From: Burkholderiales bacterium
GTDB taxonomy: Bacteria > Pseudomonadota > Gammaproteobacteria > Burkholderiales > Casimicrobiaceae
Reading direction: 5' to 3'
DNA: 48,500 nucleotides
Assembly (NCBI GenBank): GCA_025354165.1
Contig: JANXNI010000036.1
Span: 1 to 48,500 of the forward strand
The notes under the pieces were generated by a model. That model searched no databases. It was given only the letters and a program-made list of their open reading frames with translations, and was not told the origin of the DNA. Position numbers and translations under genes: made by a program. Below, one piece after another: positions 1 through 48,500 of the stretch (positions are counted from its first letter, which is position 1; every line of letters starts with the position of its first letter).

Positions 1-50
1 TCCTGCTGTCGGCCACGCCCCATGACGGCTCGGCGCGCAGCAGGATCAGC
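1..50. other. Fold-back junction inside the helicase gene
   Basis: Bases 1-8 (TCCTGCTG) and 38-45 (CAGCAGGA) are inverted copies. The plus strand at 3-41 encodes LLSATPHDGSARS, the motif III segment expected next in the minus-strand helicase that ends at 38. The segment between the repeats is therefore in the wrong orientation for the gene. It could be a chimeric contig end or a genuine small inversion. Confidence 0.85.
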
Positions 51-841
51 GTGTCGGAACGGGTGGCCAACAACTTGGCCAGGCGCGCACGGCGCGACAA
101 ACCCGTCTCGCCAGCACGAGCCGCCACGTTGTGACATTCATCAATGACGATTACATCCCACCACGCGTTTTCCAGATAGTTGCGGTACTCCAGATTGCTC
201 TTGAGGGTGTCGATCGAAATGATGCTGCGATCGAAGTAGTTAAACGGGTTGTGGTTGGCCGGGATTCGGTTGCGCACCCGAGCCAGGCCGACAGAGTCCA
301 ACCGCACCAGTGGGATCGAGAAGCGACTCCACCACTCCTTCTGGAACTGGGTGAGCATGGCCTTCTGCGTGACGACGAGGATGCGCTTGCCACGACCGCG
401 CTGGATCAACTCGGTGGTCAGCACTCCGGCTTCCAGCGTCTTGCCGAGGCCGACAGCGTCGGCGATGAGGATGCGCGAGCGAGGTTGGCGCAGCGCCTGC
501 AGCGCCGGGTCAAGCTGGTAGGGCACTAGGTTCATCACACCGCGGTGGCCGAGGTGGATCTTCTCGTCGTTGGCCACGTTGCGGCGGCGCAGGCTCTCCA
601 GGTACAAGAGCGTGGCGTTGTAGGTGGGGCTGTCGTCTGGCACCAGTTCTGTGGCCGCGGGATCCAGAACGTCGATCTGCTCCTCAAGCTCAGTCAGAAA
701 AAGCGCATCTCGCCCGCGCACCAGATCGGAGATGCCATCGCAGGTCAGAAGCCAACCGCCGTCTGTGGCGGAGTCGACGCGCCGGATGAGCCATTCTTCG
801 TCTCGAATTACAACCCGGGATCCCGGCGCAAATGTGAACAT
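38..841 (-). CDS. SNF2-type DNA helicase, N-terminal part (cut at window edge)
   Basis: Reading the minus strand from the ATG at 841 gives 268 codons of a superfamily 2 helicase. After a ~90-residue N-terminal domain come a Walker A region (ADAVGLGKTLEAG), motif Ia-like VVTQKAMLTQF and a DECH box (VIDECHN), and the frame stays intact to DTLILL. In relatives motif III (SATPHDG) should follow. Here it is found instead on the opposite strand at 3-41, so the gene breaks in a fold-back. The protein resembles RapA/DrmD-like helicases of phage-defence loci, which move on duplex DNA using ATP; I cannot assign it to DISARM because no drmA/B/C is visible. An in-frame ATG at 910 would add 23 unusual residues, so 841 is preferred. 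Confidence 0.85.
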
Positions 842-1122
842 GTGTCTCAGGAACCGAAGACGAAAAGAGTAGGGGAGGGGGCCGGGTTCAGGTGCGACGT
901 AGCACGACATCGGCGGTGATCGCCATCCAAGTGCTGCGTAGTCATCTGCTCATTCCCTATTTTTTCGGTTGTTCTTACGCCCTCATTGATGGCAGCATTC
1001 ATCTATTGAACGCCAGCCCGCGCCGATTCTGAATCCCTTGCCGCCCGAACTGCCATCCGCTTACTCAGCATCGCGGCGAAGTGTTTTGAATTTCGCTGCA
1101 CAGTCGCATCGCAGGCGATCAC

Positions 1123-1455
1123 CTAGCACGATGTCCGAACGTTGCCAAAATTCACAATGGCATGCCCGCGTTTGTGCCTATCTGTGACCTGTGTTCCGGT
1201 TCCCCCCGCATTGTCCGTTTCACCCTTTTCAGACTTCGCTGTCATCGCGCGCATCACGTCGAACAAATGTAACGCACGAGCAACACTTTTGATGCTGTTC
1301 TCGTGCGGCAGGACTTGCTCGCCCACCAGAATGCCAAGTAAACCAACTAGCGCAATGATCAGTGGTGCAAGTGAACGTGCGTCGAAAAAACGGTAGATGA
1401 ATCCCACAAGCAGACCAAGCGCAAGCGAAAGTAGATACGACACCATGGCTTGCAT
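1123..1455 (-). CDS. XapX (DUF1427) domain membrane protein
   Basis: The 110-residue product starts with two hydrophobic segments, YLLSLALGLLVGFIY and LAPLIIALVGLLGILVGEQ, and then a polar ~60-residue tail. The glycine-rich pair around RFFDARSLAPLIIALVGLLG is the signature of XapX-domain proteins. These are small inner-membrane proteins of unknown function, named after a xanthosine-transport locus. The usual family member ends soon after the second helix, so the tail here is extra. I chose the ATG at 1455, which has GAGGG upstream; ATG at 1446 or GTG at 1476 are alternatives. The IS110 remnant lies directly upstream and may have replaced the original promoter. Confidence 0.75.
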   Translation of the reverse strand: MQAMVSYLLSLALGLLVGFIYRFFDARSLAPLIIALVGLLGILVGEQVLPHENSIKSVARALHLFDVMRAMTAKSEKGETDNAGGTGTQVTDRHKRGHAIVNFGNVRTSC

Positions 1456-1513
1456 TTTCTTAACCCTCGTGAGCACCGAACGTGCTCTTGGCTTAGACAG
1501 AAGGTTGGCAAGA

Positions 1514-1662
1514 CCAGTTGGCTACACAAGCTTCTGGAACGTCGAAATGCAAATGTGGCTGCGGTGGCGCTCGCCAACAAGAACGCTCGCTTCGTTTGGG
1601 CGTTACTGGCCAACGACCGAACCTTCCGATCCAACTACGTCCCTACCGTTCCCAGCGTGTAG
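1514..1662 (+). pseudogene. IS110-family transposase, C-terminal fragment
   Basis: About 50 codons ending at TAG 1662 read LLERRNANVAAVALANKNAR and then FVWALLANDRTF. This is the end of IS110/IS1111-type transposases, where an RR..KVAAVALANK.ARI.WALL motif is conserved. Everything upstream of about residue 300 of the normal protein is missing, so it cannot function. Confidence 0.8.
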
Positions 1663-1945
1663 CCACACAACCGGTACGCGTTCAACAGCAATGAAAGCAG
1701 GAGATTCAAGCCACCGATCGCTCAGGCGATCATGAACTGGTGGCAAGGCAGGTCAGACCGTTGTTGACAAAGCCAGCGTCGGACGGGGCTCCCAGAGTGC
1801 GTGTAAGCGATCGAGGCGTCAACCAGCACATCCCATCAGGGACAGCAGTCCAAAGCTGCAATCAAAGACCGAATGTACGGGGTGCAATCTTTACCTCCGA
1901 GTCATTGTGAATTGATAGTTTGGAAAAAGGGGGCGTCCATGTACG
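1514..1945 (+). mobile_element. IS110-family 3' end remnant
   Basis: The transposase tail is followed by about 280 bp of non-coding DNA. It contains the text TGAACTGGTGGCAAGGCAGG at 1733-1752 and the end-like string GGGGGCGTCC at 1929-1938. Long non-coding 3' regions of this type follow the transposase gene in many IS110-family elements. The right boundary is approximate and no target duplication was identified. Confidence 0.55.
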
Positions 1946-2600
1946 TCCGGTTTGGAGCTGGTAGATTTCCACCTCGAAATTGGACGGGATCAGCAGGCAC
2001 AGATTAGCGAGTCACCGCAAAGCTATGCGGCAATACAGCACAAAATATGGATGGTCAAAGTTTCAGCCTCCGGCTTGTTCCTCTCTCCATCATGCACCAC
2101 GACCGACCCAGATGCGGCGGCATGATGCTTGCGGCGCGCGCAGCCGTCGCATCGTCCTGATCGCTCTTGTGTGAACCGCATTGCCGAAACAGGGCAAGTT
2201 CAGGACGCGCTCCGAGACGCTAAATCTATGCGTGCGGCGTCGCTTTGCCGGGGCTCGCTCTGACGCGGGCGGATGGAATGTCTCGGCGGTCATTAAGATC
2301 GCTAGCGCCGGCTCCGAATAGAGCGTCAAGGCCATTTGAGAGCGATCATGCGCCACGCCGCCGAGGCACTGCGTGACAACGCGAGTAGCGTCAAGTCGTG
2401 GATGACGAGTTTCAGGGCCGAATAGCGCTCCGTTGCATGGGTAGGATTTTTCGCTACTCGCAAGGCGCATTCCCACCCTATGCGCGCCACCAAGCGAACG
2501 CGCTTTTGAACTTCATGCATCAAGCGCATAACGATGACGGGCCTGTCGAAATAGGACGTTTTGTACCCGCGTCGGTCACCTTCGGTAGCATGACACAAGG
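1946..2600. other. Non-coding or degraded stretch
   Basis: No convincing gene was found. Two minus-strand open frames (2090-2476 and 2326-2691) overlap each other and carry no motif I recognise. They may be decayed gene remains next to the IS110 tail. Confidence 0.4.
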
Positions 2601-5132
2601 ATGACGAACTTAGAGAAAACTGAAATGAACCAAGACGAGTTGCTTGAGTGGTTTGAAAAAAGTGCACGGCCATTTCTGGAGAAGCATGCAAGCGATCGCC
2701 TTGCTGCGCTCGAAAGCGACTATTCGCGATTGAAACGTCTGGCAGCAGAAACCGATGAAATCACGATTTGCTTTCTCGGCAACTCAGGCATCGGCAAGAG
2801 TACGCTTTTGAATGCGTTGGCTGCGGGTGCAGAACAAGTGTTACCCGCTGGCGGAATCGGTCCATTGACTGCCCGGGCAACCGAGGTGCACTACAGCAAG
2901 GCACCGACGTTTGAGGTTACCTATCACGCTCGCAAGCATTTGTGGAAAGTGGTGTTTGCGCTAGAGCAACGCCTCGAGCTACTGGTGCGAGCCGACAAGC
3001 AGAAACTCGGCGAACCGATTCAGGACAGAGTGTCCGATCACGACCAGTCAGACGTCGAGCTGGCGTTGGATGAAGCAGATCGTGCAGAGGCCATTGCCGA
3101 TTCGCTGCTGGATCAGAGGGATGGCGGCGGAGCGGTTGATGATCGTATGGAGGGGTTAATCAAGCAAGCCAAGCAGATCGTTACTGGCGATCAGTTTAGC
3201 GACAAGCCGTTGCCCTATCTTGTTGACGCGCTCCGAGTCGCTTGCGAAGTAAAACCTCGTTGGCAGACGTCAATTGGCGACGATGATCTGAAGCGCATCA
3301 GTCGCGTCAGAAAAATTCTGCTCCGGCCAAAAGAAACGCGGATGCCGGAAAACCTTACCTTCGCTATGGAGCAAACTCACGACCCGTTGAACTTCAAGGA
3401 TGAACTGAAGACGCACGCCGCTGGCTTCTTGTCGCCACTAATCGAGCGCATCAAAGTAGGATGGCCATCCGACGTCTTGAAGTCGGGGGTAATTCTGGTG
3501 GATCTTCCAGGCGTAGGGATTGCTCAAGATTCGTATCGCAGCGTAACGAAGGCGTACGTGCGTGATAAGGCTCGGGCTGTGATCGTGGTCGTCGACCGGG
3601 CTGGGCCGACCGAGTCAACGGTTGATCTGCTTCGTGATAGCGGCTATTGGCAAAGAATGGTGAGCGGTGCTGATGATCCAGAAAGTGACCCATGCTCCGT
3701 GTTGATGGCAGTGACCCGTGTAGACGATCTGGCCCAGGAGGAATGGCTGAACCACTCACGGGCTGCGGGCGAGGTCAAGCCCAAAAAGCGAGAATTCTTC
3801 GTCCGGCTTGCCCGCGAGCTTAAGCCGCGAATGAAAACGCAGATGAGCGCACAGCTACATATGATTGGCCTATCGACAAACGTTTCGGTGCAGGCGGCCC
3901 GAGACCAAGCACGTTCGAGTATCCTCGATTCACTTGAAGTCCATCCAGTGTCGGCGCCGGAGTTTCGAAAACTTTTGCTCGACGATGAGGATGATCGCCC
4001 GTTTCTTCAGTCGGCAGAACAAACCGGCATTCCTTCGCTACAACAGAGTCTTGTGGATCTCGCCGAAGTGGAGCGCACTGGTCGGGCGCTTCGCAAACAG
4101 GAGGTCAGTACCCGGTTGTTCAGCGCAGCCATTAATGAGCTCCAACTCATTGATGGCCAGTGGCGCCAGGAGGGCCGGGCCGCTGAAGAGGCAACGCGCC
4201 TTGAGGCGGAACTCGAAGTGGTGCTGGCTCCGAAACGCAAGGAGTACGACCGTCGGGTCGGCGCATTTCGTGAGTTTCTGGAAGCAACGGTTCAGGCGAA
4301 GATTGAAGCCCTAGTGTTGGAAGCCAGCGCTGTGGCGGAGTCAGAGGTGCAATCGTATCTGTGGAGTCTTCGCGACGCGCACTGGTCGACTCTTCGCGCT
4401 GCAGTGCGGCGCGGCGGCAAGTTCTACGGGCGTCGCTTAATCGCGCTGCCAGAAGACATAAGTAACTATTTTCAGGAGCCGATGGCCGCCGTCTGGGGTC
4501 AGAAATTGCTCAGGGACATCCGGAAGCGTACCGGGGAGCTTTCATCTGACATTGAAATGATGGTGACAGAGATATGCCAATGGGCAAACGAGAGCGGCGG
4601 TGCTACCGTGAGCGCAAAGCTGCTTGATAAACAACAACAGCGAGTCGCATCGTTGGCGGCGCAAATGAAGCAGGTCGGGAAAGAGGCTGTCGACGAACTG
4701 CGTGAGACGGTAAAGGTGCGTTTGACTGAGGTCATTCGTAAGCCGATAGAAAGGGCGTGCCAAAAGTTCGTCGAAGAGGGAGAAGACTATGGTGCTGGGG
4801 TCAAGGTTCGCATATTGGAACTATTTGATTCGCTCGCGAGAAAGGCGACAACAGCCGCCCAACAGCCATCAATCACCATCCTGCAGTCCAACTTTGCTGC
4901 GGTGCGGGAGGAGATTCAGGAGGCGTTTCGCCAAGGAGGCGATCCCATCCAGTCCACCGCTGATCTGATCGTTGAACGTCACGAAGATAGAGTCAAACGA
5001 TCGGATGCTCAACGGCGCGGACCAATTCTCACCGAACTGAAGCACGTATTCGATCAAATTCCAGTTGTGCAACGCGTTGGTGCGGCGTCTTCAACAGTTG
5101 GGCAGCTCTCGGAGCTTTCACATGCTGGTTGA
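2601..5132 (+). CDS. Dynamin-like large GTPase
   Basis: The 843-residue protein has the GTPase motifs of the dynamin superfamily: G1 GNSGIGKST at 60-68, G3 DLPG at 301-304 and G4 TRVD at 372-375. There is a large insertion between G1 and G3. The half after residue 500 is helix-rich and charged, as expected for a dynamin stalk, and no transmembrane segment is evident. Bacterial dynamin-like proteins remodel membranes, and some act in phage defence. The end overlaps the next helicase gene by 11 nt, so the two are almost certainly co-translated. An ATG at 2625 (MNQDELLEWF) with AGAGAA upstream is a plausible alternative start. Confidence 0.85.
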   Translation: MTNLEKTEMNQDELLEWFEKSARPFLEKHASDRLAALESDYSRLKRLAAETDEITICFLGNSGIGKSTLLNALAAGAEQVLPAGGIGPLTARATEVHYSKAPTFEVTYHARKHLWKVVFALEQRLELLVRADKQKLGEPIQDRVSDHDQSDVELALDEADRAEAIADSLLDQRDGGGAVDDRMEGLIKQAKQIVTGDQFSDKPLPYLVDALRVACEVKPRWQTSIGDDDLKRISRVRKILLRPKETRMPENLTFAMEQTHDPLNFKDELKTHAAGFLSPLIERIKVGWPSDVLKSGVILVDLPGVGIAQDSYRSVTKAYVRDKARAVIVVVDRAGPTESTVDLLRDSGYWQRMVSGADDPESDPCSVLMAVTRVDDLAQEEWLNHSRAAGEVKPKKREFFVRLARELKPRMKTQMSAQLHMIGLSTNVSVQAARDQARSSILDSLEVHPVSAPEFRKLLLDDEDDRPFLQSAEQTGIPSLQQSLVDLAEVERTGRALRKQEVSTRLFSAAINELQLIDGQWRQEGRAAEEATRLEAELEVVLAPKRKEYDRRVGAFREFLEATVQAKIEALVLEASAVAESEVQSYLWSLRDAHWSTLRAAVRRGGKFYGRRLIALPEDISNYFQEPMAAVWGQKLLRDIRKRTGELSSDIEMMVTEICQWANESGGATVSAKLLDKQQQRVASLAAQMKQVGKEAVDELRETVKVRLTEVIRKPIERACQKFVEEGEDYGAGVKVRILELFDSLARKATTAAQQPSITILQSNFAAVREEIQEAFRQGGDPIQSTADLIVERHEDRVKRSDAQRRGPILTELKHVFDQIPVVQRVGAASSTVGQLSELSHAG

Positions 5133-7848
5133 CTACGGCGGTCACGATCGTGCCGTGTTGCGAATCGTCGACGATTTCGGATTTGAATCCTACGACCTGG
5201 TAAGCATCCCGCAGCGTCTTAACTCGATTGGCGCGCCGCCCCCTCTAGTCGAAACGAACATCGACAAGCGCCGAGTCAAATCGATACGGAGCCCTGCACA
5301 GCTGGTTGAGGCAATGCGGTTGTCGGACGGGGACAATTGGTTGGCGATGACCAGTCGCACCTTAGCGCGACTCTATGTGGGATTTTTAGTCGCGGAGGAT
5401 CCTCAGCGCCGACTCGAATCGCGCAAAGCGGCGACGCTCATGCATCAAGTTAGCCTAGTTCAGCACATCTTGCAGCACCCAGATCTTAGAAAAGTATTGA
5501 TCGGTGATGAGGTGGGGCTCGGCAAGACCATTGAGGCAGGACTGCTCATCCGTCAGCTTATCGACCAGCGTCCTTCGCTTCGTGTTCTCTATCTTGCGCC
5601 TGCCCGGTTAGTGCGCAACGTCGCTAATGAGCTGCGCGACAAACTGGACATCGACGCGAGACGATGGATCGCGGGTAGCGAAAGTGACGCACGATTGGAA
5701 ACAGACCGCGTTGTAATTGCCAGCATCCACAAGGCTGCTTTTGGCGAAAATTTGGAGCGCGTCAGCAAGAGTGGTCCATGGGATGTAATCATCGTCGATG
5801 AATGTCATCACCTTTCCGATTGGGATCCAGCCGGCGGCAGTCCAAATCAGTCCTTTAAACTTGTGAGCCAGCTCGTCAAGGCACAGCCCCCTGAAGGGCG
5901 ATTGATACTGATGAGCGGCACGCCGCATCAAGGCAGCGAATCCAGATTCAAGAACATTCTCCGGTTGCTTTCAGACGACGGCAGAAGTGTGGCGGGTGCC
6001 GCAGGTCGCGTCATCTTCCGCACGAAAGATCGTGTGCGCGATTGGCGCGGCGCGCCGCTTTTTCCGTCTCGCGAGATTCGCAAACCGATCGTTGTGCAGC
6101 TCGGGCAACGCTATGAGGCGTGGTATCTTGGCATCGGGGCCTTGTACGATGGCGTAGGTAACGGCACCCATTCACGCGCCGCCGGTTGGGCCAAAGGTCA
6201 GGCGCTTCAGTGGGCCGCTTCCAGTGTGCATGCTGGCATCGGCTACCTCGTGCGGCTGTCTATCAGGCGGCTAAAGTGGAAACTGGAGAATCCGTCGTTC
6301 AGTCGTGCGCTTGCTGCGTTGCGGCCATATCGAGGCGGAAGCAGAGAAGAGCCGATCGAATTGCTATATGCGCGAATGGTCAAACAAGTTGGTGCCGCCG
6401 CGCTCGACGACGACGAAGCTGACGACGATCAAGATTGGGAAATTACGCAATGGCGTCCAGACCCTGAAACATTGGCAGCTCTGTTGGACGAAGGTGTCAA
6501 GCTCATAAGGAGTGGCGCAGCGCAAGTCAAATGGGACGCCGTTTGTGAGTTGATTGATGCGGCGGACGGTGAAAAGATAGTACTGTTTGCGCAACCGGTA
6601 GAAACAGTCACGCTGATAGCCGACATCCTTCAGAGTCGATACGGTCAACGCCCGGCTGTAATCATTGGTAACCAATCAGACGCTGAACGCATGGGCGAAG
6701 TCGACCGATTTCAGGCGGACAATGGCCCTAGATTTCTGGTGTCGTCCCGAGCGGGCGGCGAAGGTTTGAACATGCAGCGGGCTAGAAGACTCATTCATCT
6801 GGACGTGCCATGGAACCCCATGGATATGGAGCAACGCATTGGCAGGATCCATAGATTTGGCTCACGCAAGACGGTGTTGATTGACACAGTTGTCGCCGCC
6901 GGAAGCCGGGAAGTGGACATGTATCGGATAGCCCGCGAAAAGCTCGCGCTTATCGCACGACATCTCGATCCAGATCAATTTGAGACGCTGTTCAGTAGGG
7001 TGATGTCTCTGGTTCCGCCTAAGGAATTGGAGGAGATACTCGGCGATGTTCGGGATACAAACGGTTTGGACGCCTTGGCAGCTCACGAAATTGGGCGACT
7101 TGTGACGGAAGGTTTTCAAACATGGAGCTCGTTTGACGAGACATATCGTCGGCAGGCCGAACAAATCATGGCTGTGAATCCGGGCGAAGCGAGCTGGGCG
7201 GATGTCGGGCAATTTCTTGTCAAGTATGGGGACGCAGTAGATACGCCTGAGGCCACATTCGGCTCATTCGAGTTTCAGGATGATGAGATCGTCGACATTG
7301 ATCAGCGAGTGCCGACCATTGAGCTTAATGCGCGTCTTTATGCCTGCGGAGATACGGGCGGCATTCGTGCCGTGGCGGCGGATGGCACGCCTACGATACC
7401 GCTAGGCCTGGGTCTTGACGAAATCCAGAAAATACTGCGCGGCTCCTTTGCCCCCGGGAAACCCGTAGGTGCCGCCTTCATCAAACGTCCCTCGGGTCTA
7501 GACTTTCTGGGGCAGGAGAAAGAGCCAGTGCTTGTGCTGGCGTTTATTCGCCAGGTCTTGAAGCAGGAACAAAGCCGTTGGGTTGAGCTGGCGACGAGCC
7601 TCCAAATATTCTTGCTACGATCCAAGGAACAGCCCCAGCCGCTCAACGGGCAACAGCGGGCAGCGCTGGTTAGGGCGTGTCAACGCGTGCCTCGCGTCAA
7701 AGATCCCGGTGCGGCCAGTTTTCGCTCGGAGATGGTGGCCCAGGAGCAGTCGCTTTTCCAATCGCTTAGGCGACCTTCTGATCAAGAAATCGCTGACGGA
7801 CTGAGACACTCGGTCTGGCCAATCGCAGCTTTGGTGATGCTGCCATGA
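5122..7848 (+). CDS. SNF2/RapA-like DEAD/DEAH-box helicase
   Basis: The 908-residue protein starts at ATG 5122, inside the end of the GTPase gene, with GGAG seven bases upstream. A longer reading from 5065 lies wholly in the GTPase gene and is unlikely. Helicase motifs in order are I GDEVGLGKT 128-136, II DECHH 226-230, III SGTPH from 265, V-like FLVSSRAGGEGLN and VI QRIGRIHRFG 571-580. This is a complete SNF2-type motor resembling RapA, which translocates on duplex DNA. The last ~300 residues match nothing I recognise. Overlap with the GTPase suggests a two-component complex; an anti-phage role is inference from context. Confidence 0.88.
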   Translation: MLVDYGGHDRAVLRIVDDFGFESYDLVSIPQRLNSIGAPPPLVETNIDKRRVKSIRSPAQLVEAMRLSDGDNWLAMTSRTLARLYVGFLVAEDPQRRLESRKAATLMHQVSLVQHILQHPDLRKVLIGDEVGLGKTIEAGLLIRQLIDQRPSLRVLYLAPARLVRNVANELRDKLDIDARRWIAGSESDARLETDRVVIASIHKAAFGENLERVSKSGPWDVIIVDECHHLSDWDPAGGSPNQSFKLVSQLVKAQPPEGRLILMSGTPHQGSESRFKNILRLLSDDGRSVAGAAGRVIFRTKDRVRDWRGAPLFPSREIRKPIVVQLGQRYEAWYLGIGALYDGVGNGTHSRAAGWAKGQALQWAASSVHAGIGYLVRLSIRRLKWKLENPSFSRALAALRPYRGGSREEPIELLYARMVKQVGAAALDDDEADDDQDWEITQWRPDPETLAALLDEGVKLIRSGAAQVKWDAVCELIDAADGEKIVLFAQPVETVTLIADILQSRYGQRPAVIIGNQSDAERMGEVDRFQADNGPRFLVSSRAGGEGLNMQRARRLIHLDVPWNPMDMEQRIGRIHRFGSRKTVLIDTVVAAGSREVDMYRIAREKLALIARHLDPDQFETLFSRVMSLVPPKELEEILGDVRDTNGLDALAAHEIGRLVTEGFQTWSSFDETYRRQAEQIMAVNPGEASWADVGQFLVKYGDAVDTPEATFGSFEFQDDEIVDIDQRVPTIELNARLYACGDTGGIRAVAADGTPTIPLGLGLDEIQKILRGSFAPGKPVGAAFIKRPSGLDFLGQEKEPVLVLAFIRQVLKQEQSRWVELATSLQIFLLRSKEQPQPLNGQQRAALVRACQRVPRVKDPGAASFRSEMVAQEQSLFQSLRRPSDQEIADGLRHSVWPIAALVMLP

Positions 7849-8156
7849 TTGTGGTAGAGACGCGACTTGGACAGCAATGTCGAATCCTGTGTAACTCGCG
7901 GTGACTGAAGTTCAAGGGCGTCCGTGCGTGAATAGCCAATGCGAATCGCCGATCAATTTTGCCCGCACAGGGGTCAAAATTCAGATGTCGCGCACCTTCT
8001 GAACAATCGTCCAGATCCAAGCGAATTTAGATTTGGATCACGTGTACCTGCTGCGCAATCACACGATACTTCATTGTCGCTACGCCGGTCTGAATGGCAC
8101 GGCGCTGGTTGAACTAGAAAACAGCAACATCGAAAACATTCGATAGGAGACCCAAC
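7849..8156. other. Intergenic stretch, ribosome-binding site at the end
   Basis: No gene or terminator was seen. The last part contains TAGGAGA at 8144-8150, seven bases before the GTG start of the next gene. Because the gap is about 300 bp, the next gene may have its own promoter. Confidence 0.4.
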
Positions 8157-11100
8157 GTGATTCAAGGTGCTCGCATTCTGCCGGTTCAACATCTGACCAT
8201 TCGAGTGCCTTGGCACGACTCGGGATGGAAGGGCACCTTCTGCCAGACCTGCACTGCAAACACCAGTTGCACGGTGCTGCCGCGAATCGCAACAGGTCGC
8301 GACGATGCATTTGAGACGCTTCACGCAGGGGAGAGCATAGAGGCCCTTGATCGCTCGCAACATCCGCCATGTGTCGATGAACATGGAACCTTCATGGCGA
8401 AGTTTCCGCTGTCGATGCACAAGAAGCATCCTTACGCTGAAAGCGCGGAGACAACCCACGGACACTTTGCCGAAACACCTTACACGATCCGTCCGTTTTC
8501 AGCCGCTGCCATCCCATTCCGCTGGATGCTACGCGAGCAGGTCGAAGGCAGTAAGTGGGTGGGCGAGGGCATGAAGGAGACCCTGCAGTTTGACTACCAG
8601 GTGGAGCGCGAGCCAGATCTCACCGAGAACAAGGGGTGGAAGACGGACAGCAAGACCTGGGTTCAAGAAGGCACTAATCAGCGTGTGATACTCGATACGT
8701 TTTTCAGCGTCGCAAAGCCGAATGAGTCTCTGGTTTTCTTCTACGCCAAGCGTACGCCGCTGGTTGAAGATCCGCGTCGAGTGATCGTCGGCGTCGCACG
8801 CATCAAGTCGGTGAGCGCACCCATCGAGTATCACTACGCAGACGGCCAGAAGCCGAAGCACAGCATCAGTGGCTACCTCTGGGAAAGAAATATAGAGCAC
8901 TCTATCCGCCCCAAGAACTCGGACGGCTTCTTGCTGCCGTATCAGCAGCTGCTAGACGCTGCCGAGGCAGACGAATCCATCGACCTTGCCGCCTGCACCG
9001 CGTTCGCACCAGACGAGTATTTCGGTAGCTACTCCTACGGCACGGAGCATTTGGCGCATGATGGTGCCATCTCATCCCTGCTGGCCGTCGAGAAGGCCAT
9101 CAAGGCGATGCGCCAGCATCTCGCCGACGAGCCGTGGGGTGAACATCTCGCGTGGATTGATGCGGAGCTGAACCGGCTTTGGGAGGTGCGTGGCGCCTTC
9201 CCTGGTTTAGGTGCTGCCCTGAACGCATTCGGGTTTCCGCACGGGAATTTATTGGCTTGGTACTTGGCCAGCCATCGCGGTGAGAAGTTTGATCCGTGGC
9301 CCGCGTTGGCTGCGGTGCTCAAGAAGCCGGACGGACTGCCAGATTACCTGCGCGACGGCATCGGCGAAACGTTGCGTAAGAAGTGGGAGAAGCTGCCCGC
9401 AGAGCGCCGCGCGCTGCTCATGCTGCTGGCCCGGTTCAACCTGACCGACGATCAAGCGCTGCGTTGGTATCAACCAACTGAGCGAAAAAAGGCCGGGATC
9501 GATTTGGGCGACCCGGCGATCCTGGCTAATCCCTACCTCGTCTACGAGGACGATAGGTTGCAGTCCGATCCGGTCGCCTTTGAGCTAGTCGACCGCGGTG
9601 TGTTCCCGCCAGAGTCCATCCGCGCGTCGTTCCCGTTACCCAAGCCAAGCCTTGTGCGCGAGGCCATCGATGTGCGCAGGGTGCGCGCGGCCATGCTCCT
9701 GACGCTTGAGGAGGCGGCCGGCAACGAGGGGCACACCTACCTCATGGCAACATGGGTTGTTCAGCGGGTACGAGAACGCGCGCTGCAACCCAACTGTCCG
9801 CTGGACATGGACACGCTTGCGATCATGGAAGACTGTCTTGACCCCAAGATTGCGAGCATTCGGGTAAAGGACGGGCTCACGGCGTTTCAGTTGGACCGAT
9901 ACGTCGAGACCTCGACCCTCATCAGAACCAAGATCGGCAAGCGTAAGTCACGCAAGGCAAACCCCGGTGAGCACAAGTGGGTCGCACTCGTGGATGCGGC
10001 TATCGAGGCGACCAAGGATAAGGGTGCCGCTAAGGAGAAACCAAGCACCCGTGACTTGGCAGCCCGGAAGGAAAAATCGGCAGCTTTGGAGGTGCTCTAC
10101 AAATCCGGCGTCTCGGTGCTCATGGGAGCCGCTGGTACGGGCAAGAGCACGTTGCTTAGGGCGCTCTGCAGCATTGATAGCGTAAAGAATAAGGGAATCC
10201 TGCTGCTTGCGCCCACCGGCAAGGCTCGTGTGCGTCTGGAGCAAACGAGCGGGATGGCTGGCAAGGGAAAGACCGTTGCGCAATTCTTGAATGGACTGAA
10301 CCGATACGACGGCAAAACGGGTCGCTACTACGTCAACGAAGGCGCCGACCGCTCGGCCGTGCATGCGACAGTCATTATCGATGAGTGTTCCATGCTGACT
10401 GAGGAGCAACTCGCGGCGCTGCTGGATGCAGTGGAGAACGTGGACAGGCTGGTGCTGGTCGGCGACCCCAAGCAGCTATCTCCGATCGGTGCGGGCCGAC
10501 CTTATGTCGACATCGTGAACTTCTTGAGGCCGGACAATATCGAGAGCCTGCGAACCCGTGTTGCCGGAAACTTCGCCGAGCTGACCGTCACGATGCGTCA
10601 GGGCGCTGAAGATGGCATTGTTCGTGACGATGTGCTCCTTGCGCAAGCCTTCAGCGGTCGGCCACTGGATGCTGGGGCCGACGAAATCTGGAATACCGTG
10701 GCGTCTGGCAAGTCGAGCTTCGTGAAGTTGGTTCGGTGGAACAAGCCAGACCAGCTTCAAGCGTTGCTGCTGGATGAGCTGAAAACTGAGTTGGAGCTAA
10801 CGTCGATCACCGACGAGGCGACCTTTGAGGAGTCTCTAGGCGGCGTCAGTTCGGAGTTCGAAGGCCGGTCAATGGTCTGGTTCAACACCCAGTACAAGGA
10901 TCGCCCGGGCGCGTCCGAGAAGGCTGAAGCGTGGCAAATCCTCTCGCCGATCAAACAGTACCAAGCGGGCGTCACTGCCATCAACCGCGCACTGCAGCAG
11001 CAGTTCAGGAAGTCGTTCCTCAAGATGGCCGCTCAAACGGGCTGGACGAAGAAGATTCCGAGCCCTGCCGGGCCTGAGGGAATCATCTACGGCGACAAAG

Positions 11101-11999
11101 TTATCAACGTCGTTAACAAGAGCGGGCGTGACACCTATCCGGCAAAAGCTGACGCTTACGTTGCGAACGGCGACATCGGCATCGTCACCGGACACCGCAA
11201 GACTGCAGCGAGGAACTGGGCGCCCTATGAAGTTGAAGTGGAGTTGGCCTCGCAGCCCGGCTTTGCCTACAAGTACAGGCCTTGGGAATTTGATTCACAG
11301 GAAAGCACGCCGCCCCTCGAACTAGCGTATGCCCTGACCGTTCACAAGACACAGGGCAGCGAGTTCGGCAAGACGTTCGTGGTGATCCCAAACCCATGCC
11401 GCAACCTGACGCGGGAGATGCTCTACACCGCACTGACGCGCCAGAGGGACAAGGTCGTCATCTTGCATCAAGGCGACTTCAGAGACATGCTGCACTTCAG
11501 CCAAGAGGCCGCGTCAGAGATCAACAGGCGGATGACGAACCTCTTCGTGCCGTCGGCACCGGTGGAAATCAAGGTTCGCAACAAATCAGTCTTCTTGGAC
11601 GAGAAGCTGATCTACCTGACGGAAAACGGCGATCTGGTTCGCTCGAAATCCGAATGGATCATCGCTGACAAACTGAGGGCCGCAGGGATCAAGTACCAGT
11701 ACGAGCAGCCGCTTGTACTCGATGGCGTCGAGCGCTTGCCTGATTTCACGATCCGCGATGAGGACGCCGGTACCGTTTGGTACTGGGAGCACAATGGCAT
11801 GCTCTCGGATGCCGAGTATAAAAAGCGTTGGCAGCGCAAGGAGGCCGCTTACCGCCGAGCGCAGATCCTTCCACTTCCGTTGCCCGAGAAGGACGATGGC
11901 AGGGTCGGCACTCTATTGGTCACCGAGGAGCACGAAGGCACGGGGTTGGATCTGAACGCGATCCTTGCCAACATCAAACTCATACTTGGGCGTGTCTGA
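8157..11999 (+). CDS. RecD-like helicase with C-terminal PD-(D/E)XK-type nuclease domain
   Basis: The 1280-residue protein begins with GTG behind TAGGAGA. Residues ~13-90 form a conserved-looking cysteine-containing domain (RVPWHDSGWKGTFC). A superfamily 1 helicase follows: Walker A GAAGTGKST 657-665, Walker B DEC 742-744, motif III GDPKQLSPIG from 769 and a UvrD_C_2-type TVHKTQGSEF 1061-1070. The C-terminus has RSKSEW, PDF 1195-1197 and WEHNG 1210-1214, the pattern of a PD-(D/E)XK endonuclease fold. The canonical lysine is replaced by H/N, so nuclease activity is uncertain. It follows the GTPase-helicase pair on the same strand and may belong to the same system. The family is much larger than housekeeping RecD. 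Confidence 0.85.
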   Translation: MIQGARILPVQHLTIRVPWHDSGWKGTFCQTCTANTSCTVLPRIATGRDDAFETLHAGESIEALDRSQHPPCVDEHGTFMAKFPLSMHKKHPYAESAETTHGHFAETPYTIRPFSAAAIPFRWMLREQVEGSKWVGEGMKETLQFDYQVEREPDLTENKGWKTDSKTWVQEGTNQRVILDTFFSVAKPNESLVFFYAKRTPLVEDPRRVIVGVARIKSVSAPIEYHYADGQKPKHSISGYLWERNIEHSIRPKNSDGFLLPYQQLLDAAEADESIDLAACTAFAPDEYFGSYSYGTEHLAHDGAISSLLAVEKAIKAMRQHLADEPWGEHLAWIDAELNRLWEVRGAFPGLGAALNAFGFPHGNLLAWYLASHRGEKFDPWPALAAVLKKPDGLPDYLRDGIGETLRKKWEKLPAERRALLMLLARFNLTDDQALRWYQPTERKKAGIDLGDPAILANPYLVYEDDRLQSDPVAFELVDRGVFPPESIRASFPLPKPSLVREAIDVRRVRAAMLLTLEEAAGNEGHTYLMATWVVQRVRERALQPNCPLDMDTLAIMEDCLDPKIASIRVKDGLTAFQLDRYVETSTLIRTKIGKRKSRKANPGEHKWVALVDAAIEATKDKGAAKEKPSTRDLAARKEKSAALEVLYKSGVSVLMGAAGTGKSTLLRALCSIDSVKNKGILLLAPTGKARVRLEQTSGMAGKGKTVAQFLNGLNRYDGKTGRYYVNEGADRSAVHATVIIDECSMLTEEQLAALLDAVENVDRLVLVGDPKQLSPIGAGRPYVDIVNFLRPDNIESLRTRVAGNFAELTVTMRQGAEDGIVRDDVLLAQAFSGRPLDAGADEIWNTVASGKSSFVKLVRWNKPDQLQALLLDELKTELELTSITDEATFEESLGGVSSEFEGRSMVWFNTQYKDRPGASEKAEAWQILSPIKQYQAGVTAINRALQQQFRKSFLKMAAQTGWTKKIPSPAGPEGIIYGDKVINVVNKSGRDTYPAKADAYVANGDIGIVTGHRKTAARNWAPYEVEVELASQPGFAYKYRPWEFDSQESTPPLELAYALTVHKTQGSEFGKTFVVIPNPCRNLTREMLYTALTRQRDKVVILHQGDFRDMLHFSQEAASEINRRMTNLFVPSAPVEIKVRNKSVFLDEKLIYLTENGDLVRSKSEWIIADKLRAAGIKYQYEQPLVLDGVERLPDFTIRDEDAGTVWYWEHNGMLSDAEYKKRWQRKEAAYRRAQILPLPLPEKDDGRVGTLLVTEEHEGTGLDLNAILANIKLILGRV

Positions 12000-12059
12000 T
12001 GCACAAGGATGGGACATTAAGAATGAAATTGATCGTGCGTAGTCCAGCAGGCGGTCCGC

Positions 12060-12296
12060 GTTGAACGCGAACATGGCGGGAGTCTTCGCGTCAATCATGT
12101 CGATGGCGGTTTGCTGAAGTGCCTGCGACCGACTGATCGAACGGTTCGAGACATACTTTTCCATGGTCTTCACCGCGGTGTGTGCGGCGCTTTGTGATTC
12201 AACTTCCCAGTGCGTGACCAATAAACTTTTGGCCCCGGCAAAGAAGAACCCTCTGGCCAACCCGGACAAAGCATCGTAAGCGTGCAACCGCACCAC
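12060..12296 (-). pseudogene. CHAT-domain (caspase-like) protease fragment
   Basis: The segment reads YDALSGLARGFFFAGAKSLL, then VTHWEVES and QALQQTAIDMIDA. This matches the end of CHAT domains, where GL..AF..AGA.S.L.S.W is conserved after the catalytic cysteine region. The catalytic His/Cys part is absent and the reading frame runs into unrelated sequence before 12060. CHAT proteases act in caspase-like defence and toxin systems; this copy is debris. Confidence 0.6.
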
Positions 12297-12330
12297 CTAG
12301 ACGAAGCTTCGCTTAGCGTGTAGCCGAAAT

Positions 12331-12480
12331 TTATAGTCGGCAAAATGGCAGCAGTTTCTCGATGACATCAGTTAGCCACGCAGCCGGATTGAGTTGATTT
12401 CGCTTGGCCGTTGCAAACAGACTTTGAATGGCTGCGGTGCGTTTCACGTTGCCGCTGGATTTGATTTGCGATTGAAAATT
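12331..12480 (-). pseudogene. IS66-family TnpC C-terminal fragment
   Basis: About 45 codons before the stop at 12331 read AAIQSLFATAKRNQLNPAAW and then LTDVIEKL. IS66 TnpC transposases end in AAI.YSLI.TAKLNG.DP.AYL..VLER, a close match. The rest of the transposase and the IS ends were not found. Confidence 0.7.
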
Positions 12481-12674
12481 GTGAGCTACCTGGTGCCGTC
12501 GCGTGCCATGTTGCAAATGGCGGAAGATGTTGAATAGTGCCCTCTTTTCAAGACGGTGTTTCGGTACGACCACAGTGAACTGCTCGGGCGCGTAATCCGT
12601 TTTATGGGTGCGACGTATTTTGTCGTAGCAATCAGCAAAATGAAGTTCTGCCCCAAGGGGACAACATTTTTTAA

Positions 12675-14996
12675 GTGATTGCGGATATGGCCTGTCCTTT
12701 TGGTGGTGCACTTCCTTCCGATATTTCCGATGCATGCGACCAGCATCGAGTAGCGCCTTACCTGCTGCGCTACTACGCGTCCGTCAGCAACCCGCGAGCA
12801 AGCGCACTCGCAGACGGGATTTTCGAAACACTCGTTGGGCAAATAAGCTGGCCGCGTGGTTCACTGCGCCGGGCGACCGCAGCCGTGAAGGCGCATGGCC
12901 ATCCAGCAACAGGCGAATTGCCAGAATTCCTGCGTGAGAATGAAAGCGACGAAGATCAAGTTGACTTGCGTGTCGTCCCAACCAACGACGTCGACGCAAA
13001 GCTTTCGCAGCACGTCGACTTCAAGACCGGATTGAAAGCGCTCTATGCCGATGACCCAACCTGGTTGCGCGATGTTTTGCGCAACTCTTTGCGTGCGGCT
13101 GAAGCACGGCAAGATCTAGCGGACGGACCGATGTTGACACGTCTGCAACAAGTTGGCGAAGTGTTCGGATGGAAGCCCGCTGAATTGCAACTCGCGCGAA
13201 TCGCGATGCATGCTTCCGACATCGCAGAACTCGCGGAGTGGCTTGATACATTGCCAATGGCTGGCCGCGACGCTGCTCGTGCCTACAAACGTGTCTTGAG
13301 TGCTGATGTCCCAACGCTGCGGCAAAGCCTGCGACCGAATAGCCACCTCAGCTGCTGTGGCCTGTTCATTGTTGATCGACCGCACGATCGCCCACTTGGC
13401 CTCTCCGAACCACCGCGTCTGCACCCAAAGCTCATGGCTGCACTGGGTGAAGCGGACTTCCATGTGAAGCAGCTGTCACGATTTCTGTTCTCGAACTCGC
13501 CCGCCCCCACGCTAAGCGATGCCGATTTCGTGCATCTGAGGGCCGAGTACGAGCCGTTGACAACCCTTTTGCGCCAAGCCGCAAGCGACCAGGAAGCAGG
13601 CATCAACATCCTGATTTATGGTCCTCCCGGTACTGGCAAAACGGAGTTCGCACGTTGGCTGGTCTCCAACGCCCATTTGTCCTCGTTCGAAGTCCCCGCG
13701 ATCGACGGTGACAACGAAGACGGTTGCACCCACCCCGTGGGTGACCGGCTGGCCTTGCTGCGCAGCGCCCATTGGTTGATGCGCGGCGCGAAGCAAACCG
13801 CACTCATTTTTGACGAAGCCGAAGACGCATTCCCCAAGGACACGCCGCTCTGGATCAACGTTCACGGCCTTCGTGGCTCTTCACAAGGGCCACGCAAAGC
13901 GTGGGTGAATCAGTTACTCGAACTGACACCGTTGCCCACGATCTGGATCAGCAACGCAGTGAATCAAATGGATCCCGCCTATCTGCGTCGCTTCACCTAC
14001 CACCTTGAAATGCGCAGCCCTACGCAGCGCATTCGCGAGCGCATCGCCCAGCAGCGCGCCACCGCCCACGGGTTACCTGAAGGTGTTGCATCGGGCCTCG
14101 GCGAATTCGCCGACGCCAGTCCCGCGATGATCGATAGCGCATTGCGTTTCGCGCGACTCGCCAGCAAAGACGACAATCCCGAAATTCGTGCAATTTCACA
14201 AGGCCAACACGCGCTGCGAAGCCTGCGCGCCGGTCTGCAGGCAGCAGGGCTCAAAGTTCACGGCCAGACGCGACTGCAAATCACAACGTACGACCCCAGC
14301 TTCATCAATCTACGCGGCGGTATGGACACAGCGTCCTTGCTACAAAGTCTTCGTCGCGCCCGCGCGAGCAATCTCTGCTTTTACGGCGCACCCGGCACCG
14401 GTAAAACCAGCTTCGCCGAACACATCGCGCGAGAGCTGGATCGTCCTCTGATGATCCGTCGTGCATCCGATCTGCAAAGTATGTGGCTCGGCGAAACAGA
14501 AAAGCGCATGCGCGAAAGCTTTGCCGAAGCACAAAGCGAAAACGCCGTGTTGCTGCTGGACGAAGCCGATTCCTTCCTCGGTGATCGCAGCGGCGCGCAT
14601 CACAGTTGGGAGCGATCACAAGTCAACGAGCTGTTGCAATGCATGGAGCGCTTCGAAGGTATCTTCATCGCAGCCACGAACATGATCGACACGCTAGACA
14701 AAGCGGCATTGCGCCGCTTCACCTACAAAATCGAATTTTTGCCACTCAACCTTGAGCAACGTGTCGCCATGTTTCGTCAGCAACTCGGCGATGTGCAATT
14801 GCCGGAAATTCGATGGGCGCATCTACGCACCAAACTCGCGCGACTCGATGGATTAACCGCAGGTGATTATGCAGTGATCGCGAGGCAAGCAAGCATGCGG
14901 ACCGATGCGATGATGCCGGATGAAATGATTGCGGTGCTAGAGGCCGAGCTGCAACTTCGCTCGCCAATGCGCGGGCGTGCGATCGGCTTCGCATGA
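12675..14996 (+). CDS. Tandem AAA+ ATPase
   Basis: The 773-residue protein carries two AAA+ modules after a ~300-residue N-terminal region without recognisable motifs. Module 1 has Walker A GPPGTGKT 316-323 and Walker B FDEAED with D380-E381. Module 2 has GAPGTGKT 571-578 and LLLDEAD with D629-E630, and both have an R-R-F arginine segment. The layout resembles Cdc48/VPS4-type remodelling ATPases. An in-frame stop at 12672 forces the start to 12675 (GTG) or the ATG at 12687. The gene overlaps the next by ATGA. The IS66 fragment immediately upstream means the promoter region is recent or mosaic. Substrate unknown. Confidence 0.8.
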   Translation: MIADMACPFGGALPSDISDACDQHRVAPYLLRYYASVSNPRASALADGIFETLVGQISWPRGSLRRATAAVKAHGHPATGELPEFLRENESDEDQVDLRVVPTNDVDAKLSQHVDFKTGLKALYADDPTWLRDVLRNSLRAAEARQDLADGPMLTRLQQVGEVFGWKPAELQLARIAMHASDIAELAEWLDTLPMAGRDAARAYKRVLSADVPTLRQSLRPNSHLSCCGLFIVDRPHDRPLGLSEPPRLHPKLMAALGEADFHVKQLSRFLFSNSPAPTLSDADFVHLRAEYEPLTTLLRQAASDQEAGINILIYGPPGTGKTEFARWLVSNAHLSSFEVPAIDGDNEDGCTHPVGDRLALLRSAHWLMRGAKQTALIFDEAEDAFPKDTPLWINVHGLRGSSQGPRKAWVNQLLELTPLPTIWISNAVNQMDPAYLRRFTYHLEMRSPTQRIRERIAQQRATAHGLPEGVASGLGEFADASPAMIDSALRFARLASKDDNPEIRAISQGQHALRSLRAGLQAAGLKVHGQTRLQITTYDPSFINLRGGMDTASLLQSLRRARASNLCFYGAPGTGKTSFAEHIARELDRPLMIRRASDLQSMWLGETEKRMRESFAEAQSENAVLLLDEADSFLGDRSGAHHSWERSQVNELLQCMERFEGIFIAATNMIDTLDKAALRRFTYKIEFLPLNLEQRVAMFRQQLGDVQLPEIRWAHLRTKLARLDGLTAGDYAVIARQASMRTDAMMPDEMIAVLEAELQLRSPMRGRAIGFA

Positions 14997-15520
14997 CCAG
15001 GCACATCCGATTCCGGGAACGAGATGTGGAAGTCATCAAGCAGGCGCTTGAAACGATGGCGCCGGTTGGCGGGTTTCCATCTCGTGAAAGCTTTGAGCGT
15101 TGGGTCCGAGACACGCCGATCAGCCCGGCCCTGAGTCCCTACCTTTGGGGCCTCTTCGGTGCGACGCATCCCGTTCGTACGCCGGCCTGTTGGGATTGGG
15201 CCGATGCCTACGAGCTATTGAAGGGACAGAGTGGACAACTGGTGGAAACGGGTCTCAAGCAGCCCGAAGCGCCCCGCTTCACACAAACAGTTGTCGATCA
15301 CCTAAAGGTCGTATTGTTGCCCGCATACCGCTCGCTGAACGCGGTAGCCTCCATCGCGATCATCGTGGTCACGGCAGACCGATTCGATGCACCGGACGAC
15401 CATTGGACCGCGTTATACGAATCCGTTGACTTGCTCCTGCCCGAAAAGACGCGCTATGTCGTTACTTGCGTCACCGCGGATGCTGAACAATCCCCCAACC
15501 TGTGTCTGTGGATAGCCTAG
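14993..15520 (+). CDS. Conserved-looking unknown protein between the AAA+ ATPase and SIR2
   Basis: The 175-residue product starts at an ATG that shares ATGA with the ATPase stop and ends 8 nt before the sirtuin start. It has a charged N-terminus, an aromatic middle (SPYLWGLFGATHPVRTPACW) and a hydrophobic strand SIAIIVVTADRF. There is no signal peptide and no motif I recognise. Tight coupling suggests it works with the ATPase, perhaps as an adaptor; this is inference. Confidence 0.7.
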   Translation: MTRHIRFRERDVEVIKQALETMAPVGGFPSRESFERWVRDTPISPALSPYLWGLFGATHPVRTPACWDWADAYELLKGQSGQLVETGLKQPEAPRFTQTVVDHLKVVLLPAYRSLNAVASIAIIVVTADRFDAPDDHWTALYESVDLLLPEKTRYVVTCVTADAEQSPNLCLWIA

Positions 15521-15528
15521 TAGACGTC

Positions 15529-16308
15529 ATGAATGAATCTCCCGTCACCGCCCTGCACAATCGCGTCCTGGCCGCAGATCGCATCGTCTTCTTTACAGGT
15601 GCTGGCATGTCCGCCGAAAGCGGCATACCCACCTTTCGCGACGCGCTCACCGGGCTGTGGGAGCGGTTCGATGCCACAGCGCTCGCGTCCCCACAGGGCT
15701 ATCGCGCGGACCCAGCGTTGGTGTGGGGCTGGTACGAATGGCGGCGCATGAAAGTCATGCAAGCCGCGCCCAACGCCGGGCACGTTGCCATCGCCGACTT
15801 CGTGCGAAACAATCCGACCAAGTTCGTAGAAATCATCACGCAAAACGTCGACGACCTGCACGAACGTGCGGGCTGCACACACGTTACGCACTTGCACGGC
15901 AGCATCCTGGCGCCACGCTGCTTCGCGTGCGAACGGCCAGCAAATGCCGCATTGATCGAGACAATCCCCAACGAACCTGAAGGCGGTCGCCGTCTCTTCC
16001 CACCCCACTGCGATCACTGCAACGGCACGTTCCGCCCCGGCGTTGTGTGGTTCGGCGAATCGCTGCCGCAAGCAGAGTTCAAACACGCAAGCGCCGCAGC
16101 ACGCGAAGCCGAAATATTCATTGTCATCGGCACCTCCGGCGTAGTCGAGCCCGCCGCCAGCTTGGTTCGCATCGCAAAGAAAGCAGGCGCGTTCATCATC
16201 AGCATTGACCCGAACGAGACTATGGCGGAGCTGTATGCGGATGCGGTGGTGCGGGATACAGCGGCTGTGGCGCTACCAACTTTTCTGACAGCATGTATCG
16301 CGCCGTAG
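15529..16308 (+). CDS. cobB: SIR2-family NAD-dependent protein deacylase (CobB-like)
   Basis: The 259-residue protein contains the NAD-binding GAGMSAESGIPTFRD at 24-38, TQNVDDLHERAG at 104-115 with the catalytic His in HLHGS (H123), zinc-ligand pairs CxxC at 131-134 and in HCDHC, and GTSGVVEPAASL. Y69-E-W-R72 fits the YxxR pair of class III sirtuins that remove succinyl and malonyl groups, so desuccinylase activity is likely. It consumes NAD to deacylate lysines in the cytosol. The ATG at 15529 was chosen; a GTG at 15502 would overlap the previous gene. It sits in an operon with the AAA+ ATPase, which is not usual for housekeeping cobB. Confidence 0.88.
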   Translation: MNESPVTALHNRVLAADRIVFFTGAGMSAESGIPTFRDALTGLWERFDATALASPQGYRADPALVWGWYEWRRMKVMQAAPNAGHVAIADFVRNNPTKFVEIITQNVDDLHERAGCTHVTHLHGSILAPRCFACERPANAALIETIPNEPEGGRRLFPPHCDHCNGTFRPGVVWFGESLPQAEFKHASAAAREAEIFIVIGTSGVVEPAASLVRIAKKAGAFIISIDPNETMAELYADAVVRDTAAVALPTFLTACIAP

Positions 16309-16408
16309 CTTTGTCGGACGGGCACCCAACTCGACCGCGCAAACTGAAATCTCCGCACGATAAAAGTAATCGACCAAACTGAATCAAACATTAGTGAAAG
16401 AGAAGCGC

Positions 16409-16702
16409 ATGAGTATCTGGAATAACTGTACGATGACCACGCTATATCACTCCGCAGACGCCTCGCACGATTGGCCTTGCGTCGTGAAGATCGACGACAA
16501 AAAGATCCTCGTCGAATACCAATACGAAGGAGAAGCGCTCGTCCAGTACACAGGAACGGATCAAGGCCATGGGCACTTCAAGCTAACGGCCAATAAGGTT
16601 TTCGGAAAAGCTTCACTACACATGTTTCCCGGAGCAGAGTTGCTGGTGGGCAACTGGCACGAGGGCGGAAATCGTGGCATGTGGCAAATTGTGCTCGCTT
16701 GA
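16409..16702 (+). CDS. Small unknown protein
   Basis: The 97-residue product starts at ATG 16409 with AGAGAAG just upstream; a GTG at 16394 lies before that site. The sequence is rich in short beta-type stretches (KKILVEYQYEGEALVQYTG) and ends GNRGMWQIVLA. It has no signal peptide, membrane segment or motif I recognise. It begins 100 nt after the sirtuin gene on the same strand. Confidence 0.6.
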   Translation: MSIWNNCTMTTLYHSADASHDWPCVVKIDDKKILVEYQYEGEALVQYTGTDQGHGHFKLTANKVFGKASLHMFPGAELLVGNWHEGGNRGMWQIVLA

Positions 16703-16786
16703 ACTAACGTCGCCGATTCGCGAGCTTTTTGCAGCGTCGTTGAAATTCCGGTGTCGACGGGTTAAAAAGAAGCCAGTTTGAGTTAC

Positions 16787-17290
16787 ATGTTCGCGATATG
16801 TATCGAAAACGCGCTATGTTGCGGTGTCACCAAATTCCGTTCATTACTAGGAGCCAATGTGCCCGAATCTCTTAGCTTTCCCACGCTAGTTATTAGTCGA
16901 GGCACTCCCACACCTTCAATCGAAGTCGACAATGACCAGATAGAAGGCAAATACGCGTCCGGCGATTGGGAAGACCTCATCCCACCATTTACGGCACTTT
17001 GGGTGAAAAATCAGAAGTTCGATAAAACTGCGACCATTTGGACTTGGCTAAGTCCTAGCGTTTCGTTTGGTCACAGCGGATATTCCGTATTCGTTGCACA
17101 GTTCGGCCTTCCGAAAGCGTACTTCGATGACCTTCAGCGGCACCTCACTAGAAAGCTAGGCAACCTAGTTCGTTTCTCAGACTACGTACAGCCCAGCCAA
17201 AAGGATGGCTGGCGCGCTCGCATTCACGTACAGGACAACGAAACTTGGATACCGGTGGACGCGGTGGAGTGGGAAAGAGTTGATACCTAG
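16787..17290 (+). CDS. Unknown protein
   Basis: The frame encodes about 167 residues from ATG 16787, or 170 from TTG 16778, with AAAAAGA upstream at 16764-16770. A later start near 16859 is also possible. The C-terminal part (YVQPSQKDGWRARIHVQDNE) looks like a folded soluble domain. I recognise no family. It is followed by ~300 bp without genes and a convergent WYL gene. Confidence 0.5.
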   Translation: MFAICIENALCCGVTKFRSLLGANVPESLSFPTLVISRGTPTPSIEVDNDQIEGKYASGDWEDLIPPFTALWVKNQKFDKTATIWTWLSPSVSFGHSGYSVFVAQFGLPKAYFDDLQRHLTRKLGNLVRFSDYVQPSQKDGWRARIHVQDNETWIPVDAVEWERVDT

Positions 17291-17586
17291 TCCAAGAGGA
17301 GACTGCCCGTCTTTGCCGGGGGATGGTTACTGCTGCGCTTGAGAAAGTTGCCTTTGCACGTCGAGGTTATTGACTCAATTCAAGAGAGAGTGCGCAAAAA
17401 AATTTCCGTCTACGCGCTGTAAGTTCGCATAGCTAGCGCAGTTCGACGAAAGAGTCGAGCTCTTGCGTATTTAATACGTCCGCAGAAATGGCCACTGTTC
17501 AGCGCGATTTAATTCGCGGTCCATCTTCTGCACCACATAACGACTGAGCGCTTGCTCGCCTATTCTGCGTTTTCAATCACGGAGAT

Positions 17587-18615
17587 CTACCCATAGTAGG
17601 CGGCAGTAGCGCGCAGCTCTCCACCCACTCGCTCGCGTAACTCAAGTGGCGCGAGCACTTCCACCCCCGCGCCAAAACTCAAAAGCCACCACACCAGCCG
17701 CTCGCTTTCAGGCACGGTCGCCTCCACCGTCCAGTCATCATCGGGCTCCTCGCCACGCGTCACGCTTTGATCCTCGCCCATGGGCGATTCGGACAGGATG
17801 CGCCCTAGATACGGCAGCACCGATAGCGTGACGCGAATTTGCTTGTTTGTGCCCCAGCCAGTGGGTTGCGACGCAACGAATTCAGCCAACGAAAAGTCAG
17901 ACGGGTAGACACACGATTCGTCAGTGACATTCGCCATTTCGATGCGCGCTAGCGCGAGTGTTCGTGGAGGGTTAGTAGGCGTGTCAAAGCGCTCGAACTG
18001 TGCGACGAGATAGTTGCGCGGGCCTTCGAGGATGAGGCCAAGTGGTTTAACGCGACTTTGCGTGACGAAATCATTCGCGTTGCGATAACGAATTTCCAGC
18101 CATCGCTCTTCGATGATGGCCTGGGTGATGGTTGTCATGCGATTGCTGTCGATCTCCATCGGCTTTAACGCAAATGCGGACGAAGAGAAGGCTACTTTCT
18201 TCGGCCATTTCGCAGCTTTGCTGGCGCTGACTTCACGCTTAAGCGTGGCGTGTGCGGCGTTGAAATACGGCGAGATCGCGCGCTGCACGTCACCTGGCAG
18301 TGAGCCCGGCAACACGCGTTCCGCCAGTGTGAGCACAATCGCTTGATCGAGCGACATCGCGGGCACGCTGATTGGCAGCGCTTTGGCCGACCAGCACCAG
18401 CCGAAAGGTTTGCTCTCGTCGCGACATTCAAGAGTGGGGTAATGCGTCTGAATGTCTTTGAGCGTGCGTTGGACGGTGCGTTGGTCCTTGATATGACCGC
18501 GATCTCGTAGTTGCACCGTCAGCGTTTGCGCGTCAAGCACGCGCGGCGCTGCTGGAATGAGTGACAGCAGATCGAGCACAAATTTCAAGGTGTTTTGCGT
18601 GGAAGATTTACCCAT
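17587..18615 (-). CDS. WYL-domain transcriptional regulator
   Basis: The 342-residue protein has an N-terminal winged helix at about 5-60 (LRDRGHIKDQRTVQRTLKDI), then the WYL ligand-sensing core around WLEIRYRNANDFVTQSRVKP and PLGLILEGPRNYLVAQF, and a WCX-like C-terminal domain. WYL regulators bind nucleic-acid-derived ligands and often repress defence genes (BrxR/CapW type). ATG 18615 overlaps the stop of the upstream exonuclease by 8 nt. It is the last gene of a three-gene minus-strand operon and may control it, though usually such regulators are first. Confidence 0.85.
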   Translation of the reverse strand: MGKSSTQNTLKFVLDLLSLIPAAPRVLDAQTLTVQLRDRGHIKDQRTVQRTLKDIQTHYPTLECRDESKPFGWCWSAKALPISVPAMSLDQAIVLTLAERVLPGSLPGDVQRAISPYFNAAHATLKREVSASKAAKWPKKVAFSSSAFALKPMEIDSNRMTTITQAIIEERWLEIRYRNANDFVTQSRVKPLGLILEGPRNYLVAQFERFDTPTNPPRTLALARIEMANVTDESCVYPSDFSLAEFVASQPTGWGTNKQIRVTLSVLPYLGRILSESPMGEDQSVTRGEEPDDDWTVEATVPESERLVWWLLSFGAGVEVLAPLELRERVGGELRATAAYYG

Positions 18616-19129
18616 GATTAGGCGCACTGGGTTCGCGCGTTGCGGTGAAAATCGATCCAGCACACACATAGCGCAGCGCCCGCGCGTCTTCCAGGGCGTG
18701 ATGACGAGGCCATTGGCGTGGCACGGTGAAGTAACTGTCAACGGCGTCGGTGATTTGCTCACATTGCGTGACTGACAGCACCGCGACACTAGCGATGTTG
18801 AATTGGCGAAGAGCATGGTTCCTCTCGCCGTCGATAAGCTCAATCAATAATTCAGCATCGGTGGCGAAATCGCACACGATTTCCAGAGGCTCCGCTGCCT
18901 CATTTAGCCATTGCTTCAATGACTGACGTAGCTCACTTCGATCAAGCGTTGTGCTCGGCCAATGCTCAATGATGGGCAATACAACCTCTCGAACAAACGC
19001 CGAACATTGCTTAAGCGGAAAACTCTTCATCACTGCATAGAACTCTCGGCCACTATCGGCAACGAGCCCAATGCTGATGAGTTGCGGCTGCGTAAATTGC
19101 GTGAACTCGGTGTCAAGGTAAACACGCAT
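18608..19129 (-). CDS. DEDDh-type 3'-5' exonuclease
   Basis: The 173-residue protein starts MRVYLDTEFTQF with the Exo I pair D-T-E, and ends with HHALEDARAL, the Exo III H-x4-D of DEDDh nucleases. Length and motif spacing resemble the Rv2179c-like exoribonuclease family, which trims 3' ends of RNA. The gene begins 2 nt after the DUF2779 gene stop and overlaps the WYL gene by 8 nt. The ATG at 19129 is preferred, because an earlier in-frame start would place ~20 residues inside the upstream gene. Confidence 0.78.
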   Translation of the reverse strand: MRVYLDTEFTQFTQPQLISIGLVADSGREFYAVMKSFPLKQCSAFVREVVLPIIEHWPSTTLDRSELRQSLKQWLNEAAEPLEIVCDFATDAELLIELIDGERNHALRQFNIASVAVLSVTQCEQITDAVDSYFTVPRQWPRHHALEDARALRYVCAGSIFTATREPSAPNHG

Positions 19130-19131
19130 CG

Positions 19132-20619
19132 CTAGCCCCTGAGCAGTGCTTCGCGAACCCGCACCATGGCGAGCGTATCGAGTTTGCAATAGGCGAGCAG
19201 CTGCTTGATGCGCTGCTCCCTTCGCTCCGCGGTCGTGTCTGATGCGATGATTTCGAGGAACGCAAGCTGTGCGCCACCACCATCTTTTACTTCGTCCAGT
19301 TGGTCATAAGCCAAATCAGGTACCAGCGCAGGCAGGACGGCTTTGATGCTCCAGCTACCTTTCTGCGACGGATGGTAGTAGTGCGTCTTTGCAATCGGCA
19401 GCAAGTCAACCAACCGATCAACCAGCGAAAGCAATGGCTTGCTCTGCTTGGCAAAGCGCTTGGCCAATTCTTTGATGCGAGCGGATTCGAAGCCCTGGTT
19501 GTAGACAAATATCGGCGCACTCGATGTTTCCGCGTCACAGGCGACCAACAAGGCGGCGACAAAGTCTGCGGAAGGATCACTACTCTCGACGTGCAGAAAT
19601 TCGCGATGCTGCAAGGTGCCGGTGCGGCTCAGTCGATGGCAGGAGAATTGAAACGGAACTTGCTGAAACGGACGCGTGCCCGCCCACAGCGGCACCGCTG
19701 GATTGATAGTTTCGAAGTCAAGAAAGTAAGCGGGCAGTTTGTGTGGCTTCAACGCTGCGGCGGCACCTTTGGCGTCGAAGTAAGTTTTGCCGCTCAGGCT
19801 TGCCGCCTTCACGCGCTTCTGCAAAACGGTTAGCAATTCGTCGGGCACCTGCTCAAGTTCAATGATCTCGGGATTCGATAGGTGCGTCTTTAGAGCTTTC
19901 GTTTGTACCGTGGGCAACCACGACACTGGGCGCGCGGCCTGTGGCTCCTGCGCGCTGCAATGGTCAATGAATCCGCAGGGAAACGGGTCGTTGCAATGTG
20001 CGCCCGTGCGAATGTTGGGCTCGGTGCGTTTGCGCGCCGTGGCTTGCGCCTCAGCGATCCAGCCCGCCACTTCATCAGTGCGCTTCGCGACCTCGGCGGT
20101 CACGTCTGTTTCAACCAGCATTCCGTTGTAATCGCCGCCACCGGGATAAACCCACGACGAGTCGATATGCGCCAGCGCTGACGCTTTCAGCTTTACGCCT
20201 GATTGCGTGGCAACGAAGTATTGAATAGCAGCATCGTCGCGGTGGTAGTCCTTCACCGACGTTGACGATTTGACCTCGATCATCTTCCAGGCCGCGCGAC
20301 CGTGCGGTTGCATGACATCTGCAAAGGCAAGCGCGCCGCCGGCAGAGAAGAGCGCTTCGAAGAACGGTGATTTGCCGTGCAGCATTTCGGCGGTGCGTGC
20401 AGCCGCGACGTCGTAGCCGTCCGCTTGTGCGTCAAGCACGACCCGCTCAGGACGCGGATCATAGAGCGCCTGTGCGACCGCACCAACGCTGCGACCGGTG
20501 GCAAAGCTGGCCACTGTCTGTGCACTGTAGTCGGGCTTCACGTCGGGCTGAAGCTCCAGCCAGAGGCGTTTCGGGCACTGGCGGTGAGCGAGGATTTTGG
20601 ATTTGGAAAGACTTCTCAT
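19132..20619 (-). CDS. DUF2779 protein: Cas4-like nuclease fused to a DEDD exonuclease
   Basis: The 495-residue protein has two parts. The N-terminal half looks Cas4/RecB-like: C in HRQCPKRLWLEL, AFADVMQ, catalytic-type EVKSS and a C-x5-C-x5-C cluster (HCNDPFPCGFIDHC) that could hold iron-sulphur. The C-terminal half has the DUF2779 exonuclease core with AYFLDFETINPAVP, YNQGFES and a late YCKLDTLAM. Together they predict a DNA-processing enzyme. It is the first gene of the operon with a DEDDh exonuclease and a WYL regulator. ATG 20619 has GAAGAGA upstream. Confidence 0.82.
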   Translation of the reverse strand: MRSLSKSKILAHRQCPKRLWLELQPDVKPDYSAQTVASFATGRSVGAVAQALYDPRPERVVLDAQADGYDVAAARTAEMLHGKSPFFEALFSAGGALAFADVMQPHGRAAWKMIEVKSSTSVKDYHRDDAAIQYFVATQSGVKLKASALAHIDSSWVYPGGGDYNGMLVETDVTAEVAKRTDEVAGWIAEAQATARKRTEPNIRTGAHCNDPFPCGFIDHCSAQEPQAARPVSWLPTVQTKALKTHLSNPEIIELEQVPDELLTVLQKRVKAASLSGKTYFDAKGAAAALKPHKLPAYFLDFETINPAVPLWAGTRPFQQVPFQFSCHRLSRTGTLQHREFLHVESSDPSADFVAALLVACDAETSSAPIFVYNQGFESARIKELAKRFAKQSKPLLSLVDRLVDLLPIAKTHYYHPSQKGSWSIKAVLPALVPDLAYDQLDEVKDGGGAQLAFLEIIASDTTAERREQRIKQLLAYCKLDTLAMVRVREALLRG

Positions 20620-21064
20620 CTGGGCTATCTCTTCGCGTTGACTCGATATCCTCATATTACGCAAGCCTACGACAACTTGTGTCGCAGTGCGCAACGCACA
20701 GCAAACTTTTGGGTGGCGTTCTCCGGTGGTCGAGGTCTTTCTTTTCGATGAGAACGCTCCTAGGCAATCGGTCCTGCACTACGTCACGCTTTCAGGGGAA
20801 GACTACGTTGCATCGAGCGATCAGCATGCGCCAGGGAGGCTCAACCGCACGGATTCGCACAAGACGGCGTGTTCGTCAGGTTTGGTACCAATTGCTATTT
20901 CATTCGTGAGACTGGTGGGTTCGGTGCTTTGCGTTACCGCAGACAAGCGACTGTGAATGAGCGGACCGAACGCAATCTGGCCAAAGTAGTAACCATGATC
21001 CGGGCGCTATCCCTGCAAAGTTACGTATCATCCGCTTGATAACTTGAATCGATGGATTGGACGT
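20620..21064. other. Divergent intergenic region
   Basis: This region lies between the divergent DUF2779 operon and the 21065 gene and should hold both promoters. Plus-strand open frames here (for example 20687-20956) overlap each other and have no recognisable content. Confidence 0.4.
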
Positions 21065-21694
21065 ATGCCGCTGCAAAATAGGGTCGATCCGTGGGGACAA
21101 TTTCATGCAGTCACCGCGCACGGCGCGTTGATGGGAAATCGGGGCATTCTGCATGACCAACAACAACAAATCGTCGCTCCGTGGCGTGGTAAAGCGTGGA
21201 TAACTTGCAAATTACATGTTGAGGGTATTCGGCGAACAGTGTTCGGCGCCGGCACTTATTCCGAACTTTTTTTCATGGATGAAGCTACGGCATTTGCGGC
21301 CGGGCACCGTCCTTGTGCACAGTGCCGTCGAGATCGATTCAAAGAGTTCAAGGCCGCCTGGATATCGGCAAATCGTAATTCGCTTCTCACGCCAAAACCG
21401 ACCATCGCAGAGATCGACAACGTCATCCATGCGGAACGCGCCGCAAAAGGCGGAGTCAAGATAACGTACGAAGCACTCATCAAATATTTGCCTGACGGAA
21501 CGCTCGTAGATGTCGGTGGTGTTGCATTGCTGGTGTGGCACGGCGAGTTGCTACGGTGGACATTTGACGGATACCGCCCAGAAGTACCGACATTACCTTT
21601 GTCTACCAGCGTTCGGGTACTGACGCCGGCATCAGTCGTGCAAGTGTTCGAGTCGGGATTTATTCCAGAGGTGCATGCGTCCGTGAACGCGTGA
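21065..21694 (+). CDS. Conserved hypothetical protein with Ada-like GHRPCxxC motif
   Basis: The 209-residue product (ATG 21065) begins MPLQNRVDPWGQFHAVTAHG and contains LFFMDEATAFAAGHRPCAQC at about residues 72-91, followed by RRDRF. The AGxRPCxxCR segment resembles the zinc-binding methyl-acceptor domain of Ada, in which a cysteine takes methyl from DNA phosphotriesters. The rest does not look like Ada, so a shared zinc or metal-binding role is only suggested. I have seen this family, with the MPLQNRVDP start, as an uncharacterised proteobacterial protein. A TTG at 21044 is an unlikely earlier start. Confidence 0.72.
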   Translation: MPLQNRVDPWGQFHAVTAHGALMGNRGILHDQQQQIVAPWRGKAWITCKLHVEGIRRTVFGAGTYSELFFMDEATAFAAGHRPCAQCRRDRFKEFKAAWISANRNSLLTPKPTIAEIDNVIHAERAAKGGVKITYEALIKYLPDGTLVDVGGVALLVWHGELLRWTFDGYRPEVPTLPLSTSVRVLTPASVVQVFESGFIPEVHASVNA

Positions 21695-21842
21695 CCTTTA
21701 ACGTGCTAGTGCAAACAGCGCAACGGAATTGTCAGAATGGTTCTGTGTTGCCGGGAGCGTAACCTTCTGCAATCTGCGACGTGAAGAAACAGCGTTGTCG
21801 TCCGCGCCTGCAGTGTTGAGTGGGATGGGTCTTGTCATCGAG

Positions 21843-24800
21843 CTAGCTTTGCGGTCGCGTGCCGACACTCAAATTCAGTTGGGGGAGCGGTACGCGTAGC
21901 AGCGGCACTATGGCCAACTGATCGGCCTGAACCGCCGCCCTGGCGACATCGCACAGGTGTTGGTGGTGCGTGAAGACGATTACCTGACCACGCCTTGAAA
22001 AAGTGGCCAACGCTTGGAGAATGCACGCGGCGCGTTCATCGTCGGATGTCATCAACACGTCGTCGAGCACGAGTGGCAGGTCCACACCTCGGTCGCGCTG
22101 CAAATCAAGCGCGGCTAGGCGAAGTGCGAGGTAGAGTTGGTCCCTGGTGCCTTCGCTCATCGCGGCGACGGCAATCGCTTCTCCGCCCGGACGCTTGCCT
22201 ACGATTGCGGGCTTGTCGTCGCTGTCGTCACTCGCGAGTCCCTCGAACGCCCCGCCAGTTATCTGCGCGAAGTACGCCGAGGCCTTCTTCAGCATGGGGG
22301 CCTGAGTACGTAGCTTGAAACGGCGCATGGCTTCCTGCAGCAACGCATGGGCAAGCCGATAGCGCATCTGAAGGGAAAGCGTGGCTCGCATAGACGCGGC
22401 GGCACGGCCCATCGCGTCCGCCGCCTCTGCGGCCGCGTCAGAAGCATCAATCATTTCCAACGCATGGCGTGCCTCGTCCTCGGCTGTGCGCGCTGCCGGT
22501 AGCCGCTGGTCGACATCTGCCAGCTCAAGCTCGATCTTTGCATCTTCGGTGCGCAGCGTGTCCGCATCGCGACCGGCAAGCAATGCTTCCAGCTCGTCGC
22601 GAGAGCGCCTCGATGCGTTGGCCAGCAGAGCCATCGCCGTGTCGTTGGCCGCGAGGAGGGCTCGCTTGCGAATGGACCGCTCCTCCACGCTTGGCAACTG
22701 CTCTGGCGAATTGACACCCGCTTCGAGACACAGGCGGTCGAGGGTGGCTTCGTGCCGCTTGACCTTCGCCAAGCAATCTGCCGCCTGCTTAGACGCATTC
22801 AGCTGATCAGTCGTGGCCGACTTCTTCGAGGCAAAGTCCCGCTTGGCCTTGCCCAAGCGAGCGAACCACTGTTCGCTCGCAAGATTGAGATGGATGGGGC
22901 GGGGTTCGCCAATCGCGTCGGCAATTGCGTGTGCCTGACTCGAGTAAATTTGGAGGCCATTCGTGGCCGTCGCCAGACGACGCTTCGCCTCGGATAGCGA
23001 CTTCGCAGCTGCGCCCAAGGCGTCGAATTCCGCCAAACGAGTACGGTAGACCGTTGTCGAATCCCCTCGCGCAAGCAGCGCTGCCGGAGCAAGCTCGTCC
23101 AGCCGCGCGCGAGCAGACCCAACATCCGAGCTGAGCTCGGTCAACTTCGCTTCGTGCTGTTGCCGCTGCAACTGGCGCTGTCGTTCCTGGCCGATGGCGG
23201 TGTCCCGCGCCTTGATGCGCTCTGCAACTTCCCGGAGGCTATCCTGGGCGGTCGACAATAGTGTTTCCAACAACTCGCGTTCGCTGACCTGCTGAAGACC
23301 GACGCGATTGATGGCTTCACGCGTCAGGAGTCTTAACTCTTCGCGAAGCGCTTCAACCTCCTGCAGTTCACTGACTTTCGACTGCACGGTATTCAGCTTC
23401 GCCAGGCATTCCGAGTGACGAACCTGCCAGTCTCGCAACACGGAGGGGGCCATGCGCGGGATCGCCGCTCGCTCAAGCATCGCGTTCCAGTCGCGCGCTT
23501 CCGTCTTCGAAACTTCACCGAGCGCATGGATCTCCTGGTCGCGAGTATCGAGATCAAGGTTAAGTTCCGCCACTTTCCTTCGGGCCGCCGAGAGCTTGGA
23601 GGCCCGGTCGTGGTCGCCGACGATACCGTCAACCGCTGCGTCGGCATTAGAAACAGCTTCTTCGAAAGCGAGCTCAATTGGCTGGCCCTGAGCGTACTCG
23701 CTGGTCTCGGCTTGCACCTTGTCGATGTAGACCGCACGAACGAGCTCCCACCCTTGCTGGCGGTGGGCGCGGGCACGGTGGACTTGGTCCATCGTCGGCA
23801 CATCACCGTGCTCAGTCAGACCCGCAATGGTTTCGTTTTGCTGCAGCAATTCCGCCTTCATGTCGTCGACACGAGTCTGCTTTTCATTCTGTGCGGCGGC
23901 GATTTTGGCCAATCGAGTTGTCACCTGGTCGATAGCGGCTCCCAGCAGCGGCACCACGTTCCGCGCAGCAGGCTCGTCACCAAGTCCAAGAGACGCGAGC
24001 GCGGTATTCGCTTCGCGCGTAGCTTGCAAAATTTCTTGCTTGAGCGTGCGTGCGCGTTCAAGCTTCTGTGCATCACGTGCGCACGACTCAACCGCTTGGC
24101 GCAAGGCGGACACCGCAACAGGATCCGGTACGTCCTGCAGAGTTTCCGTGGGCTGCATACCTGCAACGGTGGCGTCCTCATGCATCCGCAAAGCTTGCTG
24201 TGCTCGTACCAGGTCATCAATGCACTCGGTAAGGCGCGCTCTCATTGACGCTGACGGCGCGAGCAGTTCAAGCGCCTCAGGCGACTTGCTTGTGTCGATG
24301 ACCCGTACAGCGGCGGCCAAGGTCGTCGTCCGCTCGTCAATATCCACCTGAGCTCCCGCTTCTTGCTCAATGTAGCCGTCTATCACCTTCACCGAGGCTC
24401 GCAGCGTCGTGATGGCATCCTCCACATTGAGCACCGCATCGTCCACCACGATCATGTCGACGCGCTGTTGCGCCTCCCGTGCAGACTCCTCAAATGACGT
24501 CGCGTCGGCCATTGCGTCGGTGCGTCCGGCTGCGGCGGTCGAACGCTCGGTAGCGGCATTCACGTCGAGGATCCGCGCCGCTGCCAGATCGGACAAGCTT
24601 TGGTCGCACCTCGCCAGTTCCCGAAGCGTCGGCGACACCGCGATGAGCTCCTTTACTGCGAGTTGGCGCGTCAGAAGGTTGCGGTGTGTTTCGGTCAGCG
24701 AATCGAGTACAAATTTTGCTTCCTGCCACACCCGCTGCACTTGTTCCCATTTGCTCGGCCGCACAGCCAAGTCGCGGTAACGATCGGCCTGCTGCCGATA

Positions 24801-25394
24801 CTCGGCCAGGGCGACACTGAACTTGGCGTTCTTCGCCTGGGCGGCGGGGTTGTAATACTCACGCGCCGTGCCATTGAGCTCGGTCAGAATCGCGCCTACG
24901 TCCACGACACCTGTGCTTGCCTCAAACAAAGCCGCACCGAGTTCCCCGTCCCCCCGTTCCAGCGCGGCACCGCCCGCGCGCAGTCGTGCGTGATCCAGGC
25001 CGAACATGGTTTCGTATTCCTCGGCTTTGAGGCCAGCCGTCAGCAATGCGAACACAGCGCTTGAAACCGTATCGGGCGACTCGGCACCGCCAGAGTTGAA
25101 GTCGATAGACTTCAATGTGGCGCCTCGGCCCTTGCGCCGCATCAACGAGTGCTGGGTGCCGTCTTCAGCGACGAACACGCCTCCAACCCGCAGATTTCCA
25201 TAGTTGTGGATGAACGCGTCTATCGTTCGGTCAGGAACGCCGAAACGAAGCGCCGTAATCGCTCGGAGCGCGGATGACTTGCCCGCTTCGTTCATGCCAT
25301 GCACGATGACGAGCCGTTGGTTGTCATTGCCGAGCGGGACGACGTGATCGGTGAAGGGGCCGAACGCCTTGAGGTGAAGTTCGAGCAGTCGCAT
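21843..25394 (-). CDS. yhaN: YhaN-like SMC-type ATPase
   Basis: The 1183-residue protein has the split ABC ATPase layout of SbcC/YhaN proteins. Walker A GMNEAGKS is at 33-40, a long coiled-coil region spans ~200-1000, an ABC-like signature MSEGTRDQ follows and Walker B LPLVLDD is near 1107-1112. The ends form one ATPase head with the coil between. Such proteins partner a metallophosphatase nuclease and process DNA ends. Here the gene starts 3 nt after the stop of the SbcD-like gene, the standard yhaO-yhaN arrangement. The coil is shorter than in SbcC and no zinc hook CxxC is obvious. Confidence 0.85.
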   Translation of the reverse strand: MRLLELHLKAFGPFTDHVVPLGNDNQRLVIVHGMNEAGKSSALRAITALRFGVPDRTIDAFIHNYGNLRVGGVFVAEDGTQHSLMRRKGRGATLKSIDFNSGGAESPDTVSSAVFALLTAGLKAEEYETMFGLDHARLRAGGAALERGDGELGAALFEASTGVVDVGAILTELNGTAREYYNPAAQAKNAKFSVALAEYRQQADRYRDLAVRPSKWEQVQRVWQEAKFVLDSLTETHRNLLTRQLAVKELIAVSPTLRELARCDQSLSDLAAARILDVNAATERSTAAAGRTDAMADATSFEESAREAQQRVDMIVVDDAVLNVEDAITTLRASVKVIDGYIEQEAGAQVDIDERTTTLAAAVRVIDTSKSPEALELLAPSASMRARLTECIDDLVRAQQALRMHEDATVAGMQPTETLQDVPDPVAVSALRQAVESCARDAQKLERARTLKQEILQATREANTALASLGLGDEPAARNVVPLLGAAIDQVTTRLAKIAAAQNEKQTRVDDMKAELLQQNETIAGLTEHGDVPTMDQVHRARAHRQQGWELVRAVYIDKVQAETSEYAQGQPIELAFEEAVSNADAAVDGIVGDHDRASKLSAARRKVAELNLDLDTRDQEIHALGEVSKTEARDWNAMLERAAIPRMAPSVLRDWQVRHSECLAKLNTVQSKVSELQEVEALREELRLLTREAINRVGLQQVSERELLETLLSTAQDSLREVAERIKARDTAIGQERQRQLQRQQHEAKLTELSSDVGSARARLDELAPAALLARGDSTTVYRTRLAEFDALGAAAKSLSEAKRRLATATNGLQIYSSQAHAIADAIGEPRPIHLNLASEQWFARLGKAKRDFASKKSATTDQLNASKQAADCLAKVKRHEATLDRLCLEAGVNSPEQLPSVEERSIRKRALLAANDTAMALLANASRRSRDELEALLAGRDADTLRTEDAKIELELADVDQRLPAARTAEDEARHALEMIDASDAAAEAADAMGRAAASMRATLSLQMRYRLAHALLQEAMRRFKLRTQAPMLKKASAYFAQITGGAFEGLASDDSDDKPAIVGKRPGGEAIAVAAMSEGTRDQLYLALRLAALDLQRDRGVDLPLVLDDVLMTSDDERAACILQALATFSRRGQVIVFTHHQHLCDVARAAVQADQLAIVPLLRVPLPQLNLSVGTRPQS

Positions 25395-25397
25395 GTC

Positions 25398-26651
25398 TCA
25401 GGCTTCTGCGCCAGTAAGTTTCGACAGCACTGTTGCCTCAGCATCGGCGAGCAGGGCGTCCAGATCTACGTCGCTGAGCCGTCCCGGATCCATGTCATTG
25501 AGGTCGGTGGGCAAGGGAGGTAATTTGTCGAGACTCTGGAGGAGCCACTCGCGCATGCCGCTGCCTTGACCACGCATCTCGTCGACTATGCGAAGGACCT
25601 CTCCCACCGCATCCTCGCGCTGTTGCAGAGCGGTCCGATCGATGGGTGATCGCAGAGCGAGTCGAACAGATTCGACCCACACAGGCGCCTTCGCGAAGTC
25701 CTGGGTTGCAGCTTGCAGCGCAGCGGCCAAGGTGCCGGGCTCTGCAGCCTCATGCTGGTGAAGCTCGGACTCGCCCACCACCAGCACTCGCACGGCGTGA
25801 AGTCGATCCTCGATGCCGACCACTAAGTTGTCGCACTCTTGCTGGAAGCGTTGGGCTAGGGCGTTCACGGAAGTGAGGCCGTCCGCCGAAAGCTTGAGCT
25901 GATGCCAGCGCACGACGTCGAGTGACACGTGCTCGGCCGACACGATCCGTGCGCCGTCGATCTCGATTAGCTCACACCCTTTTGATCCGGTTTCGCCGAC
26001 GTGTCGGCCTTGCAAATTGCCCGGGAAAACGATCCTGGGGTTCGCTTCGCGCACCACCTCGCGGGCATGAACATGACCCAGCGCGAAGTAGTCGTATCCC
26101 TTTGCGCTCAGCGTTGCGATATCGGTCGGTGCATACGGGTCGTGTCCGACCCGCCCCGTAAGGCTGGTATGAAGAACACCGATGTTGAAGCGGCTTGGGA
26201 TGGGATTCTTGTAGGAAGGTGTCAGGTCCTCTGGCACCGCTCTGTCGGGAAAGCTGCGTCCATGCACCGCCACACCGAGCTCAGGCAGGTCGATGGTTTC
26301 TGCCGCTTTCGCGCTGAACACATGCAAGCCGTCTAGCTCGGGCAGCTTTCGAGTGATCTGACCTTCGGCGTCGTGATTGCCCTTGACGACGAACACCTTG
26401 ATGCCCGTTTGAGTCAATCGGATGACTTGCTGCCGAAAGAACAGGGCAGCGCGAAAGTCCCCCAGGTCTCGATCAAAGATGTCTCCAGCCAGGACTACCA
26501 GGTCGACGTGCTCATCCAGAGCCAGATCAACCAGTGCAATGAAGGCTCGCCGGCTTGCACCACGCAGTTGATCGACCGGCGCTCCCTCATAACGGTCCAG
26601 ACCACGCAAGGGACTATCGATATGCAAGTCTGCAGCGTGGATGAACTTCAA
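25398..26651 (-). CDS. yhaO: YhaO/SbcD-like DNA exonuclease (metallophosphatase)
   Basis: The ~417-residue protein starts at TTG 26651 with a strong GGGAGG about nine bases upstream, reading LKFIHAADLHIDSPL. A TTG at 26687 would put the ribosome-binding site inside the gene. Calcineurin-like metal-binding motifs are present: DLHID, LAGDIFD, KGNHD and LGHVHA. Enzymes of this family use manganese and, with an ABC ATPase partner, degrade or open DNA ends. The partner yhaN follows at once. Confidence 0.85.
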   Translation of the reverse strand: MKFIHAADLHIDSPLRGLDRYEGAPVDQLRGASRRAFIALVDLALDEHVDLVVLAGDIFDRDLGDFRAALFFRQQVIRLTQTGIKVFVVKGNHDAEGQITRKLPELDGLHVFSAKAAETIDLPELGVAVHGRSFPDRAVPEDLTPSYKNPIPSRFNIGVLHTSLTGRVGHDPYAPTDIATLSAKGYDYFALGHVHAREVVREANPRIVFPGNLQGRHVGETGSKGCELIEIDGARIVSAEHVSLDVVRWHQLKLSADGLTSVNALAQRFQQECDNLVVGIEDRLHAVRVLVVGESELHQHEAAEPGTLAAALQAATQDFAKAPVWVESVRLALRSPIDRTALQQREDAVGEVLRIVDEMRGQGSGMREWLLQSLDKLPPLPTDLNDMDPGRLSDVDLDALLADAEATVLSKLTGAEA

Positions 26652-26927
26652 AGCTTCTACCCTCCCACGGTGGCCGTCTCCGGCCAATTGAATTCCAGAT
26701 TCCTGATCTCTTCGTTCAGGCTAATGCGCCGCTTTGGCAAGGATTCGTCGTCTGCCGCTTGTAGCGACTGGCACCGCACTCCCGCAGATTCCATGATGGC
26801 ACGGGCCACAATTGAGCCCATCACAATTGCCAGCGCATTGACGTAGCCGCGCGACTGCAAGCCCTGCCAGTTCGTCAGGTCTATCGATCAGTTTCTTGCC
26901 TTTCGGAGGGAGTCCATATACGAGGGG

Positions 26928-27620
26928 TTAGTCCTCAGTGGTGACCAAAATTGGGAAGTGATCACTTAGTGAAATCCACTCTGGGCCTGATGCGACGTGA
27001 ACTTCTAACGCCTTGGTCGCCCAAGCCTGCGGCACAAAGCAGAAGTCGATATGAAAGGGGCGGTCAGGTTTTCGAAGGAAGTGATGAGTAGCGTGGCGCT
27101 CGCTGCCCCATGGCACTGCGTGTCCATGGTCTGCGTGTGCATGGTGATAGGCGCTGACCAGGCCAGCCTCTTGAAGCCGCGCAAAGGCCATCGACCACTT
27201 GATTCTCGTTCCAGGTTTGTCGAATGTTGGATTTCCGTTGAAGTCGCCGGCTACAACTGTCTCGTCCGAGTCCAGCAGGCCTGCGTAGGCGGTAAGGCCA
27301 TTCATGAAGGCCTTGATGTAGCTTGGAGCGGGCCATGTCCAGATGGCCAGTAGATTGAAGCTGCGCGGACCTATTACCCGTACGGGTACGACGCAATTTG
27401 GTAGATCAGCCGCGGCGATACGCTCGATCTTGTATTCGCCGCTGGCCCTGACTTGAATACCAAGACTGGATGCACCGGACGGAAACCAGAGGACCTGATC
27501 TGTCTCCTCCGATGGACGCGTTGCCTCAGTGAGTACGGCTATATCCGGCGCGAGTGATTCTAGGGCAGCGAGTTTTTTCTCGAACGGACCGCGGCAGCAA
27601 TTCCAAGTGACGATTCGCAT
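26928..27620 (-). CDS. Endonuclease/exonuclease/phosphatase (EEP) family hydrolase
   Basis: The 230-residue protein starts MRIVTWNCCRGPFEKK and contains AGDFNGNPTFD and a final SDHFPILV. These are the N, DFN and SDH metal and catalytic motifs of the EEP superfamily, which cleaves phosphodiester bonds in nucleic acids or phosphoinositides. It lacks a signal peptide, so a cytosolic nuclease-like role fits. It is upstream of yhaO on the same strand but separated by ~280 bp, so co-transcription is uncertain. Confidence 0.82.
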   Translation of the reverse strand: MRIVTWNCCRGPFEKKLAALESLAPDIAVLTEATRPSEETDQVLWFPSGASSLGIQVRASGEYKIERIAAADLPNCVVPVRVIGPRSFNLLAIWTWPAPSYIKAFMNGLTAYAGLLDSDETVVAGDFNGNPTFDKPGTRIKWSMAFARLQEAGLVSAYHHAHADHGHAVPWGSERHATHHFLRKPDRPFHIDFCFVPQAWATKALEVHVASGPEWISLSDHFPILVTTED

Positions 27621-27637
27621 AGATGTTGGATTCTAAG

Positions 27638-27728
27638 GCCTAACGTTCGAGCACCGCTTGACCGCTTGACCGCTGGATTAGGCCCCACTCAGCACAGCTT
27701 TGTGAGAGCCAAGCGCTTAGCGTTAGCA
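27638..27728. repeat. attC-like imperfect inverted repeat
   Basis: GCCTAAC at 27638-27644 fits the integron core RYYYAAC, and GTTAGCA at 27722-27728 nearly fits GTTRRRY. Adjacent bases (CGCTTGA on the left, CCAAGCGCTTAGC on the right) are also partly complementary. A tandem CCGCTTGA duplication lies inside. No integrase or second site was seen. Confidence 0.3.
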
Positions 27729-27825
27729 ATGGCCTTGCGGTGCACAGGCTCTACACCTTTGCTGCTGCTTATGCCCATAAGTGCGCAATACTTCGGCATT
27801 CACGACCAATTGACGGGGCACGCTA

Positions 27826-28830
27826 ATGGACTGGTTTGAACAGATCACAGGTTTCAAAGAAGCGGGATACGAAGCGACACGCAGCAAGCTAAAAGTGGAG
27901 ACCGGTCGTCTGCACTCTCTGGTCAACGGTAAGAGTTACGGCATTGGAAGTCTTGAGCTCGTGGCGCTCCAAACGTTGCGCGAAAGAGCACAGTCCGGCG
28001 GCGGCTTGCCGGGTCGACTTGAGGTTGAGATCGTCAGAGGGGATGTGCGAAAGCTCCATCTGGTCTCCCAAAACGCGGGCGCGTTATTTCAGGTCGCGTC
28101 GCAATTCAATATGCTTGAGATGACCGGGCCGGAGGTCACGCCAGAGCAAGGCGTCACCAGATACTTGGGCGATCCTACACAAGGCCCCGCTTGTGCGATT
28201 GCTGCCGGGGCAGCCACTATTTTTCGTAATTACTTCGCGCCTGTCGGTGACCGCTGCGGCCAAACGTCTGAGCGTCAACTTGATGGGTTAGCGCTAATGG
28301 GTGAGACGCTGGCTCGGGCGACGGGTCTGCCAGTAACGTCGCTTTGGGAAATGCAAAATGGCTATGCCTTATGTACAAAGTCAGGGCTTCGAGCAATCTC
28401 GAAGCACGTCGAAGCTCTGGCACCGAACCAACGGGATGCGCTGGCTGGAACATTGTGTGTGGGCTTGCATCAAGACGTGGAAGTGACTGAGGCCAAAGGG
28501 CCAGACCGCCAGATTGTGTCGCAAATCTTTTGCTCGGCGTTGCCTGTGAGGTACAGCGACGTACCTGCGAATGAGTGGAAGACTTTTGCGTCGCTGGTTT
28601 TGCAGGCTGCCTACGAAGCCACGTTATGGGCTGGCGTAGTGAACGCGCAACGGGGCGCGTCGAATATTGTGTTGCTGACGCGACTGGGTGGTGGCGCCTT
28701 TGGCAATGACGACGAATGGATTGATTCGGCCATGCGACGCGCCTTCAGTATCGTGGCGGACTTCGGTCTCGATGTGAAGATTGTGAGCGTTGGGAATCCA
28801 TCCACGGCGACGCTACGTATGGCTCGCTAG
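27826..28830 (+). CDS. Macrodomain-like hypothetical protein
   Basis: The 334-residue product has a conserved core: QFNMLEMTGPEVTPEQGV, DPTQGPACAIAAGAATIFRN, and near the end VLLTRLGGGAFGN followed by DDEWIDSA. The GGGxFGN loop with a following W-I and the Asn/Gly-rich core resemble the ADP-ribose-binding macrodomain fold, but this is a judgement from motifs only. Relatives I recall are uncharacterised. The start ATG 27826 follows GGGGCACGCTA without a strong ribosome-binding site. A role in ADP-ribose or NAD metabolism is inference. Confidence 0.6.
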   Translation: MDWFEQITGFKEAGYEATRSKLKVETGRLHSLVNGKSYGIGSLELVALQTLRERAQSGGGLPGRLEVEIVRGDVRKLHLVSQNAGALFQVASQFNMLEMTGPEVTPEQGVTRYLGDPTQGPACAIAAGAATIFRNYFAPVGDRCGQTSERQLDGLALMGETLARATGLPVTSLWEMQNGYALCTKSGLRAISKHVEALAPNQRDALAGTLCVGLHQDVEVTEAKGPDRQIVSQIFCSALPVRYSDVPANEWKTFASLVLQAAYEATLWAGVVNAQRGASNIVLLTRLGGGAFGNDDEWIDSAMRRAFSIVADFGLDVKIVSVGNPSTATLRMAR

Positions 28831-28914
28831 TCGTCCAACCTTGGACTCGATGTTCACGACATCCGTGTGTTCAAATCAGATTAATACCTAAGTCCGCCTC
28901 ATTGCTATAGTCCT

Positions 28915-29799
28915 ATGAATTGGCACAACCATCAATACGTCACGCACGACAAACGACCGCAATGGGGCGTTGGCAAAGTCTTCGATGCCAATGCCCGAGA
29001 TTTCAAAGTCTTCTTCGCTGACTCCGGCTGGAAGAATTTCATGCAAGGAGATGTTCCGCTGTCAGTTGCCCCTCTGGGTGCTCCCATCTCTGCTCTTTTC
29101 GACCATCTAGCATCGCTGAGTATTCAGCAAACAAACGACTTTGTCTCGCTACCCGATTGCATCAAGCGTTTTCAGAAACTTTTTCCCCAGGGCTTTTCGG
29201 ACCCAGCGTACCTAACCGAGGACGCGAAAGTGGGAGAACGCAGCTACAAGCTTGCGGCCAGCGACTTTGCAACACAGACTCTCAGTGAAGACGCATGGCG
29301 CGGACTCAATAGTTCGGGGCAGTTCGCGGAGGTATGTCATCGCCTCGAACAGATAGAGGCCAAGACCAATCTGCTCCACAAGTTTGAAAAAATTAAGTGG
29401 CACCGTGCGCTCAGCGACGAGCGCCTGCAACGACCCTTGTCAGAGGCGATTTTCAATGACATTTACGGCGTCGGAGATCGACGGCGTCGCTTCGAATCCC
29501 TGAAGGCGGTATTGGGTGACGCAGAAGGTTGCGCGAAGTGGACTGTTGCCACCTACTACGGCTTCTTGTTACTGCCCCGCGAGCGAATCTTTATCAAACC
29601 AGAAGTCACCAAGTACGCGGCGCTAGCGTGCGGTTGGGATCTGCAGTACGACAGCGAACTGAACTGGAACACCCTGTCGAGCGCAGAAAAGCTGGTGGAT
29701 TACCTTTTCGCGGAGTTGACGCGTCGCGGCCTGGCACCACGCGACATGATCGATGTGCAGTCCTTTATCTGGTGCATCGAACCAAAATCGTACGCTTAA
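28915..29799 (+). CDS. Unknown protein with DUF3553-like N-terminus
   Basis: The 294-residue protein starts MNWHNHQYVTHDKRPQWGVG; the WGVGKVFDANARDFKVFFAD stretch resembles the small beta-barrel DUF3553 domain. The remainder is mostly helical with no catalytic motif I recognise. It lies 84 nt after the macrodomain-like gene and 80 nt before the chaperone-like gene, all on the plus strand. An operon is possible but the gaps are large enough for separate promoters. Confidence 0.6.
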   Translation: MNWHNHQYVTHDKRPQWGVGKVFDANARDFKVFFADSGWKNFMQGDVPLSVAPLGAPISALFDHLASLSIQQTNDFVSLPDCIKRFQKLFPQGFSDPAYLTEDAKVGERSYKLAASDFATQTLSEDAWRGLNSSGQFAEVCHRLEQIEAKTNLLHKFEKIKWHRALSDERLQRPLSEAIFNDIYGVGDRRRRFESLKAVLGDAEGCAKWTVATYYGFLLLPRERIFIKPEVTKYAALACGWDLQYDSELNWNTLSSAEKLVDYLFAELTRRGLAPRDMIDVQSFIWCIEPKSYA

Positions 29800-29879
29800 C
29801 TTGAGTCATCTGGCATTGAGGTGATTCGCTAACTCTTTGCGGGGCGATATCGTACTCAAGGCGCAATTACGGATAAGAC

Positions 29880-31349
29880 ATGAGCAAAAAACGATTACCA
29901 GAAAAACTGACAATCTCGACCAACCACTGGAAAGTACCCAGTGAGGAGAACGCGCTCGATGGTGTGGTTGAAGGACGTCCTACCGAACACCAAGTGGCGG
30001 AGGCTCGTGAGCAGGCCCGTCAGGAACGGGCCGTCTGGAAGCCGAACCAGGAGGCGCTTGATCTTGTCGAGAAACTCAAAACGTTTATCGGTTTTAGGGT
30101 GTGCGTCCAATTTTGGGATTCGATCATGTTCATGCTGGACGACGAAGGCCCGTATCCACTTGAGGGCGATTGCACGGGCGTGGTGGTTGAGCCTCGCGAA
30201 GGATTTCCGCAGGCCTTCCTCGTGATCAATAACGTGGTGGAAATTCCCACCCCCCATGGCTTCTCGGCACTCAGTTGTTTGGAAGAATCGAGGAGCGTCA
30301 CTGGCCAGCTCGCGCCGCTTGCCCGCCTTTATTTAGTTTGGGCCGTTAAGCAGACAAAAACGGTTCCTCTAAAAAAAACGACGACTCTCAAAGGCCAGGT
30401 AGCGGCGGCTGCCAACCTACCCGCAATGAGCCCAGAAAAAGTTTCTGTCGCATGGGCACCGTTCGCTGAGAAGCTGGCCAACGCGCTCGCAAAACTGAAG
30501 GAAGATCAATACCTGATCCTCCCCATCAAGCGATCCCGGCGATTCGTTCAGTTTGCTGGCCAAGGCTCGTACGGATTGCGGATGGAGGCCACGGGAAACG
30601 CGTACCTCGGTAAACACGACGAACTGAACGCCGATCAGATCGCTGCGTTGGAGAAGCTGGGTTGGAACCCGCCCACTGGCACGCCGGAAGCATCGACGCC
30701 GGAGCTGGACCCCGATGGCTCTCCAAACTTCTGTATCGAGTTTCGAGCACCAGTCAAGTATGCGACCGTGGCGAATCTTGCGGTGCAGACATTGAGAGAA
30801 ATCCTACGCGTGCCGCACCCGGCTTTTCTTGAATATGAGTCGTTCAATGCTGATTCGGAAATCCTCGTGTTTCCTGAGCTTGGCTTGCGCGTTGCACAGC
30901 GAGAGCAAGCTCCCGCACCACAACAAAACCTACCGCTACTGTTGCTTGAAGCGATCCGGGAAACAACAGGAGCAACTGATCTCGAGCTCGATGGTGACCA
31001 CGAAGTGTCGATTCGCTTCGGAAGCTCTCTGGTGTCCGTCCGTCCCTACGCGGATCGCCCTTACGCGCTTGTTTACTCCGCCCTCTTGAGGAACGTCGAA
31101 CCGAACGATCACTTACTTCGCACCGTCAACGATCTGAACACTCGAGAGAGACTTGTCCGATGGTTCGTGAGTGGTACCTCAGTTTTTGCAGTTGCGGAAA
31201 TTTGCTTGGCACCATTCGTGCCCGCACACGTCAAGACAGGATTCACGCATTTTTGTCATGTGGTCGACGGCGTTGATCAGGTGCTACAGGCGGATTTTGG
31301 CGGTGAAACAGCGTTCGCACATATGCCGATAAGCGTAGCCAGACATTAG
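29880..31349 (+). CDS. TY-Chap / YbjN-like peptide-binding chaperone protein
   Basis: The 489-residue protein has an N-terminal ~150 residues of unknown type. A central domain at about 200-340 reads RRFVQFAGQGSYGLRMEATG, then LGWNPPTG and VPHPAFLEYESFN, and a C-terminal YbjN-like domain at about 350-480 contains VRPYADRPYALVYSALL. The central FVQFAGQ...LR.EA..N.YL pattern is the N-terminal TY-Chap domain, which is related to T3SS CesT and YbjN chaperones and is proposed to bind peptides. No signal peptide is present. Function in this locus is unknown. Confidence 0.65.
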   Translation: MSKKRLPEKLTISTNHWKVPSEENALDGVVEGRPTEHQVAEAREQARQERAVWKPNQEALDLVEKLKTFIGFRVCVQFWDSIMFMLDDEGPYPLEGDCTGVVVEPREGFPQAFLVINNVVEIPTPHGFSALSCLEESRSVTGQLAPLARLYLVWAVKQTKTVPLKKTTTLKGQVAAAANLPAMSPEKVSVAWAPFAEKLANALAKLKEDQYLILPIKRSRRFVQFAGQGSYGLRMEATGNAYLGKHDELNADQIAALEKLGWNPPTGTPEASTPELDPDGSPNFCIEFRAPVKYATVANLAVQTLREILRVPHPAFLEYESFNADSEILVFPELGLRVAQREQAPAPQQNLPLLLLEAIRETTGATDLELDGDHEVSIRFGSSLVSVRPYADRPYALVYSALLRNVEPNDHLLRTVNDLNTRERLVRWFVSGTSVFAVAEICLAPFVPAHVKTGFTHFCHVVDGVDQVLQADFGGETAFAHMPISVARH

Positions 31350-31444
31350 ACGGAGTCAGCACCGACCATTTACGCAACCACCTCGCACTCCACTGATAGG
31401 GCCAGCGCCGCACTTACCTCAACCCGGTGTTCGCGTTAGTTCGA

Positions 31445-31575
31445 TTTTGACCAGTATGCCGAGAAATGGCTGACCACGTTGGGAGGCTGCGGATGGCCGC
31501 ATTTGCGAGCTCAGCGTACGATCGGATCCGGTCATTGAAATTTCGGCAATGGTCAAATCTGTGTTGGCGTCAACA
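31445..31575 (+). repeat. IS-end-like sequence, copy 1
   Basis: This 131 bp segment is a diverged copy of 35129-35260 in inverted orientation. Shared blocks include TTTTGACCAG, TGCCGAGAAATGG, TGACCACGTT, GAAATTTCGGCA-type text and GGCGTCAACA. I recall similar sequence as the non-coding end region downstream of some IS transposition genes, possibly IS21-type, but the family is not certain. Confidence 0.6.
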
Positions 31576-31779
31576 CTTCGGGCCTATTCAACGAGAATTC
31601 AGGGCCTGGCCATCGACTCGCGTACCTCATCACATCGTGATGTTGATCGACTCAAAGCGGGCGAACGATGTGTTGCTTGACGGGCTGCGAGTTGAACAGG
31701 AGATGATCATCCGTAGGGCAATCTCAATTGGTCGTGAAGGTGCCGTTGCAGCTGATCTGTGATGTGCTAACCGGGTCGG

Positions 31780-32298
31780 TCACTGCAACGTGTTCCGTGG
31801 CAATTGTTCATCCTTGACAGGCAACAAGTTAGCAAACCGTCCCTGCGCCGCGTCCCCGAAGACGAACTGGGGCGGCATGATGGTTCGGCGCTTCTTCGAG
31901 GGGGGCTTCGGCAGGATCGTGCATTGCGCCATCCAGGTTCCGTGCCGCGTTTCTAGCGTGAAACTGGCGACATCCAAGCGGTGCGGAAAGTTTGCGAGCG
32001 AGCCGTACTTCTCGTAAATTTCCTCGACCCGATTCAGGTACTTTTTCGGCAACGCCCATGCCTCAATGACTGTGAAAACGTAGTCCGCGTCAGCCTGCGT
32101 CGCGGCGGCGGCGATCATCGTGGCGGATCGATCCTTCGTGTCGTCGTTGCTACTGTCAAGCATCACGGGAATCACGGTGTTGTTTGTAAACGAGCCGACG
32201 AAGGCAATCGGGGTCAGCGCTTCCCCGTTTTCGAGAAAGCCTTTGGCCTTGGCGACAATCGGTTCAATGTGTCGGAGGTAGGCAGGTGGAATTTGCAT
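31780..32298 (-). CDS. Unknown protein paired with the TPR gene
   Basis: The 172-residue product has a helical N-terminus and a mixed core (TPIAFVGSFTNNTVIPVMLD, then DADYVFTVIEAWALPKKYL). It has no signal peptide and no motif I recognise. It begins 13 nt after the TPR gene stop, so the two are most likely one operon. Confidence 0.65.
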   Translation of the reverse strand: MQIPPAYLRHIEPIVAKAKGFLENGEALTPIAFVGSFTNNTVIPVMLDSSNDDTKDRSATMIAAAATQADADYVFTVIEAWALPKKYLNRVEEIYEKYGSLANFPHRLDVASFTLETRHGTWMAQCTILPKPPSKKRRTIMPPQFVFGDAAQGRFANLLPVKDEQLPRNTLQ

Positions 32299-32311
32299 CG
32301 GTTCTTGTTGT

Positions 32312-33202
32312 TCAGTTCGCAGCGGTCATGGCGACGGCGGTTTTGTATTCTTCTTCAAGCGCGGTGCCGGTGTCGGCGTCTTTGTTGAATTGGCGAACGC
32401 CGACATGCATCATCGCCAGCAAATTCAATCCAGAAAACGTTTCATCGGGAAGTAGTTTGATTTCATAACGCTTATCCGCGTCGTTGGTATCGAGCCCCGA
32501 ACGACCGAGCACGGCAATTTCCAGTGCGATTTGACCGACCAATGCCGGCGTCATCTGCCGAAAGCGTTTGATGGCTTCGACCATATAGAAAACTGCATCC
32601 ATGCGAAGATTGCCGACGGCTTTGCTACGCGTGGTAGCGGCCGCCAGGCGGGTGAGCCCCTTGCGCGCTTCTTCGGCGACCGCGTGCGCGGGGTCTTCAG
32701 TCAGGATGCCTCGGTAGAGCTGATCGGACTCGACGCGCGCTCGGTCGTTCTCGCTCAACTCCAGCAACTTAGCCAAATTGACGCGTGCGTAAAAGTCAGC
32801 CGGATCGAGTGTCAGCGATTGCCTTAGCAGACGTTCGGCATCCGCGTCGTCGCCCGCTCGGGCAGCGAGCGCGCCCAGCGAGCGCACGGCGTACTGGTTG
32901 CCGGGATCAAGTTCAACCGCCTGCTGAAACGCTGCCTTGGCTTCGGCGGCTTGCCCAGTCGCAGCAAACGCGACGCCCAATGCAACGCGACCGTTGACGT
33001 GGTCTGGTGCCAAATCGAGAAGATGCTGAAACAGGGGTATGGATTCCGCCTTGTCGCCCATCTCGGACAGGCACAGCGCGTAGTCGTAGAGGATTGCCGT
33101 ATCGTGCGGATTGACAGCGTGAAGCTGCTGGAGGAGGTCGCGGGCGCGCCCAAACTCGCCTTGGCGGGCGAGGGTGACGGCTTGTTCGTGGGATGGGGTC
33201 AT
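32312..33202 (-). CDS. Tetratricopeptide-repeat (TPR) protein
   Basis: The 296-residue product (ATG 33202, MTPSHEQAV) has at least four TPR units between residues ~5 and 160, with the W/L-G-A-A-P pattern visible in GEFGRARDLLQQLHAVNPHD, DKAESIPLFQHLLDLAPDHV and AEAKAAFQQAVELDPGNQYA. TPRs mediate protein-protein contacts. The C-terminal ~120 residues are not repeats and may bind the partner encoded just downstream. An earlier start at 33295 would lack support. Confidence 0.78.
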   Translation of the reverse strand: MTPSHEQAVTLARQGEFGRARDLLQQLHAVNPHDTAILYDYALCLSEMGDKAESIPLFQHLLDLAPDHVNGRVALGVAFAATGQAAEAKAAFQQAVELDPGNQYAVRSLGALAARAGDDADAERLLRQSLTLDPADFYARVNLAKLLELSENDRARVESDQLYRGILTEDPAHAVAEEARKGLTRLAAATTRSKAVGNLRMDAVFYMVEAIKRFRQMTPALVGQIALEIAVLGRSGLDTNDADKRYEIKLLPDETFSGLNLLAMMHVGVRQFNKDADTGTALEEEYKTAVAMTAAN

Positions 33203-33373
33203 GTGGCTATTTTCTCGCAACCGCGTAAGCGACGGTGCGGTTCGGTGATGGCGATTGAGGGTGGCTACATGAGTGGGCGTAAACCGAGGAAGCACCGGCG
33301 CAGAACACGGACCTGCGCCGGGTGCAACTATGGCTGCGTTGGAGCCCTACAATCGGTTGAGCATGGAGGCATC

Positions 33374-33541
33374 GTGACAGAGAAACTTGTACCGTACTGG
33401 GTAGGAAATGTCGCCCACGTCCATTTCCCCGCGAAAGGGTTTCGCATGACGCCCGACCCAATCGCGACCGCGTACGGCCAGATTGTGGTGCGGCCAGCCT
33501 CCGCGAAGGTGATTGCGTTAACCCGGCGTACGAAGCGGTAG
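33374..33541 (+). CDS. Small hypothetical ORF with good ribosome-binding site
   Basis: A GTG at 33374 has GGAGG four bases upstream and opens 55 codons with a balanced composition (LVPYWVGNVAHVHFPAKGF). It is divergent from the TPR gene. No homologue is recognised, and the frame could be chance. Confidence 0.3.
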   Translation: MTEKLVPYWVGNVAHVHFPAKGFRMTPDPIATAYGQIVVRPASAKVIALTRRTKR

Positions 33542-33822
33542 CGGGACGACTTTCTCGCCCGAATTGCTGGCAGTTAGTCGCACTGTCTGAACAGCTTGAG
33601 AATTTGACATGGTGGAACGGCGCTTGGTGGATGGAAAGAATGCCGTCGCTAAGCTGACGACAGGTTCCCTGAACCCAGACTTTCCATTAGGAACTATCAG
33701 GGTTCATTGTGCACACCGTCATTCCGGAAATCATGAGTCCGCCGATGTAGCTTCCGTTCATGAGTGAGATCCGTCACGGCACACGTCTAACATCGAAGTA
33801 GTTCAAGACGGCTCCACGGATC

Positions 33823-34788
33823 ATGGCAACAAACAAAAAATCTAACGTTAGGCATGGTCGGGCGATCCGTCGGCGTAGAGCTGCGGCGGTTCAGATGTGC
33901 GTTCTTGGCCTGGCGCTTGCGCTTGCGCCTTCATTTTTACCGGTGACGATGTGGACTGCGCTCGCGAAAACCATCGCACCTTTCGGATGGGTTTTTTTCG
34001 GGATCGGGCTATTGTTGTTTTGGTTTTCTCGTTTGCCGAAAGACGTCCCTGATGTAGCGTCGTCGGATGCACCGATTGCTGGTCGCGACCCGACAAAGAA
34101 GTCGATGCGGAAACGCGATGTTGAGGTTTCGCGATCTGGTGCTGTTGTTAGTGCCTTGCCTGGTAAACCAGCGTTGGAGAATACTCCTCGTCAACGACCA
34201 TCCCAATGGAGTCGCGACGTGTTCTTGCAAATTGAGTGGCGACGTTTCGAGGCAGTGATCGAAGCGCTTTTTGCGCAGGCCGGCTTCGAAACTAAGGCGC
34301 AAACGCATGGGGCGGACGGCGGCGTGGACGTCTGGCTGTACGCGAAGGGAAAGCCGAATGAGCCGGTGAGCATTGTTCAGTGCAAACAGTGGACGGGCAA
34401 GTCCGTTGGTGTGGATAAGATCCGAGAGCTGCGCGGCGTGATGGCGTCACACAATCTGTCGCGAGGCCAGTTTGCCACGACGTCGGGGTTTACGTCTGAT
34501 GCGGTTACATTCGCGAAAGCGAACGGCGTGAATCTGCTAGATGTTGATGCGCTCGTCGCGCTGATTGAGCGTCGTAGTCAAGAGCAACGAGAAGCACTGC
34601 TTGCCATCGCGCTGGAAGGTGACTATTGGCGGCCGACGTGCGTAAATTGTGGAACGAAAATGGTTGAGCGCGCGAAGCGTGATGGCAGCGGGTTCTGGGG
34701 GTGCATCAATTTTCCGAAGTGTCGCACCACGATGAAAATGCGCAGCGGCAACGGGCTGGCTGATGAGAGCCTGGGGTGGGTGGCATAG
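33823..34788 (+). CDS. Membrane-anchored Mrr-like restriction endonuclease
   Basis: The 321-residue protein has two predicted transmembrane helices at about 25-43 and 50-67, a linker, and an Mrr-type catalytic domain at about 138-245. The nuclease core shows FEAVIEALFAQAGF, the D of GADGGVDVWL and the QCK of IVQCKQW, a complete PD-(D/E)XK set. The C-terminus is a topoisomerase-type zinc ribbon (CVNCGTKM and GFWGCINFPKC). Mrr-like enzymes cut modified or foreign DNA. Membrane anchoring suggests action near the envelope, where phage DNA enters; that is inference. Confidence 0.85.
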   Translation: MATNKKSNVRHGRAIRRRRAAAVQMCVLGLALALAPSFLPVTMWTALAKTIAPFGWVFFGIGLLLFWFSRLPKDVPDVASSDAPIAGRDPTKKSMRKRDVEVSRSGAVVSALPGKPALENTPRQRPSQWSRDVFLQIEWRRFEAVIEALFAQAGFETKAQTHGADGGVDVWLYAKGKPNEPVSIVQCKQWTGKSVGVDKIRELRGVMASHNLSRGQFATTSGFTSDAVTFAKANGVNLLDVDALVALIERRSQEQREALLAIALEGDYWRPTCVNCGTKMVERAKRDGSGFWGCINFPKCRTTMKMRSGNGLADESLGWVA

Positions 34789-35128
34789 CGATAGCAGCCT
34801 CACTTGTGATCCCCCGCGAAGCGATCCTCAAGTTGCTTGAAGGCCTTTGCCCGCATCTGCTTTGTACTATTGTTAAGGTGCATTGACCTGTTAGATCAGG
34901 GCAGCGTAGAGCAAGAGCTCAATCGCTACTGCTAGCAGAGCTAAGCTCGCTTTCGACTTGAATTTTTTGCCCGGTGGCCTTGAAATCTCGATGTGGAAAG
35001 TAGTTGTCTGAGACCTATTCTGGTTTCGTTCCACGACCTAAAAAGTTCTCGGCTGGTACCGGCCAATTCAGCTTGTGCCCACGCGAGTGCGCCAAAACGA
35101 AATCTCCCGGTTCATGTCAGCGGCCGGC
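34789..35128. other. Non-coding stretch after the Mrr-like gene
   Basis: No gene recognised. The region leads into the second IS-end-like copy and may be transposon debris; the short open frame at 35004-35204 overlaps that copy. Confidence 0.35.
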
Positions 35129-35260
35129 TGTTGACGCCGAAGGAAATTTGACCATGTGCCGAAATTCGAATGACCAGAACCGATCCCGCGCAGAGCTCGG
35201 TTGAGCGGCCATCGCCAGCCCCCGAACGTGGTCACCCATTTCTCGGCACGCTGGTCAAAA
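35129..35260 (-). repeat. IS-end-like sequence, copy 2 (inverted relative to copy 1)
   Basis: The reverse complement of this 132 bp segment aligns along its whole length with 31445-31575, by eye at roughly three quarters identity. Its outer end overlaps the last codons of the minus-strand gene at 35255-35872. Confidence 0.6.
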
Positions 35261-35872
35261 CCGGTCTGGCGCGGACACAGCATCTTTGTCATCGTCCGAT
35301 TCCTCATTGTCGTAGACATCTTGGATCGAGACTTTGAGCACACCATCATGCGTATCAGGGTCAAACCAAAAGCTCAGTTCGTCTTCTGAATAGTCGAAAC
35401 GCAGGTCTTCCTCGACTACTGTCTCGAACTTTGCGATCTCGTCAGGACTCAGTGGCACTTCATCAATTCTCGAAATCCAGATGTCGCAATAACCGACAAC
35501 TCCATAGTCGTTCCATGGCGCACCGTAAAGATCAGCAAGATCAACGGGCCGCAGTGACGCGGGAAGATTTATACGTGCGTAGGCTTTTCGGTGTATGTCG
35601 AGGGTCACCTGGTAAGGCATATCGCTTGACTTTCTTGGGTCGTATGTCTGTCGCTCCAGAAACTCGATGACTTCCTGGCCGTCAAGCTCCAAATAGGCAG
35701 CGCACATTTGAACGACGACAACGGTTCCGTCCAGCAGCATGTTGGGTTTCTCAGGCATATCCAGTCTTCTCAGGTGCTCCCGAAAAATTCGGTAGTCATC
35801 TGCTTTGGCATCCGCACGAAAAGACTTTTCCCACTGCGCTAGTGCAAGTTTGGTCTTTTGATGTTTCTTCAT
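35255..35872 (-). CDS. Unknown acidic protein, C-terminus possibly altered by IS remnant
   Basis: The 205-residue product starts MKKHQKTKLALAQWEKSFRA and has many Asp/Glu residues near its end (YDNEESDDDKD). It has no signal peptide or known motif. Its stop codon TGA at 35255-35257 lies inside the TTTTGACC text of IS-end copy 2, so the native end may have been lost. The ATG at 35872 is preceded by GGGAGCG. Confidence 0.6.
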   Translation of the reverse strand: MKKHQKTKLALAQWEKSFRADAKADDYRIFREHLRRLDMPEKPNMLLDGTVVVVQMCAAYLELDGQEVIEFLERQTYDPRKSSDMPYQVTLDIHRKAYARINLPASLRPVDLADLYGAPWNDYGVVGYCDIWISRIDEVPLSPDEIAKFETVVEEDLRFDYSEDELSFWFDPDTHDGVLKVSIQDVYDNEESDDDKDAVSAPDRF

Positions 35873-35998
35873 TATTTCGCTCCCTTTCCGTTGTGGCTAT
35901 TCAATCCCTGGCCATGGCATAGGTATGTCGTAAGCAGGTAGCGGTTGGTGATGCTCAGGTGACCGTGGCCCAGCAGTTTGCTGATGGTAATGGTTGAC
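35872..35998 (-). pseudogene. Tyrosine recombinase (phage integrase) C-terminal fragment
   Basis: The minus-strand reading STITISKLLGHGHLSITNRY matches the end of tyrosine recombinases, where LLGHSS...T..YLH precedes the nucleophilic tyrosine. Only ~40 codons remain. It is joined directly to the Bug-protein fragment upstream, in a different frame. Confidence 0.65.
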
Positions 35999-36241
35999 TG
36001 TACCCGCTCCGGGTTTGTTTTCGACGATGACGGCTTGCCCGAGCGAACGGCCGAGCGACTGTGCAAGCGTACGGGCGAGAATGTCGGTCACGCCGCCCGC
36101 TGGAAACGGTACGACGAGACGAATCGGCTTCGACGTATACGATTGGGCCAATACGACGCCGACCCAGCCCATTGATGCGATACCGATCAGCGCGATACAA
36201 AGTCGCCTCACTCTGATCAACTGAGCCAGCGTCTTTTTCAT
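35996..36241 (-). pseudogene. Bug/TctC-type tricarboxylate-binding protein, N-terminal fragment
   Basis: From ATG 36241 the reading has a signal peptide (LCIALIGIASMGWVGVVLAQ), then the family start YTSKPIRLVVPFPAGGVTD and VIVENKPGAGT, and then breaks. Intact periplasmic Bug receptors are about 325 residues and very common in Burkholderiales. Only ~80 codons remain, fused to the integrase tail. Confidence 0.8.
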
Positions 36242-36261
36242 CGTTCGGTAGATGTGTTCTT

Positions 36262-36411
36262 GCCAACGCCAAATTGAGCCAATTTCAGCCGCTATGCCGA
36301 CGACCCGGTGAGCTAGGCGACCTAACACCAACCCCGCATGCCCGCTAGTCCCGGGCTCGAGTAAGGTGGCGCAGTCACAAGTTGGCAGCGTGGCTCAATT
36401 TGGCATTGGCG
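36262..36411. repeat. Long-spaced inverted repeat
   Basis: GCCAACGCCAAATTGAGCCA at 36262-36281 matches the reverse complement of 36392-36411 at 19 of 20 positions. The 110 bp between them contain no gene. It may mark an element end. Confidence 0.6.
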
Positions 36412-36719
36412 ACAACAGCATAGGCGGGCTATTCGCTAAATTGCTAGGGCGGTTGTGGCTCGGCGCGCCACGGGCAATTGCAAACCGATAGCAAGAATCA
36501 TCAGCGCGTCGAGAGACAAGTCAAAGCGTTTTGTTTCAGCAGAGTGACAGATCAGCTTGTTCCGTAAAGAACGCGATAGCGCGAATTGGAATTGGGGCGT
36601 CTTCAATGCCGGGAACGTTTGTTGGCAGTCGACCGCAATTGGCCGAAAGCTTCCACCAAGTGACCGTCGAAGCCGCAGACACTCATGCCGTTAGAAATGG
36701 CACCGAAGCGGTGCAATAG

Positions 36720-36742
36720 TCACAGTTACAGTCTAACTGTGA
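36720..36742. promoter_or_regulatory. Perfect 9-bp inverted repeat, operator-like
   Basis: TCACAGTTA, five spacer bases, then TAACTGTGA. No T-run follows, so a protein-binding site fits better than a terminator. It is the first of several palindromes upstream of the 36934 gene. Confidence 0.5.
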
Positions 36743-36800
36743 TGAAGCCCAAAAACTCAATTCAAAAATGCGTTTTGTTCGCTCCGATGTCGCAATTATA

Positions 36801-36850
36801 TGCAAACTTTAGTTTGCAGTAATTACTATCGGTTGATTGTAAGTAATTAC
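36801..36850. promoter_or_regulatory. Palindrome cluster upstream of the 36934 gene
   Basis: TGCAAACTTTAGTTTGCA at 36801-36818 is a perfect 8-bp inverted repeat with a 2-base centre. The self-complementary octamer GTAATTAC occurs at 36819-36826 and again at 36843-36850. Such clusters are typical of plasmid or integrative-element control regions; the KfrA-like protein encoded nearby is one candidate binder. Confidence 0.5.
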
Positions 36851-36933
36851 CGTAGTACCATTGCAACTAGGCGCGAAACTGGCCAATACCACCCGCCCAC
36901 CGCATTTCGGAAACCACGCCTTCAGGAGCAAAG

Positions 36934-37164
36934 ATGGCAGAAACCGTTGTAGAAGCCCTGTCCCTCGGGACGACGCAGCGCTTCGATGTGCTCTTCGGCG
37001 TGTACGAGTCCGAAACACACGCCAAAGACCGGCTCAGACTGCTCACCGGCGAGGGTGGGTGGCAGGATTGGCAGGGCGGTGTTCAAACGCGCGCCGACGC
37101 GACAACCGTGATCGCACTGTTACGCGTGGCCCAAGGCGACGCCGTGGCCGGGGCGCGCCGTTAA
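36934..37164 (+). CDS. Small unknown protein
   Basis: The 76-residue product starts at ATG 36934 with AGGAGC six bases upstream. It is soluble and mixed in structure (TTQRFDVLFGVYESETHAKD). It lies directly after the palindrome cluster, so it is probably the first gene controlled by it. No family recognised. Confidence 0.55.
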   Translation: MAETVVEALSLGTTQRFDVLFGVYESETHAKDRLRLLTGEGGWQDWQGGVQTRADATTVIALLRVAQGDAVAGARR

Positions 37165-37331
37165 ATTGCAGCACTTCGCGTTCTCAACGGCCCGCCCGAG
37201 CGGGGGTAGGGCGCTGTTTGAGACCCGGACTGAGTTTCGGGCAGCGCTCGACGCATTCGATTCTGCCTGCGCCGAATAGCTGAAGCCTCCATCAGCACCG
37301 GTCGATGCGTGTCATCCACCGCATATCCACT

Positions 37332-37354
37332 TATAATGTAGATACGTGACTACA
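37332..37354 (+). promoter_or_regulatory. Promoter and operator of the toxin-antitoxin pair
   Basis: A consensus -10 TATAAT at 37332-37337 is followed at once by the imperfect palindrome TGTAGATACGTGACTACA (37337-37354, 14 of 18 positions symmetrical). Phd-type antitoxins repress their own operon by binding such sites. Confidence 0.6.
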
Positions 37355-37378
37355 TGATGGATGTGCGAGCACACGACG

Positions 37379-37633
37379 ATGACCATCACAACCCTATCAA
37401 GCCGCGAATTCAACCAGGATTCGAGCAAAGCGAAGCATGCCGCGCAAAGCGGCCCGGTCATCATCACGGATCGGGGTCGTCCTGCCCATGTGTTGCTGAC
37501 CTTCGCGGACTACAAAAAACTCACCGCACAGCCCACGCGAATGACCACGCTGCTGGCCATGTCAGCGGCGGGAGATTTCGAGTTCGACCCGCCAAAGTCA
37601 AATGACATCGCCCAGGCGGCGGACTTTTCGTGA
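37379..37633 (+). CDS. Phd/YefM-family antitoxin
   Basis: The 84-residue product MTITTLSSREFNQDSSKAKH, then GPVIITDRGRPAHVLLTFAD, is the DNA-binding half of Phd/YefM antitoxins. The C-terminal ~30 residues (MSAAGDFEFDPPKSND) form the flexible segment that blocks the toxin. ATG 37379 is chosen over 37361 because it matches family starts. Its stop overlaps the toxin start by one base. Confidence 0.88.
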   Translation: MTITTLSSREFNQDSSKAKHAAQSGPVIITDRGRPAHVLLTFADYKKLTAQPTRMTTLLAMSAAGDFEFDPPKSNDIAQAADFS

Positions 37634-38064
37634 TGTACCTGCTCGACACCAACGTCGTCTCGGAGTTGCGCAAAGCTCACAACGGAAAGGCCAATGTGCA
37701 TGTCGTGGCGTGGGCGAACGCGGTGGAGGCCTCCGATATGTTTCTTTCGGTGATCACGATTCAGGAATTGGAAATTGGCGTGTTGCTCGCTGAGCGGCGT
37801 GATGCGGCTCAAGGTGGGCTGCTGCGCGCGTGGCTTGAGACACAGGTGATACCCGCGTTCGCCGGTCGCCTCCTGCCCGTCACCACCGAAATCGCACGCC
37901 GAAGTGCTCAACTTCATGTGCCCAATCCGCAACCGGTACGTGACGGCCTGATTGCGGCCACCGGGCTTGTGCACAACCTGGTGGTGGTGACCCGTAACGC
38001 GCCGGACTTCACGACAAGCGCAGTTGCACTACTCAATCCTTGGAACACGCAGGCAACCGCGTGA
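37633..38064 (+). CDS. vapC: VapC-family PIN-domain toxin
   Basis: The 143-residue product starts MYLLDTNVVSELRKAHNGKA. The PIN acidic residues are visible as D5 (LLDTN), E in TIQELEIGV, D in VRDGLIAATG and a late RNAPDF. PIN toxins are magnesium-dependent RNases that cleave tRNA or rRNA. Pairing with a Phd antitoxin instead of VapB is common. The module probably stabilises the element by post-segregational killing. The start codon overlaps the antitoxin stop (TGATG). Confidence 0.88.
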   Translation: MYLLDTNVVSELRKAHNGKANVHVVAWANAVEASDMFLSVITIQELEIGVLLAERRDAAQGGLLRAWLETQVIPAFAGRLLPVTTEIARRSAQLHVPNPQPVRDGLIAATGLVHNLVVVTRNAPDFTTSAVALLNPWNTQATA

Positions 38065-39101
38065 ACGAAGAGCTCCGTACCGACAACGCCACCATCGCCA
38101 CCGAGCAACTCGCCAAGCACCGCGCCGCCACCGGTGCGGTGATGACGCTGCTCGATCTGCAACGCTGGTTTGCCGATGAACTCAAGCGCCGTCCGAGCAC
38201 CTCCACGCTTGCCAAGGCGCGCAAGGCGTTCCTGGAGACACTGAAAGCGCCGGACCCCAAAACCGACGAAATGCGCGCGTTTGAGCGTGCATTTGCGGCT
38301 GCTATTGCGCCCTATCGAGAGCGAGCAGAGGCCGCCGAGCGCGGCGAGCAGGACGCACTAAAAGCGGCCGACACTGCCGTGGCCAGCGCCGACCAGGCGC
38401 TGCTGGTCGCACAGCAACGCTTTGAGGTGCTGCTGGCGGATGCCGTAAAAAAGGCGGACGAGGCTGAGCTGATGCGCAAGGCGGCGGGGGAGGCCACTGA
38501 GAGGGCGATAGGAAGCCTCAGCGCCCGGCTGGATACCGCCAACCAAACACTCAGCCAAGCCCTGTCGCGGGAGGCAACCGCCGAGGCTCAGCGCGACGGC
38601 GCGTTGGCCGAAGCGATCAATCTGCGAGGACGCCTGGAAAAGGCTTTGGCAGAAACCAGGCGGCTGATTGAAACACACGCTGAAGAGATGAAAGCCGAGC
38701 GTGCCCGATCCGACGCTCGCGAAACGCGCGCGTCCGAGCAGATGAGTGAGACGACAAAACACTGGGCGGCGCACGTCACGACGTTGCGCACTGAACTGTC
38801 AGAGTTGACAAGAAAACTTGCCGGCGCTGAAACTGCACTCCTCGCAGAAAAAGCCGATCACGAAAAAGCACTGGTACGCGCGCGACAAGAAAGCATCAAC
38901 GCGGTGTCCGACGAAATCAAGCGCCTCTCGGATGTGCTGGGTGGTGTCAATGCGCTCTACAACACGCATCTGGGTTCGGTGCGATCCCAGGTCGAGGCAT
39001 TGAATGACGCCGTGTTGAGTCTTGTGCAACAAATCGATGCGAAGACGATCAATCTCCCCGAAGCCCTGCAACCACCGGCAGCGGACGCAGCAAAGAAATA
39101 A
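38061..39101 (+). CDS. KfrA-like DNA-binding coiled-coil protein
   Basis: The 346-residue protein has an N-terminal ~90-residue DNA-binding region containing MTLLDLQRWFADELKRRPST, then an alanine- and glutamate-rich coiled coil from about 80 to 300. KfrA proteins of broad-host-range plasmids have this layout, repress their own promoter and help plasmid stability or partition. I chose the GTG at 38061, which shares GTGA with the vapC stop. The context (toxin-antitoxin, palindromes, helicase) fits a plasmid or integrative element backbone. Confidence 0.75.
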   Translation: MNEELRTDNATIATEQLAKHRAATGAVMTLLDLQRWFADELKRRPSTSTLAKARKAFLETLKAPDPKTDEMRAFERAFAAAIAPYRERAEAAERGEQDALKAADTAVASADQALLVAQQRFEVLLADAVKKADEAELMRKAAGEATERAIGSLSARLDTANQTLSQALSREATAEAQRDGALAEAINLRGRLEKALAETRRLIETHAEEMKAERARSDARETRASEQMSETTKHWAAHVTTLRTELSELTRKLAGAETALLAEKADHEKALVRARQESINAVSDEIKRLSDVLGGVNALYNTHLGSVRSQVEALNDAVLSLVQQIDAKTINLPEALQPPAADAAKK

Positions 39102-39118
39102 ACCCGCTTGGAAGCGCC

Positions 39119-40618
39119 ATGAATCCAACGAAAGAACAAGTCGAGGCCGTTGATCTTTCGGTCGAAGGCGCGCTGCGCGTGAACGCCTACGCCGGTACCG
39201 GCAAAACCAGCACGCTCAAACTCATTGCAGCAGCGGCGGAAGTGCGCAATCAGCGCGGCTTGTATCTCGCGTTCAACAAATCGATTGCGACCGAAGCGGC
39301 CACCCAGTTCGTATCGAGCGTTGCCTGCAAGACCACTCACTCGCTGGCCTTCGGCGCGATGATCCGTCCCTTCAACAACAACATGGAGAAGATGACGGGG
39401 TCGATCAACGCGATCAGCGTGGCGAACACACTACGCCTTCAACCGGTGACCGTTGTCGGCATGGCGCGACCGTTTACCGACCGCGAGATGGGCGCGATCG
39501 TGCTCAACACCGTTCGCAGATATTGCCACTCAGCGGATCGTGATATCGGTCAGCATCACATCGCACGCGACGGCATTCTCGAAGCGTTGGATCGCGCCGC
39601 CATGTCAAGTCTCGCAGAGCGGGTTTTACCGGCGGCACAGAAGCTATGGCAACAAATGGCCGATCCGATATCCGCAACGCCGTGCGGCCACGACGGCTAC
39701 CTGCAAGCGTGGGCGCTGCGTCGACCGCGCATCAATGCCGACTACGTGATGCTCGATGAAGCGCAGGACAGTAACCCCGTGATTCTTGAAGTGCTTGCCC
39801 AGGCGGCGGTCAAGACCATCTACGTGGGTGATCGTTTTCAGCAGATCTACACGTTTCGCGGCGCGGTCAACGCGATGGACACGGTGCAGACGCCCAACAC
39901 GAGCTACCTCACCCAGTCCTGGCGCTTTGGCCCCAACATCGCCCGGTTCGCGACCGACATTATTGGCCACCTCGGCGCACCAAAACCACTGTTGGGCAAT
40001 CCGGGCATCATCGATGCGCTGCGCGTCCTGGGTGATGATCGCGGCGGACAACAGGACAAAGAGACCGTCGCTGTGCTGTGCCGGACGAATGCGGAATTGA
40101 TCTCCGAGTACGTTTATTTGTTGTCAAAGCACAAGCGGCCACACATCGTCGGCGGCACCGCCGAGATTGAGCGATTGCTGCAGGACGCGGAGCGCCTGCA
40201 GTCGGGTGAGCGGGCAACTTCGCCCGAGTTTCTCGGGTTTGCCAATTGGGACGAATTGACCACCTTCGTCAACTCGCAGATCACCAAGTCACCTCTGAAA
40301 AGTTTCGTCAAACTGGTGGACGATCACGGTTGCCGCGAGCTTCTGAATGCGGTCAAAGTGGCGGCGAAGTCTGAGGCCGAGACCAACTACGTTTTATCGA
40401 CGGCGCACAAAGCCAAAGGACGTGAATGGGATCGCGTACGCTTGGGTACTGACTTCCGAGTCGACGGCGAGGAAGAGGGCGAGCTCGGCGCACCGGATGA
40501 GTTGCGGTTGTTCTATGTCGCCTGCACACGGGCGAAGACCGCACTCGGCGTGCCCCGCGAATACGTGATGGCCGTTGAAGCCGCAAACAATGCACATCAG
40601 GAGGCAGTGCGTGCCTGA
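39119..40618 (+). CDS. UvrD/Rep-like superfamily 1 helicase
   Basis: The 499-residue protein has the Q-like start TKEQVEAV, Walker A AYAGTGKTS at 23-31, Walker B DEAQD at 213-217, GDRFQQIYTFRG, THKA-type STAHKAKGREW and the final LFYVACTRAK. All SF1A motifs are present but the accessory 1B/2B domains are small compared with UvrD (~720 residues). It resembles eukaryotic FBH1-like and phage-borne helicases. The enzyme would unwind DNA 3' to 5'. It starts 17 nt after the KfrA-like gene. Confidence 0.82.
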   Translation: MNPTKEQVEAVDLSVEGALRVNAYAGTGKTSTLKLIAAAAEVRNQRGLYLAFNKSIATEAATQFVSSVACKTTHSLAFGAMIRPFNNNMEKMTGSINAISVANTLRLQPVTVVGMARPFTDREMGAIVLNTVRRYCHSADRDIGQHHIARDGILEALDRAAMSSLAERVLPAAQKLWQQMADPISATPCGHDGYLQAWALRRPRINADYVMLDEAQDSNPVILEVLAQAAVKTIYVGDRFQQIYTFRGAVNAMDTVQTPNTSYLTQSWRFGPNIARFATDIIGHLGAPKPLLGNPGIIDALRVLGDDRGGQQDKETVAVLCRTNAELISEYVYLLSKHKRPHIVGGTAEIERLLQDAERLQSGERATSPEFLGFANWDELTTFVNSQITKSPLKSFVKLVDDHGCRELLNAVKVAAKSEAETNYVLSTAHKAKGREWDRVRLGTDFRVDGEEEGELGAPDELRLFYVACTRAKTALGVPREYVMAVEAANNAHQEAVRA

Positions 40619-40722
40619 AAATTATCCACAGGCGGTGTGGATTAACCGGTGGATGATGCGGCAAGATCCGCGATCACCCGCGCGTTGAGCTTCAGCCTTG
40701 ATCTTGAACAGCGAGTAAAGAC

Positions 40723-40968
40723 ATGAACACGACGCAACCCAGTGACATCTCCCGACGCAAACGCAATAAAGCTATCGCGGTGCCCATCGGCGCGGTGATG
40801 CAATACGCGAGACGCGCCGGTCAACAAAGCGACGTCGCCGTGGTCCGTGTTGTCGCAGAATCACGAACCGGGTGGTTTGTGGTTGAGCGAGTGAATGTCG
40901 ATGGTTGCGCGGTACGCCGCCATGTCAAGGCGACGCATTTGTCGTCGCGTTCGCCGGAGCTGTTTTGA
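40723..40968 (+). CDS. Small unknown basic protein
   Basis: The 81-residue product starts at ATG 40723. It is Arg-rich (SRRKRNKAIAVPIGAVMQYA) with a beta-rich middle and could bind nucleic acid. No family recognised. Confidence 0.5.
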   Translation: MNTTQPSDISRRKRNKAIAVPIGAVMQYARRAGQQSDVAVVRVVAESRTGWFVVERVNVDGCAVRRHVKATHLSSRSPELF

Positions 40969-41035
40969 GGGACGCTGGCGACCTGGTTGTCGAAGCGAGC
41001 AGCATCAATTTTTACTTTGGCAACAAGGAGGGTTT

Positions 41036-41287
41036 ATGGACGCAACATTTGACAGACTCGATCAGATCGCCATCGCAGTAGCGCGCGGCGACGCTTCCGG
41101 ATTTGGGGTGCTCAGTACGGGAGAGAAAGTGTACGTCGCACTTGCGGCCAACGATGCGGCATTGCTTTCCGAGATGGACTACACGATCGCCGAAGCCATT
41201 GCCCGCTTGGGCGCAGAGTGGACAGCTTCCCTGGTTAAGCGGTGGCAGTACCGCGGGAATCCACAAAAATTTGATCAATCAACATAG
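41036..41287 (+). CDS. Small unknown protein with strong ribosome-binding site
   Basis: The 83-residue product (MDATFDRLDQIAIAVARGDA) starts at ATG 41036 behind AAGGAGGG with ideal spacing. The helical, acidic sequence has no motif I recognise. A longer in-frame reading from 40895 overlaps the previous gene and is unlikely. Confidence 0.65.
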   Translation: MDATFDRLDQIAIAVARGDASGFGVLSTGEKVYVALAANDAALLSEMDYTIAEAIARLGAEWTASLVKRWQYRGNPQKFDQST

Positions 41288-41335
41288 CTCGCTCCGCCCG
41301 TGTTGACAACGGCTAACCAAAGCCACTCTACCGCG

Positions 41336-41473
41336 CAAGCGCTACAAATAACACGAAAAACGAGATCACCCCACGTAGCGTGATCCAGATAGCGCTCCAC
41401 CTTTGCGAGGTTTCGGCCAGCGCGCGACCACGGTCAAGCGCTGCAAATAGCACGCAAAGCGAAATCGCCCCCA
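41336..41473 (+). repeat. Two ~38 bp direct repeats
   Basis: CAAGCGCTACAAATAACACG and onward at 41336-41373 matches CAAGCGCTGCAAATAGCACG and onward at 41435-41473 in about 82% of positions. They lie between convergent genes. The second copy runs into CCCAACCGGGTTTTTT, a possible weak plus-strand terminator. Confidence 0.6.
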
Positions 41474-41502
41474 ACCGGGTTTTTTGGTAGCGTTAGATCA
41501 AG

Positions 41503-41534
41503 AAAAAAGCCCCAAAACGCGAAGCGTTAAGGGG
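41503..41534 (-). terminator. Terminator T1 after the DNA ligase gene
   Basis: On the minus strand CCCCTTAACGC, TTC, GCGTTTTGGGG pairs into a hairpin followed by TTTTTT (41503-41508). It belongs to the same sequence family as T2-T6. Confidence 0.8.
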
Positions 41535-41550
41535 TTGGGGGGGCGGTTGT

Positions 41551-42702
41551 TTACGCCGCGAGCGCGTCTGCTGCCGTCGACTGCTGAGAAACCACAGACG
41601 ACACAGCTTCACCGTTGGGTAAGCCCGTCTGACCCAAAGGCATCTTCAAGCGCTTAACCTGCGAAAGCAGACAAGCGCTCGAATCAACGTCTTTGCGTTC
41701 GCCCAGGTACACCGGCTGAAAAAGACTTCCGGCCACGAACTTGTAGAGATATCGAACTTCAACGACAGTACCATCAGCCGGGACAGGATGATTCGGAGGA
41801 ATCGTCACCGACCCTACGTAGTGACGTTTGCCTTCATCATCAAACAATGCCAGGAGCGCGGAGCGCTTACCGTCGTTTGTCTGGATGACCAGGCAGGATG
41901 CAGATTCAAGGAGTTTGTACTTCAGCGCATAGCCTCCAGAGTTGGGCCGTCCACTTGTGTACGGTGCGTTCAATTTCTTGAACACGATACCTTCACCGTC
42001 GCGCTGCTCAATCATTTTGAACAACACGCGTTTGGCATCCGGGTGCAGCGCAGTGGCCACGATCCGAATGCTTACATCGAGCTCGCCGCGATCCGCCATG
42101 GCGTTGAGAGCACTGATGCGCTCAACGACATTCTTCGCTCGCAGATTCTGCCCGTCGTATTCCAGCAACTCAAACGCATGGAATACCTCGCCGATCGCTT
42201 CGCCGTCGATCACAAAGTCGTGGGCAAGAGAAACTCTCCGCCACGACTCCGGAAAGCTGACGAAAAGCCCCTTGCGGTTCGTTGCTTGTAACTCGCCGCC
42301 TTTGCAGATCAGCATGCAGCGACGTCCGTCAACTTTTTCTTGAGCGATCCAGTTCGCATCTGACAACATGCGTTCCAGGTCCGCGTCGGGCACCACGTTG
42401 AGCAATTGCGGCAGGACGCCCGAAACCGTGCCAGCGATTTCCGTTCCTGCGTACGCAACGCCGCCTTCTTCCTGCGTGTAACCCTTTGCTTTTTTCTCGG
42501 CGACAAGTTTGTCGAAGATTTTCTGCGCCTTGGCCAACTCAACCGGTGCCGTCGTTTTCGCGCCGGTGTTGAGCGTGCTACCGCGACGGCCGTAGGCGAA
42601 CTTCACCAAAAAACCAGCGTCATCAGGCGCCGCGACCAATTCGGCGTGGTATTCCTTGTCTGATGAGCCATCAGTGAAATACAGTGATACTTTCGAGTTC
42701 AT
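41551..42702 (-). CDS. WGR-domain ATP-dependent DNA ligase
   Basis: The 383-residue protein has an N-terminal WGR-type domain (KEYHAEL, KFAYGRRGS at 34-42) that usually binds DNA ends, then an ATP-dependent ligase adenylation domain. Ligase motif I is K123-V-D-G126 in QEKVDGRR, followed by NRKG, IDGEAIG, EGIV 237-240 and motif V K261-Y-K263. The enzyme would join nicks through a lysine-AMP intermediate. ATG 42702 lies behind GGGAGA and the conserved leader; an upstream ATG at 42753 is in the leader and unlikely. Confidence 0.85.
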   Translation of the reverse strand: MNSKVSLYFTDGSSDKEYHAELVAAPDDAGFLVKFAYGRRGSTLNTGAKTTAPVELAKAQKIFDKLVAEKKAKGYTQEEGGVAYAGTEIAGTVSGVLPQLLNVVPDADLERMLSDANWIAQEKVDGRRCMLICKGGELQATNRKGLFVSFPESWRRVSLAHDFVIDGEAIGEVFHAFELLEYDGQNLRAKNVVERISALNAMADRGELDVSIRIVATALHPDAKRVLFKMIEQRDGEGIVFKKLNAPYTSGRPNSGGYALKYKLLESASCLVIQTNDGKRSALLALFDDEGKRHYVGSVTIPPNHPVPADGTVVEVRYLYKFVAGSLFQPVYLGERKDVDSSACLLSQVKRLKMPLGQTGLPNGEAVSSVVSQQSTAADALAA

Positions 42703-42782
42703 ACTTTCTCCCATTTTGGAAAACGCATCAGAACCGCTGAACCCCATGTTCACGATCTATGCCGCATCAGTGCGTTCGACAA
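42703..42782 (-). promoter_or_regulatory. Conserved promoter-leader module E (DNA ligase)
   Basis: On the minus strand the order is TTGTCG (42782-42777), 15 nt, GCATAG (42762-42757), 4 nt, hairpin TGAAC-ATGGG-GTTCA (42752-42738), GTTC, GGGAGA and the ATG. Arms differ in sequence from modules A-D but pair perfectly around the same ATGGG loop. Confidence 0.75.
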
Positions 42783-42810
42783 CTCAAGGTGTGCAGAACC
42801 CGATCTGACA

Positions 42811-43098
42811 ATGACAACCACCGCAGCCACGTCGAATCTTCCGGCGTACCAGGACAAGCCAATGCCGCCGGTGATCGCTGCTCGGCTGAAGCGGGGCATC
42901 ACGAGTGGTTGTACGTGCGCGCTTGTGGGCGGACTGATGGTGCGGGTTGTGCTGCGTATCCTCAACGTCACCAAGAGTCCCAGCATGTACGTTGGTGGAC
43001 TGGGATTCGCGGTGCTTACCGGCCGTCTCCTGATAGACAGGAGAGCGCGAGGGGAACACCTCGCATGTCGGAAACCACGCACGCTGACCAGCGTGTGA
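42811..43098 (+). CDS. Possible small membrane protein
   Basis: A 95-residue frame contains two hydrophobic stretches, CALVGGLMVRVVLRILNV and MYVGGLGFAVLTGRLL, suggesting a small membrane protein. There is no clear ribosome-binding site. It is divergent from the ligase unit. A GC-rich hairpin (GGTCGCC/GGCGACC near 43140-43161) follows. Confidence 0.35.
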   Translation: MTTTAATSNLPAYQDKPMPPVIAARLKRGITSGCTCALVGGLMVRVVLRILNVTKSPSMYVGGLGFAVLTGRLLIDRRARGEHLACRKPRTLTSV

Positions 43099-43207
43099 TA
43101 CCTCGGTCGCGATCACGCAGCGCGTGAGCTTTCCTGACCGGGTCGCCGCCGTCCGGCGACCGAACTACCGACCGATCACGCGCCAAGCGATACAGCAGTA
43201 AAAGGAA

Positions 43208-43234
43208 ATCCCGAAACGCAAAGCATCTCGGGAT
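43208..43234 (-). terminator. Terminator T2
   Basis: Minus-strand hairpin ATCCCGAGATGC, TTT, GCGTTTCGGGAT, then TTCCTTT. It lies 10 nt after the stop of the 74-residue gene and resembles T1 and T3-T6. Confidence 0.7.
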
Positions 43235-43244
43235 GGGGAGTGGA

Positions 43245-43469
43245 CTAAGTCGCGAAAGTATCTACCGTGTGGCGGTGCAATGCTTCCATTTCACGTGCGA
43301 CACTTTCCGATGTATCGTCGACGTAGGCTTCGACGATGCAACAATCGTCGGTGAAATCATCCTCCGAAGATCTGAGCCAGTTCAACAAGTACTCAAACTT
43401 CGCGTCTGGCGGGTAGTGACCAAAGAAAAAATCGGCCGCAAATTTCTGATATTTGTCCATGGAATCCAC
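43245..43469 (-). CDS. Small acidic unknown protein
   Basis: The 74-residue product (MDSMDKYQKFAADFFFGHYP) is acidic in its middle (RSSEDDFTDDCC). It starts 3 nt after the stop of the 94-residue gene upstream; M4 is an alternative start. Together they form a two-gene unit between leader D and terminator T2. Confidence 0.65.
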   Translation of the reverse strand: MDSMDKYQKFAADFFFGHYPPDAKFEYLLNWLRSSEDDFTDDCCIVEAYVDDTSESVAREMEALHRHTVDTFAT

Positions 43470-43472
43470 CGC

Positions 43473-43757
43473 TTAGTAAGGAATGCAGACATACGGCCGC
43501 TTCGTCGACGGCTCGAACGGCACTTCCGTGACGAAGTAGCCGAACCGATTGACGTAGTGCCAGCCGTCCGTAACGTACAAGCGGCCGCTGTCACCCTCTG
43601 TCAACGTCCATACTTTGCCTGGTTCCTTCTCGTTGGTTTCAACGATGAACTGGTATTCGTCGCCATAAGTCTCGAACATGAACTCCGGTCGGTGTTGTGC
43701 AATTGTGTTTTGGATAGGCCTGTAACGCTCTACCCATGTGTCCCATCGCGATGCCAT
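43473..43757 (-). CDS. Small unknown protein, first gene of the leader D unit
   Basis: The 94-residue product (MASRWDTWVERYRPIQNTIA) is rich in Tyr and Trp and looks like a compact beta fold. The start follows CAGGAG. No family recognised. Confidence 0.65.
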   Translation of the reverse strand: MASRWDTWVERYRPIQNTIAQHRPEFMFETYGDEYQFIVETNEKEPGKVWTLTEGDSGRLYVTDGWHYVNRFGYFVTEVPFEPSTKRPYVCIPY

Positions 43758-43825
43758 TATGTGCTCCTGAAAATCAGCGTCTCAGCCCATCTGAGCGTGC
43801 TTTGCCAGGTCAGTGCGAGCGACAT
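43758..43825 (-). promoter_or_regulatory. Conserved promoter-leader module D
   Basis: Minus-strand order: TGTC (43824-43821), 15 nt, GCAAAG in place of GCATAG (43805-43800), 4 nt, hairpin CTCAG-ATGGG-CTGAG (43795-43781), then CAGGAG and ATG. The loop is identical to the other copies while the arms differ and still pair. Confidence 0.75.
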
Positions 43826-43879
43826 CTAATGGTGCAGCGCCGGTTCCATATCAGGTCGGCGACCGCGCATCGAGCCATG

Positions 43880-43909
43880 AAAAACCCCGGAACGCGAAGC
43901 GTTTCGGGG
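43880..43909 (-). terminator. Terminator T3 after the CobT-like gene
   Basis: Minus-strand CCCCGAAACGC, TTC, GCGTTCCGGGG followed by TTTTT. It lies 15 nt after the stop of the CobT-like gene. Confidence 0.85.
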
Positions 43910-43924
43910 GTTGGTTGGGTGAAG

Positions 43925-45901
43925 TTAAATCACAGTGCGCAACGCATCCATGATCGCCAGTTGTAAGCTGGGTATTGTCGGCGCCAGAAACACCGAGTCC
44001 GCGGGCATTGCTGCCTTGTACGCCTCTCTGATCGGTACGCATTTGGCACTTAACGGGCCGTCGCTCGCCAATGGACCCATAAGGATCGTCCTGACTTCAA
44101 CGCCTTCGCTGGTACATGTCCGCGTGATCGGCTCCAACTCATTCAAGTCAGCGGCCGCGCCATCGGTGACGATCAGAAGCAGCTTACGCTGTTCGTCACG
44201 CACCAACAAATGACTAACGGTGTGGATCATTGGACGCGCGAGACTGGTTCCTTGAGGGACATAGTCGAGGCGCTTTCGCGCATCACCCCATCCCTGTTCG
44301 AATTCCTTCAAACGTACCGTGCCATCGTGAAAGCCGTGAACGCTGAACGGCACGTCGATTTGATCAAGCGCATCGCCCAAGGCTAGAACCAGCGCTTTCG
44401 CGATGGTCGCCGAAGTGTTCGCCCCATCTCCGTGGTCGTCCATTGAAGCGGAGCAATCAAAGAGAATGGAAAACGCCGTGTCGATTTCTTCCTTGAAGTC
44501 TTGCCGCTCGAATACGCGGGGATCACCCACGGCTATCCGCGAAGCAAGACGCCAATTGAAGACGCCACTCCCAGTTGCATAAGCATCTGATCGTGTTCGT
44601 GCCTGCAGCAACATGTCAAGGTGCGACGCGATCGGCAGGGTTGCTGCGATCACCTCCACTTTGCTCGCCAATGCCGGTGCCAGACAGGTCGTCGCAACAT
44701 CCGACGCTTCGCTGTTCAGGCCACACGACAGTGCATCGCGTTCACCATGCGTTTCTGTCCACTCTTTCGCGTCAGGATCAATGTCCTGTCGCAATCGATC
44801 AGAGATGTCACCCGACTGCGTGGCCGCAAGCTGCTCAGCAATTGCTTTCGCAACCTCCTGTGCAGTACGCTTGGTCTTCTGGCGAGTAGGTCTTAACGAT
44901 GCTTGCCCGTTACCCGACCCGTCGCCCTCAGTTGCGCCACTCTGACCATCGCCCTGTTGGGGCGAGGGTGGCTGTGTAGCACCCTGATTCTGCGCTGCAT
45001 TGTTGGGGTCACCGCTATTTCCCGATTGCGCGGGTTCCGGGATCTCCATCTTCACCATTGCCTTACGCAAAAGCGAAGCGATTGCCCTGGCTGCGATCAG
45101 CATGTCATTGAATGACGCACCGGACATCACTCCAGGTGTTGCCAGCTTGAACATCTTGTCGACGACGCGAGCCGTCCACACTGCCTTTGCCTCACGCTCC
45201 CAGATCAATGCCTCCAACGTCAGGGGTTGCCCGAGTTGAGCGCGCAGTCCCATTAGCAGCGCATTGATGATTGCTGACAACGGCACCACGTCGGGTTCAC
45301 CTGTCTGCAAAGTCCCCATGGAACCGGTCATTTGCATGACGTGTATCGCCTCGACAATGTACATCTGAAAGCCAGGGTACTTCACGGCGGACGCTCGCTC
45401 CATTCGTACATCTTCCAGCACACCGATGAGGTTGCGAGTCAAGGAATCGACGCGTGGCCAATCCTTCGGATTGGGTGTTTCAATGACGTGTCCGATCTCG
45501 TGAACGAGGTAGCCACGATACAGCGCTATTTCCGCTGAATTGTTCGCTTTCGGACTTGGCATGCAAATCACCTTGTCGGTGTCGGTACATGCAGTCGCAA
45601 AGCCCGGACCATTGACGACTTTGATCCCGTACTTCTTGCCCAACATCTTTGCGATCAACACTGCTGATGCAACGATGGTTCGAGCATCCGCTTTTGCAAA
45701 AAACGCGCCCCAACACTGAGCTGCATGTTTCGCTTCGCCCTCCGTTTTGTACAGCGCGAATGGTTGCGGATAATGAGCATCCATTGATACCGGTGCCAGC
45801 AGCCGCCAGAATTGTGGCTTTTCTCGTTTGGACGCGACGCGGTAGCGTGTACCTTCGTACACACAACGCACGATGCGTACCGTCTCGTTTACTTTTGCCA
45901 T
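43925..45901 (-). CDS. CobT-like protein with zinc-protease motif and VWA domain
   Basis: The 658-residue protein has an HExxH motif (HEIGH, 134-138) in an N-terminal half typical of putative metallopeptidases. A Gln/Gly/Ser-rich linker spans about 300-350, and a C-terminal von Willebrand A domain follows with MIDAS D482-C-S-A-S486 and IVTDGA. CobT of cobaltochelatase has a similar C-terminal VWA layout and works with CobS. Here no cobN or cobalamin gene is present, while a CobS-like ATPase is encoded nearby under the same leader, so a remodelling pair of the MoxR/VWA kind is more likely. ATG 45901 follows CAGGA. Confidence 0.8.
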   Translation of the reverse strand: MAKVNETVRIVRCVYEGTRYRVASKREKPQFWRLLAPVSMDAHYPQPFALYKTEGEAKHAAQCWGAFFAKADARTIVASAVLIAKMLGKKYGIKVVNGPGFATACTDTDKVICMPSPKANNSAEIALYRGYLVHEIGHVIETPNPKDWPRVDSLTRNLIGVLEDVRMERASAVKYPGFQMYIVEAIHVMQMTGSMGTLQTGEPDVVPLSAIINALLMGLRAQLGQPLTLEALIWEREAKAVWTARVVDKMFKLATPGVMSGASFNDMLIAARAIASLLRKAMVKMEIPEPAQSGNSGDPNNAAQNQGATQPPSPQQGDGQSGATEGDGSGNGQASLRPTRQKTKRTAQEVAKAIAEQLAATQSGDISDRLRQDIDPDAKEWTETHGERDALSCGLNSEASDVATTCLAPALASKVEVIAATLPIASHLDMLLQARTRSDAYATGSGVFNWRLASRIAVGDPRVFERQDFKEEIDTAFSILFDCSASMDDHGDGANTSATIAKALVLALGDALDQIDVPFSVHGFHDGTVRLKEFEQGWGDARKRLDYVPQGTSLARPMIHTVSHLLVRDEQRKLLLIVTDGAAADLNELEPITRTCTSEGVEVRTILMGPLASDGPLSAKCVPIREAYKAAMPADSVFLAPTIPSLQLAIMDALRTVI

Positions 45902-45976
45902 GATTGTTTTCCTGAAAAAGGAACACCCTTCGCCCATCGAAGGAATGCTCTATGCGTCAGGAAGTAGCGACGACAC
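45902..45976 (-). promoter_or_regulatory. Conserved promoter-leader module C (CobT-like gene)
   Basis: Minus-strand order: GTGTC with TGTC at 45975-45972, 16 nt, GCATAG (45955-45950), 6 nt, hairpin CCTTCG-ATGGG-CGAAGG (45943-45927), GTGTTC, CAGGA, ATG. The second stem pair is C-G here but T-A in modules A and B. Confidence 0.8.
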
Positions 45977-45986
45977 GGACGGGTAT

Positions 45987-46017
45987 GAAAAAACCCCGGA
46001 ATGCGAAGCATTCGGGG
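45987..46017 (-). terminator. Terminator T4
   Basis: Minus-strand CCCCGAATGC, TTC, GCATTCCGGGG followed by TTTTTT. The inner stem is ATGC/GCAT where T3 has ACGC/GCGT, another paired change. Confidence 0.85.
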
Positions 46018-46041
46018 GTTGGGGGCGTGGTTGGAGAACCA

Positions 46042-46569
46042 CTAAAACACCCACGCAGCGTGAACTGGCGGATTGAGCGTTATGACAGCGCGCGGGAGGC
46101 TATTTCGCTTTGGTGTGGAAGTCTTCAGCGCAGTTGTGCCGCGCGTCAAGTCCACCGCCCACTCTTCGTATGTGAGACGCATACGCGATCCGCGCGTGAG
46201 CTCCGCCTGATGGGCGATTGCATGCGCAACCGTTGCCAGAGTATCCAGGCACCGTCGGTTGTCGATCTCCGGGAATGGCGTGAAACGAGCCCCTTGATAG
46301 GCACTTCGCAACATCACACCGACCCCGATTGTTACGATCAACTCGATATCAGGATCACACAGAAACCCCGGCATTCCCATCATCAACTTGTAGCCACCGT
46401 CTTGTACTTTTTTGTCAGCGGTACGCGTCAACACCGCAGGCCCAGACAGCTTCCCATCGGGCAGCCCTGGCTTTGACATCGAACCCCAGGTCCGCGCCGA
46501 GTGCGAGCGAATCCACATCTTGGGGGCGTTACCTGAACCGATTTGTTCGTTGATATACAGCTCGATCAT
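46042..46569 (-). CDS. Unknown protein, second gene of the leader B unit
   Basis: The 175-residue product (MIELYINEQIGSGNAPKMWI) begins at an ATG sharing ATGA with the stop of the 98-residue gene. It contains a small hydrophobic stretch (IELIVTIGVGVMLRSAYQGA) and a helical region with TVAHAIAHQAEL. No known family. Terminator T4 follows directly. Confidence 0.65.
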   Translation of the reverse strand: MIELYINEQIGSGNAPKMWIRSHSARTWGSMSKPGLPDGKLSGPAVLTRTADKKVQDGGYKLMMGMPGFLCDPDIELIVTIGVGVMLRSAYQGARFTPFPEIDNRRCLDTLATVAHAIAHQAELTRGSRMRLTYEEWAVDLTRGTTALKTSTPKRNSLPRAVITLNPPVHAAWVF

Positions 46570-46862
46570 TGGCGCGGCCCTCGATCCCGCTTTGTCTCAG
46601 CTCTGATGAGTTTGATTTGCGAATGCAGGGGTCGTATCCGCACGATTTGTCCTGCGCCAACATCGACATCAATGTTGGCAAAGTACGGCTCGCCGGCTCG
46701 GGTCGTCACACACGGTGTATGGGAACGGATCACCTTGCCACGCGTGCCCGGCAATATGTCGGCAGAGTGGTACTGCCCGCGATCCAGCCAGGCGCAGTAA
46801 AAGTAGTCTTTGAGAGGCACAGCCACTCGCAGCTCGACCGTGTCGCCATCTTTGATTTTCAT
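46566..46862 (-). CDS. Small unknown protein, first gene of the leader B unit
   Basis: The 98-residue product (MKIKDGDTVELRVAVPLKDY) looks beta-rich, with a barrel-like middle (GTRGKVIRSHTPCVTTRAGE). The ATG at 46862 follows CAGGAG and the conserved leader. Longer readings to 47141 run back through the leader and are not used. The downstream gene overlaps by 4 nt. Confidence 0.7.
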   Translation of the reverse strand: MKIKDGDTVELRVAVPLKDYFYCAWLDRGQYHSADILPGTRGKVIRSHTPCVTTRAGEPYFANIDVDVGAGQIVRIRPLHSQIKLIRAETKRDRGPRQ

Positions 46863-46936
46863 GATTACTCCTGTTGAAGAGAACCTTCTTTCGCCCATCG
46901 AAAGGTGTTCTATGCAAAAGCAGGTGCGCTTGACAC
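46863..46936 (-). promoter_or_regulatory. Conserved promoter-leader module B
   Basis: Minus-strand order: GTGTCA with TGTC at 46935-46932, 16 nt containing CGCACC, GCATAG (46915-46910), 5 nt, hairpin CTTTCG-ATGGG-CGAAAG (46904-46888), GTTC, CAGGAG, ATG. Confidence 0.8.
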
Positions 46937-46987
46937 GCGCTGGTGGTCGACGGGAACGTCCAACGCCAAGGAGGGAAAGCCGGGCAA

Positions 46988-47018
46988 GTAAAACCCCGGA
47001 ACGCGATGCGTTGCGGGG
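46988..47018 (-). terminator. Terminator T5 after the CobS-like gene
   Basis: Minus-strand CCCCGCAACGC, ATC, GCGTTCCGGGG followed by TTTT. Same family as T1-T4 and T6. Confidence 0.8.
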
Positions 47019-47068
47019 TTGGGGGATGGGGAGGGTCTCGGTGAAGTGATTCTCCGCGCGATAGTCGA

Positions 47069-48040
47069 CTACCGTCGCACTTTCGTGCCGGTGATCGCTT
47101 CGTAGGCGGTAAGAACTGCCTCCGCTTCGTGTTTCGGCCATTTATCGAGGAGCGCAAACCGCAGACCCTCAATAGCTGCCACGAACGACGTGTCGAGTGC
47201 GGCCACGGCAGAAAACGCTACTGTCGCTCGTGCCCAACGTATGAGACCACGCGTTGAGATGACGTTGCTCAGTTTTTCAGTTCCGACACCGGAGATGAAG
47301 TCACCGCGTACCTTGTTCGCGATCTGCACCATTTGCTCAGCGATAGGCGCAACATCGGGCACCGTCTTGGTAAGGACAACGATTTCAGTGGCTTCGTCAA
47401 GGTAGGTGACCGAGAGTGAAGCAAAGCGATCCAGCGACGCCAGATTTTGCTTTTGCACCGCTCGATAACCCGCGTGCGAAGCGTCGCTCCAGCCAAACGT
47501 GTTACCTGTTGCAGCGACCCGAAAATCCGGATGCGCGACAACATATTCTCCGGTGCTTTTGATGAGCACAGGCGCGCCGTCAAGTATCGTGTTGAGCCCG
47601 GTGCTTTCGGAAGGTGATACGAGATCCCATTCGTCGAGCAAGAGCACACCACCGATGCGCATTGCTGCGATGATGGGGCCATCGACCCAGTGCATACCAC
47701 GTGCCTGCGAAATTTGCATTCCGCCGAGTAGGTCGTCGAGCGTTGTTCTGCCAGTACACGGAACCCGAAAAACCGGAATATTGAGTCGACTGGAGAACTG
47801 TTCGATCAACGATGATTTTCCAGCACCCGTAGGACCCGATACCCAGAGACCCGGTTCGGCCAATGCACCAGCAACCCACATCAACAACTTGCGCAGGGAC
47901 TCCTTGGCAAATGTGAAATGCGGATTGTTGCGCGGCACCAAGGGATGAGCCTGAGGTCGGATTTCGACCTGGGCGTCGCTCGGCATTGCAAAAACTTCGC
48001 GTATGGTTCGCGTTACGACCGTCGTGTTTGTTGTGTCCAT
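47069..48040 (-). CDS. CobS-like AAA+ ATPase
   Basis: The 323-residue protein has Walker A GPTGAGKS at 69-76, a CobS/MoxR-type IPVFRVPCTGRTTLDDLLGG, Walker B LLLDEWD with D136-E137, sensor-like AATGNTFG and LASLDRFA before the arginine-finger region. CobS-like ATPases form rings that act with VWA partners such as CobT. Here the likely partner is the VWA protein at 43925-45901, about 1.2 kb downstream. The ATG at 48040 follows AGGAGC and leader A. Confidence 0.85.
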   Translation of the reverse strand: MDTTNTTVVTRTIREVFAMPSDAQVEIRPQAHPLVPRNNPHFTFAKESLRKLLMWVAGALAEPGLWVSGPTGAGKSSLIEQFSSRLNIPVFRVPCTGRTTLDDLLGGMQISQARGMHWVDGPIIAAMRIGGVLLLDEWDLVSPSESTGLNTILDGAPVLIKSTGEYVVAHPDFRVAATGNTFGWSDASHAGYRAVQKQNLASLDRFASLSVTYLDEATEIVVLTKTVPDVAPIAEQMVQIANKVRGDFISGVGTEKLSNVISTRGLIRWARATVAFSAVAALDTSFVAAIEGLRFALLDKWPKHEAEAVLTAYEAITGTKVRR

Positions 48041-48112
48041 TAAGTGCTCCTGATGTAGAACGCCTTTCGCCCATCGAAAGACATGCCTATGCAGAGGAGG
48101 TGCGGTGGACAG
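48041..48112 (-). promoter_or_regulatory. Conserved promoter-leader module A (CobS-like gene)
   Basis: Minus-strand order: TGTC (48111-48108), 15 nt containing CGCACC, GCATAG (48092-48087), 6 nt, hairpin CTTTCG-ATGGG-CGAAAG (48080-48064), GCGTTC, CAGGAG, ATG. Confidence 0.8.
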
Positions 48113-48123
48113 TCGCGGGTATG

Positions 48124-48154
48124 AAAAAACCTCAGAACGCGAAGCGTTTTGAGG
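48124..48154 (-). terminator. Terminator T6
   Basis: Minus-strand CCTCAAAACGC, TTC, GCGTTCTGAGG followed by TTTTTT. It ends the partial gene at the window's right edge. Confidence 0.85.
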
Positions 48155-48175
48155 TTGGGTCGCCGGATGTGTCGG

Positions 48176-48500
48176 CTAGAAGGCCCACACAGACCCGGCG
48201 GCAACGCGCAAGGCGTTTGGCATGACGAACGATGACCTTGCTTGATGAGACGGTGCTGGCTCGAACGCAAGTAGGTATTCCTCTCGCAGATCGGCCACTG
48301 TGCCGCGAGCACCGGGCCAATCGCAGACGCGGTCCAGCAGTGATTCCCAGTACGCGTCGATCCCAAAGCGTTTGAGGTTGTCGGCGTTGCCAAAATACAG
48401 GCCACCTGCATACATCGTGCGTAGCAGGATCGTTGTGTCGCTAATGGCCTGCTTTTCCGATTCGGCCGTGGCGCAGCGAATTCCCGTGATGCCGAGCGTC
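48176..48500 (-). CDS. Unknown protein, C-terminal part (cut at window edge)
   Basis: The minus-strand frame is open to the right edge and ends at TAG 48176, giving at least 107 residues. Visible text includes TTILLRTMYAGGLYFGNADN and YWESLLDRVCDWPGARGTVA. No family recognised. Terminator T6 follows, so it is the end of another unit of the same style; its leader would lie beyond the window. Confidence 0.65.
   Translation of the reverse strand, partial: TLGITGIRCATAESEKQAISDTTILLRTMYAGGLYFGNADNLKRFGIDAYWESLLDRVCDWPGARGTVADLREEYLLAFEPAPSHQARSSFVMPNALRVAAGSVWAF

Follow-up and report, generated by a model that had tools for sequence, protein, structure and literature searches.

A structured AUGGG-loop leader in front of at least 14 genes on one conjugative plasmid, a possible translational attenuator regulon

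A review (PMC4542580) describes conjugative elements of this kind as controlled at transcription, by AcaCD, SetCD and the corresponding repressors, and mentions a single attenuator, before bet; citing Garriss 2013, it locates this strong translational attenuator 5′ of the bet gene of SXT and notes its presence in IncA/C plasmids too. What is already in print for SXT/IncA-C is one attenuator, before bet, and here we describe one structured leader before at least 14 genes, carried by a large conjugative plasmid of an environmental betaproteobacterium.

Within the window, the whole 48,500-nt stretch that was analysed, five minus-strand units (A to E) share the layout ACC-N6-TGTC-N15/16-GCATAG-hairpin(ATGGG)-SD-ATG, with 15-16 nt between TGTC and the box and 4-6 nt between the box and the hairpin. 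All five were found at the places and with the spacings given in the original prediction. The box reads GCATAG in A, B, C and E and GCAAAG in D. A GTTC 2-3 nt 3′ of the hairpin, also predicted, is present in four of the five copies (A, B, C and E) and absent from D. The full A/B pattern matches twice in the window, where shuffles lead one to expect 0.00. Counted on both strands, the window has 132 hairpins with a 5-nt loop and perfectly paired arms of at least 5 bp, and ATGGG, with its complement CCCAT, is the commonest loop among them (5 each, any other loop at most 2).

Copy A (48041..48120, minus strand) starts with ACC at 48120-48118, continues with TGTC (48111-48108), GCATAG (48092-48087), the hairpin CTTTCG-ATGGG-CGAAAG (48080-48064) and then the SD, and leads at ATG 48040 into a 323-aa AAA_5/CbbQ-NirQ-like ATPase (47069..48040, minus strand; Pfam AAA_5 4.5e-19, CbbQ_C 2.4e-5). 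Copy B (46863..46944, minus strand; ACC 46944, TGTC 46935, GCATAG 46915-46910, hairpin 46904-46888, ATG 46862) precedes the gene of a 98-aa protein (46566..46862, minus strand) without Pfam or PHROGs match, which is followed, and overlapped at its end, by a 175-aa ORF (46042-46569, minus strand). Copy C (45902..45984, minus strand; ACC 45984, TGTC 45975, GCATAG 45955-45950, hairpin CCTTCG-ATGGG-CGAAGG, ATG 45901) stands before a 658-aa VWA/CobT-like protein (43925..45901, minus strand; Pfam CobT_C 5.6e-5), which has plasmid VWA-protein homologues at ~26% identity. Copy D (43758..43833, minus strand; ACC 43833, TGTC 43824, GCAAAG, hairpin CTCAG-ATGGG-CTGAG at 43795-43781, ATG 43757) precedes a 94-aa protein (43473..43757, minus strand), again without Pfam or PHROGs match. 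Copy E (42703..42790, minus strand; ACC 42790, TGTC 42781, GCATAG 42762-42757, hairpin TGAAC-ATGGG-GTTCA at 42752-42738, ATG 42702) precedes a 383-aa WGR-domain ATP-dependent ligase (41551..42702, minus strand), for which the form read from 42714 gave Pfam DNA_ligase_A_M 3e-10 and WGR 2.4e-6, and which also matches the PHROG ATP-dependent DNA ligase (5.5e-17).

A covariance model, R1, was trained on nine copies, the five of the window and four from contig C42 of the same genome. The whole-genome search with R1 returned 13 places at E<=1. Four of them are outside the training set: C91 has three, at E 5.4e-7 to 1.7e-6, and C54 has one, at 1.8e-4; a 14th copy, on C54, scored 23.5 bits (E 0.0011, 371 kb searched). 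The E-values of R1 are rough owing to a short calibration. In total, 14 copies are present, five in the window and nine on three other contigs, each with a start codon 31-46 nt downstream. ACC lies exactly 9 nt 5′ of TGTC in all 14, one of which has TGGC for TGTC, and the loop is ATGGG in 13, the ssb copy (M) having TTGGG. The genes behind the leaders, several of which serve DNA recombination and repair, include ssb, ERF, YqaJ, CbbQ-like AAA, DUF3150, VWA/CobT-like, DUF4942 and WGR ligase genes, and the proposal that the ligase, the CobS/CobT-like gene and the small genes have a single leader class in common is supported.

The ATGGG-loop helix (P3) shows two-sided changes in 31 cells across the 14 copies, against a mean of 7.8 in shuffles that do not keep the relatedness of the copies, and none of the 500 shuffles reached this value. 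None was as high either for the fraction of paired cells (96.4% vs 59.2%) or for the covariation score (1.03 vs 0.27), and slid controls were 38-49% paired. Two measures were less distinctive: all six P3 pairs have a two-sided change, which 42 of 500 shuffles matched, and the number of pair types was matched by 5 of 500. Since pairing is kept while the arms vary, the helix acts as a folded RNA strand rather than a DNA palindrome, and the sequence comparison supports the original reading of the helix as a selected RNA structure. That the module had not been recognised was fair: Rfam 15 gave no gathering-score match over the window, and its five matches in 42000-48500 (E 0.13-4.1) all lie off the modules, so a known Rfam element was rejected.

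Nine pairings were then compared in an own-versus-other permutation over the 14 copies, in which the P3 duplex reached z -7.95. P1, a basal helix of the SD with an anti-SD stretch 5′ of GCATAG, gave z -3.6 and p 0.0002, an optimistic value because its stretch boundaries were set after the first folds had been seen (p was 0.011 in an earlier, cruder test of the anti-SD and 0.0002 with the redefined stretches); it stays at p <=0.0025 when any one copy is left out and is weak in copies E, F and J. A local hairpin over the SD ("5-6") gave z -2.8 (p 0.0035), and P2, a short helix below P3 whose 3′ strand may account for the GTTC, gave z -2.3 (p 0.012). In the duplex permutation the three control pairings, of the P2 strand with the SD region, of the anti-SD with the stretch after the hairpin and of the lead with the anti-SD, were not significant. 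Neither were the two tests of the ACC/TGTC lead block against the rest of the leader (p 0.33 and 0.88), on which RNA pairing of this block was rejected. In an unbiased sliding map of 176 cells the lowest z was -2.9, none passing -3, with 9 cells below -2.5 vs 0 in the one null map made.

Folding predictions point to a buried SD. Its predicted unpaired probability is 0.15 in native leaders vs 0.38 in shuffled ones (Fisher p 5e-4) and lies under the copy's own shuffled mean in 14 of 14 copies, burial taken singly being below p 0.05 in just three (E, H and K). Depending on the 5′ end, predicted accessibility averages 0.13-0.15 from "AC" or further upstream and 0.40 from the box. The folds themselves have modest z-scores, averaging -1.6 from "AC". 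In chimaeric leaders, the gain in pairing energy was significant for native combinations (p 0.005), and SD accessibility was not significantly lower in them (p 0.10). P1, P2 and the burial of the SD are thus proposed on permutation statistics and prediction, and on prediction the leader sequesters its SD as a translational attenuator would.

Several other readings of the module were weighed. An inverted repeat at a fixed position beside a promoter-like block might be a protein-binding palindrome, a DNA operator, but its arms change sequence with pairing kept, and what it conserves is its asymmetric centre, ATGGG, the reverse of what an operator would do; the P3 covariation rejects a DNA palindrome, and we regard an operator as very improbable. 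Hardly more credible is a start codon in the loop, giving an N-terminally extended or a leader peptide. An AUG is present in 13 of the 14 loops and in six copies (B, C, E, G, J and L) shares an open frame with the gene, but six of 14 is near the expected 1 in 3, D meets a stop after 2 codons, further copies are out of frame and the M loop is UUGGG, and the frame analysis of the 14 copies led us to reject it.

The original prediction was a dedicated promoter class with the hairpin at or near the start of the mRNA; TGTC would then be its -35 and GCATAG its -10, and the hairpin would cap and stabilise the mRNA 5′ end. Indeed, the TGTC-15/16-GCATAG spacing resembles that of -35 and -10 elements, and GCATAG is conserved in the predicted folds whether paired or unpaired, which fits a DNA element. 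The fixed ACC-9-TGTC block and the presence of P3 in all 14 copies also speak for a promoter, as do terminator-like hairpins directly 5′ of some copies, which imply that those units need their own start. Transcription usually starts 5-8 nt after a -10 box, but six copies have the P3 5′ arm only 1 nt (J), 2 nt (K), 3 nt (L) or 4 nt (D, E and H) past the box; as the usual start would then sit within the P3 arm of the tightest copies, it is improbable that GCATAG serves as an ordinary -10 box. The significant pairing of anti-SD and SD within copies argues against it too, as own-versus-other pairing points to an RNA that already includes the stretch 5′ of the box. Sigma-70-like sites were not above chance in 41500-48500 (2 vs 2.9 expected, one overlapping copy D, 3′ of its loop), and the 11 sigma factor gene matches (PF04542) in the draft genome (97 contigs) all lie outside the plasmid contigs C6, C42, C91 and C54, on which ground a plasmid-encoded sigma factor was rejected. 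An ordinary -10 box followed by a hairpin at the very start of the mRNA is not supported, and we consider this reading unlikely. A silencer of read-through would reconcile the promoter-like spacing with P1 pairing: a start at or just after the box would leave the SD open, incoming upstream transcripts would carry the anti-SD and be shut, and authorised transcription alone would be translated, a silencing comparable to that of read-through transcripts at IS10/IS50 transposase genes. The predicted SD accessibility (0.15 from upstream vs 0.40 from the box) agrees with it, but the choice of 5′ end has little or no effect in B, D, E, F and M, and a start at the box still requires a promoter, none being visible; we doubt it to the same degree.

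We give an even chance to the reading of the module as a repeated cis-acting leader that unites at least 14 plasmid genes in a translational attenuator regulon. The 5′ block ACC-N6-TGTC-N6-AC, without pairing signal, would probably work at the DNA level, as a promoter or operator, or else as bare RNA, and the remainder would be transcribed as a 5′ leader with the AUGGG-capped P3, P2 beneath it and, in many copies, the basal P1; where the 3′ part is long, a local hairpin would take the place of P1 in burying the SD. The ribosome-binding site would be hidden by default, hence an attenuator, and all copies might be opened or locked through recognition of the invariant AUGGG loop and GCAUAG, or by a start site that omits the anti-SD. 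The transcription start, a trans-acting factor and the timing belong to the model and are conjectural. The original suggestion of control over mRNA stability or translation is thereby narrowed to probable SD burial, rather than or besides stability. The P1 and P2 helices, the predicted burial, the nine further copies and the ACC block are new here.

The distribution of the leader is narrow. Among 17 genus and 64 family genomes, R1 matched just the source genome and one sister (G014), and the source genome alone matched among 399 genomes of the order and 369 of the class, the three larger genome searches being run with stricter filters; the covariance-model search proposed beforehand thus yielded further copies in the plasmid itself and in a sister element. 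R1 had no match in 12 loci around AAA homologues, and searches of viral contigs and phage records gave none. A plasmid DNA search returned one short match, inside the ligase gene, and nothing else. A pattern scan of genome contigs found 13 stretches, and two on JAPUER010000031.1 were the only ones among the matches listed to carry the TGTC block too.

Related plasmids offer support of another kind, with SD-burying leaders ahead of the same kinds of genes. Bistable ACCC/GGGG leaders precede 56 of the 101 starts examined in related plasmids. They were seen in seven regions, those of IncA pRA1 and pQBR55 and of Comamonas, Rhodoferax, Methylomonas, Marinobacter and Methylophaga plasmids, before AAA, DUF3150, VWA, ssb, bet, exonuclease and DUF4942 genes, all seven gene kinds in the Comamonas region. 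They resemble the AUGGG leader in these genes, in an ACC(C) near the 5′ side and in the buried SD, but their pairing alternates between elements 2-5 and 5-6, TGTC/GCATAG blocks were not seen in them and the order of elements differs. R1 found no match in 15 plasmid records (stricter filters) or in loci L057-L062 (default filters), and the AUGGG leader is placed outside this class. It is a tentative and rather doubtful extension that all this forms a plasmid-wide RNA operon, in which ssb, ERF/bet, exonuclease, AAA-DUF3150-VWA and ligase genes would each have their own SD-burying switch, one plasmid-encoded factor would read all of them, and joint translation would occur at one moment, for instance establishment in a new host, AUGGG being the version of this lineage and the IncA/pQBR type an independent, bistable one. 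If true, the recombination and establishment genes of these plasmids would be controlled singly, at translation, and the leaders would give a direct handle on the regulator and the moment of expression.

The AcaCD and SetCD regulons, which are FlhDC-like, are alike in their element-wide control over transfer and recombination genes but differ in that conservation here falls mostly on an RNA hairpin; the FlhC family (PF05280) had 0 matches in the draft genome (E. coli control positive), and an FlhC-like activator was rejected. The bet attenuator of SXT/R391 ICEs and IncA/C plasmids, a leader that keeps translation low, resembles the leader of the ERF recombinase here in that both precede recombination genes on conjugative elements. 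Unlike it, the leader described here combines an AUGGG-capped hairpin, a box and an anti-SD 5′ of the hairpin, and stands as one type before at least 14 genes.

All five copies of the leader that the original prediction placed in the window (A–E), which comprises contig C6 in full (48,500 bp), are present as described. Exact matches to GCATAG-N2-9-TTCGATGGGCGAA occur three times in the window and three times on contig C42 of the same draft genome (4.72 Mb, 97 contigs), so C42 was scanned and found to carry four copies. A covariance model, R1, was trained on these nine copies (alignment A2) and returned 13 places in the genome, namely the training copies, three on contig C91 and one on contig C54; a 14th copy, also on C54, scored 23.5 bits with R1. 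The further copies that the prediction had looked for in related elements were found in a sister genome of the same genus (G014), where R1 matched five times on one 83 kb contig. There, the copies that correspond to the C54 pair and to three of those on C42 sit together on a single molecule, and from this arrangement and the shared modules we infer that C6, C42, C54 and C91 form one replicon.

As C42 encodes a Rep3 initiator, ParA, a ParB/SopB-like protein and the F-type transfer genes TraC, TraG and TrbI, we regard the carrier as a conjugative plasmid. Among the PLSDB matches listed, the top-ranked TraC showed 34.6% identity, on Alicycliphilus and Simplicispira plasmids, and a search with window positions 41501–48500 found no close plasmid or phage DNA. 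C42 also carries a 24-gene tRNA array (10718–13819, L007) for 19 amino acids, Val being absent. On C91 (L017–L019), a long gene run between module copies near both contig ends resembles metal-resistance and efflux genes, judged from protein starts alone. The plus strand of window positions 2601–15000 encodes a dynamin-like protein, an AAA protein matched over two stretches, and a Pfam AAA_30 and UvrD_C_2 helicase, which we take to be RecD-like.

The start codon lies 31–46 nt downstream of the first loop base in all 14 copies. The genes behind them encode an AAA_5/CbbQ-like protein (A), a VWA/CobT-like protein (C), a WGR ligase (E), DUF3150 (G), DUF4942 (H), an ERF recombinase (I), YqaJ (K) and SSB (M), together with proteins of 98 (B), 94 (D), 44 (F), 223 (L) and 75 aa (N) and one of no assigned family (J); the genes of H and J continue past their contig ends.

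The leader is a real, selected, plasmid-wide RNA element. The claim of a selected structure holds for the hairpin P3, whose pairing is kept while its sequence changes: alignment A4 contained 31 two-sided cells, compared to 7.8 in shuffles, and 96.4% of P3 cells were paired, compared to 59.2% (each value reached by 0 of 500 shuffles). Single positions vary among CG, GC, UA and AU, and all six pairs show two-sided change, as do 42 of 500 shuffles. The loop is ATGGG in 13 copies and TTGGG in one. We then compared pairing within each copy to pairing with the other copies. Own-copy pairing was better for P1, which joins the ribosome-binding site (SD) to sequence upstream of the GCATAG box (p 0.0002), for P2, the short helix below P3 (p 0.012), and for a local hairpin that takes in the SD (p 0.0035) and is most pronounced in the long copies E, F and M. 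These p-values are optimistic because the stretch boundaries were chosen after the folds were seen. Neither the control pairings nor the ACC/TGTC block showed a signal in this test, and the pairing results were stable to leave-one-out. A sliding map without chosen boundaries reached its minima at these same two sites, with no value past z −3. SD accessibility in one chimaera test was not significant (p 0.10).

The GCATAG block had been read as a promoter element with the start at the hairpin base. A −10 box usually lies 5–8 nt from the transcription start. The RNA must contain the whole of P3, and in six copies (J, K, L, D, E and H) only 1–4 nt separate the box from the beginning of its arm (the box of J, like that of N, is off-consensus and was located by position); GCATAG is thus unlikely to be a −10 box in the usual sense, and that reading is not supported. 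Some copies have a terminator-like hairpin ending a few bases before ACC, and for these a start between ACC and the anti-SD stretch is therefore probable. Positions 41500–48500 hold 16 terminator-like sites against 7.0 expected, a count that includes the module hairpins of B and C. Mean folding z relative to shuffles was −1.64 for RNA beginning at 'AC', a short stretch downstream of TGTC, compared to −1.4 for an ACC start and −0.93 for a start at the box. Sigma-70 promoter signal at 41500–48500 was not above chance, no sigma factor gene was found on the four plasmid contigs of this draft assembly, and no FlhC gene was found in the draft genome.

For RNA beginning at 'AC', the predicted SD unpaired probability was 0.15, compared to 0.38 in shuffled leaders (Fisher p 5e-4), and three of the 14 copies individually gave p below 0.05. 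For RNA beginning at the box the predicted mean was 0.40, although B, D, E, F and M hardly changed or did not change at all. A translational attenuator regulon, presumably read by a trans-acting partner, is the most likely role of the leader, at about even chances.

Searches of the literature, as far as the texts were available, gave no report of such leaders preceding many genes, and for ACCC/GGGG-type leaders the bet instance alone, a strong translational attenuator that a review (PMC4542580) locates in front of bet in SXT and also in IncA/C plasmids; the part of PMC4344509 consulted does not mention attenuation. Six plasmid regions had no Rfam match at the gathering score, and L062–L064 gave four matches, all to unrelated families and below cut-offs (E 0.048–1). 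On the Azospira plasmid pAZI09 (L061), inspection by eye showed that several genes follow copies of yet another leader (CAGAA ... GCGTAG or GGCAAAAT), some of which contain stretches complementary to the SD. Leaders of the ACCC/GGGG appearance were also seen by eye before the AAA gene in five of 12 Burkholderiales-order loci (L071, L073, L074, L076 and L077).

In seven related-plasmid regions (L057, L059, L060, L062, L063, L064 and L066, IncA pRA1 and pQBR55 among them), 101 gene starts were listed, and 56 of them follow an ACCC-GGG..CCC-GGGG leader, compared to ~1.5 in shuffles; the list is of plus-strand genes and omits some genes of those stretches that overlap others or lie on the minus strand. 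Two further regions have it at 3/17 and 0/9 gene starts, a tenth (L065) was inspected by eye alone, and none of 15 C42 transfer-gene starts has it. Within the 56 leaders, which were selected by this pattern, pairings were strong between elements 2-5 (z −15), 5-6 on the SD side (z −12) and 2-3 (z −8.6), with 0 of 5000 permutations each, and not significant for the controls 2-6 (953/5000) and 3-5 (510/5000). Predicted SD unpaired probability was 0.28, compared to 0.37 in shuffled leaders (Fisher p 4e-4). R1, run with stricter filters on 15 whole plasmid records, gave no match, and the ACCC/GGGG class differs from the present leader in not being matched by R1. As modelled, its pairing pattern is a bistable-attenuator signature, in which 2-3 together with 5-6 would close the SD and 2-5 would open it.
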